Below are positions 1 through 64,000 of a stretch of 64,000 nt of DNA, in pieces (positions within the stretch are counted from its first letter, which is position 1; each line of letters opens with the position of its first letter). Origin of the DNA: Byssothecium circinans (Eukaryota > Ascomycota > Dothideomycetes > Pleosporales > Massarinaceae); contig ML976985.1 in NCBI GenBank assembly GCA_010015675.1, forward strand, positions 1,139,047-1,203,046, written 5' to 3'. The translations under genes and the position numbers were made by a program. The notes below the pieces were generated by a model. That model did not search any database, was not told the origin of the DNA, and saw only the letters and a list, made by a program, of their open reading frames with translations.

Positions 1-455
1 GCGTCGGCGTCCTACGACGGCACGGTCAAGATCTGGGACGCGAGCAGCGGCGCGTGCCTGCAGACGCTCGAGGGCCACAGCGACTCCGTCACCTTAGTGG
101 CCTTCTCTTACGACTCAACCCGGCTGGCGTCGGCGTCCTACGACCGCACGGTTAAAATCTGGGACGCGAGCAGCGGCGCATGCCTGCAGATGCTTGAGGG
201 CTACAGCGGCTACGTCTCCTCAGTGGCCTTCTCTCACGACTTAACCTGGCTGGCGTCGGCGTCCGACGACGGCACGGTCAAGATCTGGGACGCGAGCAGC
301 AGCGCGTGCCTGCAGACGCTTAAGGGCCACAGCGGCTACGTCTCCTCAGTGGCCTTCTCTCACGACTCAACCTGGCTAGCGTCAGCGTCCGACGACCGCA
401 CAGTCAAGATCTGGGACGCGAGCAGCGGCGCGTGCCTGCAGACGCTCAAGATTAG
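1..455 (+). repeat. 126-bp in-phase WD40 tandem repeat
   Basis: Units begin at 1, 127, 253 and 379, each 126 bp (42 codons), and are almost identical at the DNA level. The differences cluster at a few codons, for example Tyr/Asp and Gly/Arg in the 'SAS-YD-G/R' turn. This is the pattern of concerted evolution with variable surface positions known for HET-type WD40 repeats. Confidence 0.85.
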
Positions 456-762
456 CAAAGTGCTCAACAACATATCATTCGACATCACTGGCTCGTATCT
501 ACACACTGAAATTGGTGCTGTTAGTATTAGTGTAACACCATTAGTTCCAAGTCGTACACCGACTGTTATAGAGCCTCAGAACGCTAGATATCAAGGCCTA
601 GCGTTGAGTTCAGATGGGACATGGATAACACACAATTCAAAGAACCTAGTATGGCTACCGTCAGAGTATCGGCCGTCATGTTCGGCAGTGATAGGAAAGA
701 AAATTGGCATTGGTGCTGGAAGTGGAAGAGTCTGGATATGCCACAGTTTTGACGTATCCTAG
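1..762 (+). CDS. WD40 repeat protein, C-terminal part (HET/NLR type), 5' end outside window
   Basis: The frame is open from base 1 and ends at TAG 760-762, so only the C-terminal ~253 residues are present. Residues 1 to ~150 are WD40 repeats of 42 residues with 'VKIWDASSGACLQTL' strands and 'SVAFS-D-T-LASAS-D' strands. The last ~100 residues diverge into a degenerate propeller end rich in Ser/Thr. In fungi, near-identical WD40 repeats like these usually sit at the C-terminus of NACHT-type NLR proteins such as HET-D/HET-E, where they act as the recognition domain. The NACHT part would lie left of base 1 and is not seen. The gene is GC-rich and shows no RIP damage, although the RIP-damaged transposon nest begins only ~330 bp downstream. 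Another repeat-only WD40 protein is possible. Confidence 0.8.
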   Translation, partial: ASASYDGTVKIWDASSGACLQTLEGHSDSVTLVAFSYDSTRLASASYDRTVKIWDASSGACLQMLEGYSGYVSSVAFSHDLTWLASASDDGTVKIWDASSSACLQTLKGHSGYVSSVAFSHDSTWLASASDDRTVKIWDASSGACLQTLKISKVLNNISFDITGSYLHTEIGAVSISVTPLVPSRTPTVIEPQNARYQGLALSSDGTWITHNSKNLVWLPSEYRPSCSAVIGKKIGIGAGSGRVWICHSFDVS

Positions 763-1087
763 AGCATTTATGTGGAGATAACTTACTATCCTTATTTTCT
801 TTTCTATCTCTATTTCATAGAGGGGGCTGGGGGTCCAGGTGACTATATAGCTTTCTAATTTGCCACATTAAAGCTTCGAGTATCTTCTAATTAAGTGATA
901 CGGCTACTTGTAGAACCATGTGTTGAAGTTTTGCCACTTAGACCTCGGTAGATAAAGACGAACGCATCGATTAAGCTAGCAGGGAGAACGGCCGACCCGC
1001 ACCAGCACAGACCTTGTGAGGTGGCGAATTCTGTAGGGTGTTTTTAGAGAGTTGAGTTAGTTAACTAGAAGCATAGCTAAGGTTAAG
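763..1087. other. Spacer between WD40 gene and transposon nest
   Basis: This is the 3' flank of the WD40 gene followed by unassigned sequence. I see no ORF, RNA gene or repeat that I can name. It grows AT-richer toward 1087, where the first TIR begins. Confidence 0.5.
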
Positions 1088-1602
1088 TAATATAAAGCAC
1101 CATCGAAGCGCGCACACCATCGAAGCGCGCAGAAATGCTTAGCAAGGAACATCAAATAGTATTATCTTAATAACAAAGCTAAACCTTAATATTTGCTTTT
1201 AAAAGTTTAAACCTAGATAGATAGATATATAAACTAATAGCTATGAAATTTATATAGCTATAGCTTACGTAATCTAGTAGTTATTAAGAAAGGAAGAAAT
1301 CTTAGGTAAAACCTACCTTATACTATAGATTAATAGCTAAACGTTAGTTATATACTATATAACTTTTAGGACTTATTTATTAATATATTAGTTAGTAGCT
1401 ATTAAGTTATTATAGCATGCAGCCTAGGTTTAATACTATAATAGTAGGTGTAAGATAGGGGGTAAGAAAAATAAAAAAACCTTCTAAATAAAGTTATATA
1501 TATTAGATAATATAAAGTACTACTAAACCGCCTACACCACTAAACCGCTTAAAAGCTTAGCAAGGAAAATCAAATATGCAACCTTTAATAACAATTTAAA
1601 TA

Positions 1603-2090
1603 TGTTATAAATAGGATAGATATAGGGTATCTAGGACTAGATAATATAGCATAGAAGGTATTAAGACTAGAGGATAGCAACATAATAATGCGTAGGACAG
1701 GATTAGATTAGTAGTCACGTGATATTAATCTCGCTAAGAACGTTAATCTCTAGAGATTAGGACTATATAAGGGAGTAAAAGTAATCTTACCTTTAATAGT
1801 AATCTCTAGAGATTAGGGTTTATAGGATAGAGTAAAGGAATAGAATAGGTAGTATAAAGACTAGATAGATTTCCTTTATCTTTTTAATTCTAGTTCTTTA
1901 TAGTTAACTCTTTATAGTTTATCTCTTACCTAGATTAATACTTAGTTATTCTATAGTTTATTATAGAATTAGTTGCTTTTATATATTTACCTCTTAAACT
2001 ACTAAAGTATACTATCTAATATATATACCTTATACCTACCAGCCTCCCCTTATATAGATTAGGATTTAGCAAGTATACCTCTTAGTAACA
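1603..2090 (+). repeat. 5' LTR of Gypsy A
   Basis: 488 bp, starting TGTTATAAATAGG and ending CTTAGTAACA. It is paired with 28673-29160 and differs from it mainly by C/T and G/A transitions. Confidence 0.85.
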
Positions 2091-2775
2091 CTTTGACTAC
2101 CTATAGGTTTAAGAACCTAAACGTATAATAGCTCCTACTACCCTATATACTACTAGTAGTAGTATTAGAATACCTGCTTTAAGTCTAGTATTAGTAATAG
2201 CTAACTAGGCTAGCTAGATATAGCAATAGGCTAAATAGATTAATAGGTTAATATAGGTAATTACTTAACTCTAGACTAAGGACACTATACCCTATAGAAA
2301 GATTATAGTGCTAGAAAAGTATAATAGAGGATAAGATAGCTTAAAGCTATTCCTTACTAATATAGATTTATACTGTTAGTTTAACTCTATAATAGGGGAT
2401 TAGGATAAAATCCTTGCGGCTAGTATATACCTAAGGGATAGGGTAGCTACTTAGATATAACCCTTTATAGATAACTATCTTATAAATAAGATAAAGCATT
2501 ATAAAGATAACACAAAGGCTATCTTTAAGAGCTAGACAGCATTTAAGGAAAAGATTTAGAAGGTGTTTAGAGAACTTAATAAAGAGACCTAGATAAAGTA
2601 AAAGATATCTTAGATCTAGCAGGAGAAGTTAGTTGCAAAGTATATAACAGAGTTTAAACAACTATAGTTAAAGATTAATTAGGATAACGCGCTGTTACGC
2701 ACAGCCTTCTATAACAGGTTAAAGGAGATAGTTAAGGATAGAATAATCTATTATAATAAACTAGACAACCTATAA
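2091..2775 (+). pseudogene. Gypsy A gag remnant, first part
   Basis: This is collinear with the gag region of Gypsy B (9448-10140) but carries more TAG and TAA codons. It is cut at 2775 by LTR-X copy 1; the target ATAA (2772-2775) is repeated at 6357-6360. It encodes no usable protein. Confidence 0.75.
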
Positions 2776-2994
2776 TAAGCCAGCGTAGCTCACACAACTC
2801 CAATTCGGCTCACGGTATGGGATATTCGTAGAGGGAACGCGTGTTTAGTAGCTAAAGCAATTGTATTCTTTTCTATCCTAAACAAAGAGTGTGGTGTACA
2901 TAGCGTCCCTAGCAGGTATTGAAACCAGCTACTATATACTAACCTGACCCCGTGACCATAGGTTGAGCTATTAGTCACTTTGTGCCACGGCACA
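2776..2994 (-). repeat. LTR of LTR-X copy 1 (3' LTR in element sense)
   Basis: 219 bp, the partner of 6138-6356. In element sense it begins with the near-palindrome TGTGCCGTGGCACA and ends with an inverted repeat around TGAGCTACGCTGGCTTA, so each LTR end can fold into a hairpin. Confidence 0.8.
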
Positions 2995-4642
2995 TAACCT
3001 CCCATGCCTACAGCATCGCCCCCTAATGCTGCAGCTAAACCAAACCAATTCTCCTCAGCTATAGCCTAAAAAGAAACAACGAAAAATCAACTCCATAAGA
3101 AAGAGAGAGAGAGAGAGAAAAACAAAAGGAAAAGAGGAGAGAAAGGAAATTCTAACTGCTATAGGTAAACCGTCTCACATCTCCATCCTGTTATCGTCGC
3201 TGTTCTCCTCCTTAGGCACATTAGGAATCCTATCCTAGTGGAACTTAGCCTGACGGCGCTCTAATAGATCCTGTCTGCAAAGGCGGAGAAACCTGTCAAC
3301 AGCCTAATTAACTGTCACCGTTTAACGGTTTCCCGCCCTTCTGCGGCCCTGCGCCGTCCTTACCGTCTTTTCAGCCCCTCTCCTCGTTCGACCGCTAGTA
3401 TAGCTCAGCAATGCTGGTCATTTCAATTAGCTTATTAAACTATTTAGTTTGATAAGCTATCCCGCTGTTAGCTTACCGCTCTACCATTCACTGTTTACAT
3501 GTTTTGCCCGCGTTTATTCGCCATAATCCCCTTATCATTCCTAGTCATTTTAGTGGCGACGCTAGGTATTTTTGTTTAACACGCAGCGTGTCACCTATCT
3601 ATATGTGGGAACATGCCACATTTCCACAAAGGACGGTATATTTCCCTATAGTAGCGGTGGTGATAGTGGTTAAAAAACATCCCATCTATTCTTAAAATCT
3701 AATATTAGTACTGCTCCTTATCTAATCATAGTTCGCTGGGTACACCCTGCAGCGTCTAATTAGCTACTAGAGGCGCTAGCGCAACAGAATCGTAATTTTC
3801 CTACCCAAACGCCTGCGCCTCCTATGCCTTATTCCAATGAATACACCATTCTCATTTTCTTTCCCTATAACTAGCCTTCCCCCTCCTCTGCCTTATTCCT
3901 ACAGCCGCCCCATGGCTGCAGCTTATTGTCGGCGTTGAGATGGGATTACGACTTAGGGGGATGGCTGTCGCTAGCGGTTTAGGTCAGCTTCTTTAACATA
4001 TTGATAAGGAAGATGTCGCAGTCATTCTACTATGCGTAGTTGCGCGCCATCCTCCTCAGAGTCTAGATCGTTAGGATCGTCTTCGTCACCGTCCTCTATT
4101 TCATCAACTAACTCTTTACTGAAATCCTCTACCGGTGGCGGGTCCATCTATTGGTGTGCTAAGTGCTATATGTCTTTATCCCATAGTCTTATAAATCCTC
4201 AATTAATTGCTTCAATATGTTCTTAGGTGCGGGGATAGTAGGGGCGAACACGATGGCTAGGGACTGGGTGCTAGAAGGCAGTACTATCAAGTTTTTGGAG
4301 AAAGTACTGGTCTTGGTTACCAATGTCGCGCACTCAGAATAGGCCGTACCATCTGTCAGCTAGTTTGTAATCTGTTGATTTCGAGACTTCCTTCTTCATG
4401 CTCCTGAGCAGAACAAGCTGGTGACGTTCGGCACGGCCGGTGACAATGTCCTGGTGTTCGTCATCGTACTCTTTCTTACGCTGGCGGAGACGCTCAACTT
4501 TCGCCGCTGCTTCATCCATATTAGCGTCACGGACATCAAGCTGTATGGCGCGAAGCGCTATGAGCTCGTCGCGGGTGTGAACCTTATTCCAGGGCAGCGT
4601 TTGCCAGGTTAGTAATGACAGTTCAATCGGCAGGATTGGGTT

Positions 4643-4972
4643 CTAGCCAGTAATGAGCTGCATTAGGGAATAGCCTATTGATTTGTGAACTAAGACCCAG
4701 TCTACCACTATCTTCCTAATCTTCGTCAAACACCAATCCGGCAATATCTGCAGCCTATCCCCATCCGTCCACGCTGCGTCCTGAGCCATACGGTTGTACG
4801 CCTCTAGCCATTCTGACACATTGTGCCCCTCGAAGATATCGAGATAGCTCCGTGGGGGCTTCGGCTTAATGAGTGCTAGATAGGGGCGTGCCTCTAACAT
4901 CCTTCTAGTTCGCAGTGTATATCCTGTTGATTCGCTGTCTAATTCTTGATCTGACATAAACGTCACGCTCAA
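4643..4972 (-). pseudogene. Gag-like ORF of LTR-X copy 1 (fragment)
   Basis: The open frame starts with ATG at 4972 (109 codons). It contains 'SYLDIFEGHNVSEWLEAYNR', a layout typical of the start of retrotransposon Gag capsid regions (aromatic-acidic-Gly, then W-L-x-x-Y/F). The same ORF in copy 2 starts at 18455 and is ~90% identical by eye over its length. Downstream the frame is broken by TAG codons. No zinc knuckle is visible. It is called Gag-like from motif layout only. Confidence 0.5.
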
Positions 4973-4979
4973 TGCTCCC

Positions 4980-5760
4980 TGGCCGTGAGTGCTAGTTTAT
5001 GTAGTTCTTGAATAGTTTTTCAGGTGGTTGAAAGTTACCAAAACGATTAGCCACCTTCCATAGCTGCTCTCTGGCCGTGCGATGGTTTTGTGCTGCTCCC
5101 TAGCCTTGCACAAAGTAGGTTAGTTGCTCCCTAGCATGGTTTTAAGATTAGTCAAAGGTCACTAAGACCATCAGCCACTCTCCCATAGCTACTCCCTGGC
5201 CGTGCTATGGTTGTGTGCTGCTCCCTAGCTTTGCACACGTACGCTGCTCCCTAGCTTTGCGTATTGGTTGCTCTCTAGCAGTACTGCTCCCTGGCTTTGC
5301 ACTACAAGGTTGTGAGATTGGCTGAAGGTTACCAAAACCTATCGGCCGCCCTCCCATAGCTGCTCCCTGGCCGTGCTATGGTTGTGTGCTGCTCCCTGGC
5401 TTTGCGTATTAGTTGCTCTCTAGTAGTACTGCTCCCTAGCTTTACACTACAAGGTTGTGAGATTGGCTGAAGGTTACTAAAACCTATCAGCCGCCCTCCC
5501 ATAGCTGCTCCCTAGCCGTGCTATGGTTGTGTGCTGCTCCCTGGCTTTACACACGTACGCTGCTCCCTGGCTTTGCGTATTGGTTGCTCTCTAGCAGTGC
5601 TGCTCCCTAGCTTTGCACTACAAGGTTGTGAGATTAGCTGAAGGTTACTAAAACCTATTGGCCGCCCTCCACAGCTGCTCCCTAGCTTTGCCATGGTCTT
5701 TGCGCTGCTCCCTAGCTTTGCGCAAAACGGGCTGGTTGCTTTCTAGCTTTCGGCGCAATT
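4980..5760 (-). repeat. Degenerate short tandem repeats in LTR-X copy 1 leader
   Basis: The motif GCTGCTCCCTGGCTTTGC and close variants recur more than 15 times, in higher-order blocks of ~150-180 bp that each include 'AAGGTTACCAAAACCTATCG'. The same region in copy 2 (18000-18450) is shorter. Units differ by C/T changes as expected from RIP. Confidence 0.75.
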
Positions 5761-6137
5761 ACAGGTCTCCTATGTGGCTTAGCATTGGATTCCAAATTCT
5801 TATTTACTAAGGGGAACCCTCAGCGCTGGAAGCGATAAACTTGCTAGTTTTAGTAGTTACTCTCTAGCGATAGTTGCTAGTTTCCCATGTGAAAATTAGG
5901 CCAGACGCGAGCATCCTCTCTAGTTATTGATGCTGAACGGATCGCGATACTCTTGCTCTCTAGCTTTAATGTGATGCCTTATGTAGACACTACCAATATC
6001 ATATATCTCTTGCTTGTAGGTGACTGCCACCTGCTGAATTCCTTTCAGCCATAGCTAGTAGCTACCATCGTGTTCTAAACATGCGTTACTATCTCTACGA
6101 TTGTATTGCAGATATGAGCCTGGGCACGACCTCTAAA

Positions 6138-6356
6138 TGAGCTAGCGTAGCTCACACAACTCCAATTCGGCTTACGGTATGGGATATTCGTAGAGGGAAC
6201 GCGTGTTTAGTAGCTAAAGCAATTGTATTCTTTTCTATCCTAAATAAAGAGTGTGGTGTATATGGCGTCCCTAGCAGGTGTTGAAACTAGCTACTATATA
6301 CCAACCTAACCCCGTGACTATAGGTTGAGCTATTGGTCACTCTATGCCACGGCACA
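6138..6356 (-). repeat. LTR of LTR-X copy 1 (5' LTR in element sense)
   Basis: 219 bp, matching 2776-2994 and the 222-bp LTRs of copy 2. It is followed by ATAA, the duplicated target in Gypsy A. Confidence 0.8.
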
Positions 6357-8986
6357 ATAAGATATAATTAACCTAGCTACCTAAATTAATAATAGGCTCT
6401 ACAAACAAGCACTATAGAAGAAATAGAGGGATATAATAATTATTCCTAACTCTAGAAGATATAGAAAACTAAAGACACTATAATATAACTATGATAGCGA
6501 TGTAGTAATAATAGATAAAATCTAATAAAAGAAGTAATTTAATAAAGGTAAGGGAAGTTAGCTAGATAGCCTAACCTACGAATAATGCTAAGAGCGCTTT
6601 AAAAAGAAGGTATATCTCTAATATAGTAAAGTAGGATACTTCTATAGAGACTACCTAAAGAACTAAGGATAAGCTAGTAAGCTTAGGGTGATTAAGATAG
6701 GAATAGTCAAGTTTAAGGTAATAGGACCTAAGAAGGATAAACTAGAGGAGCTATATTAGTAGCCTACTCCTTACCTACTAATAGAACTAGACTAAACAAA
6801 GGAACTATCTAATAATAGTGTTAGCAATATAGAACCTATCTTAGCCTAGATAATAAGCTCTAATATTAAGTATAAGGTAACTTGCCTTTTAAATTAGATA
6901 GATGACCACGAGGTCCTTTAATAGCTTAAAGACAATCTATGCTAGATATATAGTTATGATACATATAAAGGAAAAATATGCACCTAAGATATATTAGTGC
7001 GCAGGGGTTACGCTAATAAAGTAGTAGCAGCAGTAATAAAGGAATAAGGCCTATAGATAAAAGTATAGTAAATTAAGGTTAATAATAAATATAATAAGGT
7101 TAATTAGTATAACTATATAAGGGAGCACTATATTACTTACTTGCAAGAAAGGTAGAGCGTGCGATATACGCCTAGATAAGCCTCTTATACCCTTCTCCTA
7201 GAAAAGGATTATATAGGAGATAACTACTACGTATACTACTTTAAGTATTAGTAATACTAGCACAAACGCCTAGGCTAGAGCAGATGCTATAATACGTATT
7301 ACTAGCTATATTAGCTAAGCAAGTATGTTGCAGGATATTAGCTAGCTAGTAGAATAGATAGTAAGGTATTAGTCTATAAGAATAATATATACCTACACTA
7401 CTACCTAATAGGATATCCTAAGGATTATAATTATAAGGAGCTTAAATAGAATTAGTGCGAAGTACTACTAGGATATATATTCTACCTCCTCCTAAAGGAA
7501 GAAGTAGCATAGGCTTAGTATAGAGCTAACTATAAGCTACTACTTCCTTTTAAGTACCTAGCGACTATATGCAAACGCCACAAATTCCTAACGCTTCTTA
7601 ACGAAATAAAGGAAGACGCGTTTAGATGGAAAACAGCACTTATATAACAAGTATAGTAGATATTACTAGAAACGCAATGCTAGCTATAAGGCTATCTAGA
7701 GGATAGGGTAGTAGGAGATAATATCTTATATAATTAGACTATAAGACGCCTACCTAGAGCTATCAGAAAGGAAAGTTATAACAACTTACCCTATAAATAG
7801 TACTTTAATAATATATGTCAAGTACACCTCTTAAAGAAACTTAGGAAGAGTTTTCTACGATAAGATAATCTATTAATAGGGCACGCACACCTGTTATAAA
7901 CAGCCTGCTATAAAAGTAGCTATTAGATACACCTATCTAAGAAATAAGGAGTAGGTTAGTTTCTAATAAAATCTTAGGGATTAAAAAACTAGGAAGCTAC
8001 CAGGGATAAGGTTACGCTAGTAAGAGTATTTCTATAACAACCCTATATAACGTATAATACCTAGATCTACTAGTTTATTAATTAAAGGTAGAGGTGTATA
8101 TATATAGTTATAGGCTTATAGTACTAGTAGATAGTAGAGCTATATAGATAATTATCTCCCTATAAGTAGTTAAGAAATATAATATACCCTATTAAGATAA
8201 GGAATATCTAATACAAGTAGTATTAGCTAATAATAGACTAATATCCTATAGTAATAGATTCTTAAGGTTAGAAACCTAAGAAGTGTTATTCTATATACTT
8301 AGAATTAAAAATACAACATCCCTTAATATTATAGATCTTAGTAAAGAAGATATATTAATTAGTTACAATTAGCTTAGGAAGTATAATCCTGCTATTAATT
8401 AGTAGAAAGGTATAATATTTAGCTAAGAACTAGCGCGTAAGGTTGCTAGAACATGCTATAGAAGATTAAGCCTAGCAATCTAGAGCTTACCTAGTTAGAC
8501 TAGAGAGATTAGTAAGATATTACCTTATAAGATTAAAAGAATCTATAAGAAGGACCCTTTGCAATTAGGAGTTATCTAGATATAGAGAGTTACGCCTATA
8601 AAGGATAAACCTTAACTAATAATACTACTAGAATATAAGGAGTTTTAAGATCTATTTAAAGAATAAGAAGAAACTGTATTACTAGAACACTAGGAATAAG
8701 ATTACAAGATTTACCTAAAAGAAGGCGTAAAGCTACGCCCTAGACTAATATATCCGCTTATATAAGACTAGTAAAAGGAGTTAAGGACTTATATTAAGAA
8801 GAATATAAGGTAAGGATATATATAAGAGAGTATAAGCCTGATAGCTTTACTAATTCTCTTTATCCTAAAGAAGAATAGAAAGCTACGACTCTATATAGAC
8901 TATAGACAGCTTAACTATATTATAAGGAAGAATTATTACCCCCTTCCTCTAATCTAGGAACTTATAGACTACCTCTAAGAAGTTAA
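6357..8986 (+). pseudogene. Gypsy A gag C-terminus, zinc knuckle and start of pol, RIP-damaged
   Basis: It resumes exactly where 2775 stopped. A CCHC-like knuckle region near 6590-6680 aligns with 10351-10445 of Gypsy B. The protease-to-RT region follows with dense TAG/TAA codons. It ends at the GTTAA target (8982-8986) used by Gypsy B. Confidence 0.7.
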
Positions 8987-9447
8987 TGTTATAAGAAAAG
9001 TGTGTGAGCGCAGCCACGGAAGAACGATACGCTTAGGGAGAGTATTGAGTGGTGGGGCGCAGGATAAGGTCAAGGCGCTGGTTACGTGACTATGATCCCA
9101 CCAAGACCAGGAGATCCCGTGGATCCTGGGATCAGGACGAAGTCCTAGGATCAGAGGGAGCAGAGGCTCCAGACGGGATCAGGGACTCAGCGAAGGAATA
9201 GAGTGAGCGGTATAAAGACTAGATGAGTTTCCTTTATCTTTTAAATTCTAGTTCTTTGTAGTCAACTCTCCATAGTTCATCTCTTACCTAGATTGATACT
9301 TAGTTATTCTATAGTTCGTTATAGAATTAGTTTGCTTCATACATTTGCCTCTTAAATTACTAAAGAATACTACCTGACGTATACACTATACACTAACCTT
9401 CCTCCCCTCACATAGATTAGGCTAGGCTAGTATACCCCTTAGTAACA
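8987..9447 (+). repeat. 5' LTR of Gypsy B
   Basis: 461 bp, TGTTATAAGAAAAG to AGTAACA. It is clearly less mutated than the 3' LTR: it keeps GTGTGTGAGCG where the 3' copy has GTGTATAAGCG. Confidence 0.88.
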
Positions 9448-9486
9448 CTTTGACTACCTACAGGTTCAAGAACCTAAACGTACGTA

Positions 9487-12400
9487 ATGGCAGCTCCTAC
9501 TACCCCACGTGCCGCTAGCAGTAGTGTCAGAACACCTGCTTTAAGCCTAGCATTAGTGATGGCTAACTAGGCTAACCAGTTATAGTAATAAGCTAAACAA
9601 ATCAATAGGTTAATGCAGGCGATTGCTCAACTCTAGGCTAAGGACACTGCACCCCATGGAAAGATTGCGGCGCCAGAGAAGTACGATAGAGGATGAGATG
9701 GCTTAAAGCCATTCCTTACTAACATGGATTTGTACTATTGGTTCAATGCCTTGACGGAGGACTTAGATAAGATCCTCGCGGCTAGTATGCACCTGAAGGA
9801 TAAGGCAGCTACGTAGATGCAACCCTTCATGGACGACTATCTCATGAACGAGATAAGGTATTATAAAGATGACACGAAGACCATCTTTAAGAGCTAGACA
9901 GCGTTCAAAGATAAGATTTAAAAGGTGTTTAGAGAACTCAATGAAGAGACCTAGGCAGAGCAGAAGATTTCTTAGATCTAGCAGGATAGGTTAGTCGCCA
10001 GATATGTGACGGAGTTTAAGCAGCTGTAGTCAAAGATTAATTAGGATAATATGCTACTGCGCATAGCCTTCTATAACAGACTAAAGGAAATAGTTAAGGA
10101 TAGCATGATCTACTATAATAAGCTAGAAGACTTATAGGATATAATCAACCTAGCCACCTAGATTGATAACAGGCTCTACGAACGAGCAATGCAGAAGAAA
10201 CAAAGGGACATGATGGTTATTCCTAACTCTAGAAGATATAGGAAGCTAAAGATACTATAATACGACTAAGACGGTGATGTGGTGATGATAGACAAAGTCT
10301 AATAAAAGAAGTAATTTAATAAAGGTAAGGGGAGATAGCTAGATGGCCTAACCTACGAACAACGCCAGGAACGCTTTAAGAAGAAAGCATGTCTCTAGTG
10401 CGGTAAAGTAGGACACTTCCATAGAGACTACCTAAAGAATTAGGGTTAAGCAAGCAAGCTTAGAGCGGTTAAGATCAGAATAATCAAGTTTAAGGTAACG
10501 GGACCTAAGGAGGGTGAATTAGAGGTGCTACGTTAGTAGCCTACTCCTTACCTACCTCTAGAAGTAGATTAGGCTACAGAACTATCTAATAATAATATTA
10601 GTGATATGGAATCTATTTTAACCTAAGCAACGCAACCCTTAAACTAGATAGATGACTACGAGGTCCTTTAATGGCTTGAAGAAGATCTATGCTAGATGTA
10701 TAGAGATAACACACATAAAGGTGAAACATGTACCTATAATACGCTGGTACGCGGCGGCCATACCCACGAAGTAGTAGCAGTAGCGATAAAGGAATAAGGC
10801 CCACAGATGAAAGTATGACAAATCAAGGTCAACGATAAACATGACAAAGTCAAGTGGTATAACTGTATAAGGGAGTACTATGTTACCCACCTATAAGAAA
10901 GATAAAGCGTGTAATACACGCCTAGATAGGCCTCTTACGCCCTTCTACCTAAAAAGGACTACATGGAAGATAACTACCACGTACATCACTTTAAATATTA
11001 GTAGAAATAGCATGAACGCCTAGGTTAGAGCAGATGCTATAATACGCACTACTAACTACACTAGCTTAGTAAGCACGTTGTAGGGTACTAGCTAGCTAGT
11101 AGAATAGATAGGGAAATAATAGTATGTAAGAATAGCGCATGTCTCTACTATTACCCTATGGGACACCCTTTAGATAAGGGATATAAGGAGATTGACTAGA
11201 ATGAATACCTATCCCTCCTAGGATGCATGTTTCACCTCCTCCTAAAGGAAGAAGTAGCATAGACCTAGCATAGAGCCTACTATAAGCTACTGCCTCCTTC
11301 TAAGTATTTAGCGGACGTATGCAAATGACATGAATTCCCGCTACTTCCTAACAAGACTAAGGAAGATGCTTTTAGACGAAAGACAACACTTACGCGACAG
11401 ATATGGCGAACGTTGCTAGAAACGCAATACTAGCTACAAGGCTACCTAGAAGATAGGGCTGCTATAGATGACATCTCGCACACTTAGACTATAAGACGCC
11501 TACCTAGAGCTATTAATAGGGAAAGTCACGATGACCTACCCTATAAACGGTGCTTTGATAACATGTATCAAGCACACCTCTTAGAGAAACTTAGGAAAGG
11601 TTTCCTACGACAAAATAATATCAAGGTAGAGCATGCTCGCCTACCTTAGACAGCATACTATATAGATAACTATTAGGTTCACATGCTTAAGGAATAAGCA
11701 GTAGAAAAGTCTATAAAAGAACTCTAGGGATTAAAAAACTAGGATGCCACTAGGGATAAGGTTACGCTAGTGAGAGCATTTCTATAACGACCCTATACAA
11801 CGTATAACACCTAGATCTACTAGTTTATCAATTAAAGGTAAAGGTGCGTGTACATAGACGCAGACTTATAGCACTAGTAGATAGTAGAGCTGCATAGACA
11901 ATAATCTCCCTATAAGTAGTTAAGAAATATAATATACCCTATTAAGATAAGGAACGTCTAATATGAGTGGTACTAGCTAACGATAGACTAATGTCCTATG
12001 GCAATAGATTCTTAAGGTTAGAAACCTAAGAAGTGTTATTCCACGTACTTAGAATTAAGGACATAACATCCCTCAATATTATAGATCTTAGCAAAGAAGA
12101 CATGTTGATTAGCTATGATTAGCTTAGAAAGCATAATCCTGCTATAGATTAGCAGAAAGGCATGATGTTTAGCTAAGAACCAGCGCGCAAGGTTGCTAGG
12201 ACACGTTATGGAAGATTAAGCCTAACAATCTAGAGCTCACCTAGTTAGACTAGACGGATTAGCAAGATATCACCTTATAAGATTAAGAGGATCTATGAGA
12301 AGGACCCTTCGCAAATAGGAGTTATTTAGATATAGAGAGTTGCGCCTATGAAGGATGAACCCTAACTAATAATACCACCAGAATATGAGGAGTTTTAAGA

Positions 12401-15250
12401 CCTATTCAAAGAAATAGAAGAAACCGTATTACTAGATCACTAGGACTAGGATCACGAGATTCACCTAGAAGAAGGCGCGAAGCTGCGCCTAGGACTAATA
12501 TACCCGCTTACTTAGGACTAACAGTTAGAACTGCGAGAATACATTAAGAAGAATTTGAAGCAAGGATATATACAAGAGAGTGCTAGCTTAATAGCTTCAC
12601 TAATTCTCTTTATCCTAAAAAAGAATGGAAAGCTGCAACTTTATGTAGATTATAGACAGCTAAACTACGTTATAAAGAAGAACTAATACCCTCTTCCTTT
12701 AATCTAGGAACTCATGGACCACCTCTAAGGAGTTAAGTAGATCACGAAATTTAATGTGTGAGACGGATTCTATTAAATATAGATAGCTAAGGGCTTTAAA
12801 TAGCTAACTACCTTTAAAACTTAGTATAGACTGTATAAGTATACGGTTATACCCTTTAAACTAATGAACGCACCTATAACGTTTTAGGCACTTATTAATA
12901 GAGCACTTCATGAATACCTTAACGTTTTTATAACTACATACCTAGATGATATACTAGTGTATACTTTAGGAACGCTTAAGGACTACATCAAACATGTTAA
13001 GAAGGTGCTTAGGAAGCTTAGGGAGTATCAATTACCCTTATAGCTAGAAAAATGTGAATTCCACGTTATAGAGACGGACTACTTAGGATTTAATATCTTA
13101 TAAGAAGGCATTACCATGGACCCAAAGAAAGTCAAGGCTATACAGGATATGAAAACGCCTAAAATAGTTAAGGACGTATAATCCTTCTTAGAGTTTACGA
13201 ACTTCTATTAAAAGTTTATTTAGGGATACTTAAAGACCACGACGCCTCTTATAGAGATTACTAAGAAAAAGAAGGGATTCTATTAGGGATAAGGATAATA
13301 GAAGGCTTTTAATAAGCTTAAGGAATTATTCTTATCAGCCCTTATACTACAGATGCATGACCTAGAATAGCTACTACGAGTAGAAATAGATGCATCAGAT
13401 TACGCCCTAGGAGTGATTCTCTTATAGTAAGGTAATGATGGAAAGTAGAGACTAGTATTCTACTACTCTTAGAAGTTCTTAGGAGCAGAACTTAACTATA
13501 ACGTTCATGATAAGGAACTACTAGTGATAGTAGACGCCTTTAAATAGTAGCGAGCCTAGTTAGTAGGCGCTAAGTACTAGGTAGAGGTGCATTCAGATTA
13601 CTAGAACCTAATAAGCTTTATAATAACTAAAAAGCTTAACTAATGACAGGTTAGATAGGCTAAGATGATAGTAGATTATAACTTTAAGGTACACTATTAC
13701 CTAGGAACGCTGAATAGAGCAGCGGATACTTTTAGCTAATAATTAGACTTTTAGGAAATAGACTAACCTATCACGCACGACGCAGTCCTATAAAAGGATA
13801 AAGATAGTAGTTTAGGCTATAACTAACTACGACTATTTAAAGGAACTCTAGTTAAACGATTAGCTAAGGTAACTAAGGTTACATAGTTATAGGATAAGAA
13901 GCTTAATAAGCTTACCTAGGAGCCTAATGGACGCTGACGGGTCCAAGGGGATAGAGCGCGAAAGCTTATCTAAAGGCTACATGAGTCTAAGGAATATAGA
14001 CACCCTAGAATCAATGAAATAGTTTAATAGATTTCAAATAAGTACTTGATCCCTAATGTACGAAAAACAGTTTAGAACGCGATAGGCAACTATTTAGCTT
14101 ATTCTAAGAATAAGTCTAAGAGACATAAGCCCTATAGACTACTCTAATTGCTTGAACCACCCACACGCCCATAGATTAGCGTTACGATAGACTTCATAGT
14201 AAAACTCCTAAAATCATTAGAACCTAGATTAGCATGGCTATGCAACTTAATATTAGTAATCGTTGATTGACTAACTAAAGCATTAATATTCATACTAATG
14301 GAAGAAATGGTTATGGCTAAAGAAATAGCTTACAAAGTAACTAAGGTACTTATTAGTTAACATAGTGTGCCTAAATAGTTTATCACTAACTAAGGAACAC
14401 TATTCACCTCTAAGTATTAGAGCACGTTCCTAGCAAAGCTTAGAGTTAATAAAAAGCTTTTGACTAGCTTTTACCTATAGATAGATAGTTAGATAGAATG
14501 AATAAACTAGATACTAGAACAGTATCTAAGGATGTACGCTAATAAGCTGCAGGATAACTAGGTCAAACTTCTGCTAACAGCATAATTAGCCTACAATAGT
14601 ATAAGATCCTTAACGACAGGATACTCACTGCACTACGTAAATTATAGATATAAGCTAATTACTCATTAGGATCCTAAGGATGTTAAGAGTCTTTTAGCTA
14701 GAGCTAACAACAAGGCACGACTACTTCGCGAACTACATGATGATTTAAGCTAACGAATCGCTTAAAGGAACCTCACGATAGCTAGATTAGTAAATAAGAA
14801 AAGACTTAAGGGACTAACCCTTAAAGAGGGGGATAAAGTTTTCCTATTATAAAGAAATTTAAAAACTAAACGACTATGCGACAAACTAGATAACCTCTAA
14901 ATAGGACCCTTTCAAATCCTAGAGGCTAAAGGACTGGTGACGTTCAAGCTAGAACTCCCTAAAGGCATGCGCATACACCCTATTTTTTATAAATCCTTCC
15001 TTAAGCTAGTACCACTAGACGCCGAGCTAGAAACACGAATCAAGCTTAAGGATAAAGATTATAAGGTTAAAGAAATCAAAGACCTGCGGAAATTTAAGCG
15101 TTAGTGGAGGTACTTAGTTAAGTAGAAGGACTAGCTAGATAGCTAGAATACCTAGGAACTAATATAGAATCTTATAGACTATAAGAGACTAGTAAAGAAC
15201 TACTACTAGCAGCATCTAGAGGTAGCAACTCCGTGTTTACTAGGAAAGTG
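9487..15250 (+). pseudogene. Gypsy B gag-pol polyprotein, stopped by RIP
   Basis: The likely start is ATG 9487 and the natural end is TGA 15248-15250. Gag occupies about 9487-10500 and includes a knuckle 'C-L-x-C-G-K-V-G-H-F-H-R-D' near 10396-10440 whose last Cys codon is Tyr. The RT active site is YLDD at 12939. The RNase H start is 'EIDASDYALGVILL' near 13385. The integrase has 'TIDFIV' near 14190 and 'ITN-GTLFTS' near 14390. The C-terminal chromodomain has 'VKEIKDLRKFKR-WRYLVK'. Dozens of in-frame TAG/TAA codons stand where Gln is expected, so no protein is made. Chromodomains in this class are known to steer integration to heterochromatin, which fits the nest. Confidence 0.85.
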
Positions 15251-15309
15251 AAAAAATTAAAAGGAAAAAAAGGATTAAAAGAGATTAAAGAAGGATTAGC
15301 CTATAACTA

Positions 15310-15777
15310 GCCTAGGTTAGTTAATAGTAGTTTAGATAGCAGTGGTTCAGATAAAATAGTAAGCTCTATACTCTTTAAAATCTCTACCTCTTAAGCAGCG
15401 TCTATTGCGCTTAGGATATAGTGATCCTAGTTTGCAAAGGAACGTTCATAGGCTTCTAACTTAGCTAGCTCCACGCGGAGTTAGGTAGACTTAGCCTAAA
15501 GCCGCGCAGCCTCTACCTTAGAATAAAGAAGCGTGATTCACTTCTCTTCTTTCTCTAATTACACCTTTTCCTACTCCTCTTTAGGAACAAACAGACTGCA
15601 CTTAGCGTAAACCTAAATGTAGGCGGCGCACCAACCTATAGCCGCATCTATAAAATAACGAAGCTTGCGCTTCTAATAATGATTGCAACCTGGTGCCATC
15701 TCTAGCCCTTAAGAACAAATTTAGTTGGCGCGATTATGACGGCGTGCAGTTAACGACTTAGAAGGAACCTTAGGCAT
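15310..15777 (-). pseudogene. Antisense Cys-containing ORF in the 3' internal region of Gypsy B
   Basis: On the minus strand between the chromodomain and the 3' LTR, a frame starting at ATG 15777 is interrupted only by TAG/TAA codons, as RIP of Gln codons would give. It has scattered Cys residues in its first ~70 codons and then a charged, Leu-rich stretch that looks coiled coil ('E-x-Q-E-K-V-x-L-E-K-E-E-K'). A frame of the same design lies at the same place in Gypsy A (28395 down). The ends are approximate. No function is assigned. Confidence 0.45.
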
Positions 15778-15928
15778 AGTTAGGGAAGGGTTAATAAAAC
15801 CCTAGAGGAGGCTACAACACTATAAGTAACTAGAGACACGCACGACTTATATACTAGCTATAATAAGAAGCGGCATAGTAGACACACCTCCTAGGGTATT
15901 AGGATGATAACCTTAAAGAGGGGGATAA

Positions 15929-16389
15929 TGTTATAAAACAAGTGTATAAGCGCAGCTACGGAAGAATAATACGCTTAGGGAGAGTATTAAGTAGTAGGGC
16001 GCAGGACAAGGTCAAGGCGCTAGTTACGTAACTATGATCCCGCTAAGACTAGGAGATCCCGTGGATCCTAGGATTAGGACGAAGTCCTAGGATTAGAGGG
16101 AGCAGAGGCTCTAGACAGGATTAGGGACTTAGCGAAGGAATAGAGTGAGTAGTATAAAGACTAGATAAGTTTCCTTTATCTTTTAAATTCTAGTTCTTTG
16201 TAGTTAACTCTCTATAGTTCATCTCTTACCTAGATTAATACTTAGTTATTCTATAGTTTATTATAGAATTAGTTTGCTTCATACGTTTACCTCTTAAATT
16301 ACTAAAGAATACTACCTAATGTATATACTATACACTAACCTTCCTCCCCTCACACGGATTAGGCTAGGCTAGTATACCCCTCGGTAACA
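15929..16389 (+). repeat. 3' LTR of Gypsy B
   Basis: 461 bp, preceded by an AAAGAGGGGGATAA purine tract. It carries more TpA than the 5' LTR. Confidence 0.88.
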
Positions 16390-17383
16390 GTTAAGTAGAT
16401 TATGAAATTTAATATACGAGATAGATTCTATTAAATATAGATAGCTAAAGGCTTTGAATAGCTAATAGCCTTTAAAACTTATTATAGACTATACAAGTAT
16501 ATAGTTATACCTTTTAGACTAATAAATACGCCTATAATATTTTAGGTACTTGTTAATAGAGTACTTTACGAATACCTAGATATTTTTATAACTGCGTACC
16601 TAGATGATATACTAGTATATACCTTAGGAATGCTTAAAGATTATATAGAATACGTTAAGAAAGTACTTAAGAAGCTTAGAGAGTATTAATTACCCCTATA
16701 GCTAGAGAAATACGAATTCTATGTTATAGAGACGGACTAGTTAGGATTTATTATCTTACAAGATAGTATCGCTATAGACCTAAAGAAAGTTAAAACTATA
16801 AGGGAATAGCTAAAACCTAAGATAGTTAAGGATATATAATCCTTCCTAGGATTTGCTAACTTCTACTAGAAGTTTATTTAGGGATACTCGAAGACTACAG
16901 TACCTCTCATAGAAATTACTAAGAAAGAAAAGGGATTCTAATAGAGATAAGAATAGTAGAAGGCTTTTAAAAAGCTAAAAGAACTATTCCTATTAGCCTC
17001 TATATTATAGATGCATAACCTAGAATAGCTACTATAAGTAGAAATAGATACATTAGACTACGCCTTAGGAGCGATTCTCTTATAGCAAGGTAAAGATAGG
17101 AAGTAGAGACTAGTATTCTAGTACTCTTAGAAGTTCTTAGGAGTAGAACTTAACTATAATATTTATAATAAGGAACTACTAGCGATAGTAGACTTCTTTG
17201 AATAATAGTAAGCCTAGTTAGTTAGCGCTAGATACTAGGTAAAGGTGTATTTAGATTACTAAAACCTAATAAGTTTTATAACAACTAAGAAACTTAACTA
17301 ACGATAGGTTAGATAGGCTAAGATAATAGCAGATTATAATTTCAAAGTATACTATCGCCTAGGATTGCTAAATAGAGTGGCGG
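16390..17383 (+). pseudogene. Gypsy A pol segment: RT core and RNase H
   Basis: It resumes Gypsy A after Gypsy B. The RT motif YLDD is still readable at 16597-16608 and the RNase H start near 17035. It is cut at 17383 by LTR-X copy 2; the target GCGG (17380-17383) recurs at 26431-26434. Confidence 0.8.
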
Positions 17384-17605
17384 TGTGCCGTGGCACAGAG
17401 TAACTAATAGCTCAACCTATGGTCACGGGGTTAGGTTAGTATATAGTAGCTGGTTTTAACACCTGCTAGGGACGACGCAACGGACACCACACTCTTTATT
17501 TAGGACAGAAAAGAATACAATTGCTTAGGCTACCAAACACGCGTTCCCTCTATGAATATCCCATACCGTGAGCCGAATTGGAGTTGTGTGAGCTACGCTA
17601 GCTCA
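17384..17605 (+). repeat. 5' LTR of LTR-X copy 2
   Basis: 222 bp. It starts with the inverted repeat TGTGCCGTGGCACA and ends with the inverted repeat TGAGCTACGCTAGCTCA. TG...CA ends support the LTR reading. Confidence 0.85.
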
Positions 17606-17999
17606 TTTAGAGGTCGTGCCTAGGCTTATATCTGCGATACAATTATAGAGATGGCAACGCATGTTTAGAACACGATGGTGGCTACTAGCTATGGCTAAAA
17701 GGAATTCAGCAGGTAGCAGTTACCTATAAGTAAGAGATATATGATATTGGTAGTGTCTACATGAGGCATCGCATTAAAGCTAGAGAGCAAGAGTATCGTG
17801 ATCCGTTCAGCATCAACAACTAGAGAGGATGCTCGCGTCTGGCCTGATTTTTACATGAGAAACCAGCAACTATCGCTAGAGAGTAACTACTGAAACTAGC
17901 AAGTTTATCACTTCCGGCGCTAAGGGTTCCCCTCAGTAAATAAGAATTCGGAATCTAATGCCAAGCCACATAGGAGACCTGTAATTGCGCTGAAAGCTA

Positions 18000-18450
18000 G
18001 AAAGCAACCAGCCCATTTTGCGCAAAGCCAGGGAGCAGCGCAAAGACCATGGCAAAGCCAGGGAGCAGCTATGGAGGGCGGCTGATAGGTTTTGGTAACC
18101 TTTAGCCAATCTCACAACCTTATAGTGCAAAGCCAGGGAGCAGCACTACTAGAGAGTAACTAATACGCAAAGCTAGGGAGCAGCGTACGTGTGCAAAGCC
18201 AGGGAGCAGCACACAACCATAGCACAGCCAGGGAGCAGCTATGGGAGAGCGGCCGATAGTCTTAGTGACCTTTAGCTAATCTCAAAACCATGCCAGGGAG
18301 CAACTAACCTACTTTGTGCAAGGCCAGGGAGCAGCACAAAACCACGGCACGGCCAGGGAGCAGCTATGGAAGGTGGCTGATCGTTTTGGTAACTTTCAAC
18401 CACCTGAAAAACCATTCAAGAACTACATGAACTAGCACTTACGGCTAGGG
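18000..18450 (+). repeat. Short tandem repeats in LTR-X copy 2 leader
   Basis: AAGCCAGGGAGCAGC and variants occur about ten times, the same family as 4980-5760 on the other strand but with fewer units. Confidence 0.75.
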
Positions 18451-18454
18451 AGCA

Positions 18455-18982
18455 TTGAGCGTGACGTTTATGTCAGATCAAGAATCAGACAACGAATCAA
18501 CAGGATATACACTGCAAACCAGAAGGATGTCAGAGGCACGCCCCCATCTAGCACTCATCAAGCCGAAGCCCCCACGGAGCTATCTCGATATCTTCGAGGG
18601 GCACAATGTGTCAGAATGGCTAGAGGCGTACAACCGTATGGCTCGGAACGCAGCGTGGACGGATGGGGATAGGCTGTAGATGTTGCTGGATTAGTGTTCA
18701 ACGAAGATTAGGAAGATGGTGATGCGGTTTCCCTAATTCACAAAGAATGACTAGGAAGGTATCTAGAGCGAAATAAAGGACAACTAGGAAGACATAGATA
18801 TGGGGCGACGCCATAGTACTCGCGCGTACCTTGAGACCTACGTTAACGAATGCGCGAAATACCCGCCACTAGTAGAGGATTTCAGCAAAGAGTTAGTCGA
18901 TGAAATAGAGGACGGTAACGAAGACGATCCCAACGATCTAGACTCTGAGGAGGATGGCGCGCAACCACGCATAGTAGAATAA
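18455..18982 (+). pseudogene. Gag-like ORF of LTR-X copy 2
   Basis: It starts at GTG 18455, with the first ATG at 18470. The first 74 codons are open and include 'YLDIFEGHNVSEWLEAYNR'. After a TAG at 18677-18679 and several more RIP-type stops, an acidic tail (18800-18982, many Asp/Glu) continues to TAA. In copy 1 the first half stays open longer (109 codons), which confirms the frame. It is presumably a capsid-like protein that once packaged the element; this is inference from motif layout. Confidence 0.5.
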
Positions 18983-19775
18983 CTGCGACATCTTCCTTAT
19001 CAATATGTTAAAGAAGCTGACCTAAACCGCCAGTGACAGCCATCCCCCCAAGTCGTAATCCCATCTCAACGCCGACAACAAGCTGCAGCCATGGGGCGGC
19101 TGTAGGAATAAGGCAGGGGAGGGGGAAGGCCGGTTATAGGGAAAGAAAATAAGAATAGTGTATTCATTGGAATAAGGCATAGGAGGCGCGGGCGTTTAGG
19201 TAGGAAAATTGCGATCCTATTGCGCTAGCGCCTCTGGTGGCCAATCAGACGCTGCAGGGTGTACCTGGCGAACTGTAATTAGATGAGGAGCAGTACTAAT
19301 ATTAGATTTCAAGAATAGATGAGATGTTTTTCAACCACCATCACCGCCGCCACCATAGGGAAATATACCGTCCTTTGCGGAAATGCGGCATGTTCCCGCA
19401 TACAGACGGGTGACACGCCGCGTGTTAAATAAAAATACCCGGCGTCGCCGCTGAAATGGCCAGGAATGATGAGGGGATTATGGCGAATGAACGCGGGCAA
19501 AACATATAAACAGTGAATGGTAGAGCGGTGAGCTAACAGCGGGACGGCTTGTCAAACCAAATGGTTTGACGCGTGATTAAAATGACCAGCATTGCTGAGC
19601 TATACTAGCGGTCAAACAAGGAGAGGGGCTGAAAAGACGGCAAGGGCGGCGCAGGGCCGCAGAAGGGCGGGAAACCGTTAAATGGTGACAGGTACTATTT
19701 AACTAGCCCCGCTAGCCCCCTATCTTTCATGATAACTTTTATTCATCTTTAACCATCACGAGAATCACCGTCAGC

Positions 19776-22700
19776 ATGCCCCCGAAGATGATTCCTGGAC
19801 CTGCTCAGCAGCCTCAGCAGCAGCAGATCATGGTCAATATTGGCCCTCATTTGACAACCCCCCTTCCCCATGCACGGGAACTCACCCTTGATGAAGCCCT
19901 TCGACATATCAAGGCTCAGTCAGGTAGTGAGCGCCAGGCCGCATATCGCAAGCTAATGGCGCAATGTTCTCCTCATCTAGACAAGAGCCTTGATCTATTT
20001 TAGCAGTTAGGAAAAGAGATAGAAAAGGACAGCGAAGTGATGAGAATCTAGGGCGGCTTGAATCAATTCCATGAGCACTATCTATGGCTGAGGAGCGCGT
20101 ACGATTCCAGGTCGAAGCGGCATACTAAGTTAGTCAGCGCGCAGAACCAAGTTTGGACCAGCTACAACACTCTGGAAATCTGGTTTCTCTCTAAAGCCCT
20201 CCTTCCCTTCAGTCCTGAAGTGTAGATGCAGCACTAGCTGATGACCCGCCTCGCCTACATCACTCAGCGGAACATGAAGATGTCTGACATCACGCCCTTC
20301 ATCAACACAAAGATGATCCGGCGCCTTAGGGCAAAAGCTAACGTTACCGCCCAAGACCAAACCATCCACGGCTCAGATTGGGATTTCCCCTATGAGCTAG
20401 CCCATGCCCTCCAATAGTCGTGGGATAGCGACGCTCTGCTCAAAAAGCGCCCTAAGTCCGTCATCAACATCTATGATCCAGCCTATGCGTACAACTAGTT
20501 CGAAGAAATGACTAGCAAAGCTACCTCTAGAATAAATAAGCAGAGGTAGCCCCGCCCTTTTGTGCTGTAAGAAGCCTAGGGGCTATCAGATGATCTGCGA
20601 AAGTTCTAACTCCAGATCCACAAGCGCACCAGTTTGCTCATCCCTACAACCTATGATTTGGAACAGGAGATCACCAGGTCGGCTATTGGTGGTGCTGGCA
20701 AAATGCCAGCGGAATATCCCTACACTCAGGAGCATATCAACCGTGCGATCAACGCGGTTTCTCTGACATCCTCCCCTCGCCTTCAGCAAGCCCAGCTGAT
20801 GCGACAGTCTCAGGATGTGCAGACACAATCCCCTAGGTCTCATAGGCGTCGCGCATCTTCAAACGTCACCATGGCAAATGCTCTTCAGGAAATGTTGAAG
20901 CCTGACCTAGTACGTGGAGTGAGGGAGTACACGGTGAACGCTTTACTAAATGCGCCTACCTTTCGCCTGATAAACCCACAAGCCCCATTACCGCGGGTGA
21001 CGCGATCCATGGCCAGGAAAAACCATGAGCATGTGCTTACCGCGGAAAGCAATAGGCTGGCTATCGCGCAGGCTTTAGAGGAAGAGGGTGATGACTTTAA
21101 TCAGGAGATAGTTGACAAACTGGACATTAAGGATATTGGGGTTGTTAAGAAGGGAGCGAAGTGTGGCTGTTCCCGGCCTAATTCGCCATTGAATTGGGCG
21201 CTGAAGAACGCTAGGCTACGCCGGCGGGCCATGCACAAGGATGAGCTGCACATCCTGACGCTGTACTATGACGAAATCTCTAACAGTCATAAAGTCTGTT
21301 TCCAGCACGGCAAAGCCACCGCGAGCTACATTGGCGTTGCCGTCCGCGCCTTGCCTGAAGAACGTCTGCAGCAGCTCCTCAAGTTGCTGTACACGAATCG
21401 TGACTGGTGGGGTGATTTCAAGAATGACCCCTAGACATATATCCTCTTCTAGCGTGGCGCCCATAGATATCATGACGAGGATCAGCTAAAGAGCTACCAG
21501 TTCTTTCTAGCGCAGCGAAAGTAGTACATGAATTTCGACCGCGTCATCCAGCAATTTGGCATGCAAAGGCAGATTGCCACCTTCCATAAGACGGGCACGG
21601 TGATTATGGGCAGCATCCTCACCTAGATCCATGAAGACCCGGAGCTTAAGAAGGTGCTTAACAAATCATACAGCATGTACGACTACCACCTACGGCGTAT
21701 CTAGGGCAAATCCAACCTAGGATAGGGCTAGATTATGTACTACTCTCCCATCTAGTAGCTCATTCATTCTAATCCAGCTTACTAGGTTTGGTATGCGGTT
21801 TTGCAAAAACAGCCCTACTTAATTTTATATCCTTACTATGCTAAATCCACCTCTCCAGGTGACAACACTACTTTTAAGCATGTGGATTATAACCTGGAGG
21901 AAGTCTACCATAATAGGCGCGGCGCTGACATAATTTAGGGGAGTATGTCCTAGGATGAAGAGGATGAGAAGAACTACACTATCCTGTTTAATGGATTTCA
22001 CACCTGCCTTGACTAGTACATGGCGTAGAGGAAATCCCTCGGCCAGACCACCCATGCCTACATTGAGGGCTAGGTAGATGCGCGCGATTAGCCGCCTGAG
22101 TTGAATAATCACATCAAGCACCTGCAGTGGATACGCTACCCTTGCAAACCTGGGTGGATTCGCATTTTGAAACTAACTATCCCTCACGGCTTAACTGGCC
22201 CAGCTACCAAACAGCGCCGCACCATGCTCCCGTGGTTTGTTTGAGTCTGCGATGACATGAAGCACATAGAGATTCCAGAAATGGGAACCTATGACAAGAT
22301 TACTGCAGCCCACCGCAATTGTACCGCGCCACCTGCTACCCCTTCAGGGCATCCAAACAAGTATGGTGGCATTGACTGGCCCTTCCCTAGTGCGGCGCCT
22401 ATCCAATAGACCTTAGCGATTTCACGCGCGTTAGTTTGTTAGGAGCGCTGGGATTCTCCCTAAGTCCACCATAAGCTGGCAACATATTTTGGGGATGACA
22501 TGACTCGTGATAAGATAAAGGACTGGATCCAGGAGCACCGCAAAAATGCAAAGAAGGCTGTCCTTGTTAGTTGGGAAGTGTGCAAAGAAGCTGAGCGCAT
22601 TACTTATGGGCTGAATCCTGCTGAGGGTATCCCTGATCAGTCTTACTTCTCAACCTAAGGAGCCGGGCTGCCATCAGGCCAGGATGACAACGTCGCTGAC

Positions 22701-22850
22701 GCGAATGTTACAGTTGATCAGGCTATTGATAGGTTTCTCCGCCTTTGCGGACAGGATCCATCAGAGCGCCGTCAGGCTAAGTTCCACCAGGATAGGATTC
22801 CTGATGTGCCTGAGAAGGAGAATAGCAACGATGACAGGATGGAGATGTGA
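19776..22850 (+). pseudogene. Large LTR-X ORF, possible 2OG-Fe(II) dioxygenase-like protein, stopped by RIP
   Basis: From ATG 19776 to TGA 22848-22850 one frame of 1,025 codons holds, broken only by TAG/TAA (from Gln) and one TGA (from Arg). The longest open part is 20634-21434. The N-terminal half is Gln-rich, then basic, with 'KCGCS' near 21160. The C-terminal half has 'FKHVDYNLEEV' (H-x-D) near 21876-21908 and, ~120 residues later, 'PHGLTGPATKQRRTMLPWF' (22186-22242). An H-x-D followed by a distal His and an Arg 8-10 residues on is the metal- and 2-oxoglutarate-binding layout of Fe(II) dioxygenases (JmjC, PhyH, TET/JBP groups). The family call is inference. No polymerase motif is seen. Copy 1 has lost all but the last ~45 codons. 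Confidence 0.5.
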
Positions 22851-23277
22851 GACGGTTTGCCTGTGGCAGTTAAAATTTCCTTTCTCTCCTCTTTTCCTTT
22901 TGTTTTTCTCTCTCTCTCTCTCTCTTTCTTATGGAGTTGATTTTTAGTCGTTTCTTTTTAGGCTATAGCTAAGGAGAATTGGTTTGGTTTGGCTGCAGCA
23001 TCAGGGGGCGATGCTGTAGGCATGGGAGGTTATGTGCCGTGGCACAGAGTGACCAATAGCTCAACCTATGGTCACGGGGTTAGGTTGGTATATAGTGGCT
23101 GGCAGAGTTGCTAACAAGTAAGCAAAGCAAGTTTTAAGCGTCTGCTTTGCTTGCTTGGGTTCTAGCTCATTAGATGCTTGACTTGCTTAACTTAGGTGAA
23201 GTTTTGGCTCTAATTGCTTGAGACTTGCTTGCTTGCTTGATAAAATTTGTGCTGTACAGAGTTGAAGTAGGTACAGA

Positions 23278-25902
23278 TTACTGCTAAGAAAACTCCCAGT
23301 CGCATATCCCATATCTGTTGCCTAGCTCGTCGTCAGTAACTAGCGCTTCAAGCTTCTCAGNNNNNNNNNNNNNNNNNNNNNNNNNNNNNNNNNNNNNNNN
23401 NNNNNNNNNNNNNNNNNNNNNNNNNNNNNNNNNNNNNNNNNNNNNNNNNNNNNNNNNNNNNNNNNNNNNNNNNNNNNNNNNNNNNNNNNNNNNNNNNNNN
23501 NNNNNNNNNNNNNNNNNNNNNNNNNNNNNNNNNNNNNNNNNNNNNNNNNNNNNNNNNNNNNNNNNNNNNNNNNNNNNNNNNNNNNNNNNNNNNNNNNNNN
23601 NNNNNNNNNNNNNNNNNNNNNNNNNGTACTCATCTAAATCCTCGTCGTCGCTACTATCGTCAGCGTCAGCTATTGCAGCGATAGCGTCCTCAAGGTCGCT
23701 GGATTGCGCAGCTGGGCTGCTTTTTGGCTCGTCAGCTGGCCTGTATTGCCGCCAAAGCTGCTCAAACGCAGCGTTGTTGCGCGCAAGCTATTCTGGCTTT
23801 TTGCGCCAACTGCGATCGCAATAACGCTTGTAGTACGGGTGGAGGATCGTAGCGGCGTACGGGTAAGGGCTTGCATTAAGTTTCGCGTAGTAATCGTTGG
23901 CTTTAGCCTAGGTAGCGCGAAGGTTGATAGGTATATGATCCTCTAGAGCGCCAGGTTGCTTAAAGTTAACCTTAGTATAGTGCTTAACACGCAGCTCAAG
24001 CTCATGGAGTAGCATTTCAAAGACTAGGATAATTAAGTAAAGCGCTCCAAACCTGCCTAGCTTGTTGCCGCGACCTTTAAGCTACTTTATGGCGTCTTTA
24101 AGTAGCCTGAGCGCGTCAATATACTCCGTGATTACTACCTAGTCTACGCTATTTAAGCCGTCTGACCGCATCCATTTTAGCGCGTTAGGGAGCTTATTAC
24201 CGTGTCTTTTAGCTATATCGTTAAGGTTGCGCGTGTGCTGTATGTGGTAGTTGGCGTAGTTGCTAACAGCATGTTATAGCTAAATAGCGCGTACAAAGCA
24301 GCTATAGTACGAGTTCCAACGCGTAACAACTAGCTTAACAGGCTCCAATATTGATTTCCTTTCGTGTGTAGGCAGCTTAGTGTTGGTGAGACGCTAAAAG
24401 TGATTAAACTTATCATACTGCTAAGGAGTTTGAATGTAGTTAATTACGTTAATAAGTACCCCTAAAGGCCCGTCTTTGCGCTATTTGGCTATTAGTTGCT
24501 CCTCCTCTAGCAGTTCCGCCGTATCGTTATCGTATGAATGGGGATTTTTCCTAAAGATAATAGCCTAGGCAATGAGATTGATTGTATGGGGACCGCAGCG
24601 GAGGCGGTAGTAGGAGGTAGTAAAGCTGAATTGGCTAGTAAGGCAGCTAACTACAGTATCATTGGCGTACGCGTTGTCAAGCACAAAGCAGCCTAGCTTT
24701 GAGGGGCTTATCCCAAACTTCTGCAGCGTTTGAGAAACAACCTCAGCAATCCTCTCACCAGTATGGGCGCCTGTTAGCTGTAGTAGCGCTATAGGCAAGT
24801 CTATGAGCTTGCCCGACGCGTCAGTATAGTAAGCTACAACTCTAAGGAAGCCCCGCTTGCCTCCCTCTATTGTCTAACTGTCAAAGCTTATATGGATCTT
24901 ACTCCTCAATTTAGACAGCGCAGTAACAACCTTTGGTAGCATGAATTCGTATAGCCTTATCACGTACGCTGACACGCTTTGGTGGTTCGCCTACAGCGCT
25001 GCTTCTACCTCTAGGTTGGCAAAGCTAATCAAGGCACGAAAGGCGGGCGTTTTGAGCTCGCGGAGCGGGTAATTGTTCTTAAGAAGCTACGTAACAACAG
25101 TAAAACGGAAGCCTTGTACGTTAAAGTTACCTATCTTATTAGCAATCTCTTAACTAACTTGAACGCCAGAACTAGCTACTATCTCCAGCGACTTCTGGCT
25201 AGGTGGCAGCTTCCGCTCAGCGCCTTTACTACCATCACGGCTAAGGTTGTGACCCACTCTTAGCAACCCTAGGTGAGTAATCGCTGCAGTTATTAACTGC
25301 GTAACCTTTAAGATCCCATCATTTGAACGCCGCTAATGGCAGAACTTGCAGACAAAGTAGAGCTCCTCAGGCTTACTTCGCAGCGCGACGCGATAGCCGT
25401 GGTTATAGATCCAGCTTTTAGCCCGCTTTAGAGTACGCGGAGGCTTGCAAAAGCGCTTCAAATGATCCTAATCAATGCCGTCAAAGTTATCAGTGAAGCG
25501 CTTATCAAACCCCTCCTCCACCTCGCGGTTATCCTCGTCAAAACTAGCTACTGTGGCGGCTTTGCTGCTAGTTACAGGCGCAATGATAGCCTCTTCAGGC
25601 ACTCCAGCAAGCAATTGCGACTCAAATGGGTGCTTCTTGGTGGCCTGGGACGCCGCGTCGGCCAGGGCTTTGCGCGGTGAGCGCCGTCGCTGCGGCTGCT
25701 CAACTGCTAGGTTGATCGCCTGTACGGCTAGTGAGGAAGACGGTGATTGCTGGCTCTCTAGCAGCTCTATAGGTTAGCTTTCAGTGCCTTTGCCGCGGAG
25801 GACGTGGGCGCGTTTAGCGGGAGGGTTAGGGGTCATTTTAGCGTGTCTTGCAGCGCGTTTAGCGCCTCTGCTGGCAGCTTTAATAGCTCTAGGGGCGGGC
25901 AT
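23278..25902 (-). pseudogene. hAT transposase, stopped by RIP
   Basis: From ATG 25902 one frame runs to TAG/TAA at 23278-23286, passing the gap in phase, ~872 codons. In-frame stops are TAG/TAA. In order it shows an N-terminal basic region, a likely BED-type zinc-finger region around 25320-25400 ('ELYFVCKFCH'), the catalytic-core stretch 'KIHISFDS' (first Asp) near 24885, 'GCFVLDNAYANDTVV' (second Asp) near 24680, 'RLRCGPHTINLIA' near 24590, and 'VTRWNSYYSCF' near 24310. These are the conserved blocks of fungal hAT (Ac/hobo/Restless-type) transposases. The C-terminal dimerisation block falls in the assembly gap. Confidence 0.8.
23361..23625. other. Assembly gap (265 N)
   Basis: The run of N lies inside the C-terminal part of the hAT transposase. 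The hAT frame is consistent across the stated length, but the true content is unknown. Confidence 0.99.
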
Positions 25903-26430
25903 GATGGGCTACGATACGGCAAAGAAGCGGCAGAGCAGCTAGGATAGGCGCTAAGATGGACGTTATGGAGCAACAAGTACGCGTTAAGTTTAGATAAACA
26001 CGTAAAACTAGGTGGCTGGAGCTGACTAAGAAGCTCATCTCAATACTAGAAAACTATCGCGAGATCATTTTTACTAGTAATTCAAACCCCTCTTAAAAAT
26101 TAACTCTAAGATAGCCTAAGCACCCAAGTTATTCAAGTTTACCAAGCAAGTTTTCTGTTAAACTTGAATTGCTTGGTAAATTTGTACAGGCAAACTTGGC
26201 TTGCTTGAATTAGGTAATAACCAAGCAGAATAAGCAAGGCTTGCAAGTAACTTGCTTGTTAGCAACTCTGGTAGCTAGTTTCAACACCTGCTAGGGATGA
26301 CGGAACGTTCACCACACTCTTTATTTAGGACAGAAAAGAATATAATTGCTTAGGCTACTAAACACGCGTTCCCTCTACGAATATCCCATACCATAAGCCG
26401 AATTGGAGTTATGTGAGCTACGCTGGCTCA

Positions 26431-28672
26431 GCGGATACCCTTAGCTAAAGATCTAACCTTTAGAAAACAAATCAACCTATTACGTATGACGCTATCCTAT
26501 AAAAGGAAGTAAATAGATGATTAGTCTATAACTAACTATAGTTAGTCTAAGGGACTTTAGTCAAACGATTAGCTAAGGTAGCTATAATCGCGCAGATATA
26601 GGATAGGTAGTAAGATAGGCTAGCCTAGGACTCTAGCGCACGAAGATTAGTACCTAAGGATAAAGCATAATTACTTATCTAGGAACTATACGAGTCTAAG
26701 CTCTATAGACACCTAGGGATTAATAAAATAGTTTGATAGATTTCAAATAAGTACTTAATACCTAATATACGAAAAATAGTTTAAGACGTAATAGGCGACT
26801 ATTTAGTATATTCTAAAAATAAGCCTAAGAGATATAAGCCCTATAGATTACTCTAACTACTAGAACTACCTATACACCTATAGATTAGTATTATGATAGA
26901 CTTTATAGTAAAGCTCCTAAAATTATTAGAACCTAGATTAGTATAGCTATGCGACTTAATATTAGTAATTATTAACTAATTAACTAAGGCATTAATATTT
27001 ATACTAATAGAAGAAACAGTTATAGCTAAAGAAATAGCTTACGAGGTAACTAAGGTACTTCTTAGTTAGTATAGCGTGCTAGAATAGTTTATTACTAACT
27101 ATAGAATACTTTTTACCTCTAAGCATTAGAGCACGTCCCTAGTAAAGCTTAGAGTTAATAAGAGACTTTTAACTAGCTTCTATCTATAGATAGATAGTTA
27201 GATAGAATAAATAATTTAGATACTAGAATAGTATCTAAGGATGTACGCTAATAAACTATAGGATAACTAGGTTAAACTTCTGCTAATAGCATAATTAGCC
27301 TATAATAGTATAAGATCCTTAATAATAGGATACTTGCTATACTACACGAACTATAGATATAAGCTAACCACTTATTAGGATCCTAAGGACGTTAAGAGTC
27401 TTTTAGCTAGAGCTAATAATAAGGCACGACTCCTCTACAAATTGTATAATAAATTAAGCTAATAGATTGCTTAACAAAACCTTATAATAGCTAGATTAGT
27501 AATAAGAAAAGGCTTAAGGGACTAACCCTTAAAGAGGGGGATAAAGTTTTCCTATTATAAAAAAATTTAAAAACTAAAAGACTATATAATAAACTAGATA
27601 ACCTCTAAATAGGATCCTTTAGAATCCTAGAGGCTAAGGGGCTAGTAATATTTAGACTAGAACTCCCTAAAGATATATATATATACCCTATCTTTTATAA
27701 ATTACTCCTTAAGCCTGCACCACTAGACGCTGAAATTGAAATATAAATTAAACTTAAAGACGAAGATTATAAGGTCAAAGAAATTAAGGACCTACAGAAA
27801 TTCAAGCGTTAGTAGAAGTACTTAGTTAAGTAGAAGGACTAGCTAAATAGCTAGAATACCTAGGAACTAATATAGAATCTTACAGGCTATAAGGATTTAG
27901 TAAAGGACTATTACTAATAGTATCTAAAGGCAGTAAATCTATATTCGCTAGGAAAGTAGAAAAGTTAAAAGATAAGGAAGAATTAAATAAGAAAGAAGAG
28001 TTAGCCTATAACTAGCCTAGGTTAGTCAATAATACGGGTAGCGATAGTAAAGGCGTAGTAGTAGCATCTATACTCTTAAGAGTAGTAGTTAAAGACCTAG
28101 CTTTATACTTAAGGCCCTCTATCTCCTCTATTAAAGCTAACTCTCGATAGTATATTTCCTTCTCCTAATAATTAAGATATAGAAGCTCTAGCTGTAACTT
28201 ACGCAGAGACTTCTCTAACTTAAGCAAACATTAATAAACGCAATCTTGTTTTGTATTAAGCTTAGCCTACTCCTAAGGAGTCACGACTAGATTACACTTA
28301 GAGTTATAATCTAGATACTTAAAATAACGCCTAGAATCTAGGCTTATAATACACTTTTAGCTCTCCTTATAGCAAGTAGAGCATAGAGAAGGCATCCTAC
28401 GGCTGTTTGCTAGGACGCGACTAGCGAGCAGTTTTCAACGCGCAGTGGACGAGCTAGTAGGGACAGATAAAAGATCTATATAAGGAACCTTTAGGACTTA
28501 AGGACAGGATTCCCTAGGCATAGTTAGGTAGGAAGTTAAGGAATATCTAAGGAGGATACAATACTACCTATAGTAGGGGATTTACGCACTTTATACGCTA
28601 GCTAAGACCTAATATAGTATAGCAGCTAGATCTTTTAGGTTATTAGGACGATAATCCTAAAAAGGGGGATAA
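26431..28672 (+). pseudogene. Gypsy A pol C-terminus: integrase and chromodomain region
   Basis: It resumes at GCGG and aligns with 13726-15928 of Gypsy B: the integrase catalytic region at ~26900-27450 and the chromodomain remnant near 27780-27900. It is heavily RIP-damaged. An AAAGGGGGATAA tract precedes the 3' LTR. Confidence 0.75.
28015..28395 (-). pseudogene. Antisense Cys-rich, coiled-coil-like ORF in Gypsy A
   Basis: From ATG 28395 on the minus strand, the frame reads 'MPSLCSTCYKES' with a C-x-x-C pair, then further Cys, then a charged Leu-rich stretch, interrupted only at a few TAG/TAA codons. It matches the position and plan of the antisense frame in Gypsy B (15777 down). Two independently damaged copies keep the same antisense frame, which argues for a real accessory gene in the parent element. 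No function is known to me. Confidence 0.5.
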
Positions 28673-29160
28673 TATTATAAATAGGATAGATATAGGGTAT
28701 CTAAGACTAGATAATACAGCGTAGAAGGTATTAAGACTAGAGGACAGTAATATAATAATACATAGGGCAGGATTAGGTTAGCGGTTATGTAATATTAATC
28801 TTGCTAAGAATGTTAATCTCTAGAGATTAGGACTATATAAGGGAGTAGGAGTAATCTTACCTTTAATAGTAATCTCTAGAGATTAGGGTTTATAGGATAA
28901 AGCAAAGGAATAGAATAGGCAGTATAAAGACTAGATAGATTTCCTTTATCTTTTTAATTCTAGTTCTTTATAGTTAACTTTCTATAGTTTATCTCTTACC
29001 TAGATTAATACTTAGTTATTCTATAGTTTATTATAGAATTAGTTACTTTTGCATATTTACCTCTTAAACTACTAAAGCATACTACCTAACGTATATACCT
29101 TACACCTACTAGCCTCCCTTTACACGGATTAGGATTTGGCAAGTATACCCCTCAGTAACA
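28673..29160 (+). repeat. 3' LTR of Gypsy A
   Basis: 488 bp, starting TATTATAAATAGG (TG mutated to TA) and ending CTCAGTAACA, followed by AAATG. Confidence 0.85.
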
Positions 29161-30777
29161 AAATGTAAGAGCTATTAAGCTGAAATTTTAAATATAGATA
29201 TATATAATATAGATCTAAAAGGTTATAAAAAGATATTCTAGGATTTCTAATTTCTTAGTAAGCTATATTAGTATAGAATAAAGTTACTCGCCTAAGCTTT
29301 ATACCCTACAACACCTAATAAACTAGCTTAATAAATTATAATAACTTTAGAGCTAGTTTATATATATATAATATACCTATTAGTACTAAAATTATAGCGT
29401 GCAGCCTAGACCTATTAGAGAACTAGCGTAGAGAGGATAGAGATACCTAAATTTAGAAATATATAATAAAACCTTTTATTTAACTAGATATTATTACTTC
29501 TAGCCTATAGATATCTTTTATATATATATATAGAAGTAATATAAATAGTTAGCTACTAGAAATTAGCTTATATAAGCTTTATAATAAGGCAGTGTCTAAA
29601 TTTTCTAAAAACCTACACTTCCTAAGCTAGATCCTTTAGTTTTAGAGGTAATTACTTACTTTAAGCTTATATAGCTTTATTTAATATATACTATATCCCT
29701 CTTATAGAAGTAACTATAGGTTTCTAATATATAGTACTTTATTTAGAAGGTTTTTTATTTTTTCTTACCCTCTATCTTACACCTACTACAATAGCGTTAA
29801 ATCTAGGCTGCACGCTATAATAACTTAATAGCTACTAACTAATATACTAATAAGTATGTTCTAAAAGTTATATAGCCTATTAGTAACGTTTAGCTATTAA
29901 TCTATAGGTAAAGGTAGGTTTTACCTAAGATTTCTTCTTTTACTAATAACTATTTTATTACGTAAGCTATAGCTATAAAATTTTAATAGCTATTAGATTA
30001 TATATATATCTATCTAGGTTTCAAATGTCAAAAGAAAATATTAAGGTTTAGCTTTGTTATTAAGATATCCTGTTTTGATTTTCTAATGCCAAGCTTTTGA
30101 GCGGTTCGGTGGTGTGGGCGGTTCGGTAGTGCTTTACGTTATCTTTACTTTCTTCTTAGGAGGAGAATAGTATATACTAAATAAAGCTATATAAAAAGTT
30201 TAAAGTAAGTAAATACCTCTAAAACTAAAAGATCTAGCTTAGAAAGTATAGGTTTTTAGAAAATTTAGACACTGCCTTATTATAAAGCTTATATAACCTA
30301 ATTTCTAGTAGCTAACTATATATATAGCTTCTATATATATATATAAAGTATATCTATAGGTTAAAAGTAATTATTTCTAAGTAAGTAAAATATTTAATTA
30401 TGTTTTTCTAATTTTAGGTATCTTTACCCTTCCTATGCTAGTTCTCTAATAGGTCTAGGCTATACGCTATAATTTTAGTACTAATAGGTGTATTATATAT
30501 ATATAAACTAGCTCTAAAGTTATTATACTTTATTAAGGCTATTTATTAGGTGTTGTAGAGTATAAAGCTTAAGCGACCCTACTATTCTCTATACTTATAT
30601 AGCTTACTAAGATATTAGAAATCCTAGAATATTTTTTCATAAACTTTTAGATCTATATTATATATAGCTGTATTTAAATTTTCAGCTTAATAGCTCTATT
30701 ATTTAAATTGTTATTAAGGGTTGAATATTTGATTTTCCGCTAAGCATTTCTGCGCGCTTCGATGGTGCTTTACGTTA

Positions 30778-31440
30778 GGGATTATAAGGCTGCGGGGCTA
30801 AGGTTAGCCCGCCCGCTAAGACTCTGCACAGCTATAGGCCTAGCAGTTATAAATTACACTATAATAATTATGTAAGTATAGGGTCGTTTTACACTAGCTA
30901 AAATTAGTAGTTAGTTTAATTAGAAGTACTAACTAAGGTAGTAACCTTGCATAAATTTATACGCAATAGTAGGTATAAGGCTAATAAGAACTTCTTAGCA
31001 TTATAGCAAGGTTCTAAGGCTTAATAAGACTATTTATTAATATTATAGAGTAGTAAGAGCTTAATAGTAGTGCTATAGGGAAGGAACTCTATTACGCTAT
31101 AGAAGGAGGCTCTCTATAAATTAGGCGCAAATGCGATAATATAAACGTAATTTATAGGTAAGAAGTGCCCTAGATCTTTAAAAATAGCTACAGTATATTA
31201 TTTATATATAATTTTAGTGAAACTTGACGTGTGCGCAGAGGTATAGCCGCTTAAAGTCAAAGTACCCCTTATATTTTGCGGCACGGTGGGTTTTGCGCGA
31301 CCTAGGGACGGACGTTACATCGATTGCAAAGCAATTGGCACCGAGTCTCCGGTAAATTTATTGTCTGCTCTATGTAAATATAACGCCACGTAATATAGTG
31401 TATCAACTCACAGGTACTCCCCAACATTTTGTAAGTTTCC
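30778..31440. other. AT-rich, probably repeat-derived spacer
   Basis: 30850-31200 is AT-rich with many TAG/TAA triplets and looks RIP-damaged. 31200-31320 is GC-richer; on the minus strand it begins TGTAACGTCCGTCCC, which could be an LTR or TIR end, but I find no partner in the window. I cannot name the element. Confidence 0.4.
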
Positions 31441-31448
31441 TCATCCCA

Positions 31449-32129
31449 CTAATGTACGAGGAAAATAACCTCTAACTGTGCGTTTTCTTTCTTCAAATGT
31501 TCCTCTAATCTCTGCCTGTTCTTCTTTAAAACCGCCTTCATATCAGGATAACATTTCTTTGGATTAAAGAGAACCAGCTCAACCTTACGGAGACGCGGAA
31601 ACTGAGGTTCTGGCACCAGTCTCCCAGTTCCATCATTTCCAAGGTTGCGCCAATCATAGTTGAACCAATGGTCTGGCACCCAGTAGCTGTATGCATTGAA
31701 GCGTATCGTTTCGACATTCGCTTTTTGCATACATGTGAAGATCTTCCAAGGCTGTCCACATATCGGCAGGGCAACGATCAAGCCAGATAGTATTGAGAGC
31801 GTAGGGAAGAGCAGCAGTCTCATTATATATCTGGCGGGATACTCGGAGTAGACTTAATCGGTTGCCGGTGGCAGGCTTCTTTTTAAACAGCATACCGAGC
31901 GCCACGACACCATGTCTGATCACGCGTCCATCTAATGCATACAACCAGACTCGATGCCGGATCTCGGAAGGTAATCGAAGGAGAGGGGACTCCAAGGAGT
32001 TTTTCTAACAAGTTCATTGTACTCGCCCTGAGGAGCCATATTCAGCTTCCCATTAGGAAACCTGCGGTACTCCTGGACGGGTCGCGCCGGTGGTGTGCAG
32101 CCATCGAGAGCCCTTCCCTTCAGAGCCAT
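31449..32129 (-). pseudogene. F-box-like ('LLRLP-E-R') fungal protein, frame-broken
   Basis: The likely start is ATG 32129 and the stop is TAG 31449-31451. Three frames must be joined: an N-terminal part (32129 to ~32000), the domain start 'ESPLLRLPSEIRHRVWLYAL' (from ~31993) and, after a shift at an A5 run near 31730, the C-terminal part ending 'LEVIFLVH'. The motif 'SPLLRLPxEIRxxIWxYxL' followed by 'SRQIYNETAALPY-LN' marks the large fungal F-box-like/2EXR/DUF7730-type family, whose function is mostly unknown. No splice sites explain the two shifts. It is either a pseudogene or contains sequencing errors. It lies ~0.7 kb from the transposon nest. Paralogs are at 33515, 52497, 58327 and 59684. 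Confidence 0.6.
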
Positions 32130-33514
32130 GATGTTGATTGCACGATAAAGTTGAGGTGCGGGGGGTTGTTGAAAGAGGGAACGTAGAAGCGGAGATATAT
32201 CCAGCAATGTGAGGGGAGGATCAAATGGGAAAGCGGAGTTTAAATAGCTGAGTGCAACATTGAATACAAAGGGCAACTTTCAGAACTAATTCCGTCACGT
32301 GCTCGGTAAATTGTATGATAATCTATCGTTGATTGGCTAAAACTGGGATCTAGTCGAGCATGTGACCTAATTAGTGCTGAAAGTCGCCCATTGTATGTTA
32401 ACAGAGTCGGCGTTGAAAGGAATGTTTGCGCAACTTATAGTGGCAGCGGTGCTTCTAATGGCACGGCCGTGCGAAGGCCCTTGCACGGGAGGGGGAAAAG
32501 CTACGTGACTTGACCAACACCTGTCTTGGCTTGGCGAACGAAACTCGCCTGGGCGATTCCAAAACAACCCCAAACAGACGCAAATTAATTGTTCAAGAGG
32601 GCATTGGCATACGTTTACCATGCACATCCTCTTCCAACACCTGAAGAACACAATTCCTTCCAAAAAATAAAACCCTTTCTATTCATAGTATTATCCGTGA
32701 GCGTCTTTTCCGCTATATTCATGGCTTCCTTCTATCATTCCCTCGACAAAGGAATGAATATGACAGATGCATCTCACACTTATGTATGAGGTGGCACATT
32801 TATGAATGGATAATAGGGACCGCTATCTGGAAGAGGTTAGGGAATGACAAGTCCCAGTATTCGAGGTGAAAAGAGGCCTCTCTGCCCAGTATTATTTGGT
32901 GTTTACCCGTTTCACCCTCAAATATTGAGGTTGCGGTAGCTTTCGACACGTCGACTTTGTCCTCCACACCCTCCGACACCGCACCCTTAGCTGTCAACTC
33001 GGCGAAAGGAGTCATCCTCAACTCGGTAAATAAGGATTTAAAAGCCATACCCCCCGCAGTAGAAAAACTCGACGCTAGGTATCAGGTAGCCTTCTTATAT
33101 AATCCTTTGTTCATGGACACTTAGACCTCGTGACAGGGAATTGATTAGAGTGCTTGCATGCGGCTAAAATTGTTGACATGATGTGTATTTTATTTCTATT
33201 GAACCACCAACTGTACGTAGAAGAACGAACTGAGTGCATGATTCCAGGCCATGTAGATTGAATGTCATGGCCAGGTATAATCGGCTTCTACAAACAGCTG
33301 GCCTAAGGAGCAATCCCCAATCCAAAAGATACTAACCCCGTGCCATCCAAAATGCTAATCTAATCCCAAAACTGAAATCGTGATGCATTGTGTGATACTA
33401 GTGACACCACCAGATTCATTCCAAAAAGGTCTTTTGAAAGGAGACTCTAGAGATACTTGCTCATGTTGGAGGACAACCAGCTGCTATGATGCGGACCCCC
33501 GAGGATCTTGGTCG
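32130..33514. other. Intergenic, one doubtful small ORF
   Basis: The only ATG-started frame worth noting is on the minus strand, 33048 down to 32800 (82 codons, 'MAFKSLFTELRMTPF...'), with no signal peptide, Cys pattern or recognised domain. Its upstream base composition is ordinary. I would not call it a gene without transcript support. Confidence 0.3.
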
Positions 33515-34448
33515 CTACTTTGTTCTTGAGAACCTCGTTTAATGTTAGTATGTCGATTTGATATATTGATATACACTTACTGCAGACGGAAATCTCTCCG
33601 ATCTTCCTGAAACAAGTGCTCGACCTCGACCGTAATTTGTCTCCCATCAATATCATTGACTGCACCCTTGACACGTTGCATCATCACCGCCATTCTTCTA
33701 TTGATCACTTGATAATTAATGTCTCCATCTCCAGCATCGTAGACAATCTTGATGTGATGAACTCCAGGAAATTGCCTCATAAACGAGAACTTGAGGTGAT
33801 CGTAATCGGGATCACCATAGAGACTGGTTTCATAAAAATCCCATCTGTACCGGTTCTCTAGCAGTTGAAGGTGTGTGATGCCATTGCGATGAGCGGTCTT
33901 CATTTTCATCAACAGCTCTCTGAGCCCCACTGAAGACGTAACTTGGAAGGAGTTCAGCTTGTAGGGCATTGACGCAGTCTCCGCATATATCTGGCGGCAC
34001 GTCAAGGGCAACGCTAGGCCATGCTTCCTGTCACGGTTCGGTCGAAACTTGCTTGGCTGATTTCTGCCTTGGTTGTATGTTTGTTGAAAGGTCTTGCCCC
34101 CAAGAACCTCGGACCAGATTTGTTCGCGGATCTCGGTGGGCAAACGAAGAAGAGGAGCCTGTTGATTGGCCGTCACCCTGTAAGAGTCGAAGATTAGCAA
34201 TGTCACGGTCAAGAGCAATGTAGCAGTTCTACTTACTGATCCTCCTCGTCCTTCTTCGGCGTGATGTTGAGTAGCCTGTTCTTGAACGTATGGTAACCGC
34301 GACTCGGGCGCTTGGAGACTCGCTGGGTTGCACGAGTTTTTTCCGTCGGAATTTTGGCGAGCGATGCGGTGACCTTGCTCTTGACTGGCTGTTTTCTCAC
34401 GGGTGCCTAGCTGATGGGCTTGCGCGGGCGTAGTTTGCGTAGAGCCAT
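33515..34448 (-). CDS. F-box-like ('LLRLP-E-R') fungal protein, three exons, possible early stop
   Basis: Model: exon 1 34448-34237, intron 34236-34178 (gtaagt...acag), exon 2 34177-33581, intron 33580-33534 (gtaagt, with branch site actaac), exon 3 33533-33515. Exon 2 carries 'APLLRLPTEIREQIWSEVLGG' followed by 'LALPLTCRQIYAETASMPYKLNSF' and a C-terminal beta-rich half ending near 'VEVEHLFQ'. Exon 1 encodes a basic, Ser/Thr/Lys-rich leader. Both splice joins keep the frame. The oddity is an in-frame TAG at codon 14 of exon 1 (34407-34409) where a Gln codon would fit, so the copy may be dead or start elsewhere. The C-to-T change is what RIP leaking from the nearby nest would cause. Role unknown; family membership is clear. 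Confidence 0.6.
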
Positions 34449-35514
34449 TGTCTTGAGTTGTCGTACTGATTGTGGAGTAAGAGATTCGGGAAGTGTGAGT
34501 GGGATATTGGGCTGAGAGTGATGGTGTGTGGGTGCGTGAACGTGTGAGGGTTTAAATAGTTGGGGGTCCGTCGGAGTGTCGGCGCAAAAGAGCCGTATCG
34601 TTGTTCTCCGTGGTCACGTGATGGCCAATTCACAGCCAATCCGAAGCCCCTTGAAACACAGTTTTGAGCGGGGTCAAGAATTGAGCTGCCGTACAATCAA
34701 TCAAAGACCCCTCGTAATTTCACGAGATTCTTTGATTGACATGCCTCGGCGCTTGCGATTGGTGTATCGTTAAAACAAGTATACCACGTGCTTGAGGTCT
34801 GAAGCTTTACTCAGCGACAATATATATGAGCTTTAGTTGGCCGAGGGCCCACAGGTAATTTCGTAAAGATTAGTTACAAACCTTTGATGACCAGCAATTT
34901 TCTCGTTGTACTCTCTACACATGCCGAGATTTGTTACTCCACACTATCATTCAAAAAACTATCATACTCATTGAGAAGTTGCCGATTAGGGATAAAGTTG
35001 TTCGAGATATATTATTGCGCATGGAAAAGAAGTCCACTCGTGCGAAGAAGTGATCTCGGGATAAACTAATTGTAAGTTGAATTTTTAACCAGACTGCAAT
35101 GCGCTGTCTTCTCCCTAAGTGAGTTTTTCAAAGTAGTTGACTAGTCTCATTTCACAAAACTTCGATACCACAAGAATTCTAGCAGCCCGCCCATTACCGA
35201 CCTATCATCTCTTTTAATTATCCCATATTAAACAATAATTTGAAGTCTTCAAGCAAGAACTCATTTCACGGTGGTTTTGATAGGACACATATTACGCGAA
35301 TCCCAAAGCGTAAGGCCATGTGACTGAGTTGATCAATAATCCAGAGAGATCTGAGAAAATTCCCTTAGCCAAGCATGGACGGTATCCCAGCACCAGCTTC
35401 TAGAAGGGATTCTACTAGGGTCTCTACCGCACGAAGAAGCTTGCGCGCGCTCGCAGCTAGTTTCTTTCGCGCTTTGGGGTCGCCTTTCTAGAATTCGCTG
35501 CCGTTGGCTGCAAC
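34449..35514. other. Intergenic
   Basis: Upstream region of the F-box-like gene at 33515-34448, then sequence with no ORF I trust. A short palindromic TTTGATTG/CAATCAAA pair occurs near 34700-34740. Nothing else is recognised. Confidence 0.4.
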
Positions 35515-36099
35515 TTGACTGAGTGCTTTCGCAATACGGTCTTGTTGGGTCGTGGCCTCTTCCTCTGCCATACTGGAGATGAACAAAAGCAAGGGAGATG
35601 GGCTCTTTTCGTTTATTCTATTCTGAAGGGTTGTGAGGACTGCGCAGTTCTGGTGGTTTGGCGAACGGCGCAGTCCCTTAGCAGGCGCCCTTTACCAGTT
35701 CAGTCATACCATGCGGCACAGCGGGCACAGCGGGCACAGCCCACTCCTTCCGGCGCCGCGGCATCTCGAAGGAATTGTCGGCCTGCATGGAGTAGACGAC
35801 ATCGCATGAGCGTTAGCGGTAGCTTACCGCAACTCATGCACTTGTCCAACTCCTGCGCCGTCGAGCTCTTGCCCTCTGTTCACACTACGCGGCTGGAATT
35901 TAGGGATAAGAGTAATGTGAGGCTATTCTGGGCGGCCACGGTTGGTTATATGCCTATTGTGGTGATCGAGGTGTTGATTTTTGTGTCATTCTTTTGGCCG
36001 GGGAGGCAGAGGTTGGGCTGGGGGTGGAGTGCTGGGGCGGCCTTTTGGAGTTTGTCTATCTTTGGGCTTTCGTGGTTCTTCTGGGCGAGTAAGAGCTAG
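35515..36099 (+). CDS. Doubtful ORF with two C-terminal membrane segments
   Basis: The open frame has 194 codons but begins at TTG, so the true 5' end is unknown. The C-terminal third has two strongly hydrophobic segments ('ATVGYMPIVVIEVLIFVSFF' and 'WSAGAAFWSLSIFGLSWFFW') separated by a short loop with Arg. The middle is basic and Arg/Ser-rich, and includes a GCACAGCGG microrepeat near 35717-35740. No family is recognised. It could be the 3' exon of a small membrane protein or a chance frame in GC-rich DNA. It sits between the F-box-like gene and the asparaginase-like gene, both on the other strand. Confidence 0.25.
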   Translation: MTECFRNTVLLGRGLFLCHTGDEQKQGRWALFVYSILKGCEDCAVLVVWRTAQSLSRRPLPVQSYHAAQRAQRAQPTPSGAAASRRNCRPAWSRRHRMSVSGSLPQLMHLSNSCAVELLPSVHTTRLEFRDKSNVRLFWAATVGYMPIVVIEVLIFVSFFWPGRQRLGWGWSAGAAFWSLSIFGLSWFFWASKS

Positions 36100-36472
36100 A
36101 CAGGTAACATTTCTTCTTCAAGATTTGAGGGAAGACTCGAACCGCCCCCTCCCTTCCCCTCACTCGAGTTAAACTAGCAATATCACAAACACAATAAAGC
36201 CCTAATCGCCAAACTGTAGCAGTATCGGGAAGCTATGAAGGACTGTATTGTTCTACGGGAGCTGGTACAGGAGGTGGTTTTTATGCCCTGCTTCTCGGCC
36301 TCTCAGTACTGAGGCTCATGCTTGCTTGTTCCTACCTCAAACCCCGGCATCTCTGTATCCGTCGGTTTCTCCATACCCGGTGCAACAGCTAGCCTCAATA
36401 TGCCCCTCAAACCGCCACACAAACTCCTCCGCGTAGATCCAAAAACACAACTTACCCAGGTAGACAATACAT
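36100..36472. other. Intergenic, 3' side of the asparaginase-like gene
   Basis: No gene or repeat recognised. Confidence 0.4.
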
Positions 36473-37992
36473 CTATCGAAAAACCCTAACCATCGGCTCC
36501 CCCCCATTAAACGCCGCCCTCCAAAACCCGGGCATATTATAATCGTCGCCAACCCTGACCCTCGTCGTGTATCCATACCCACCATCATTTTTATTCCCAA
36601 CCACACTCCTACCACCATTCCCATCCACATCATCCTCCTGCGCAATCATCTCGATCCAGATAGCCCCCGCCTCACCACCACCACCACCTGGACCGTACCC
36701 ACCGCACTGTCGTTGTCGTCGTAGCTCCCCGTTAGGCCCAACTACGCGCGTCACAGCGTCCTGTAGCATCATATTACCGCCACCGCCGCCGTCGCCGCCG
36801 GGGGAGACGGAGAACCGGGCCATGTCTGCGCAGTGCTTTGCGGCTGAGGCGGGGAGAATGGTGGATGGGTCGCCGGTTGCGGCGATGGCGACGGCGCGGG
36901 TGCTGGTGAGGGGTTGTTCAGGAGGAGGTGGGAATGGGTGATGCGTTGATAGGGGTTGGAGGTGGTAGGAGGGTAGGAGGAGTTGGTGTCGAGGGAGGGG
37001 AAGGGGAAGGGGAAAGAGGGTGGATAGGCTGGATAGACATGATTGCAATGCAGGAGGATAAAGCCAAGGCGATGTCAAAGTACACCTGAGGAACGAAGGA
37101 ATACTGGGCGGGAGAAGAAGTGTTGGCGACGATAATTCGTTGAGGTGCTTGTGACGTTTGTACTGCATCGTGATGTCAGGGGATGATGAATGATATGATG
37201 ATGGGTTGTTGACGGGTTCTTTCCAGCATTCGGCGAGGATCCCGGTTCCGATGGATGCAGTGCTCCCGATGCTTCCTACGGCCTTATTTGATATGCCCCC
37301 GGAGGAGTTTGCGACGGCGATGGAGCCCGCCTTGTCTTGACAGACGCATGCTACTGCGCCTTCTACCAGTGGGTTGGAGAGGGCGTTGGTAGGGCCGCTG
37401 TTGTCGGCATGTGGCGAGAAAACCCCAGGTTTCTCTGTAAATGAGGATAGATTTCGCTGTTGGTGCTGCTTCTTTCTGTACTCGGTCTTGAAGTAGTCGG
37501 TGTCGCGCATGGCTAGATTCAGAGCTTGTGCCATGGACTCTGCGTTCTCGCCGCTGACATGAGTTGAAACTGATGAAGGTGGTTGCTCGCCGCTGTTTTT
37601 CAAAGCGCATTGCAGATCTCGATTGGATTCTTGACGTGCCGCAGCATGGAAACGGCGACGTAGCTTCCTGGCACGGTGGTGTTGCGTCCGAGACAAGACA
37701 GGATGCTGGTTACTGCGAGGGATGCCTCCATCTCGACAAATCCGTCCTTGTTTAACACAGACCCCCGTCCTGCGTTGAACAGCTCGTTGTCCTCGAGCTT
37801 GCGGACTGCGGATGTCGCGGCGTCCGGTGCTGAAACGCCTGTGTCGAGGAGGTGTCGGGTACTGACCAGGATGGCTTTCAGTGACGCTTCGTATTTTTTG
37901 TGAAGATTTGGATGGAGATTTTCTCGAGTGTGGCCATAGCCCCCGGTGATGATGAGGGTCGCAGTGTATGTTTTTTGCTTGGTGTCTGTCAT
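36473..37992 (-). pseudogene. Asparaginase_2 (Ntn-hydrolase) family protein, frame break and altered nucleophile
   Basis: Starts at ATG 37992, stops at TAG 36473-36475. The N-terminal part matches isoaspartyl peptidase/L-asparaginase: 'LIITGGYGHTRENLHPNLHKK', then 'ALEDN'-like 'KLEDNELFNAGRGSVLNKDG' and 'VEMEASL'. After 'KNPIEICNAL' the frame meets TGA (near 37607) and continues in the next frame. That frame has 'GAVACVCQDKAGSIAVANSS', 'GSIGSTASIGTGILAE' and near the end 'RAVAIAATGD', 'QDAVTRVVGPNGEL' and 'DYNMPGF'. In active enzymes the nucleophile is the Thr of G-T-V-G-A-V; here the residues before G-A-V are V-E, so the nucleophile is missing. A ~90-residue low-complexity Pro/Ser/Leu stretch (37160-36900) may hide an intron. 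It is probably a pseudogene or pseudoenzyme. A single sequencing indel could explain the shift but not the lost Thr. Confidence 0.65.
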
Positions 37993-38628
37993 GATGGAGA
38001 CGTTTCTTTCTTGATCACGTGCAGGATGGGAAATTGGGAGGGAACATTTCTCTCGAAATGCTCGGATTCGTGCGGTTCTTATACTATAGATGAGGGGTAG
38101 AAACAGCCAGCCAATGATACTTGCATACAGTCTATGCTATACATATGTGTCACGATATAGCAAATCGCCTTCTGCACCGAACCGAATCACATATATGTGT
38201 CAATTGTAACCTCGTCGGACCTCTCTACAGACTAGGGTCTAAACGATAGTCTCAATAAATCACTTTTCAACGTTCTTCATAGTGATTCCCAAAGGTGTTT
38301 GAAAAGTTCTGGCATGCCGCACTTTCGATTCTGATGGCTACGTTTGGCAAAACGTCAATTTAGAAAGATGACATACTCACCGTACTTAAATGCCTTGAAA
38401 GGTACTAAGCATATCTAGACTCAAAGCGAATTGATTGTATTGCTATGAAGAGAGCGCGAGATGACTAGGGGGATCGTGCCCTGACCAATCCGTCTCTTGT
38501 TAAGTAAGAAGTGACGAGGTGTCTGATCACTACATCGATCAACTAGCTCAAAAGAACCTTCACCCACCTTTCCTGCTTTTCAGGGTCGTCTACTCACTTG
38601 TCGAAACGATTCACGTACATGACATCTA
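37993..38628. other. Intergenic
   Basis: This is the promoter side of the asparaginase-like gene and the 3' side of the UstYa-like gene. No ORF, repeat or RNA recognised. Confidence 0.45.
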
Positions 38629-39474
38629 TCAATGGTGATGACCTTCACCCCGGACTTCGTCGTTCTCATTACCGGAAGCATAGCGATACCATTCCGGCGA
38701 AGCTCTAGACATATCGTATAGAGGCTTGCTGTCACGGCATTGATGTGTTATCATGCCATCAATAGCACCGCGTCCAAGAGAGTTGCGCTTTGGAGGCTCG
38801 ATAGTGTCATCAGCCAAACACATGACAGACTGTCAGGGTGTCAGCCTTCTTTCATGAAATGATTTTGCATCAAAGGGTTTGGGAATGTACCTGTCGAAGA
38901 TAATCAAGACAGTGCAGCATGTGAAGTTCTGGATCATGTCCGTCATCTTCCTTTTCGCCGAACCCGTGTCTAGTGTACTCGGCATACGGGCGCCTTGAAG
39001 AGCCGCCGCGTGCCTGCAGAGCTTGACGAATCATCTGGAGACAGTGAAGCTAAGTTTTTGTTAGTAGTGGAGGAGACACGTCGGATCGGGTAAGTTTACC
39101 TGGTGGAACATGCCGATTCCGTGACGATGGGCGTTGCCCTCTTCATCAAGCTTGATGAGAAAACCGCCGTTTGGTGTGAGCAGCTCTTGCCAGTAGTGAT
39201 CGTTCTCATGAGAAAGATCCTGATAGATGTCGTTTTCCTTGAACTTCATTGTGGTGGAGAAGTGAAAAGGGTTGAAGCTATACTCGGAAGCTTGACTTTG
39301 GTTTTTCTCCTCAGCAACGTTTGAAGAAGCTAAGCATTGCCTTATCTGGGAGAATTTCTCGCTGCGTAGGCCATAGAATGTAATAGACACGACAAGAAGT
39401 GTGATGGTGACGAGTGAGAAGAAGATGCTGAGAACGCGGAGACCGCAAATAGAGCAAGAACTGGACGACTTCAT
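38629..39474 (-). CDS. UstYa-like (DUF3328) oxidase, copy 1
   Basis: Model: exon 1 39474-39100, intron 39099-39050, exon 2 39049-38891, intron 38890-38830, exon 3 38829-38629; 244 residues, all joins in frame with GT-AG. A single membrane helix spans ~13-35 ('VLSIFFSLVTITLLVVSITF'), giving a type II topology. The two hallmark motifs of the UstYa family are intact: H-x-x-H-C at residues 124-128 ('HQLHC', across intron 1) and again at 168-172 ('HMLHC') followed by 'LDYLRQ'. Characterised members (UstYa/b, PhomYs, VicYb) are copper-dependent enzymes that make the cyclising or oxidative modifications of fungal RiPPs. It is transcribed away from copy 2 (40145) from a 670-bp shared upstream region and lies 3.3 kb from the repeat-protein gene. 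Family call is strong; substrate is inference. Confidence 0.88.
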
Positions 39475-40144
39475 GATGATTTATGAGAGCGAATATAATT
39501 TCAGAACAGTGTTTCAATGTGAGAAGTCAAGAATTGACATTCAAATGAAAAGTGTCAGATCGAGGGCATTCCTGGCATTTCTGGCAGAGGGAGTCGTCAT
39601 ATTCTTGGTCATATCCCAATTGCACCTGACAGGCGTGCATTCGCATCTCGGACATCCCATATGTTGCTACGCCGCTTTTGATACGCCGCTTTTGATACGC
39701 CGCTTTTGATACGCCGCTTTTGATACGCCGCTTTTGATACCCCGCTTTTGATGTATCCACAATTAATTAACTTGCGTTATCACTGCTGCTACATCTGACC
39801 ATTCATTAGGTGTGGGTCTCTCGGTTGATATGCTGGGTATCAAGCTTGCCGCAGCAGCAGTCAGCAATCGCCTGACTGGGATACTACAAGTATTTTTCAG
39901 AAACACGGCAGCAGATCTAATGTGCATAGATTCATTGCATCATGTTGCAGCCGGTGTGATAGGGTGAAGTCGCAATCGCTAGCAACTGTACAGTTGCATC
40001 AAGAGCGGGGTAAAGAGTTTGATCAGGGAAAGGAACGGATATCAGCTCGCTCCCACGGCTATGTCCATTGTGCTCTTGTTGTCTCTTGTGGATACAGCTA
40101 CTCACGCTTGAATACCAAACACTCTGTTGCGAACTACTTCAACT
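39475..40144. promoter_or_regulatory. Divergent intergenic region between two UstYa-like genes
   Basis: It separates the starts of two DUF3328 genes read in opposite directions, so it should hold both promoters. It contains the 14-bp tandem repeat 39669-39752. I do not see a clear TATA box or a CGG-N-CCG zinc-cluster site that I would defend. Confidence 0.5.
39669..39752. repeat. 14-bp tandem repeat, six copies
   Basis: The unit ACGCCGCTTTTGAT is repeated six times (84 bp), with one base change in the last copy. It lies between the divergent UstYa-like promoters, ~195 bp upstream of copy 1 and ~390 bp upstream of copy 2. Confidence 0.9.
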
Positions 40145-41286
40145 ATGTTTGACTTCCTCAAGCGATCTTCCTCACTGAGTGATGTAACAAGCTGCCACTT
40201 TTCTGAACCTGCGATGTCTGAGTCTTCTACTTTGCTCAACGAGAACAGTCTCAAGATTGAACAGAATGATGGGAGTTGGGCAGATGTTCCTCTTGAGAAA
40301 CAAGGAAACAAGACGTCTTGGTGGGCTCGTAGCTCGCGGGTCTGGATCATCGTTCACTGCTGCTTGATGTCTGTTTACACGGGCATCTTCATCGTGGCAG
40401 TAACCTACTTCGCCATGAACAAAGTGCCTTCAGGCACTTTGAAAATCAGTAGGTTCCGAAAAATCTTACACTATCATTTTACTTATTCCATCAGGTCCCG
40501 CGAGAGAAGCTATAGAATATCAACAGCAATACTTCGATATCAAACCTGAGATTGACAGTACGTGGATTGGTGAGCCGAGCGAGGAACTAGATGCAAATTG
40601 GCATAATCTCCTTCAGAGTGAGTGACCCTCTTCAGAAGGATGTGGTATCATGCTCAATTTTCCAGATACCAATATTCGAATTACGAAAGACGAGTTCAGC
40701 TGGCTTGATCGCCCGGGAATCGCTCTTCCAGATGGTGGCTACTTGGCTGCACTCAATGTTTACCATGAACTTCATTGTGTCGTATGTGGATCTTCGTTTA
40801 CTTACAGACGGTTAATCTGACGAGAAACAGAAGCGCCTTCATCAGTACATGTATCCCGACTACTACTTTCCTCACTTGACTAAACACGAAAAGCATCTCA
40901 ATTTTCTCCACAGCCATATGTGTATTGTCTTATCATGGAAACATACTTTACTCACATAAACACAGAACACTGTCTGGATATCATTCGCCAATCGATCATG
41001 TGTCACGCAGACACAAGTCTGGTGACAATGAGATGGGGTCATTCTGGTGCTATCCCTCTGGCGAACTGGACGTATCCTCACCAGTGTGTCAATTGGGAGA
41101 AACTCCATTTTTGGGCAGGTACTCGAGCTGTCAACGTCTTTGCGAGGAACTATCTGGTTCACCCGCAGTTCGGTATGTTGTTTCACTAGTTTGATGATTG
41201 TTCAGCTCGTTGGAACTAAAGGGAATACAGGTCCTTCGTATCCACAAGGGTTCAACCCGACTATCGGAGTCGTTACTGAAGATTAG
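40145..41286 (+). CDS. UstYa-like (DUF3328) oxidase, copy 2, with a problem at one splice join
   Basis: Model: exons 40145-40448, 40495-40617, 40666-40781, 40831-~40919, 40966-41172 and 41231-41286. The N-terminal ~65 residues are polar, then one membrane helix ('VWIIVHCCLMSVYTGIFIVA'). 'LDRPGIALPDGGYLAALNVY' leads into the first H-x-x-H-C ('HELHC', residues 176-180) and 'KRLHQYMYPDYY'. Exon 5 begins with the second His-Cys motif ('HCLDIIRQSIMCHADTSLV'), and the end reads 'GPSYPQGFNPTIGVVTED'. The join of exons 4 and 5 is odd: GT at 40920 shifts the frame, GT at 40922 makes TAA across the junction, and only a GC-AG intron from 40913 keeps it open, with a changed spacing of the second motif. 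The gene may be damaged or use the GC donor. Function as for copy 1. Confidence 0.75.
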
Positions 41287-41966
41287 AGGGGGGATCAAGT
41301 CCGGGTTTTTTACTAGTTACGCTCATTGCACTGTTTGAGAGTGTTATCTCCAGAACGTTCTTCAAAGCACGGATATCACAGCTATAGCAATTTTTTTTTG
41401 TAACATCCAAATCCCTGAATGACTTTGTTGCCTGAAGTTTGATATCATCTATGACCTGTGCTTCCCCGGAAAGATACATTTGACTGTAGATCTTTCCCAT
41501 CAAGATCCAACTTCAATCTTGCTTTTATCACATGAGAAATATCTCATTGTATACAGAATCGAGACAAATTTAGTAATGGTGTCGTAGGTAAGGCTGCGAA
41601 GCTTGATGCTCTAGGAAGGTCATACAAATCCTAGACTAGAGCTTGGAAGATGAACACATGATTTTCCGCCAATCTCACCAGTTTTCGTAACTAGGATTAA
41701 AGTTTCGAAGAAGACACAATGCCGGATAGCTTGGCATGGGAGTATCCTGCAGTCAGAAAATAGTTGAGTTGGCGAGAATCTTGAGCAGTAGACTGCTGCT
41801 ACCTGATCAGCAGGTCCGTAACAAGTACGATCACCGCCTAACATCGAGTTAAGATCTGCAGTAAGATTGCAATTAACCGGCATACCGCCTGTTCTCTGTG
41901 TCCTGACCCACGATGGGGCATACATCCAACGCAATCGAGATCGTTCTTTTACCGGATGGTAGCCAT

Positions 41967-42126
41967 CAGACTTGGGAACAATCAATTCAATCGGCTCTGT
42001 AGAAACCACCGCTAACCCAATTAAGTAGGAGTTAAACCTATACAGGGAATTCTCTAGCCCGAATAGGTAATCAATCAATTCAATTTCACTGCGCCAGCCC
42101 CACTTAATTGATTGTTCCCAAGTCTG
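41967..42126. repeat. 21-bp perfect inverted repeat with 118-bp loop
   Basis: CAGACTTGGGAACAATCAATT plus its exact reverse complement at 42106-42126, each arm next to a GGTAGCCATC copy. This could be a small foldback element or a strong hairpin. I see no further copies in the window. Confidence 0.8.
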
Positions 42127-42631
42127 GTAGCCATCCACACCTCGGGATGATATCAAGCTAACCGCAAACACCTTCTGCAACTTAATTGAGTGTTATGGAT
42201 TTGAATTACCGTCGTCAGCATTCTGCATTATCAAAAGTGGGGAACTTGGTGGCAGTATCTTGCTTTCATCATTAGCACCCTCTTGTGATACTGCCGATGA
42301 TGTCCCACATCAAGAGGTGAACCAATTTCTCATATCTAATAGTTACGTTCAATTTGATTTGTCGGATACTTCTCGTGATTAAGTTTACGATCAAACTCAA
42401 TTGACACAATCATTGGGCCGAGGTCGCATATCGATCGGTTATCAATGTGTTGGTTAGCCACTTCGAGGGTGTAAGTGGTAGCATTGCTTCATGCAGTTAT
42501 GCAATGCATGGAAAGTATCGTGCGGAGATGCATGCCGCGGTAAGCTCAGGGTTGAAGCGGATGAAGTGGAACATTCGATCAACAATAGACTTCTGGATTT
42601 AAGTGTAGGAGCGGCGTATTCGCGTACATGA

Positions 42632-42640
42632 TATATAAAT
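42632..42640 (+). promoter_or_regulatory. TATA-like box of the repeat-precursor gene
   Basis: TATATAAAT lies 85 bp upstream of the ATG at 42725, followed by a CT/CA-rich leader, an ordinary core promoter layout for a strongly expressed fungal gene. Confidence 0.55.
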
Positions 42641-42724
42641 CCCCACCATCATGGGCAATTCCATCCTCTATCCATCATCCTCACAGCTCACTCTCAAGTC
42701 CAGTGCATCACCATCTATAACATC

Positions 42725-43312
42725 ATGTATTCGAAAGTTCTTTTGATTACCCTCCCCCTTCTTGCTACATTCACCTCCGCTGCCCCAGCACCTCGTCGCT
42801 ACAAGCACGTGCCGGATGCCGACACATCTTACGAACGTTTTCAGGACGATGTCAATCGCCATCCTCACCGCGTTCCTGACGCTGACACCTCGTATGAGCG
42901 TTTCCAGGACGACGTAGCCCGTCCTTACAAACACTACGTCCCGGACGCTGATACATCCTATGAACGCTTTCAAGACGACGTCAACCGCCGTCCTCATGTT
43001 CCGGATGCGGACACCTCATATGAACGATTCCAAGATGATGTGAACCGCCGTCCTCATTATGTCCCAGATGCAGATACTTCATATGAGCGATTTCAAGACG
43101 ATGTGAACCGCCGTCCACACTACGTTCCGGATGCGGATACTTCATATGAGCGATTCCAGGATGATGTCAACCGCCACCGAAAGGTTCCGGATGCCGATAC
43201 CTCCTACGAGCGATTCCAAGATGATGTGAACCGCCGCCCACACCACGTTCCGGACGCTGACACATCGTACGAGCGCTTCCAGGACGACGTCCGCCGCCCT
43301 TATCATGGTTAA
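42725..43312 (+). CDS. Secreted repeat protein, candidate RiPP (dikaritin-like) precursor
   Basis: 195 residues, no intron. Residues 1-20 form a clear signal peptide ('MYSKVLLITLPLLATFTSAA'), followed by 'PAPRR'. The rest is eight copies of the 15-residue unit VPDADTSYERFQDDV, identical in every copy, separated by basic linkers of 4-7 residues such as 'NRRPHY', 'NRHPHR', 'ARPYKHY', 'NRHRK' and 'NRRPHH'. Several linkers carry dibasic RR or RK sites suited to Kex2. Signal peptide plus identical repeats separated by basic cleavage sites is the plan of UstA/PhomA/VicA-type precursors and of Kex2-processed repeat proteins generally. The single Tyr per unit (in 'TSYERF') is the natural candidate for UstYa-type cross-linking. 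Codons differ between units while the residues do not, so selection holds the peptide. It has UstYa-like genes 1.4 and 3.3 kb upstream. The product is unknown; a structural wall protein is the alternative. Confidence 0.78.
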   Translation: MYSKVLLITLPLLATFTSAAPAPRRYKHVPDADTSYERFQDDVNRHPHRVPDADTSYERFQDDVARPYKHYVPDADTSYERFQDDVNRRPHVPDADTSYERFQDDVNRRPHYVPDADTSYERFQDDVNRRPHYVPDADTSYERFQDDVNRHRKVPDADTSYERFQDDVNRRPHHVPDADTSYERFQDDVRRPYHG

Positions 43313-44293
43313 AGTCCGATTTCCCCGCATTTTCCCAAGTGATAAGTCGAGGATCAACGCTGATTAGATCAGACAGAATGTGCATGCACAAGAGAGCTTC
43401 ATCGCACTAGCTGAAAAGGCTCTGGGAGACTGTGCTGACGAGCATATGGTTTGGCAGTTCGAATAGGACCGGAACGGTTAGTACAAGGATCTTCATGGTA
43501 TGATAGCTGCGTAGGAAATCTGCAAGTTGCTGGCATGTGGTGTGACATTCGTTGATTCCGAAATCTGGGTCATTTGGGTTACTTCTTGGTGCTTAGTCGA
43601 GGTAGAGAATTGTGACGAGGATACATCAGCGCCTGGTGGCAGTTGCGGTGTTAATGGAGAGCCTTTGATTGACAATACCCTTTCCCGTTTGCTCTTGTGT
43701 GAGATATGCCTGCCTATCATATTTTGATCAACCAGCAAGAAATTGAACGATGGGTTGGTTTTTGATATGTCTATAAACAACTTTATCTAATTGGTATGTT
43801 AAATGATTCCCATTGGTCCCAATCAGCTATATCCGGGGCCGGGGTAGTACCGCGCACTGCGTAGGCAATATATAGGGGCTTCCGCACGAGTTCCGCGCTA
43901 GCCCACATCAGGCCGCTGCTTAGCCAGCTCTCTCCTGATCAATCCATAACACATCCAACGACCTCTTGGCGGTCGTACGACCGAGACAGGGTTTACACCG
44001 ACATGACTATATGGAATCTGACATGCATATGCTCCTTATAGACGTCATTCATATGAGGGATTCATTTATCCTAGTCCGCACGGCGCTTACCGTCTCGTAT
44101 CACTCGGCAACAGTTGGCGTCTTCTTTTTACCTGACAGAGAAAATGGCCCATGAGCAAAACGGCTAGCTCTCGTTTACGTGCCACTTTCTCTACTAATGC
44201 TGTAAGAGATCTGACTAAGATTCGGGCACGCTACACTCCAAAGGCCGACGTAGAGTATCCGTCGTATGGATCTCGAAATTACCATCTTCAGCA
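43313..44293. other. Intergenic between precursor and EamA transporter genes
   Basis: It holds the terminator side of the precursor gene and the duplicated promoter-like element at 43826-43954. No other gene is supported. Confidence 0.45.
43826..43954 (+). promoter_or_regulatory. Duplicated promoter-like element, copy 1
   Basis: It starts GCTATATCCGGGGCCGGGG and shares with 48507-48666 the ordered blocks CGCACTGCGTA, GCGCTAGCCCACATCAGGC, GCTGCTTAGCCAGCTCTCTC and a CAATxxCCATA-CACA end. It lies 340 bp upstream of the EamA transporter start, in the same orientation relative to that gene as copy 2 is to the ATP-grasp gene. Confidence 0.7.
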
Positions 44294-45892
44294 ATGTTGC
44301 AGTTCAAACTCCAAAGCCAATATGGACTTGGCCTGATGCTTCTCCTGACGACCGTTGTGCTAAGGGTTGGTAGCAATTTCTTGATGAGTGTAAGCGGTGC
44401 CCTACCTTCCGGAGAGAAGACCACTTCGCTTGACACTGATTATTCCCCAGACGGTCTTCTCACAGCCAGAATTCTCCAAGCCTTTTCTGGTTACAATGAT
44501 CAACTCGGCTTTCTTTGGCTTCGTCTTTGGTGGCGAGAGTCTCATGCGCGTCACGTTGCGGAGGTGTTACCCGGCATTGCTGCGTCATGAGCAACGCCCG
44601 TCCCACAGCGAACAGAGACGCATGTCGCAAGACGACGAAGAAACAAACAAGGATGTCCAGAATGCAGACGTGCAAAGTGGTAACTCCGTTGCCCCTGATT
44701 CCCGCAACCGCACCATTCCCGACGACGAGCGATCACCTTTACTACCAACCGCTCAAACAAGATGCGCCCGCGAAGATCATGACACGAAGAAGAAAGTTAT
44801 TCCGCTGTCCCAAACTACGAAGATTGGCGCACAGGTGTCCTCGTTATGGGTGAGTATTTGCATCTCCAGTAGAAACAAGGAAAGAGTGCTGGAACGATTA
44901 CTGACCATTCCCAATAGTTCCTGGTACGTTCATCTCCGCCATTGATCGCGCATGCTCCTAAACCACCAGTCCAACTATCTTCTCGCTCTCTCTCTAGCAA
45001 ATACGACAGTGAGTAGTGTAACCATCATTACTGCCACTGGAAGTGCGTCGATTCCCCATCCGAGAAATGAATAAACAACCGATATCTTACTTCAAATAAG
45101 AACAGGTGCCTGGGTTCTCGTCCTCAGCGCCGCATCGAAATCACCCTCCGAGAAAATCACCCCACTGAAAGTCCTTTCCGTAGCGCTAGCAATAATCGGC
45201 GTATGTATCGTCTCTACGCACCCCATCGTACCCACACAACAAGCAATCCCGCGTCCCGAAAACAACAATAACAACGACCAAGAACCCGAAACCTCTCGAT
45301 CAGGCCCAAACGCTAGGGACCCTCTTCTGGGAGACATTTCGGCGGTCCTCGCGTCCGTCATGCATGCCGTCTACACTGTCTTCCTGTCGGGTAAGCTGCG
45401 CGGTAAACGGGTCACGTTCCCCGCGGCCTTGTTCGCATGCATCGGCGCCTCGAATCTGGCTGTGTTTGGGCCGGCTTGGGCTGTTTTGGGGTTGCTTGGG
45501 TGGGAGGAGGTAAGGGTGCCAAGGGAGATGGATGATAATGTGGGTGTGCTTGTTTGCGTTATGATTTCAGTAATTTATCCATCTTTCGACAATTCTCTTT
45601 TCTTTCTTTTTATTTTGTTTTCTTTGTGCTATGCGTAATGTAGAGCTCTTGGCTAATGTCCAATCTGTCTGTTCAGATCAACGCAGCTGTGTCGGCGTTC
45701 ATCGATATCTTATGGGTGTCTGGCATGGTCAAGACGTCTCCTCTTGTTGCAACAATTGGTGTTAAACTGACCATCCCGCTCGCGCTGGTGGTTCAAGTCG
45801 TTTGGTTGAAAATGCATCCGGACTCTTGGTACTGGGCGGGCACAGCTTGTGTGTGTGCTGCCTTCGGGTTGATGGTGTGGACGAAGTCGTAA
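44294..45892 (+). CDS. EamA/SLC35F-type (THI74/YML018C-like) membrane transporter
   Basis: Exons I can defend: 44294-44389, 44451-44849, 44998-45042, 45106-45569 and 45677-45892. Markers: 'GLMLLLTTVVLRVGSNFLMS' joined to 'FSKPFLVTMINSAFFGFVFG' (the helix-1/helix-2 signature of this family), a long acidic cytosolic loop ('DDERSPLLPT'), then 'NTTVSSVTIITATG', 'AWVLVLSAAS', 'KVLSVALAIIGVCIVS', 'NAAVSAFIDILWVSGMVKTS', 'PLVATIGVKLTIPLALVV' and a last helix ending 'AFGLMVWTKS'. About ten helices are expected. Between 44849 and 44998 a 6-nt micro-exon (44918-44923) or a direct join both miss the frame by one base, so that join is unresolved or the gene is damaged. Relatives are vacuolar or Golgi drug/metabolite-type carriers. 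A role in moving precursor or product of the cluster is inference. Confidence 0.7.
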
Positions 45893-46067
45893 GATCCTCT
45901 CTAGATTCCTAGAAACCGCGATATTACATAGAGATGAGAAGACCTGAGAGAGGAAATGCACTACCATTCAATACAGAAAACAAAATACAAGCCCTTGTCT
46001 CATCTTTTTTTCCTGTTCATACTCACATGATGTCTACACCCGTATCAAGACGACTCCTGTAAGCCCT

Positions 46068-47993
46068 CTATTTCTGGTCGACCAGATTTTCATGACGATC
46101 TTCTTTCTTCGCATCCAAACCATCCATCTCCACATCCCTCTCATCATACTTCCTAAACACCCCCCAAAAACCCACCGTAACAACCGCCATAGCCCCAGCC
46201 AGCCCTGAATACAACCCCACCATATTCGGGTCCTTGGCCGCAGGCGACATGGCCAACCCCAAAGCCTGCCCAATACCCGTAGTCAGCAAGGAAATGGCCT
46301 GCACAACGACCTTCATGCTCCTCGGTGCCTTCGAATACGCGTATTCGCTTGCGGTGACGCTCGCAAAGATCTCCGCCGGTGCGAGAATGACGTAAATGGG
46401 CGTTTGCAGCCAAACGCTGGCGTCGTTAGGGGTCCCTTCTGGGCCTGACGCAGGGCATGCGAGTGGAAATTTATAGCATGGTCCAACGTTATAGATGATT
46501 GACTGTATACCGGCAGCGATAGCCATGCCCCCTGCTGTACATACGAATCCCACCGCGATGCGTGCGATGGGACGAAATGGGATGCGATGGTCCGAAAGGA
46601 AGGGGTATAATATTGTTTGAATGATTGGCGCGAGGATGATGCACGCGGCCGCGTTGAGTGAATAAATGGCATCGTTGGGAACTCCTCCGCGTTCCATTTG
46701 TGCGGCTTGCGAGACGAGGTTGTTCTGCATCTGATTGAAGCAGAGGTAGAAGAAGATGAAGCCAATGCTGCGAGCGTACAAGTCAGAAGGGGTCATTTAG
46801 TAAAGAGTTCATAGGGGCGTTGTCTTACAGCACTTTGCATGCCACCAACCCACGCTTGATCTCGGCGACAAAATGACTATCCCAAGTCACCACTTTTTTA
46901 TGGTGTTCGAGTTGGTACTGCGGCTCTGCAGCATCGAGTTGGAAACTGTTTTTGGCGGCACAGGCCAGGACTTTGACCGCGGCTCTTAGTACGTTACTTT
47001 GAGGCGGTGGTTTGACTAGACCACAAAACTATTAGCCACTTTCGTAGGGGTGGAAAGAGTTTGGTACCAAATTTAGAGTGGCCCAGAAGCATTAGCGTCA
47101 CTGCTACACCAAGAAAGGCTGTTGGAAGCAGATAGGCTGCCCAAAATCCTCGCTCTTTCTCCAGATATGTTGTCGCAATAGAAGAAATGGATACAACGTT
47201 GACGATCCTGTGCTGTCGTCAGCAAATGCAGATGGCTGATTGATGCGAGAACACCGACCAGTAGTAGGCATTGTAGATGTACTGAATCGTCATGGATCTA
47301 TTCACAACTACCCTCTCCCCCTTGCGTGTCACTTTGATTTTTGGGTTTAGATTCGTGTACTGATCAGCTGAAGTGCGCATTCTCGCGGGTCAGCAGCGAT
47401 TCAAGGGGTGAGTGATGAGGATACAAACACTCACCAATGAAGGGTGATACTGTGGATTTGATTCCTCCGACACCAAAAGCGATTAGAAAGGCAGCTACAG
47501 CAAACCCACCAACGCCTGCCCCCGCTTGCAACGCAACTGGGAGCGATGTGAGGGTCAAAATCAAGCAGCCGCAGATGTATAATCCAAGGCCTAACCACAG
47601 GGTGCGGTAACATCCGAGCCATGTGTCTGAAATGACTGCAAAGGCGACGGGGCTCATATAACTCAGGAAGAAAAATGCGTAGTAAATGATGGTAGCCCTG
47701 GACTGACCAAGACCCAGAGCCCCAGGTACACCCTTCGAGTCCAATGGATTCTGCATGTAGTTTTCTGCAACATTTCAGTTGAAACTCGAGTGTATGCTTG
47801 CTGGGTATGCAGCAATCGGCACGGAAATGCAGGACGTACGCCAAGGTGCAGTCAAACCGTAGAATGTGAAGCGCTCAGCGGCACCGACAAATGCAGCTAT
47901 CCAGACTGTCACAGGAAGATCGTCGACTACATTCCTAAGAGTTTCCACCTCTCGATCGGTAGCCCATTGCTGATCTTGCGATTTGACTTCCAT
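46068..47993 (-). CDS. POT/PTR2 family peptide transporter
   Basis: Six exons: 47993-47840, 47764-47435, 47367-47259, 47207-47068, 47015-46829 and 46767-46068; every GT-AG join keeps frame, giving 539 residues, normal for the family. Markers: 'AERFTFYGLTAPWQNYMQNP', 'YYAFFFLSYMSPVAFAVISD' with 'GCYRT', 'LIAFGVGGIKSTVSPFIG-DQY' (the classic PTR signature), and in the C-terminal half 'CFNQMQNNLVSQAAQM', 'QTPIYVILAPAEIFASVTA' and 'EYAYSKAPRSMK'. POT proteins use the proton gradient to carry di- and tripeptides across membranes. In the E-x-x-E-R motif used for proton coupling the first Glu is Gly (G37), with E40-R41 kept, so coupling may be altered. A peptide carrier fits a peptide-natural-product cluster. 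Confidence 0.9.
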
Positions 47994-49064
47994 CGTGCTG
48001 ATATGTTGGTGACTTCCAAGTCAAGCAGTTGGTGATGCCTTCACGAAGTGAATGATCAGAAACGATGTTGCTTGTTGGTGTTTTGTATTACTACCACCTC
48101 CAGAGCACAGGGCAGATATTGGAACGCGTAGATGCTTGAGACACAAGCACCGACAAGCCGACATCATACCTCTCTGGTTGGCTTGGGGGTCAGCAATTAG
48201 GTGATTGACCACAGACCGTTTACCTCGATGGACAGAGCTTGTAGCTGCAGCCAATGACACGGCCGGCAGTAGTGCTTACCGTACTGTGCCTTACATGCAA
48301 CTCAATTTATCCACCACACCCGGCTTACCTTTAACCTGTGCAGGTAGGTAACACCCATGTATATAGGTGGGTCCTCGGGAAGCTAACATTACAAATAAGA
48401 CGATCTACATTTTTATATCCGCCACATCCAATTCGCGATATCGTTTGTGGTACACCCTCCCGAGCTGTTACTTCCCGACATGCCGCCCCCCTGCACTCTC
48501 CAGCCTGCTATATCCGGGGCTGGAGTACAGCGCACTGCGTACGAAAAAGCTGTGGTTCTAGCTACGCAGGCAATGAGCTCCAGAGAGGCGCTTCGGCGCT
48601 AGCCCACATCAGGCAGCTGCTTAGTCAGCTCTCTCTCTCTTTCCTCCAGTCAATATCCATAGCACAGCTCACGTGCCATTACTTCTAGTTCGACTTACCC
48701 GTATGTGAGCCGGACACCTTACATGTATCCAACAGAGAACGCGGAATCAAGAATAAAATATCAAATCCAGGGGAAACAAAAAACCCGCTGGTAGTCAACC
48801 GACCACTTCCAGATGTACCCCAACTTCGAGAAGAGTGGCAACGTAAGGTTCGCCGCATCAACTTCAAGTAAGTGAAAGGAACATCACATCATACATGGGT
48901 GGCCGTCTTTTCGAAGGTAGACTTAGGCGCCATGTTTCACTGACCAATGATAGCGCCAATCTGCTTCCGCTGGAACTACGAGGCCGAATCAGACGAGAGT
49001 CGCCAGCGCTCCAGTAGGATACTCTATCTATTCCCACGCAACTCTCCTCCAGATGAGTAGATGA
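47994..49064. other. Region between POT transporter and ATP-grasp gene, with possible 5' exons
   Basis: It holds the POT promoter, the duplicated element 48507-48666 and an open stretch 48690-48868 ('NPLVVNRPLPDVPQLREEWQ') ending at a good donor (gtaagt). That stretch may be an upstream exon of the ATP-grasp gene; I could not join it in frame with confidence. Confidence 0.4.
48507..48666 (+). promoter_or_regulatory. Duplicated promoter-like element, copy 2
   Basis: It starts GCTATATCCGGGGCTGG and carries the same ordered blocks as 43826-43954, with a ~25-bp insertion between the CGCACTGCGTA and GCGCTAGCCCACATCAGGC blocks. It lies upstream of the ATP-grasp gene (first possible exon ~48690) and ~510 bp from the POT start on the other strand. 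Confidence 0.7.
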
Positions 49065-50993
49065 ACCCGAATCGCCACATACAATGGTACTTTCGCTCAC
49101 TTAGGGTCTAGCTGTGATTTGCTGGAGCTAGACGAAAGGTCGCCCCAGCACCTCTTCATTCAATCTACCATTGCACACTTTCCTCGTCAACCATTCGCCT
49201 TCGTCATCCCCGACCGTAAAGGATACGTCATTCGTGCAGATTACGTGAGGTTACGTCTTAGAGGACTCCCTCACGTCCAACAAGCAGAGGGCTTCACCTC
49301 GTCGCAATATCGGGAAGTGACGGGCGATGTCTCCAGCGACCCCACCGTCAGCTCTTTACTCAGCATAGCCATCGCAGGTCTGATCCTACGCGTCTCATCT
49401 GAGTCGAGAGAGGAGGCATCTCTGATCAATACCATCTCGGAGGAGTTTAGTTGCCGACTATGCACACCATGGATTACGCCCACGCCTCAACCCCGCAAAC
49501 GACTAGCATTAATCGATGGACGCATTTACTTCCCCACGAGTAAGCATTTCTACTACGCAGCTCGGGCGCTGGGAATCAGCCTGGTAATGCTGGACCGACC
49601 CAATCACTACCTTCAGAATGCAACCGGTCCAGAATCAAAGCTTCGCGAGGCCTTCATCGCCATCGACTTGACCCGCGACAGCACCTTGCCCCAAAGAATC
49701 GTAGATGCGATAAAGGGCTACCCAGACCCCATCGATGCGGTCGTCACAATCTGCGACCCTCTGCTCCCGTTCGTGGCCCAAGCCAATCTCCTCCTCGGAC
49801 TCCCCACCAACCCCCCGCAAGCCTTCGAAATCGCAATCGACAAGCACAAAACGCGGCTACTCGACGAAGAAACAGACCAGGCGTTCCGAATCAGCACTTC
49901 AGCCGACCTTCACGCGCGTTTGGCATCCACAGCGTACCCAAAACTCGAATATCCCTTAATCATCAAGCCCTGCAGCGGCAACGGCAGCGAGGGCGTCGTA
50001 AAAGTGACATGCGAGCCTGACCTCGTCTCCGAAGTCTCACAAGCCTTCTCGCGCGCGCCGCAGGGCCTCCAGCAGAATAGCGACCTCGTCATCGAGTCGT
50101 ACGTGGACGGGCCCGAAGTCGACGCCAACCTGGTCCTGTGCGATGGCGACGTCATCTTCTGCGAGATCGCAGACGATTTCCCCAGCACCTCGGACACCAT
50201 CGCAACGACGGTCCAGAGCGGTGATGCATTGCCAACGCTCAACTTCCTCGAGACGCAGAACGTCCTGCCGTCGGCTCTGCCGCCCGCCGAGCAGGCCCTG
50301 CTGAAATCCCAGATCCACGCGCTCTTAGATAAAGCGGGATTCCGCTTCGGACTGTACCACTGCGAGGCCCGCGTCAAGCATTCCCGCACATCCTACTCCC
50401 TCTCCCCGTCATCGAGAACCCTAGACCTCCAACCCACCGACAACGGCGTCGCCCGCCATCCCGACCACGAGCCGAGGACGTTTCTAGTCGAAATCAACGC
50501 CCGGACGCCCGGGTACATCGCCGCGGCCGCTACGCACATCACGTACGGCGTGGACCTGTTCGCCACGGTCCTGCTTTCCGCCGCCAGAGACACCCAGCGC
50601 TTACTTGCCATATCGCAACCTTTCGACTTCTCGCGCGCCGCCGCTAGCTTGGGATCGCCAAAGCAGCGGCTGAGAGCGACGCAGTTCCACGCTTCCATCC
50701 TTTTCATCCACCCGTCCTTCGACACGGGGAGCATCTTGCTGTCGGATCTGAATGAGGTGAGGGTCGAGTTGGCGAGGCGCCGGCCCGAGTTGTTTGGTGA
50801 GGATGTAATTCTGGAGTGGCAGCCGCATTTTGAGAAGGGGGATAGGGTTCCGGGGCCGGCGTCGGGGGAGCTGTATTGGGTGTTAGACTGTGTGGTCGTG
50901 TGTGGAGGGGAGAGGGCGGAGTTGTTAAGAATGTGCGAGGAGGTGAGGGGGGAGTTGGCGAGGGTTGTTAAGATGGCTCCGGATGGAGTATAA
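49065..50993 (+). CDS. ATP-grasp carboxylate-amine ligase, 5' end unresolved
   Basis: The frame is open from 49065 to TAA 50991-50993, with no ATG before the domain; the ORF from TTG 49119 has 624 codons. An upstream exon is therefore expected. Counting from 49119: a preceding N-terminal alpha/beta domain (~130-250), the ATP-grasp lysine loop 'YPLIIKPCSGNGSEGV' (Lys ~283), 'VIESYVDGPEVDANLVLCDG' with 'FCEIADDFP' (~335-365), and the metal-binding 'FLVEINARTPGY' (Glu ~458, Asn ~460). ATP-grasp ligases activate a carboxylate as acyl phosphate and join it to an amine, often making peptide bonds outside the ribosome. In this setting it could add an amino acid to a processed peptide. It is GC-rich, not RIP-damaged, and shares a promoter-like element with the EamA gene. 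Confidence 0.85.
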   Translation, partial: TRIATYNGTFAHLGSSCDLLELDERSPQHLFIQSTIAHFPRQPFAFVIPDRKGYVIRADYVRLRLRGLPHVQQAEGFTSSQYREVTGDVSSDPTVSSLLSIAIAGLILRVSSESREEASLINTISEEFSCRLCTPWITPTPQPRKRLALIDGRIYFPTSKHFYYAARALGISLVMLDRPNHYLQNATGPESKLREAFIAIDLTRDSTLPQRIVDAIKGYPDPIDAVVTICDPLLPFVAQANLLLGLPTNPPQAFEIAIDKHKTRLLDEETDQAFRISTSADLHARLASTAYPKLEYPLIIKPCSGNGSEGVVKVTCEPDLVSEVSQAFSRAPQGLQQNSDLVIESYVDGPEVDANLVLCDGDVIFCEIADDFPSTSDTIATTVQSGDALPTLNFLETQNVLPSALPPAEQALLKSQIHALLDKAGFRFGLYHCEARVKHSRTSYSLSPSSRTLDLQPTDNGVARHPDHEPRTFLVEINARTPGYIAAAATHITYGVDLFATVLLSAARDTQRLLAISQPFDFSRAAASLGSPKQRLRATQFHASILFIHPSFDTGSILLSDLNEVRVELARRRPELFGEDVILEWQPHFEKGDRVPGPASGELYWVLDCVVVCGGERAELLRMCEEVRGELARVVKMAPDGV

Positions 50994-52496
50994 TACCGTA
51001 TGAATGTTAGTAGTTACGTACGAAACATAGGAGTTATGTAACTATTTAAGCGTATCTAGAGTTTTATAAGCGAATATTAGTCTATAAACAACGTATAGAA
51101 GAGGCGTAGCGAGTTTCTAAAGCAAGTAGAGCTGGTGGATCAGATATGCTTGGGGAATCCCTAGCGCCCAAAGTCTCACTCCATCACTGAAACGAAAGAG
51201 ATCTCTTGCGCAAGTGTGAAAGGCTTTGAAGCCTTATGAAACACGATATTTGGGGTTGTGGCAGTAGCTGCCACTTCTGGCTGTGATGTCTGGAATACGT
51301 TCCCGCAGTTGGGCCCTGATTCCAACTCGACCTCGTTATCGGGATGCACCTTGACTAACAAATTTTACGGCATAGCCTAGCCGCCCTCGAAACCCGTGGC
51401 GCGCGTGACATCACTATAAGTGGCAACCTATCCACACGTACACCCTATTACCATTCTTCAAAATGTCCAACGCCCCTCGTACAAGCAGAGAGGCGTAAGT
51501 GCGGGCTGGTCGAATCGATCCCGCACTTTCTCTTCTGATGTAGGAAGTGGGATAAACGGAGACGGAAGCTTCAGCTACGGCATAGAGTGCGATTCAGCGA
51601 TCTTTCGTACGCGCTTAGAGGATACTTAAGCTAGAAAGAAAGGGGCAAAGTATTAACGGTCTAATAGAGCGATAGAAGCTAGACATAGAGATAGTGCAAG
51701 CTATAATCTAATTCGCAATAGAGACGAGACGCCTACAGACCAGCAGCCAAGACACAGCAAGCATTAAGGATATGGTGGATGACAATGAGGATTAGCGGGG
51801 TCATATAGCAATAGAAGTGCTAGGGAGTGATCTGGAATGAATATCGAGAAGCTCTCGTGATGTTGGAAAAGCCAGCAGTAGCAATTCATGCTAAGCTCCA
51901 TCTTATAGCTTCAGCAGATCTATATAAACCGATGATACGCTTATAGCAACCTTTTGTTGCTTCCTAAATGCCGACTTTCCCTGTCCCACGAGAGAGAGGT
52001 TAACGTAATTCCAAAGGGCGTGTATCAAACACTGGGATTGCGACTACGACCATAGCTCATCGGCGTTCTAAAGCAATTACGACGAAATTCATCATGCGCG
52101 AGACCACGTCAATTATAGCGCAACACAACTTTTTACAAAACTCTTATTTTTGTGAGTTGGGTATGAGTTGACTAATCGGAATGAGTATCCACGCCGACTA
52201 AAGCAATTTCCGTGTTACCAAATAATTTCATGTTGGACTGGACGGTACCGAACTGTTCTGCACGGTTCTCCTCTATCCGGCCTAGCCTTGGCCACTCGCC
52301 TATATATTCCCGTCTCCTGAGCTGGACCGCGATACACACAATTCATCCTTTTCTCTCCATGCCCTCGATGCTCCGCTGTCCAACGTTTCAAGAAGACGGA
52401 AATCATGCCATTACTTCCAGTGGAAGGTCGTAAAATGCCAACATCTGCCAATTTCGTCTGCGCTTCTCTGATTGTGCCCACTCTACTGTTCTAGTT
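50994..52496. other. Intergenic
   Basis: Only short frames without ATG or domain; nothing called. It marks the right edge of the putative biosynthetic cluster. GC falls relative to the ATP-grasp gene, and 51640-52000 contains several TAG/TAA-rich stretches that could be an old repeat. Confidence 0.45.
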
Positions 52497-54182
52497 CTAT
52501 ACTTCCGCTGTAGTGATGTCCTCTTGGACGGAGTCCATCTCTTGAACATCTTCCACCTCTGCGTCTTGAACGGGTTCCGCCTCCGCCTCTTTAATGGAGT
52601 CCGTCTCCTGAGCGTGGTCCACCGCTTCTGTCTGCTCTCGTCCTTCAATCAGCTCTCCCTCTTCGATCGGCTCTCTTGCTTTGGCTTCATTCATGAGTCG
52701 TTCGCGACGCTGCCGCCTAGTTTCGTAATTCTTGACAGTGTCATCAACATACTGCGTCAAATCCTCCTCAAACTGCACATGCTTGATCCACCTCCCCTTT
52801 GCAGTACGCTTTGCGAAAGCAATGCACTTATCCTGGTAGCCAAGGTAATGGCTCAACTCGAAAATTATCTCCACATCCTTCTTCTGCGCATACTTCTCCA
52901 CCTGATGGCACAGATACTTGACAGATTCCAACTCCGTTGCGCCAACGAATTCTGCCATGTTTGCCTTGGCTACCATGACGCGTACTGTCTCCAAGCCGGT
53001 CAACAACTTCATGGACTTCTTCCGCTTAATTCCCATAGTCTTCAAGTGTCCGTAATCCGCGTCCAACATCCAATCTTGCATATGCACAGTCCTGATGGCT
53101 TGGCACTGCTCGGCGTCCAGGGCGTAAATGAGGTTGCGCAAGCCATGTGTCGGCTTTTCGGCTTCGCCAAAAGAGTTCATGCTGAAGGGCAAGAGACGGG
53201 TTTCATGGTTGACTTGGTGGCTGACAAGAGTTAGGGCGAGATAGTGGGCGGAGAACGGCGCCTTCCAACTATAGCACTTGTTGATGCGGAAACCAAGGTT
53301 GCGTGGCATGGAAGGATGTGCGGTCTTGAATCTCGAGTTGACCTTGTAAGACGTGGCAGACGTAGTGGGTCGTCGGTTCTTTGAAATGCGCACAGCCTGC
53401 ACTGGCTTTCCGGTCCTAGCAGCTTTGATCGCAGCTTCGTTCTCCAGGTAACGATCCATGAACGCTTTCGAAGGGTGCCCGGCATAAACGAGGTTCCCAC
53501 CGAGGACGTACTTATAAATCTGGTTTCTAATCTCTCCGGGGAGACGGAGAAAAGGCGACTGGATCATGTTCAATGCGGTAATTTGGCTGTGGGGATGGGG
53601 CGGCTTGGGTTTCCGGACACGAAGAGTCATCGGGTGTTTGGAAGCCATGCGAGGGAGCTCAACAGGAGGTTCATTACGGAATCGGTGAGCAAGTCCGCGA
53701 GGGGAATCCTGAGAGAAAAGTTTGATAACCTTTGCTGGAGGCAATGTCGTTTCGCGGGCTGCAGGCGGTAGTGGCCGCTTCAACCTAATCACTAAGGCAT
53801 TTTGAGGGTCGGTTGTAGGCGTAGGTGAGGGTAAATCTGCCTTTCGCTCCTGAGACACCATAGGCTGCATGATTATAGGCCGCTCGGAGGTGTCGTGCGA
53901 AATCTTGACTCGCTTTCGGGGAGGCAACGCCGACTCCAGCGCATGAGGTGACAGTGAGCGCTTGAAACCCACGTGCAGGAACTTGGGAGCAATCTTTATG
54001 GAGGCATCCCATGCCGACAGCGACTTGCAACCGCGCGGAGTCATTGGAGATCCGAAGCCTTCCTGCGGGGTGTCTGGCAGAGGCTTTTCGGCGAGCGAGG
54101 GCGAGGGCGACAGTGAATGACGAGCGCGATGTGCCATGGATTCGCTGAGATCGGCTGGTGAGGCTACACCGTGAGAAGTCAT
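52497..54182 (-). CDS. F-box-like ('LLRLP-E-R') fungal protein, long form
   Basis: One intact exon of 561 codons from ATG 54182 to TAG 52497-52499. Residues 1-200 are disordered, rich in Pro, Ser and basic residues, with repeated 'KRxLxPxAxExxLPPxK' patches. The domain starts at ~205: 'SPFLRLPGEIRNQIYKYVLG', then 'YLALTLVSHQVNHETRLLPF' and a C-terminal half with 'LDAEQCQAIRTVHMQDWML'. The tail (~480-561) is strongly acidic with Glu/Asp repeats and coiled-coil-like heptads. This is the best-preserved member of the five in this window. Family function is unknown; F-box-like proteins may be adaptors of ubiquitin ligases, but no Skp1 contact is shown here. Confidence 0.85.
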   Translation of the reverse strand: MTSHGVASPADLSESMAHRARHSLSPSPSLAEKPLPDTPQEGFGSPMTPRGCKSLSAWDASIKIAPKFLHVGFKRSLSPHALESALPPRKRVKISHDTSERPIIMQPMVSQERKADLPSPTPTTDPQNALVIRLKRPLPPAARETTLPPAKVIKLFSQDSPRGLAHRFRNEPPVELPRMASKHPMTLRVRKPKPPHPHSQITALNMIQSPFLRLPGEIRNQIYKYVLGGNLVYAGHPSKAFMDRYLENEAAIKAARTGKPVQAVRISKNRRPTTSATSYKVNSRFKTAHPSMPRNLGFRINKCYSWKAPFSAHYLALTLVSHQVNHETRLLPFSMNSFGEAEKPTHGLRNLIYALDAEQCQAIRTVHMQDWMLDADYGHLKTMGIKRKKSMKLLTGLETVRVMVAKANMAEFVGATELESVKYLCHQVEKYAQKKDVEIIFELSHYLGYQDKCIAFAKRTAKGRWIKHVQFEEDLTQYVDDTVKNYETRRQRRERLMNEAKAREPIEEGELIEGREQTEAVDHAQETDSIKEAEAEPVQDAEVEDVQEMDSVQEDITTAEV

Positions 54183-55828
54183 TGCGAGGTATTGTAGCGG
54201 AGATGTGAGGTCGGCTTTTCAGTTGTGTGGATATTACGGACCCGCGGACAGGCCGTGTTGGTAGTAGTGTGCGAGAGTAGAAAAAGTGTTGTTGATAGTG
54301 GTGTAGTAGGGAAACAGATTCGCGATTCCAAGAAGAGTGTACTCTAAGAAGGGTGCACGTTGAAGCTGTCAAGTTGAGAATGTGTTGATGGTCAGTGGTC
54401 GGGTTGCTCGGTCGGGGCCTGGGGCTGTCATTGGGAAAAAATAACACTAGACTGAATCAGGCAATGCACGCTCAAGAGGTGCAAACGCAGGTGAATGCTT
54501 CATGGATCTCGACGCAGCCAGTCTACACAATATCAAGAACCAAATCTACGCTATTGTTTCTGAAATCGAATTGATATCTTCAATACAATAAAGGCCACAA
54601 AATTCCCATAAAGCGACTTTAGTGCAAACTCTTGTTTGTATTTTTTTTGGTGACACCACACTGAAAGGACCAAAAATAACCACGACATATACATTTGGTC
54701 CGTGAAGACCATCCTCAGACAAGGCAAATGTCCATAAGTTCAGGCCTAAGACGGATTGCTTGGTGGTCATACTTCTAAGGGGCGAACACGGATATGAGAC
54801 ATCAGACGGTTGTGTAGTACAGTGCAGAGCAGAAATCTGAGAATAATTTCTAGTTCTATCCTTCTAGTCGACCTGGTATGCGCCGAATCGGCCCGTGTTT
54901 AGCTACGGTCCAGAACAGGTAACCAACCCCTCATTCTTGTATCAGACACTCTACGATCTGAGAATCGAAAGAGGGTATAAAACCGATATACGTTCCTTCC
55001 CCGGCGAATTTTCCAATAGGAATGCCCGGAAACGCGCGATTTCTCCTTACCGCATATTCTAATACGACAATGGTGTGGTCTGACTTTATTTGATGGAACC
55101 GAAATGCTTAAAAACTTGCGATGAATGCTTACCGGCTTGGCGGTTGTACCGGCCCACTGGGTCGCACGCAGCAGCTACATAAACACGAAGGCAACTACTT
55201 CCGGGACCGTTTACTCCGGCGGGGAAGATGAAGTCCAGATGCTTCGTTGTGATCGGAGCGTTATTTAAGCCGGATTCCGTTCCATTCGACACATGGTTGG
55301 ATATCAAATTCACCTGCCAAAAGCGTCGAAATACAGTTGCACAACAACGATTCAACGAGTTGGAGTTGAGGAATGTCTCGTATCTGGAGCATTCCTGCGC
55401 TGTATTCACTGTGTTTGTTGCCTTGTGCCTTCTTTTCGATTTCCAACGATTCGTTCGACTGCAATGCCGTTGTATGCATAGTAGTATTGAGTTCAATATA
55501 TCGTCGTCAGCGCTGTTCTTGATTCCCTTGTGCGCATGAAAGCTGAGTCGTATTTTCGTAGCTGAATGAATTCGGGGATGTATAAGTATAAGGTGAATCG
55601 TTCGAGGAGCGGATATCTTTCATCGCTCGACAGATTGTTTGGTAACTACCCCAGAAGACGGACCTCGTCAAACCTCTCCCAAAATCATGTAAGCGAACAG
55701 CCGGGGAGGATGTTAAGCCTGTTGCTCCTTGGCCTTGCAATTGAGATCCGATTAGCTAACCTGAGGGTCCCAGGGCTTCGCTACTCATATTCACATCCGT
55801 GATCATTATTTCTTTTGGCTCCAACCGG
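54183..55828. other. Intergenic, no gene supported
   Basis: Overlapping short frames exist on both strands near 54546-54770 and 55086-55540. The minus-strand one at 55086-55496 has a few Cys and a 'GVNGPGSSCLRVYVAAACD' stretch but no ATG or signal peptide in frame. The region may hold the 5' exon of the lectin gene that follows. Confidence 0.35.
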
Positions 55829-57074
55829 ATGAATAGCTTCGGCTGTGGGTCCAACAAAAACGTACGGTGTCCATCCTTCCGTCCATATGGCTCGCATGTC
55901 TAACTACCAGGGTAGATGATGCATAAGGCGTGGAACGGTAAGTGCCAATTCTATCCCTTCCGTCGGTTTTTCATCCTCGGCTGACCCCTACCCGTCTAGG
56001 CAATAGTTGGGTGCCTTCCATGACCACATGGGACAACATGGGAGGAAATTTCAACTGGGCCCCAACAGCCGTTACATGGCCTGGATCCGGTAACATGGCT
56101 ATGATGGGTGTGGGGGCCGATGGCCAAGTATGCTCTAAATTCCACAACCCTTTCGTGTTTCTCTAACCCAGATCCACAGATGTGGTCAAGGAACGGGACT
56201 ACCGGGTCCATGGGTGACTGGAATAATATGGGAGGCTCATTCAGCACGCCTCCTACTTCCACATCCTGGGGCTCTAACAGCATGACTGTCGCAGGTGTGG
56301 GCACAGACGGCGCCATGTGGACCCGTACAAATACCGGCTCCGGATGGGGAGGCTGGGAGTCACTGGGCGGAACGTTCACAAACGCCCCGCCGTCAATGAC
56401 TACCTGGGGGAACAATCAACGCGCTGTCTGTGGCGTGGGTTCTGATGGCGGGGCTTGGATGAGGTTCTATTCGGGAGGTAGTTGGGGCAGCTGGCAGGGA
56501 CTTGGCGGCACCTTCATCAGTTCAGTCATCATCATCTCTCGCGGTTCTGGCTTTTTGGATTTGTATGGGATTGGATCGAACCAGCAGGTATACCCCACTA
56601 ATTTCCTGTGCCGTAATTAGCAAACATTATTGCTGACGCATCTTAGATGTACACGCGCTCATACTCAAACGGTAACTGGGGAAGCTGGACCTCTCTAGGC
56701 GGAACGTTCGGCAGCACGCCGGGGGCCGTTTCGTGGGGCTCGAATCGCATGGACTGCTACGGCAAAGGCACAGATGGCAACGTAAGTCCCGCACCCCATC
56801 CACAATTAACCCGCAACAAAGTATCTGATAGAACCGTCTGCAGACGTGGCACAAGGCCTGGACGGGGACCGGTGGCTGGGGCAGCTGGGAGAACATGGGC
56901 AATGCATGCAAGGGTGCCCCCGCAGCAGGCTCTTGGGGCACGAATCAGATGACTGTCATGTGCACGGGTAATAACAATAATATGATGATGAAAAGTTGGG
57001 ATGGGACGCAATGGACACCTTCGGGGTCGGCATGGGATAACATGGGAGGTTCGTTTGTTGATGATGGGGCGTAA
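55829..57074 (+). CDS. PLL-like seven-bladed beta-propeller lectin (DUF346-type repeats)
   Basis: Exons: ~55829-55861, 55916-55937, 56000-56127, 56180-56587, 56647-56781 and 56844-57074 (TAA); joins keep frame. Six full blades follow the pattern 'W-x-x-(L/M)-G-G-x-F-x(4)-P-x(3)-S/T-W-G-x(3)-M-x-V-x-G-x-G-x-D-G', for example 'WESLGGTFTNAPPSMTTWG'. The N-terminal 'FGSNRMNSFGCGSNKN' and the C-terminal 'WDNMGGSFVDDGA' are the two halves of a seventh, so the propeller closes by a velcro join. Relatives are the Photorhabdus PLL fucose-binding lectins and fungal homologs. No signal peptide is seen; the frame upstream of 55829 is open without ATG until TAA near 55760, so a 5' exon or start is missing. 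Sugar specificity is unknown. Four of the five introns fall on blade borders. Confidence 0.75.
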
Positions 57075-58326
57075 GCAAAGTTCGCCCGATGATAGCAAGG
57101 CAGAACAGCGTAAGTGAGGGTGGGTGGTACAGGGGAGTCTATTATTTGCTATGAACTTTATGCGGGGGGTTGGTATGGTGCAGCTATAACGGTTACTCGC
57201 ATTTACCAGACTGTATGTCCAATGTAACAATCCACGTCCCACGGATAAGTTCCATGACTTTCGTACCACCGCAGTGAACATATTTGCCATCCAATTTGCA
57301 AGAAACCGGTTTAGACAAGGACCTCTGGAGAGAAAAGCCATCGAAATACGATATATAAATAGCAAAGTAGTTGGATGTCGGAGGGTAGAACACGCGTGAT
57401 TAGTGGTAAGTGGCTGTGATATTGTAGACTTCATGGAGGCATACCGTTTAGACCACGCTACAGACACCCTAAACGTCAACCCTCCTTAGGATTCTCTACA
57501 CCGGGAGTAAAGCAATCTTGTCCCTGATTAGTCTCCTGAAAGCAGCCGATGCACATGGTATCACGATCTGAGGATCGGGTGTCAAAAAGCGCAAATGGAT
57601 GTATTGGGAATCTGCTGAAGAGCTATCTAGGAGGGGGGTTCGCCTCTCAATCTACGTATTTTTTGCGCTTCTGCAACTCTACTTTTCTAACTTGAAAATC
57701 TGTTTACAGCACCCTATCCTTCCATACCGCTATCATAGCAACCTCTTTCCACTAATCCACAGCCTTGAATAAAACACCACATGTTTTTTTCGCCAACTAG
57801 TTAGCCACTCCCGGTTTACCCTCTATAGGCCTCGTACCCCAAAACTTCAACGGGTAACACAAACAGCCTACTTGGCCCGCGAGCCTTTTCAAATGCACTG
57901 TCTCTCTTTCCCCCTTCCAAGACCAGTAGTCCACTTCTTTAACCTTCACTCACATCACTATTCCTGGATACTTGAATCAACACGCACAGTACTTACCTAA
58001 GTATTATGTATATTTGCGGAGTGAAAACACTTCGTTATTGTTTGAAAGGAGTGAAGGAGCTAATATTAAATAAGAGTGTACAAAGAGCCGATGTCCGGAT
58101 GCCACAGATAGACGAGAAGTATTGAACATGAGTTCTGCCCGGAATCGGAGAAGAGGTGAGGGATAGTAGGTGCACATGTTGATGTTGAGGGGATTGTTGA
58201 GTTCAGAATATGTATGTATTGATTGGGCCGCATCTATACGAAGGAGAGAAGGGGGAGGGAAGAAGGCAGAGAGAATTAGAGATAGGAACAGACTTTGGAT
58301 GTTCTGTTTCGTTCCGTGCAGTAGTA
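57075..58326. other. Intergenic
   Basis: 3' flanks of the lectin gene and of the next F-box-like gene. Minus-strand frames over 56757-57479 are shadows of lectin exons. Nothing else recognised. Confidence 0.45.
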
Positions 58327-59175
58327 CTAAACGGTCGGCTCCTCCTCCTCCGTCTTCTTCCCCTTCTTCTCCTTCTCAACCTTCCTCTTCGGAATCCAAA
58401 TCAACCTCTTATAAGCCTCCCCCTTCCACACAGCTAACATGGTATAGCTATGGTATCCAACTTGCTGTTCAACCCGGACTTCGACATCCCTCCTGCCCAA
58501 GTACCCGAGGACCTCCTCAATAGCCTTCTGACAACACCTATCTGGAACCGGCGAGTCGAACTCCCAGGTAAGTTGCATGATGACGCTGCGTACACCAGTA
58601 AAGGCCGAGAGATCGAGACCACTGAATGGAGGAACGTTTCCAGGGTAGCTGACCCAGAAGGGAGTGGCCTTGCGGGCTGAGAGGCGGATTTTGCGGATTG
58701 CGGTGAGTTGGGGGGCGGTTAAGCAGATAAGCCAAGGGAAGATGGAGAAGGGTTTGGGTGTGTGCGCGGGCTGTTTCTCCTTCTCGACGACTGCGGTTGT
58801 GCCATTTTCCGCTTCCGCTTTGTCCTTCTCTGTAGCTGCTTCTTTCGCCTTGCCCTTCTTCTTTTCCGCTCTACTGTCCCACCAGTAAACTATCTCGCAA
58901 AACCACCCAGTCTCGAACGGAATCAAGGCCGTGTCGGCCCTGATCTGACGACACACCTCGGTGAGAGCGAGATAGTTAGTAACGCTGAAGGCTTTGGCGT
59001 CCACACGAGGCTGTTTCGCTTTAGTCATACGCTTCTCGAGTACGTACGTGAAGCGGCGTTCGGCGAAGTCATATGCTGAACCGATAACTGCATCCCCAAA
59101 GGCGTATTCGAAGATTTGCAGGCGTATCTCCGTGGGGAGACGGAGAAGAGGGGAGTCCTGTTGTATCGTAGACGC
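58327..59175 (-). pseudogene. F-box-like ('LLRLP-E-R') fungal protein with lost start codon
   Basis: The frame is open to TAG 58327-58329 and well preserved: 'STIQQDSPLLRLPTEIRLQI', 'FEYAFGDAVIGSAYDFAERR', 'NYLALTEVCRQIRADTALIP', a Lys/Glu-rich insert (~85-130), 'FPWLICLTAPQLTAIRKIRL' and a basic tail. The paralog at 59684 starts ATG-GCG-ACA-ACG-ATA-CAA; here the same place reads ATG-CG-TCT-ACG-ATA-CAA (59177 down), one base short, so the ATG is out of frame. An upstream in-frame stretch to ~59397 has a donor-like gtaagc but no ATG. It is probably a start-loss pseudogene, unless an unseen 5' exon rescues it. It is head-to-head with its paralog. Confidence 0.65.
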
Positions 59176-59683
59176 ATTGCAGTGGCTTTGACAGACGTTT
59201 GACGTGGGATGTTGAAAGGTGAGCGAGTGAGTGTAGCCGTCGCTTAAAATGTTAGTTCTCGGAATACCAAAGTACGCTTGATGCTTACCTGCTTGAGGTG
59301 CCTGCCCAAGTGCGAAAGTTTGGAATGGGTAGGTGTGTGAAACGAAGAGAAGTGGAACAAGGAAGGAGCGGGCGCAATATTTCTTCCCCAAACACACCTT
59401 AGCTTATTCAACTATGAGTCATGACTTAGTTTGCAGCTGCCTTATACTAGCGTTTTATGCAAATGCAGCGTTCCGTTTGTGATTGTACACACTGCTGATT
59501 TAGGCAGTAATATCGCCTAGTCTACCAGAAATAAAAGCACAACGCACGTTCAACGGAGCGCCTTGCGAGTATAAATTGCCCATGCGTCGGTCGCTCCATC
59601 ATTATATCAACTCCCACATTTACAACACAAATCATATCAACACCCACGTTTCCAACCACGATAACGACAACAAGCTGTCTACA
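59176..59683. promoter_or_regulatory. Bidirectional spacer between head-to-head F-box-like paralogs
   Basis: 508 bp between two divergent paralogs, presumably holding both promoters. No clear TATA box on either strand is defended here. Confidence 0.4.
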
Positions 59684-60667
59684 ATGGCGACAACGATACA
59701 ACAACAGGAGTCCCCGCTTCTCCGCCTCCCCGCAGAACTCCGCCTCCAGATCTTCGAATACGTCCTCGCCGGCCAAAACTTCAGCTCCGTGATAGACAAC
59801 AATACCGAGCGCCTAACCCACGTAATCGAAGACAAAACCACCGACCCAGCAACATGGCACCCCCTTTCCTCCGACCCAAACCACTACTTCGCCCTCAGCA
59901 AAACATGCCGGCAAACGCGCGCCGACACGCGTGATCTCCCCCTCAAACTCGGAACCTTCTGCCAGCTTTCAAAAGTAATCTGGACCGAAGACGAGAAGCA
60001 CCAGGCGTGGCTCATACGCGAGAGGACGGAACAGATAGAGCGGGTTCAAAGGGAACATGTCCCCGAGCGAAGGATCCCAGTCCCATTTGTGGCCCCCACA
60101 CCCGTGGACATGTTCCCCTGGAGAACCTGTCTGGATGAGGAACAACAGGCTGCTATCCGCAGTATTCGCTTCAACCTCAAGACTCCCTGGCGTTTCCATC
60201 TTACTTACTTCAACACTCTTATGAGAAACCGCGCCGCGGCCCTGATCCCTATGCACCCGCTGTCCAAGTTCACGGGCGTCAGGACCGTGTTCGTTAATTA
60301 TGTTCATCAGTGGGACCCGTGCCCTACTCAACCCAACATGCAGGACACTGTTGATGGTATTGTTCGGTATTTGGGGAGGAGCGACGTGGAGATTGTGTTC
60401 GAGTTTACGTTCAAGGGATATAGAGGGGCTAATGTTCACATGACGCCGGAAGAGCGGCTGCGCTGCATGTACCTTAGGTTTTACGAGGTATGGTGGAAAG
60501 ACGGAGTTTTCACGGAGAAGAGTTGGAGCACGGGATTTGGGCCTGAGGTAGGGGAAAGGAGGAGTCGTGGGAATCTGTGGCCAGAAGATAATGGAGGAGT
60601 GATATTTAACATACCTACCCTAGAAGAACTCCGGGGATGGCGTCGCGGGCTGCGAGTGAAGATGTAA
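59684..60667 (+). CDS. F-box-like ('LLRLP-E-R') fungal protein
   Basis: Start at ATG 59684 because the domain begins right after it ('MATTIQQQESPLLRLPAELR'), although the frame is open further upstream to 59576; stop TAA 60665-60667; 327 codons. Domain: 'LRLQIFEYVLAGQNFSSVID', 'HYFALSKTCRQTRADTRDLP', then 'VDMFPWRTCLDEEQQAAIRS', 'SKFTGVRTVFVNYVHQWDPC' and 'IVRYLGRSDVEIVFEF'. No intron. It is intact, unlike its divergent neighbour at 58327, with which it shares the block order and so a recent common origin. Function is unknown beyond the family. Confidence 0.82.
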   Translation: MATTIQQQESPLLRLPAELRLQIFEYVLAGQNFSSVIDNNTERLTHVIEDKTTDPATWHPLSSDPNHYFALSKTCRQTRADTRDLPLKLGTFCQLSKVIWTEDEKHQAWLIRERTEQIERVQREHVPERRIPVPFVAPTPVDMFPWRTCLDEEQQAAIRSIRFNLKTPWRFHLTYFNTLMRNRAAALIPMHPLSKFTGVRTVFVNYVHQWDPCPTQPNMQDTVDGIVRYLGRSDVEIVFEFTFKGYRGANVHMTPEERLRCMYLRFYEVWWKDGVFTEKSWSTGFGPEVGERRSRGNLWPEDNGGVIFNIPTLEELRGWRRGLRVKM

Positions 60668-60856
60668 ATGTAGCCGAGGATGGTTTTAGGGTACTATCTT
60701 ACGTTAAGGTATCTAGGCAATTAGTAATGTTGAGCATAACAGTTCCCCTTGTACTTCGCTCTTCTTCTTCTAGAACTATCACTGCCCATTCGCCATCACC
60801 CATCCCTCCCCCACTCAACAACTTCAGTATCCCTACATCATCCAACAACCTTAGCA

Positions 60857-60873
60857 CCCCCCCCCCCCCCCCC
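60857..60873. repeat. Poly-C run (17 bases)
   Basis: A homopolymer just downstream of SEC10, prone to length error in sequencing. Confidence 0.9.
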
Positions 60874-60891
60874 TCCCCATCCCCCACCCCA

Positions 60892-63518
60892 TCACAGACT
60901 CATAAGCGCAGCCTGCACCTCCACACTCCCCACATCCTCCCTCCTCCCCACAAACGCCTTCAGCTCCTGCAACTCGACGCCCTGCCTGCCCTGCAACTTA
61001 TCCCTCAAATGCTGTCCCTGCAGCATAAACAGCTGGCTAACATCAACCAACACCTCCATAGCCTCAGGTTCCAGTTCCTCGCCCGTCGGCCACCCCTTGA
61101 CAAGATCGACATATCTCCTCATGTCCTTGGACACCGTGATGCCGCCGAGCAGACTGAATGTGAATTTCAAGAGGTGTGAGAGGATGAGGGCGCGTAGACC
61201 CCGGGCGAGCTCGGCGAGGAAGAGGGAGAGGTTGCGGCCTGTTAGCGCGCCGGATGCTTGCGTTGCGACGCGGGTTAGGAATTGGCATACGGCTTGGCAG
61301 GCTGGCGTGTCGTTGGAGGCTTGCATGAGGTCGATGTCGTCTTTTGGACGGTAGTCTGTTTTCTTTTGCTGCGCGAGCAGTTTGCTGACCCAGTTGAGCG
61401 AGGAGGAGAGGGTGAGGTTCAGCACGCTGGAGAGTTTGGATTCGAGCGTCGACATGGTGAGGTTGATTGATTTCTCGATTTCGCGGCGGATGGTCAGGTT
61501 GGGGGTTGCGAGGGGCACGAGGATTGTGGACGTGGTGGTTTGGAGGAGGTGGAGGATTGTGGTTATTGTGTTGAGGGCTGGGAGGTGGGTTAGGTCGGGT
61601 GGGTTTTTAGAGTTTTCTTGCGCGGCGGCGTGTTCGGAGGCACTGGGCTTTGTTAGCTGAGATTATTTTTGGAAGGGATGAAGTGACCTACGCGTCAAGG
61701 GCTGTCTCGAGATACATCTCGCCCATGTGTGTTAGTAGGAGATTTAGCAAGTTCTGCACATCTTTTGGCGTGTCGTTCGACGGTGATAGTTCAAGGCCTC
61801 GACCCACACCTTCAGCCAACCACTTCAACATCCGCTTAGCGGCCGGTAATGACAACCTTCCATCCTCCTCTGTCGTTTCAATATCCTTCTTCTCGGTCTG
61901 GTCTTCTTTGAGCCCAGCAATCCGGATCAACATGGCCTTTTGCGTGGGGGGCAGATCGGTGCTGTCTAGTCGCTCCATGTAGGCATCGCGCGTGGAAGCC
62001 GCAAGTTCTCGTCCACGCTGTGCAAGCGAGCCAAAGTAACTCGTTGATGCCATCTTTCTCCGTCGCTCATGGAAGGCCGTGAATTTGAGTAGGAGGGAAG
62101 AGTAGAGCTCTTCCAGATTCTTTTTCTCTCGCTCAATGTATGAGGATCCCACAAAGTATGGTACAAAGAGATCTTCCAGCTGCTGGTCCAAGACGGCCGC
62201 AATCTGCGAAGTGACGGGCTCCGGCGCCTCTGTCAATCCGTGCGACTTCAAGTCGTCCACCAAAGCAGTAATATAACCTCTTGACGCCTGAAGCGACCGC
62301 AAAAAGGCAAGGGATGATAACTCGGTAGCCTTGCCCAGCACCATTTCGAGCCGTTGTTGGATCGACTGTTGGAAGAGTCGCTGGATAAATTTAATCAGCA
62401 CCTCTTCGTAGTACGGGAACGCTCGTTTGATAATTATTGACTCGTCCTGGAGGACAATCTTCACTTCATCTAGCAAAGACTGAAGACTCGGCTCTACACC
62501 TGGCGGCTCTGCATCCGGGTCCTGGAGGCGATCCCATGTCTCAGCATCCCCCGATAGTTCATCCGTGACCAAATTTGTGCGGTCGATGAAGAACGAGTGC
62601 TGGTTAACATAAGTCGCGATGACGCTCGCGCCATCGCTGAAGTCTTTCAAGGTGATGGCACACTCGCGCATTCCATCATAGTTTGGCCGTCTATAGTAAT
62701 CGTCAAACTTGGCGAGCAAGTCCTGCTCCAGATTCTCCAGAAACTTCTCAATAATCTCCTTGGTAGGATGTTTTGACCCTGGCGGTCTCCTCTTCGTTCC
62801 ATTCGGCGCATTCCCATTCACAGCAGAGCTATCAGGGTTCAATCGCGCACTGATCCTGAGCAGCTGGCGCGCAATCGAGGCACACTCGACGATCTTCCCA
62901 CGAACTTTCCTATCCTCAAGCGTCTGCAGCGTTCCTCTCTGGCTAACTTCCTGCCAGCAGATAATCAGGAACTTAGCATCCTTAGCCCTGTTCAACTGCC
63001 GATCCAGCTCTTCCAGACGTTCTCCTATACGCACAGCGACGTTGCCTCCCGCATCCAGATTCCCGTCATCTGCCCCGCCACCATTGAGCGAGCTGTCCAG
63101 CCTCTTAAACCGGTCAATTGCCTGATCTAGTTTCAGCCCTAGCGAGTTGACGTTCTGGTTGTGCTGAGCTTCGGCTCGTCGCACAGTCGCAGAGAGTTCG
63201 TTTTCGCGCTCCTCGAGCTCTTCGGAGAGTACATTGAGGTGGGTCAGGGCGTGTTCGAAGGATCGGATGAGGGGCTTTGGGTCGAATTGTCGTTGGGTGC
63301 CGGATAAGCCAGAGCTGCGGGAGGCGGGTATGGCGCTGTCGGAGAGAGTCTCGATGAAGTCTTTGACTATGAAGCCTTTGTTCTTTACGCTGTCAGCATG
63401 TAAACCTATATGAGAGTAAAGATCATACAGAGAAATCTTCCAGTGTGAATGTGAAGGCGCGGCTGCGCGAGCTCTGGGTCGAGAGCAGGGACGTCGAGTC
63501 CGCACGGGGACGAGACAT
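60892..63518 (-). CDS. SEC10: Exocyst complex subunit Sec10
   Basis: Exons 63518-63429, 63382-61692 and 61642-60892; introns of 46 and 49 nt, joins in frame; 843 residues, the usual size. The N-terminus 'MSRPRADSTSLLSTQSSRSR' leads into 'FTFTLEDFS' joined to 'NKGFIVKDFIETLSDSAIPA', 'FDPKPLIRSFEHALTHLNVL' and 'LEERENELSATVRRAE-QH', typical of fungal Sec10 with coiled coil over ~60-160. The middle holds 'AKFLIICWQEVSQRGTL' and 'DDYYRRPNYDGMRECAITLK', and the C-terminus is helical ('GRNLSLFLAELARGLRALIL'). Sec10 links Sec15 on secretory vesicles to the rest of the exocyst at growing hyphal tips. It is a conserved housekeeping gene with no link to its neighbours, which makes it a good anchor for synteny. 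Confidence 0.93.
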
Positions 63519-64000
63519 TGCAGACGCTACCGGAGGAGCATGGGAGCGTATCAACGAGCACAATGTAGACACGTAGAACCAGGGGAGGGGTGAGAGGAAG
63601 CTATGGGAGGCTCTGCAGTAGTCTAGCGTATGTATGCGGAGGTTCGGAGGTGATGCTGGAGGTCACCAAGCCGGCCAGGGCCTCTAAACGAAGTGCAGCA
63701 GTGCTGTGGCTTGTGGCGCCCCCCGCGTCGGAGGTGCGTGTCGAGCCCTGAGATGATGACCAACTCTGTACTACATTCCCGCCATGAAGCCACCATCTTC
63801 CACACATGGGCTACAGCACACATCAGCAGTTGCGTCTGCAACACGCAATCGCCTCTCGCGGCATGGCTGAGCAGGTCAGCGGTCGCGCTTGGCGACCACC
63901 TACCCCGGACGCCACACACACCAGCCTCTCAAACTTTAACGTTCGTCCAACAACCCTTCAAATAACAGGGAGCCCGCATACGACGTGTCGTCATAACCGG
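63519..64000. other. Upstream region of SEC10
   Basis: Short frames on both strands are chance overlaps in GC-rich sequence; no gene, repeat or RNA recognised up to the window end. Confidence 0.45.

What the first reader, a model, noticed from the sequence alone, without database searches (positions are those of the whole stretch)
38629..50993. Candidate fungal RiPP (dikaritin-like) gene cluster with ATP-grasp ligase and peptide transporter
Within 12.4 kb lie two UstYa/DUF3328 oxidase genes on a shared divergent promoter region, a secreted precursor-like protein of eight identical repeats with basic linkers, an EamA-type carrier, a POT/PTR2 peptide carrier and an ATP-grasp ligase. UstYa enzymes with repeat precursors define ustiloxin-, phomopsin- and victorin-type pathways. 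An ATP-grasp ligase and a POT carrier are not standard parts of those, so the pathway could be new. The repeat unit VPDADTSYERFQDDV matches no core peptide I know.
Basis: partly seen in the sequence, partly recalled or inferred. Interest (0 to 1): 0.88.

Follow-up and report, generated by a model that had tools for sequence, protein, structure and literature searches.

The report
UstYa-linked fungal repeat-peptide gene locus
A fungal genome region carries a gene for a secreted-looking protein made of eight identical 15-residue pieces beside genes for peptide-crosslinking enzymes, so it probably makes a small modified peptide of a known general kind, with some unusual neighbours.

Summary
The window is Byssothecium circinans. 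At 38629-43312 lie two divergent UstYa (PF11807) genes and a one-exon gene for a 195-residue protein with a signal-like leader and eight identical copies of VPDADTSYERFQDDV. All 15 codons vary between copies, at third positions only: strong selection on the peptide. Five other UstYa loci of this genome also encode repeat proteins within 2 kb, so this is one of several dikaritin-like RiPP loci, a known kind. Two departures: the precursor has no KR site (RR, mostly before Pro, or RK in 6 of 8 linkers), and the second UstYa gene has no GT-AG or GC-AG splice model keeping both HxxHC motifs. The PTR2 carrier may belong: 2 of 7 other PTR2 loci lie within 10 kb of UstYa. The ATP-grasp is a single-copy, amino-acid-ligase-like enzyme of a widespread fungal family. 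It and the EamA-like gene share a promoter segment matched nowhere else in the genome, but only position ties them to the RiPP genes. Product, processing and co-expression are untested.

The parts
38629..39474 (-). UstYa1, DUF3328/UstYa oxidase, 3 exons (39474-39100, 39049-38891, 38829-38629), 244 aa, two HxxHC motifs
   Evidence: annotated shorter (169 aa) as CC80DRAFT_490341
39475..40144 (.). Divergent promoter region with a 14-bp tandem repeat, 6.4 copies at 39664-39752
40145..41287 (+). UstYb, second UstYa gene; both halves match PF11807, first HxxHC (HELHC) intact; the junction between the exon ending near 40921 and the one starting near 40966 has no GT-AG or GC-AG join that keeps the second motif
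41967..42128 (.). Short element with terminal inverted repeats (MITE-like) between UstYb and the precursor gene
   Evidence: 15 further copies at 97-100% identity
42725..43312 (+). Repeat precursor: signal-like leader, eight identical VPDADTSYERFQDDV units with Arg/His/Pro-rich linkers, 195 aa
43819..43950 (+). Promoter segment A upstream of the EamA-like gene, matched elsewhere in the genome only by 48500-48640
44294..45892 (+). EamA-like membrane carrier, 6 exons, 397 aa; membership of the pathway not shown
46068..47993 (-). POT/PTR2 peptide carrier (exon borders not modelled); possible pathway member
48500..48640 (+). Promoter segment B upstream of the ATP-grasp gene, partner of segment A
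48813..50993 (+). ATP-grasp ligase, 679 aa (CC80DRAFT_490346), L-amino-acid-ligase-like; membership of the pathway not shown
36476..38136 (-). Asparaginase_2 / beta-aspartyl-peptidase-like gene, lying within this ORF range, next to UstYa1; membership not shown

Best explanation
The core (UstYa1, UstYb, repeat gene, 38629-43312) is a dikaritin-like RiPP locus. The repeat protein is taken into the secretory pathway by its leader (inferred from sequence; no signal-peptide program was run). UstYa-type enzymes oxidatively crosslink each 15-residue unit, most likely through Tyr8 of VPDADTSYERFQDDV (inferred from the family). Proteolysis at the basic linkers then releases up to eight copies of one modified peptide: Kex2-type at RR and RK where present, other proteases elsewhere (inferred; weak, because KR is absent and most RR precede Pro). 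The PTR2 carrier probably moves the peptide or its fragments (weakly supported). The ATP-grasp may add an amino acid or make a dipeptide for this or a separate pathway (speculative). If the interruption in UstYb is real, UstYa1 alone must do the crosslinking, or the locus is decaying.
For: PF11807 for both genes; both HxxHC in UstYa1; eight units with 15 of 15 third positions and 0 of 30 other positions varying; five other UstYa loci of the genome with repeat proteins containing KR, two of them with a signal-like leader in the same exon and one with it in a separate upstream exon; in the DNA held, all 6 such genes lie within 2 kb of a UstYa match although 139 of 320 kb is farther than 2.5 kb; Tyr in the unit, as in 65.6% of DUF3328-linked against 38.2% of other repeat sequences (PMC7329392); PTR2 loci near UstYa 2 of 7 outside the window, beside tyrosinase, the known partner, 3 of 18.
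Against: No KR in the precursor, and 2 of 7 internal linkers have no dibasic pair. UstYb is interrupted on every GT-AG and GC-AG model tested. No tyrosinase match in the window. No relative of the precursor in the protein database (0 of 2580 candidates). DUF3328 proteins also occur in non-RiPP clusters (PMC12048977). No expression or product data. The near/far test is modest: P 0.033 with the window, 0.058 without it, and repeat genes elsewhere in the genome were not sought.
Confidence: 0.7

Rival explanations
1. The repeat protein is an uncut secreted or wall-associated protein (or an unmodified peptide source), and the UstYa genes are neighbours by chance or serve another substrate.
For: No KR site, two internal linkers without a dibasic pair, RR mostly before Pro; about 78% of 7878 repeat precursors have no DUF3328 gene among the 15 nearest genes (PMC7329392).
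Against: In the DNA held, none of the six repeat genes counted lies farther than 2 kb from UstYa, though 43% of that DNA does lie beyond 2.5 kb (the sampling was centred on UstYa loci, so this says nothing of the rest of the genome); same orientation as UstYb; the unit is kept fully identical while linkers vary.
Confidence: 0.2
2. Two neighbouring but separate functions: a small RiPP locus (38.6-43.3 kb) and a peptide-uptake/ligase module (EamA-like, PTR2, ATP-grasp; 44.3-51 kb) with its own shared promoter segment. This rival is compatible with the best explanation of the core.
For: The promoter pair is matched only upstream of the EamA-like and ATP-grasp genes in the whole genome; 29 shared 9-mers against 6.6 expected, z 6.9, while the UstYa/UstYb and precursor promoters show z from -0.8 to 0.9 with these two; ATP-grasp relatives are widespread in fungi, and only one copy was found in this genome, so no other UstYa locus has one.
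Against: PTR2 lies near UstYa in two further places and those two copies are its closest paralogues by identity; gene spacing is continuous.
Confidence: 0.45
3. A decaying RiPP locus: UstYb is a recent pseudogene and the pathway no longer makes its product.
For: 0 of 5405 GT-AG models and no GT-AG or GC-AG pair among 236 pairs tested keep both motifs; a young mobile element sits between UstYb and the precursor.
Against: UstYa1 and the precursor are intact, with no nonsynonymous difference among units; UstYb is otherwise open on both sides of the break; one assembly only, so a sequencing error is possible; 2 AT-AC pairs keep both motifs, which may be chance.
Confidence: 0.25

Closest known systems
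Dikaritins (ustiloxin, phomopsin, asperipin-2a, victorin)
   Same: UstYa/DUF3328 enzymes with two HxxHC motifs beside a leader-plus-repeats precursor with Tyr in the unit
   Different: No tyrosinase match in the window; no KR sites; a 15-residue unit fully identical in all copies; ATP-grasp and PTR2 neighbours. ATP-grasp is not mentioned in the main texts of PMC7329392 and PMC12048977, nor PTR2 in the former
KEPs, Kex2-processed repeat proteins (PMC7329392)
   Same: Meets the stated criterion of at least 3 repeats of at least 8 residues between KR, KK, RK or RR sites: units 4-8 are flanked by such pairs on both sides
   Different: No KR; RR followed by Pro in five linkers; the first three units fall in one fragment
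FsqD (fumisoquin) and AnkG, fungal ATP-grasp enzymes
   Same: Three listed homologues of the window protein are named fumipyrrole biosynthesis protein C; FsqD is the ATP-grasp of fumisoquin; that fumipyrrole protein C and FsqD are the same kind of protein is recalled
   Different: No NRPS-like gene among the window ORFs given to Pfam; 32-33% identity to the so-named homologues. FsqD and AnkG themselves were not compared
Bacterial L-amino acid ligases BL00235, BacD, RizA
   Same: Among the best structural matches of the ATP-grasp model (3vot, 3vmm, 4wd3), and 3vot best by sequence
   Different: 14-19% identity, and an N-terminal region of about 180 residues before the ATPgrasp_N domain

Membership tests
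Dikaritin RiPP locus | DUF3328/UstYa protein with two HxxHC motifs | tested here: met
   UstYa1; UstYb only in part
Dikaritin RiPP locus | Precursor with N-terminal signal peptide and tandem repeats of at least 10 residues | tested here: met
   Eight 15-residue units; leader judged by eye, no SignalP run
Dikaritin RiPP locus | Kexin sites between repeats | tested here: inconclusive
   RR or RK in 5 of 7 internal linkers, no KR, RR mostly before Pro
Dikaritin RiPP locus | Tyrosinase (older five-gene definition; the newer one makes DUF3328 the class-defining enzyme, PMC12048977) | tested here: not met
   No PF00264 match in the window
Dikaritin RiPP locus | Methyltransferase (older five-gene definition) | tested here: inconclusive
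   None among the window ORFs given to Pfam; not every ORF was given
Dikaritin RiPP locus | Transporter or peptidase | tested here: met
   PTR2 and an asparaginase/beta-aspartyl-peptidase relative are near; role not shown
Dikaritin RiPP locus | Cyclised peptide product derived from the unit | not testable with these tools
   Needs LC-MS
KEP | At least 3 repeats of at least 8 residues between KR, KK, RK or RR | tested here: met
L-amino acid ligase (ATP-grasp) | ATP-grasp fold with ATPgrasp_N and ATP-grasp_4 domains | tested here: met
L-amino acid ligase (ATP-grasp) | Dipeptide-forming activity | not testable with these tools
   Needs enzyme assay

The most novel reading that the evidence does not exclude
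A UstYa RiPP pathway in which the repeat units are not freed at KR by Kex2 but at Arg/His-Pro linkers by another protease, and the excised crosslinked peptide is then extended by a stand-alone ATP-grasp amino acid ligase and moved by a PTR2 carrier: a ribosomal peptide finished by a ligase.
Probability: 0.1. Interest if true: 0.72.

Novelty: new member of a known kind. Interest (0 to 1): 0.42.

Why it matters
It adds one precisely defined, strongly selected precursor to the fungal RiPP class and shows that Byssothecium circinans carries at least six UstYa-linked repeat genes. The searches made here found no report of them: no paper holds both Byssothecium and RiPP, none holds the unit string, and the main text of the largest survey seen does not name the genus (PMC7329392); supplementary tables were not open to me. 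The precursor was not found in the protein database even for its own species, so annotation-based surveys may miss such genes. If the ligase is part of the pathway, it would be a finishing step that searches did not turn up for UstYa pathways.

Tried and rejected
Precursor against the protein database: 0 of 2580 candidates at E <= 0.001. PDB by sequence for UstYa1: none at E <= 1; fold search of the UstYa1 model (the 169-residue annotated form, pLDDT 72.0): 0 matches at E <= 0.001. DUF761 and melan-A hits of the repeat protein rejected as chance matches over 11 and 27 residues. Text search for the unit string: no paper. UstYa with DUF3328 and ATP-grasp: no paper; DUF3328 with ATP-grasp: one lanthipeptide review, listing only. 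Kex2/proline search: nothing useful (listing only); that Kex2 disfavours Pro after the site is recalled.

Rows dropped from the repeat-gene count: WD40 (window 1-759, the one dropped row that lies far from UstYa), TPR-like (L011), antisense echoes of L014 and L034, L026 (same place as L014), and frames of the 14-bp promoter minisatellite in the window and L005. The leaders of the C9 and C60 repeat genes were not located.

Random control regions were asked for and not granted, so the near/far test rests on DNA held, which was centred on UstYa loci. The stretches were scanned only with the KR/RR filter. The PTR2 and tyrosinase tests are post hoc, with a 10-kb limit chosen by me, and match counts are lower bounds; the C35 PTR2 match is partial.

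The 9-mer promoter test also gave z 3.8 for asparaginase-upstream against precursor-upstream, and 2.0 to 2.9 for three pairs with control stretches; I draw nothing from these.

Mended on re-check: an earlier wording set the six repeat genes against the 1.6% of the genome near UstYa; that was biased by my sampling and is gone, and I lowered the best explanation from 0.72 to 0.70 and raised the uncut-protein rival from 0.18 to 0.20 for it.
Full report
Source. The ATP-grasp reading frame matches CC80DRAFT_490346 at 100% over 98%, and UstYa1 matches CC80DRAFT_490341 at 100% over 69%; both are from Byssothecium circinans on a contig of 1,417,624 bases. That is the length of the contig that holds the window. 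The fungus belongs to the Pleosporales, Dothideomycetes.

Core genes. UstYa1 (39474..38629) and UstYb (40145..41287) diverge from a 670-bp region with a 14-bp minisatellite. Both match PF11807. UstYa1 has both HxxHC motifs. Of the 22 sequences aligned, only P0161 departs, lacking one His of each motif. Relatives from one ENA contig (P0122, P0124; 63% and 62% over about half of UstYa1) and from another set (P0126; 74% over 42%) are close; named ones in Xylariaceae are at 50%.

UstYb is open on both sides of a junction near 40921/40966. None of 5405 GT-AG models keeps both motifs. Of 236 donor/acceptor pairs tested at that junction, only two keep both, and both are AT-AC. With that many trials I do not credit them. 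A real lesion, a sequencing error and unusual splicing all remain possible.

The precursor. The gene at 42725-43312 has one exon and a single match in the genome. The leader MYSKVLLITLPLLATFTSA looks like a signal peptide by eye. The eight units are identical as protein but differ pairwise at 5 to 13 of 45 bases (mean 9.21). All 15 third positions vary and none of the 30 others does. A crude neutral estimate for at least 24 substitutions all being silent is 1e-16 (it ignores transition bias and the tree). The linkers vary: NRHPHR, ARPYKHY, NRRPH, NRRPHY, NRRPHY, NRHRK, NRRPHH, then the tail RRPYHG. So the 15-residue unit is what is selected. The five other repeat genes show the same lean to third positions, though four of them also have first- or second-position changes.

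Processing. The published KEP criterion accepts KR, KK, RK or RR (PMC7329392, section 13), and the protein meets it. There is no KR, two internal linkers lack a dibasic pair, and five of the RR pairs precede Pro. If only Kex2 acted, units 1-3 would stay together and units 4-8 would be separate. That is an inference.

Parallel loci in the same genome. PF11807 gives 56 exon-level matches in 36 to 37 merged regions. Among 320 kb held from these regions and the window, a repeat scan finds five further repeat genes: C9 at 665 kb, four AAF-GINY-GLK units; C37 at 258 kb, nine D-GWKIS units; C17, four AYPESYKR units; C60, five exact PHHKGKKAGKK units; and C21, three AVYQAWYRATN units. All five contain KR. 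C37 and C21 have a signal-like leader in the same exon, C17 has one in an upstream exon, and those of C9 and C60 were not located. All six, with the window, lie 660 to 1959 bases from a UstYa match. 181 of 320 kb is within 2.5 kb of UstYa, so the chance of all six being near is 0.033, or 0.058 without the window. 20 or so regions were held only with flanks of 1.5 to 3.5 kb, and the rest of the genome was not scanned, so six is a lower bound. Venturia inaequalis was reported with nine such clusters (PMC9632046, passages).

PTR2. Eight PF00854 loci were found. Two of the seven outside the window lie within 10 kb of UstYa (2.6 and 9.1 kb), with 1.6% of the genome within that reach: binomial P 0.005. 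Tyrosinase, the known partner, serves as control: 3 of 18, P 0.0027. Asparaginase_2: 0 of 3 outside the window. The closest paralogues of the window PTR2 by identity are the C13 copy (47%) and the C35 copy (50%, over 54 residues), which are those same two.

ATP-grasp. It is the only ATPgrasp_N match in the genome. 135 homologues were found, 120 listed; the listed ones with a named organism are fungal, three named fumipyrrole biosynthesis protein C. The AlphaFold model (pLDDT 85.5, pTM 0.88) matches an L-amino acid ligase best, 3vot, with 3vmm and 4wd3 also in the top seven; target-normalised TM 0.69 to 0.79. In fungi, FsqD and AnkG were proposed as ATP-grasp enzymes, and Cp1B of the E-64 pathway was shown to be one (PMC12568646, passages; PMC5999785, passages).

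Is it one cluster? A segment of about 120 bases upstream of the EamA-like gene is matched elsewhere in the 48.4-Mb genome only upstream of the ATP-grasp gene (blocks at 82, 87 and 93%). This links those two genes by duplication or shared control. The UstYa/UstYb and precursor promoters show no excess of shared words with either (z -0.8 to 0.9). Among the listed relatives of UstYa1 (44) and of the ATP-grasp (120 of 135), I saw no contig length in common except the window's own (by eye). This weakly favours two neighbouring modules, with PTR2 uncertain.

Verdict. The RiPP core is fairly well supported as a new member of a known kind. The larger twelve-kilobase pathway, and with it the claim of a new pathway type, is not shown.

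Noticed in passing
41967-42128: A young MITE-like element: 15 further copies at 97-100% identity over about 160 bases in the genome; this copy sits between UstYb and the precursor gene.
   Followed up: partly
G000 C37 257711-258388, C9 665357-665722, C17 1028838-1029044, C60 177954-178460, C21 593188-593775: Five further UstYa-linked repeat genes in the same genome, with units D-GWKIS, AAF-GINY-GLK, AYPESY, PHHKGKKAGKK and AVYQAWYRATN.
   Followed up: partly
43819-43950 and 48500-48640: A promoter segment matched only at these two places in the genome, upstream of the EamA-like and ATP-grasp genes.
   Followed up: partly
39664-39752: A 14-bp minisatellite (6.4 copies, 97% matches) in the divergent UstYa promoter.
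   Followed up: no
L041 (C35:475940-485939): Another UstYa locus with a PTR2 gene and an alpha/beta-hydrolase gene; no repeat gene was seen there.
   Followed up: partly
C26:436370, C28:398421 and C34:434068: Tyrosinase matches 0.5, 2.3 and 8.1 kb from UstYa matches, recalling ustiloxin-type loci.
   Followed up: no
33580-34551, 52500-54218, 58330-59403, 59504-60664: Four ORFs with DUF7730 matches flank the region (two above the Pfam cut-off), a local group of uncharacterised proteins.
   Followed up: no
1-759: High-identity WD40 repeats (126-bp units, 90% matches) at the window edge, recalling fungal NLR-type repeat proteins (the NLR link is recalled).
   Followed up: no
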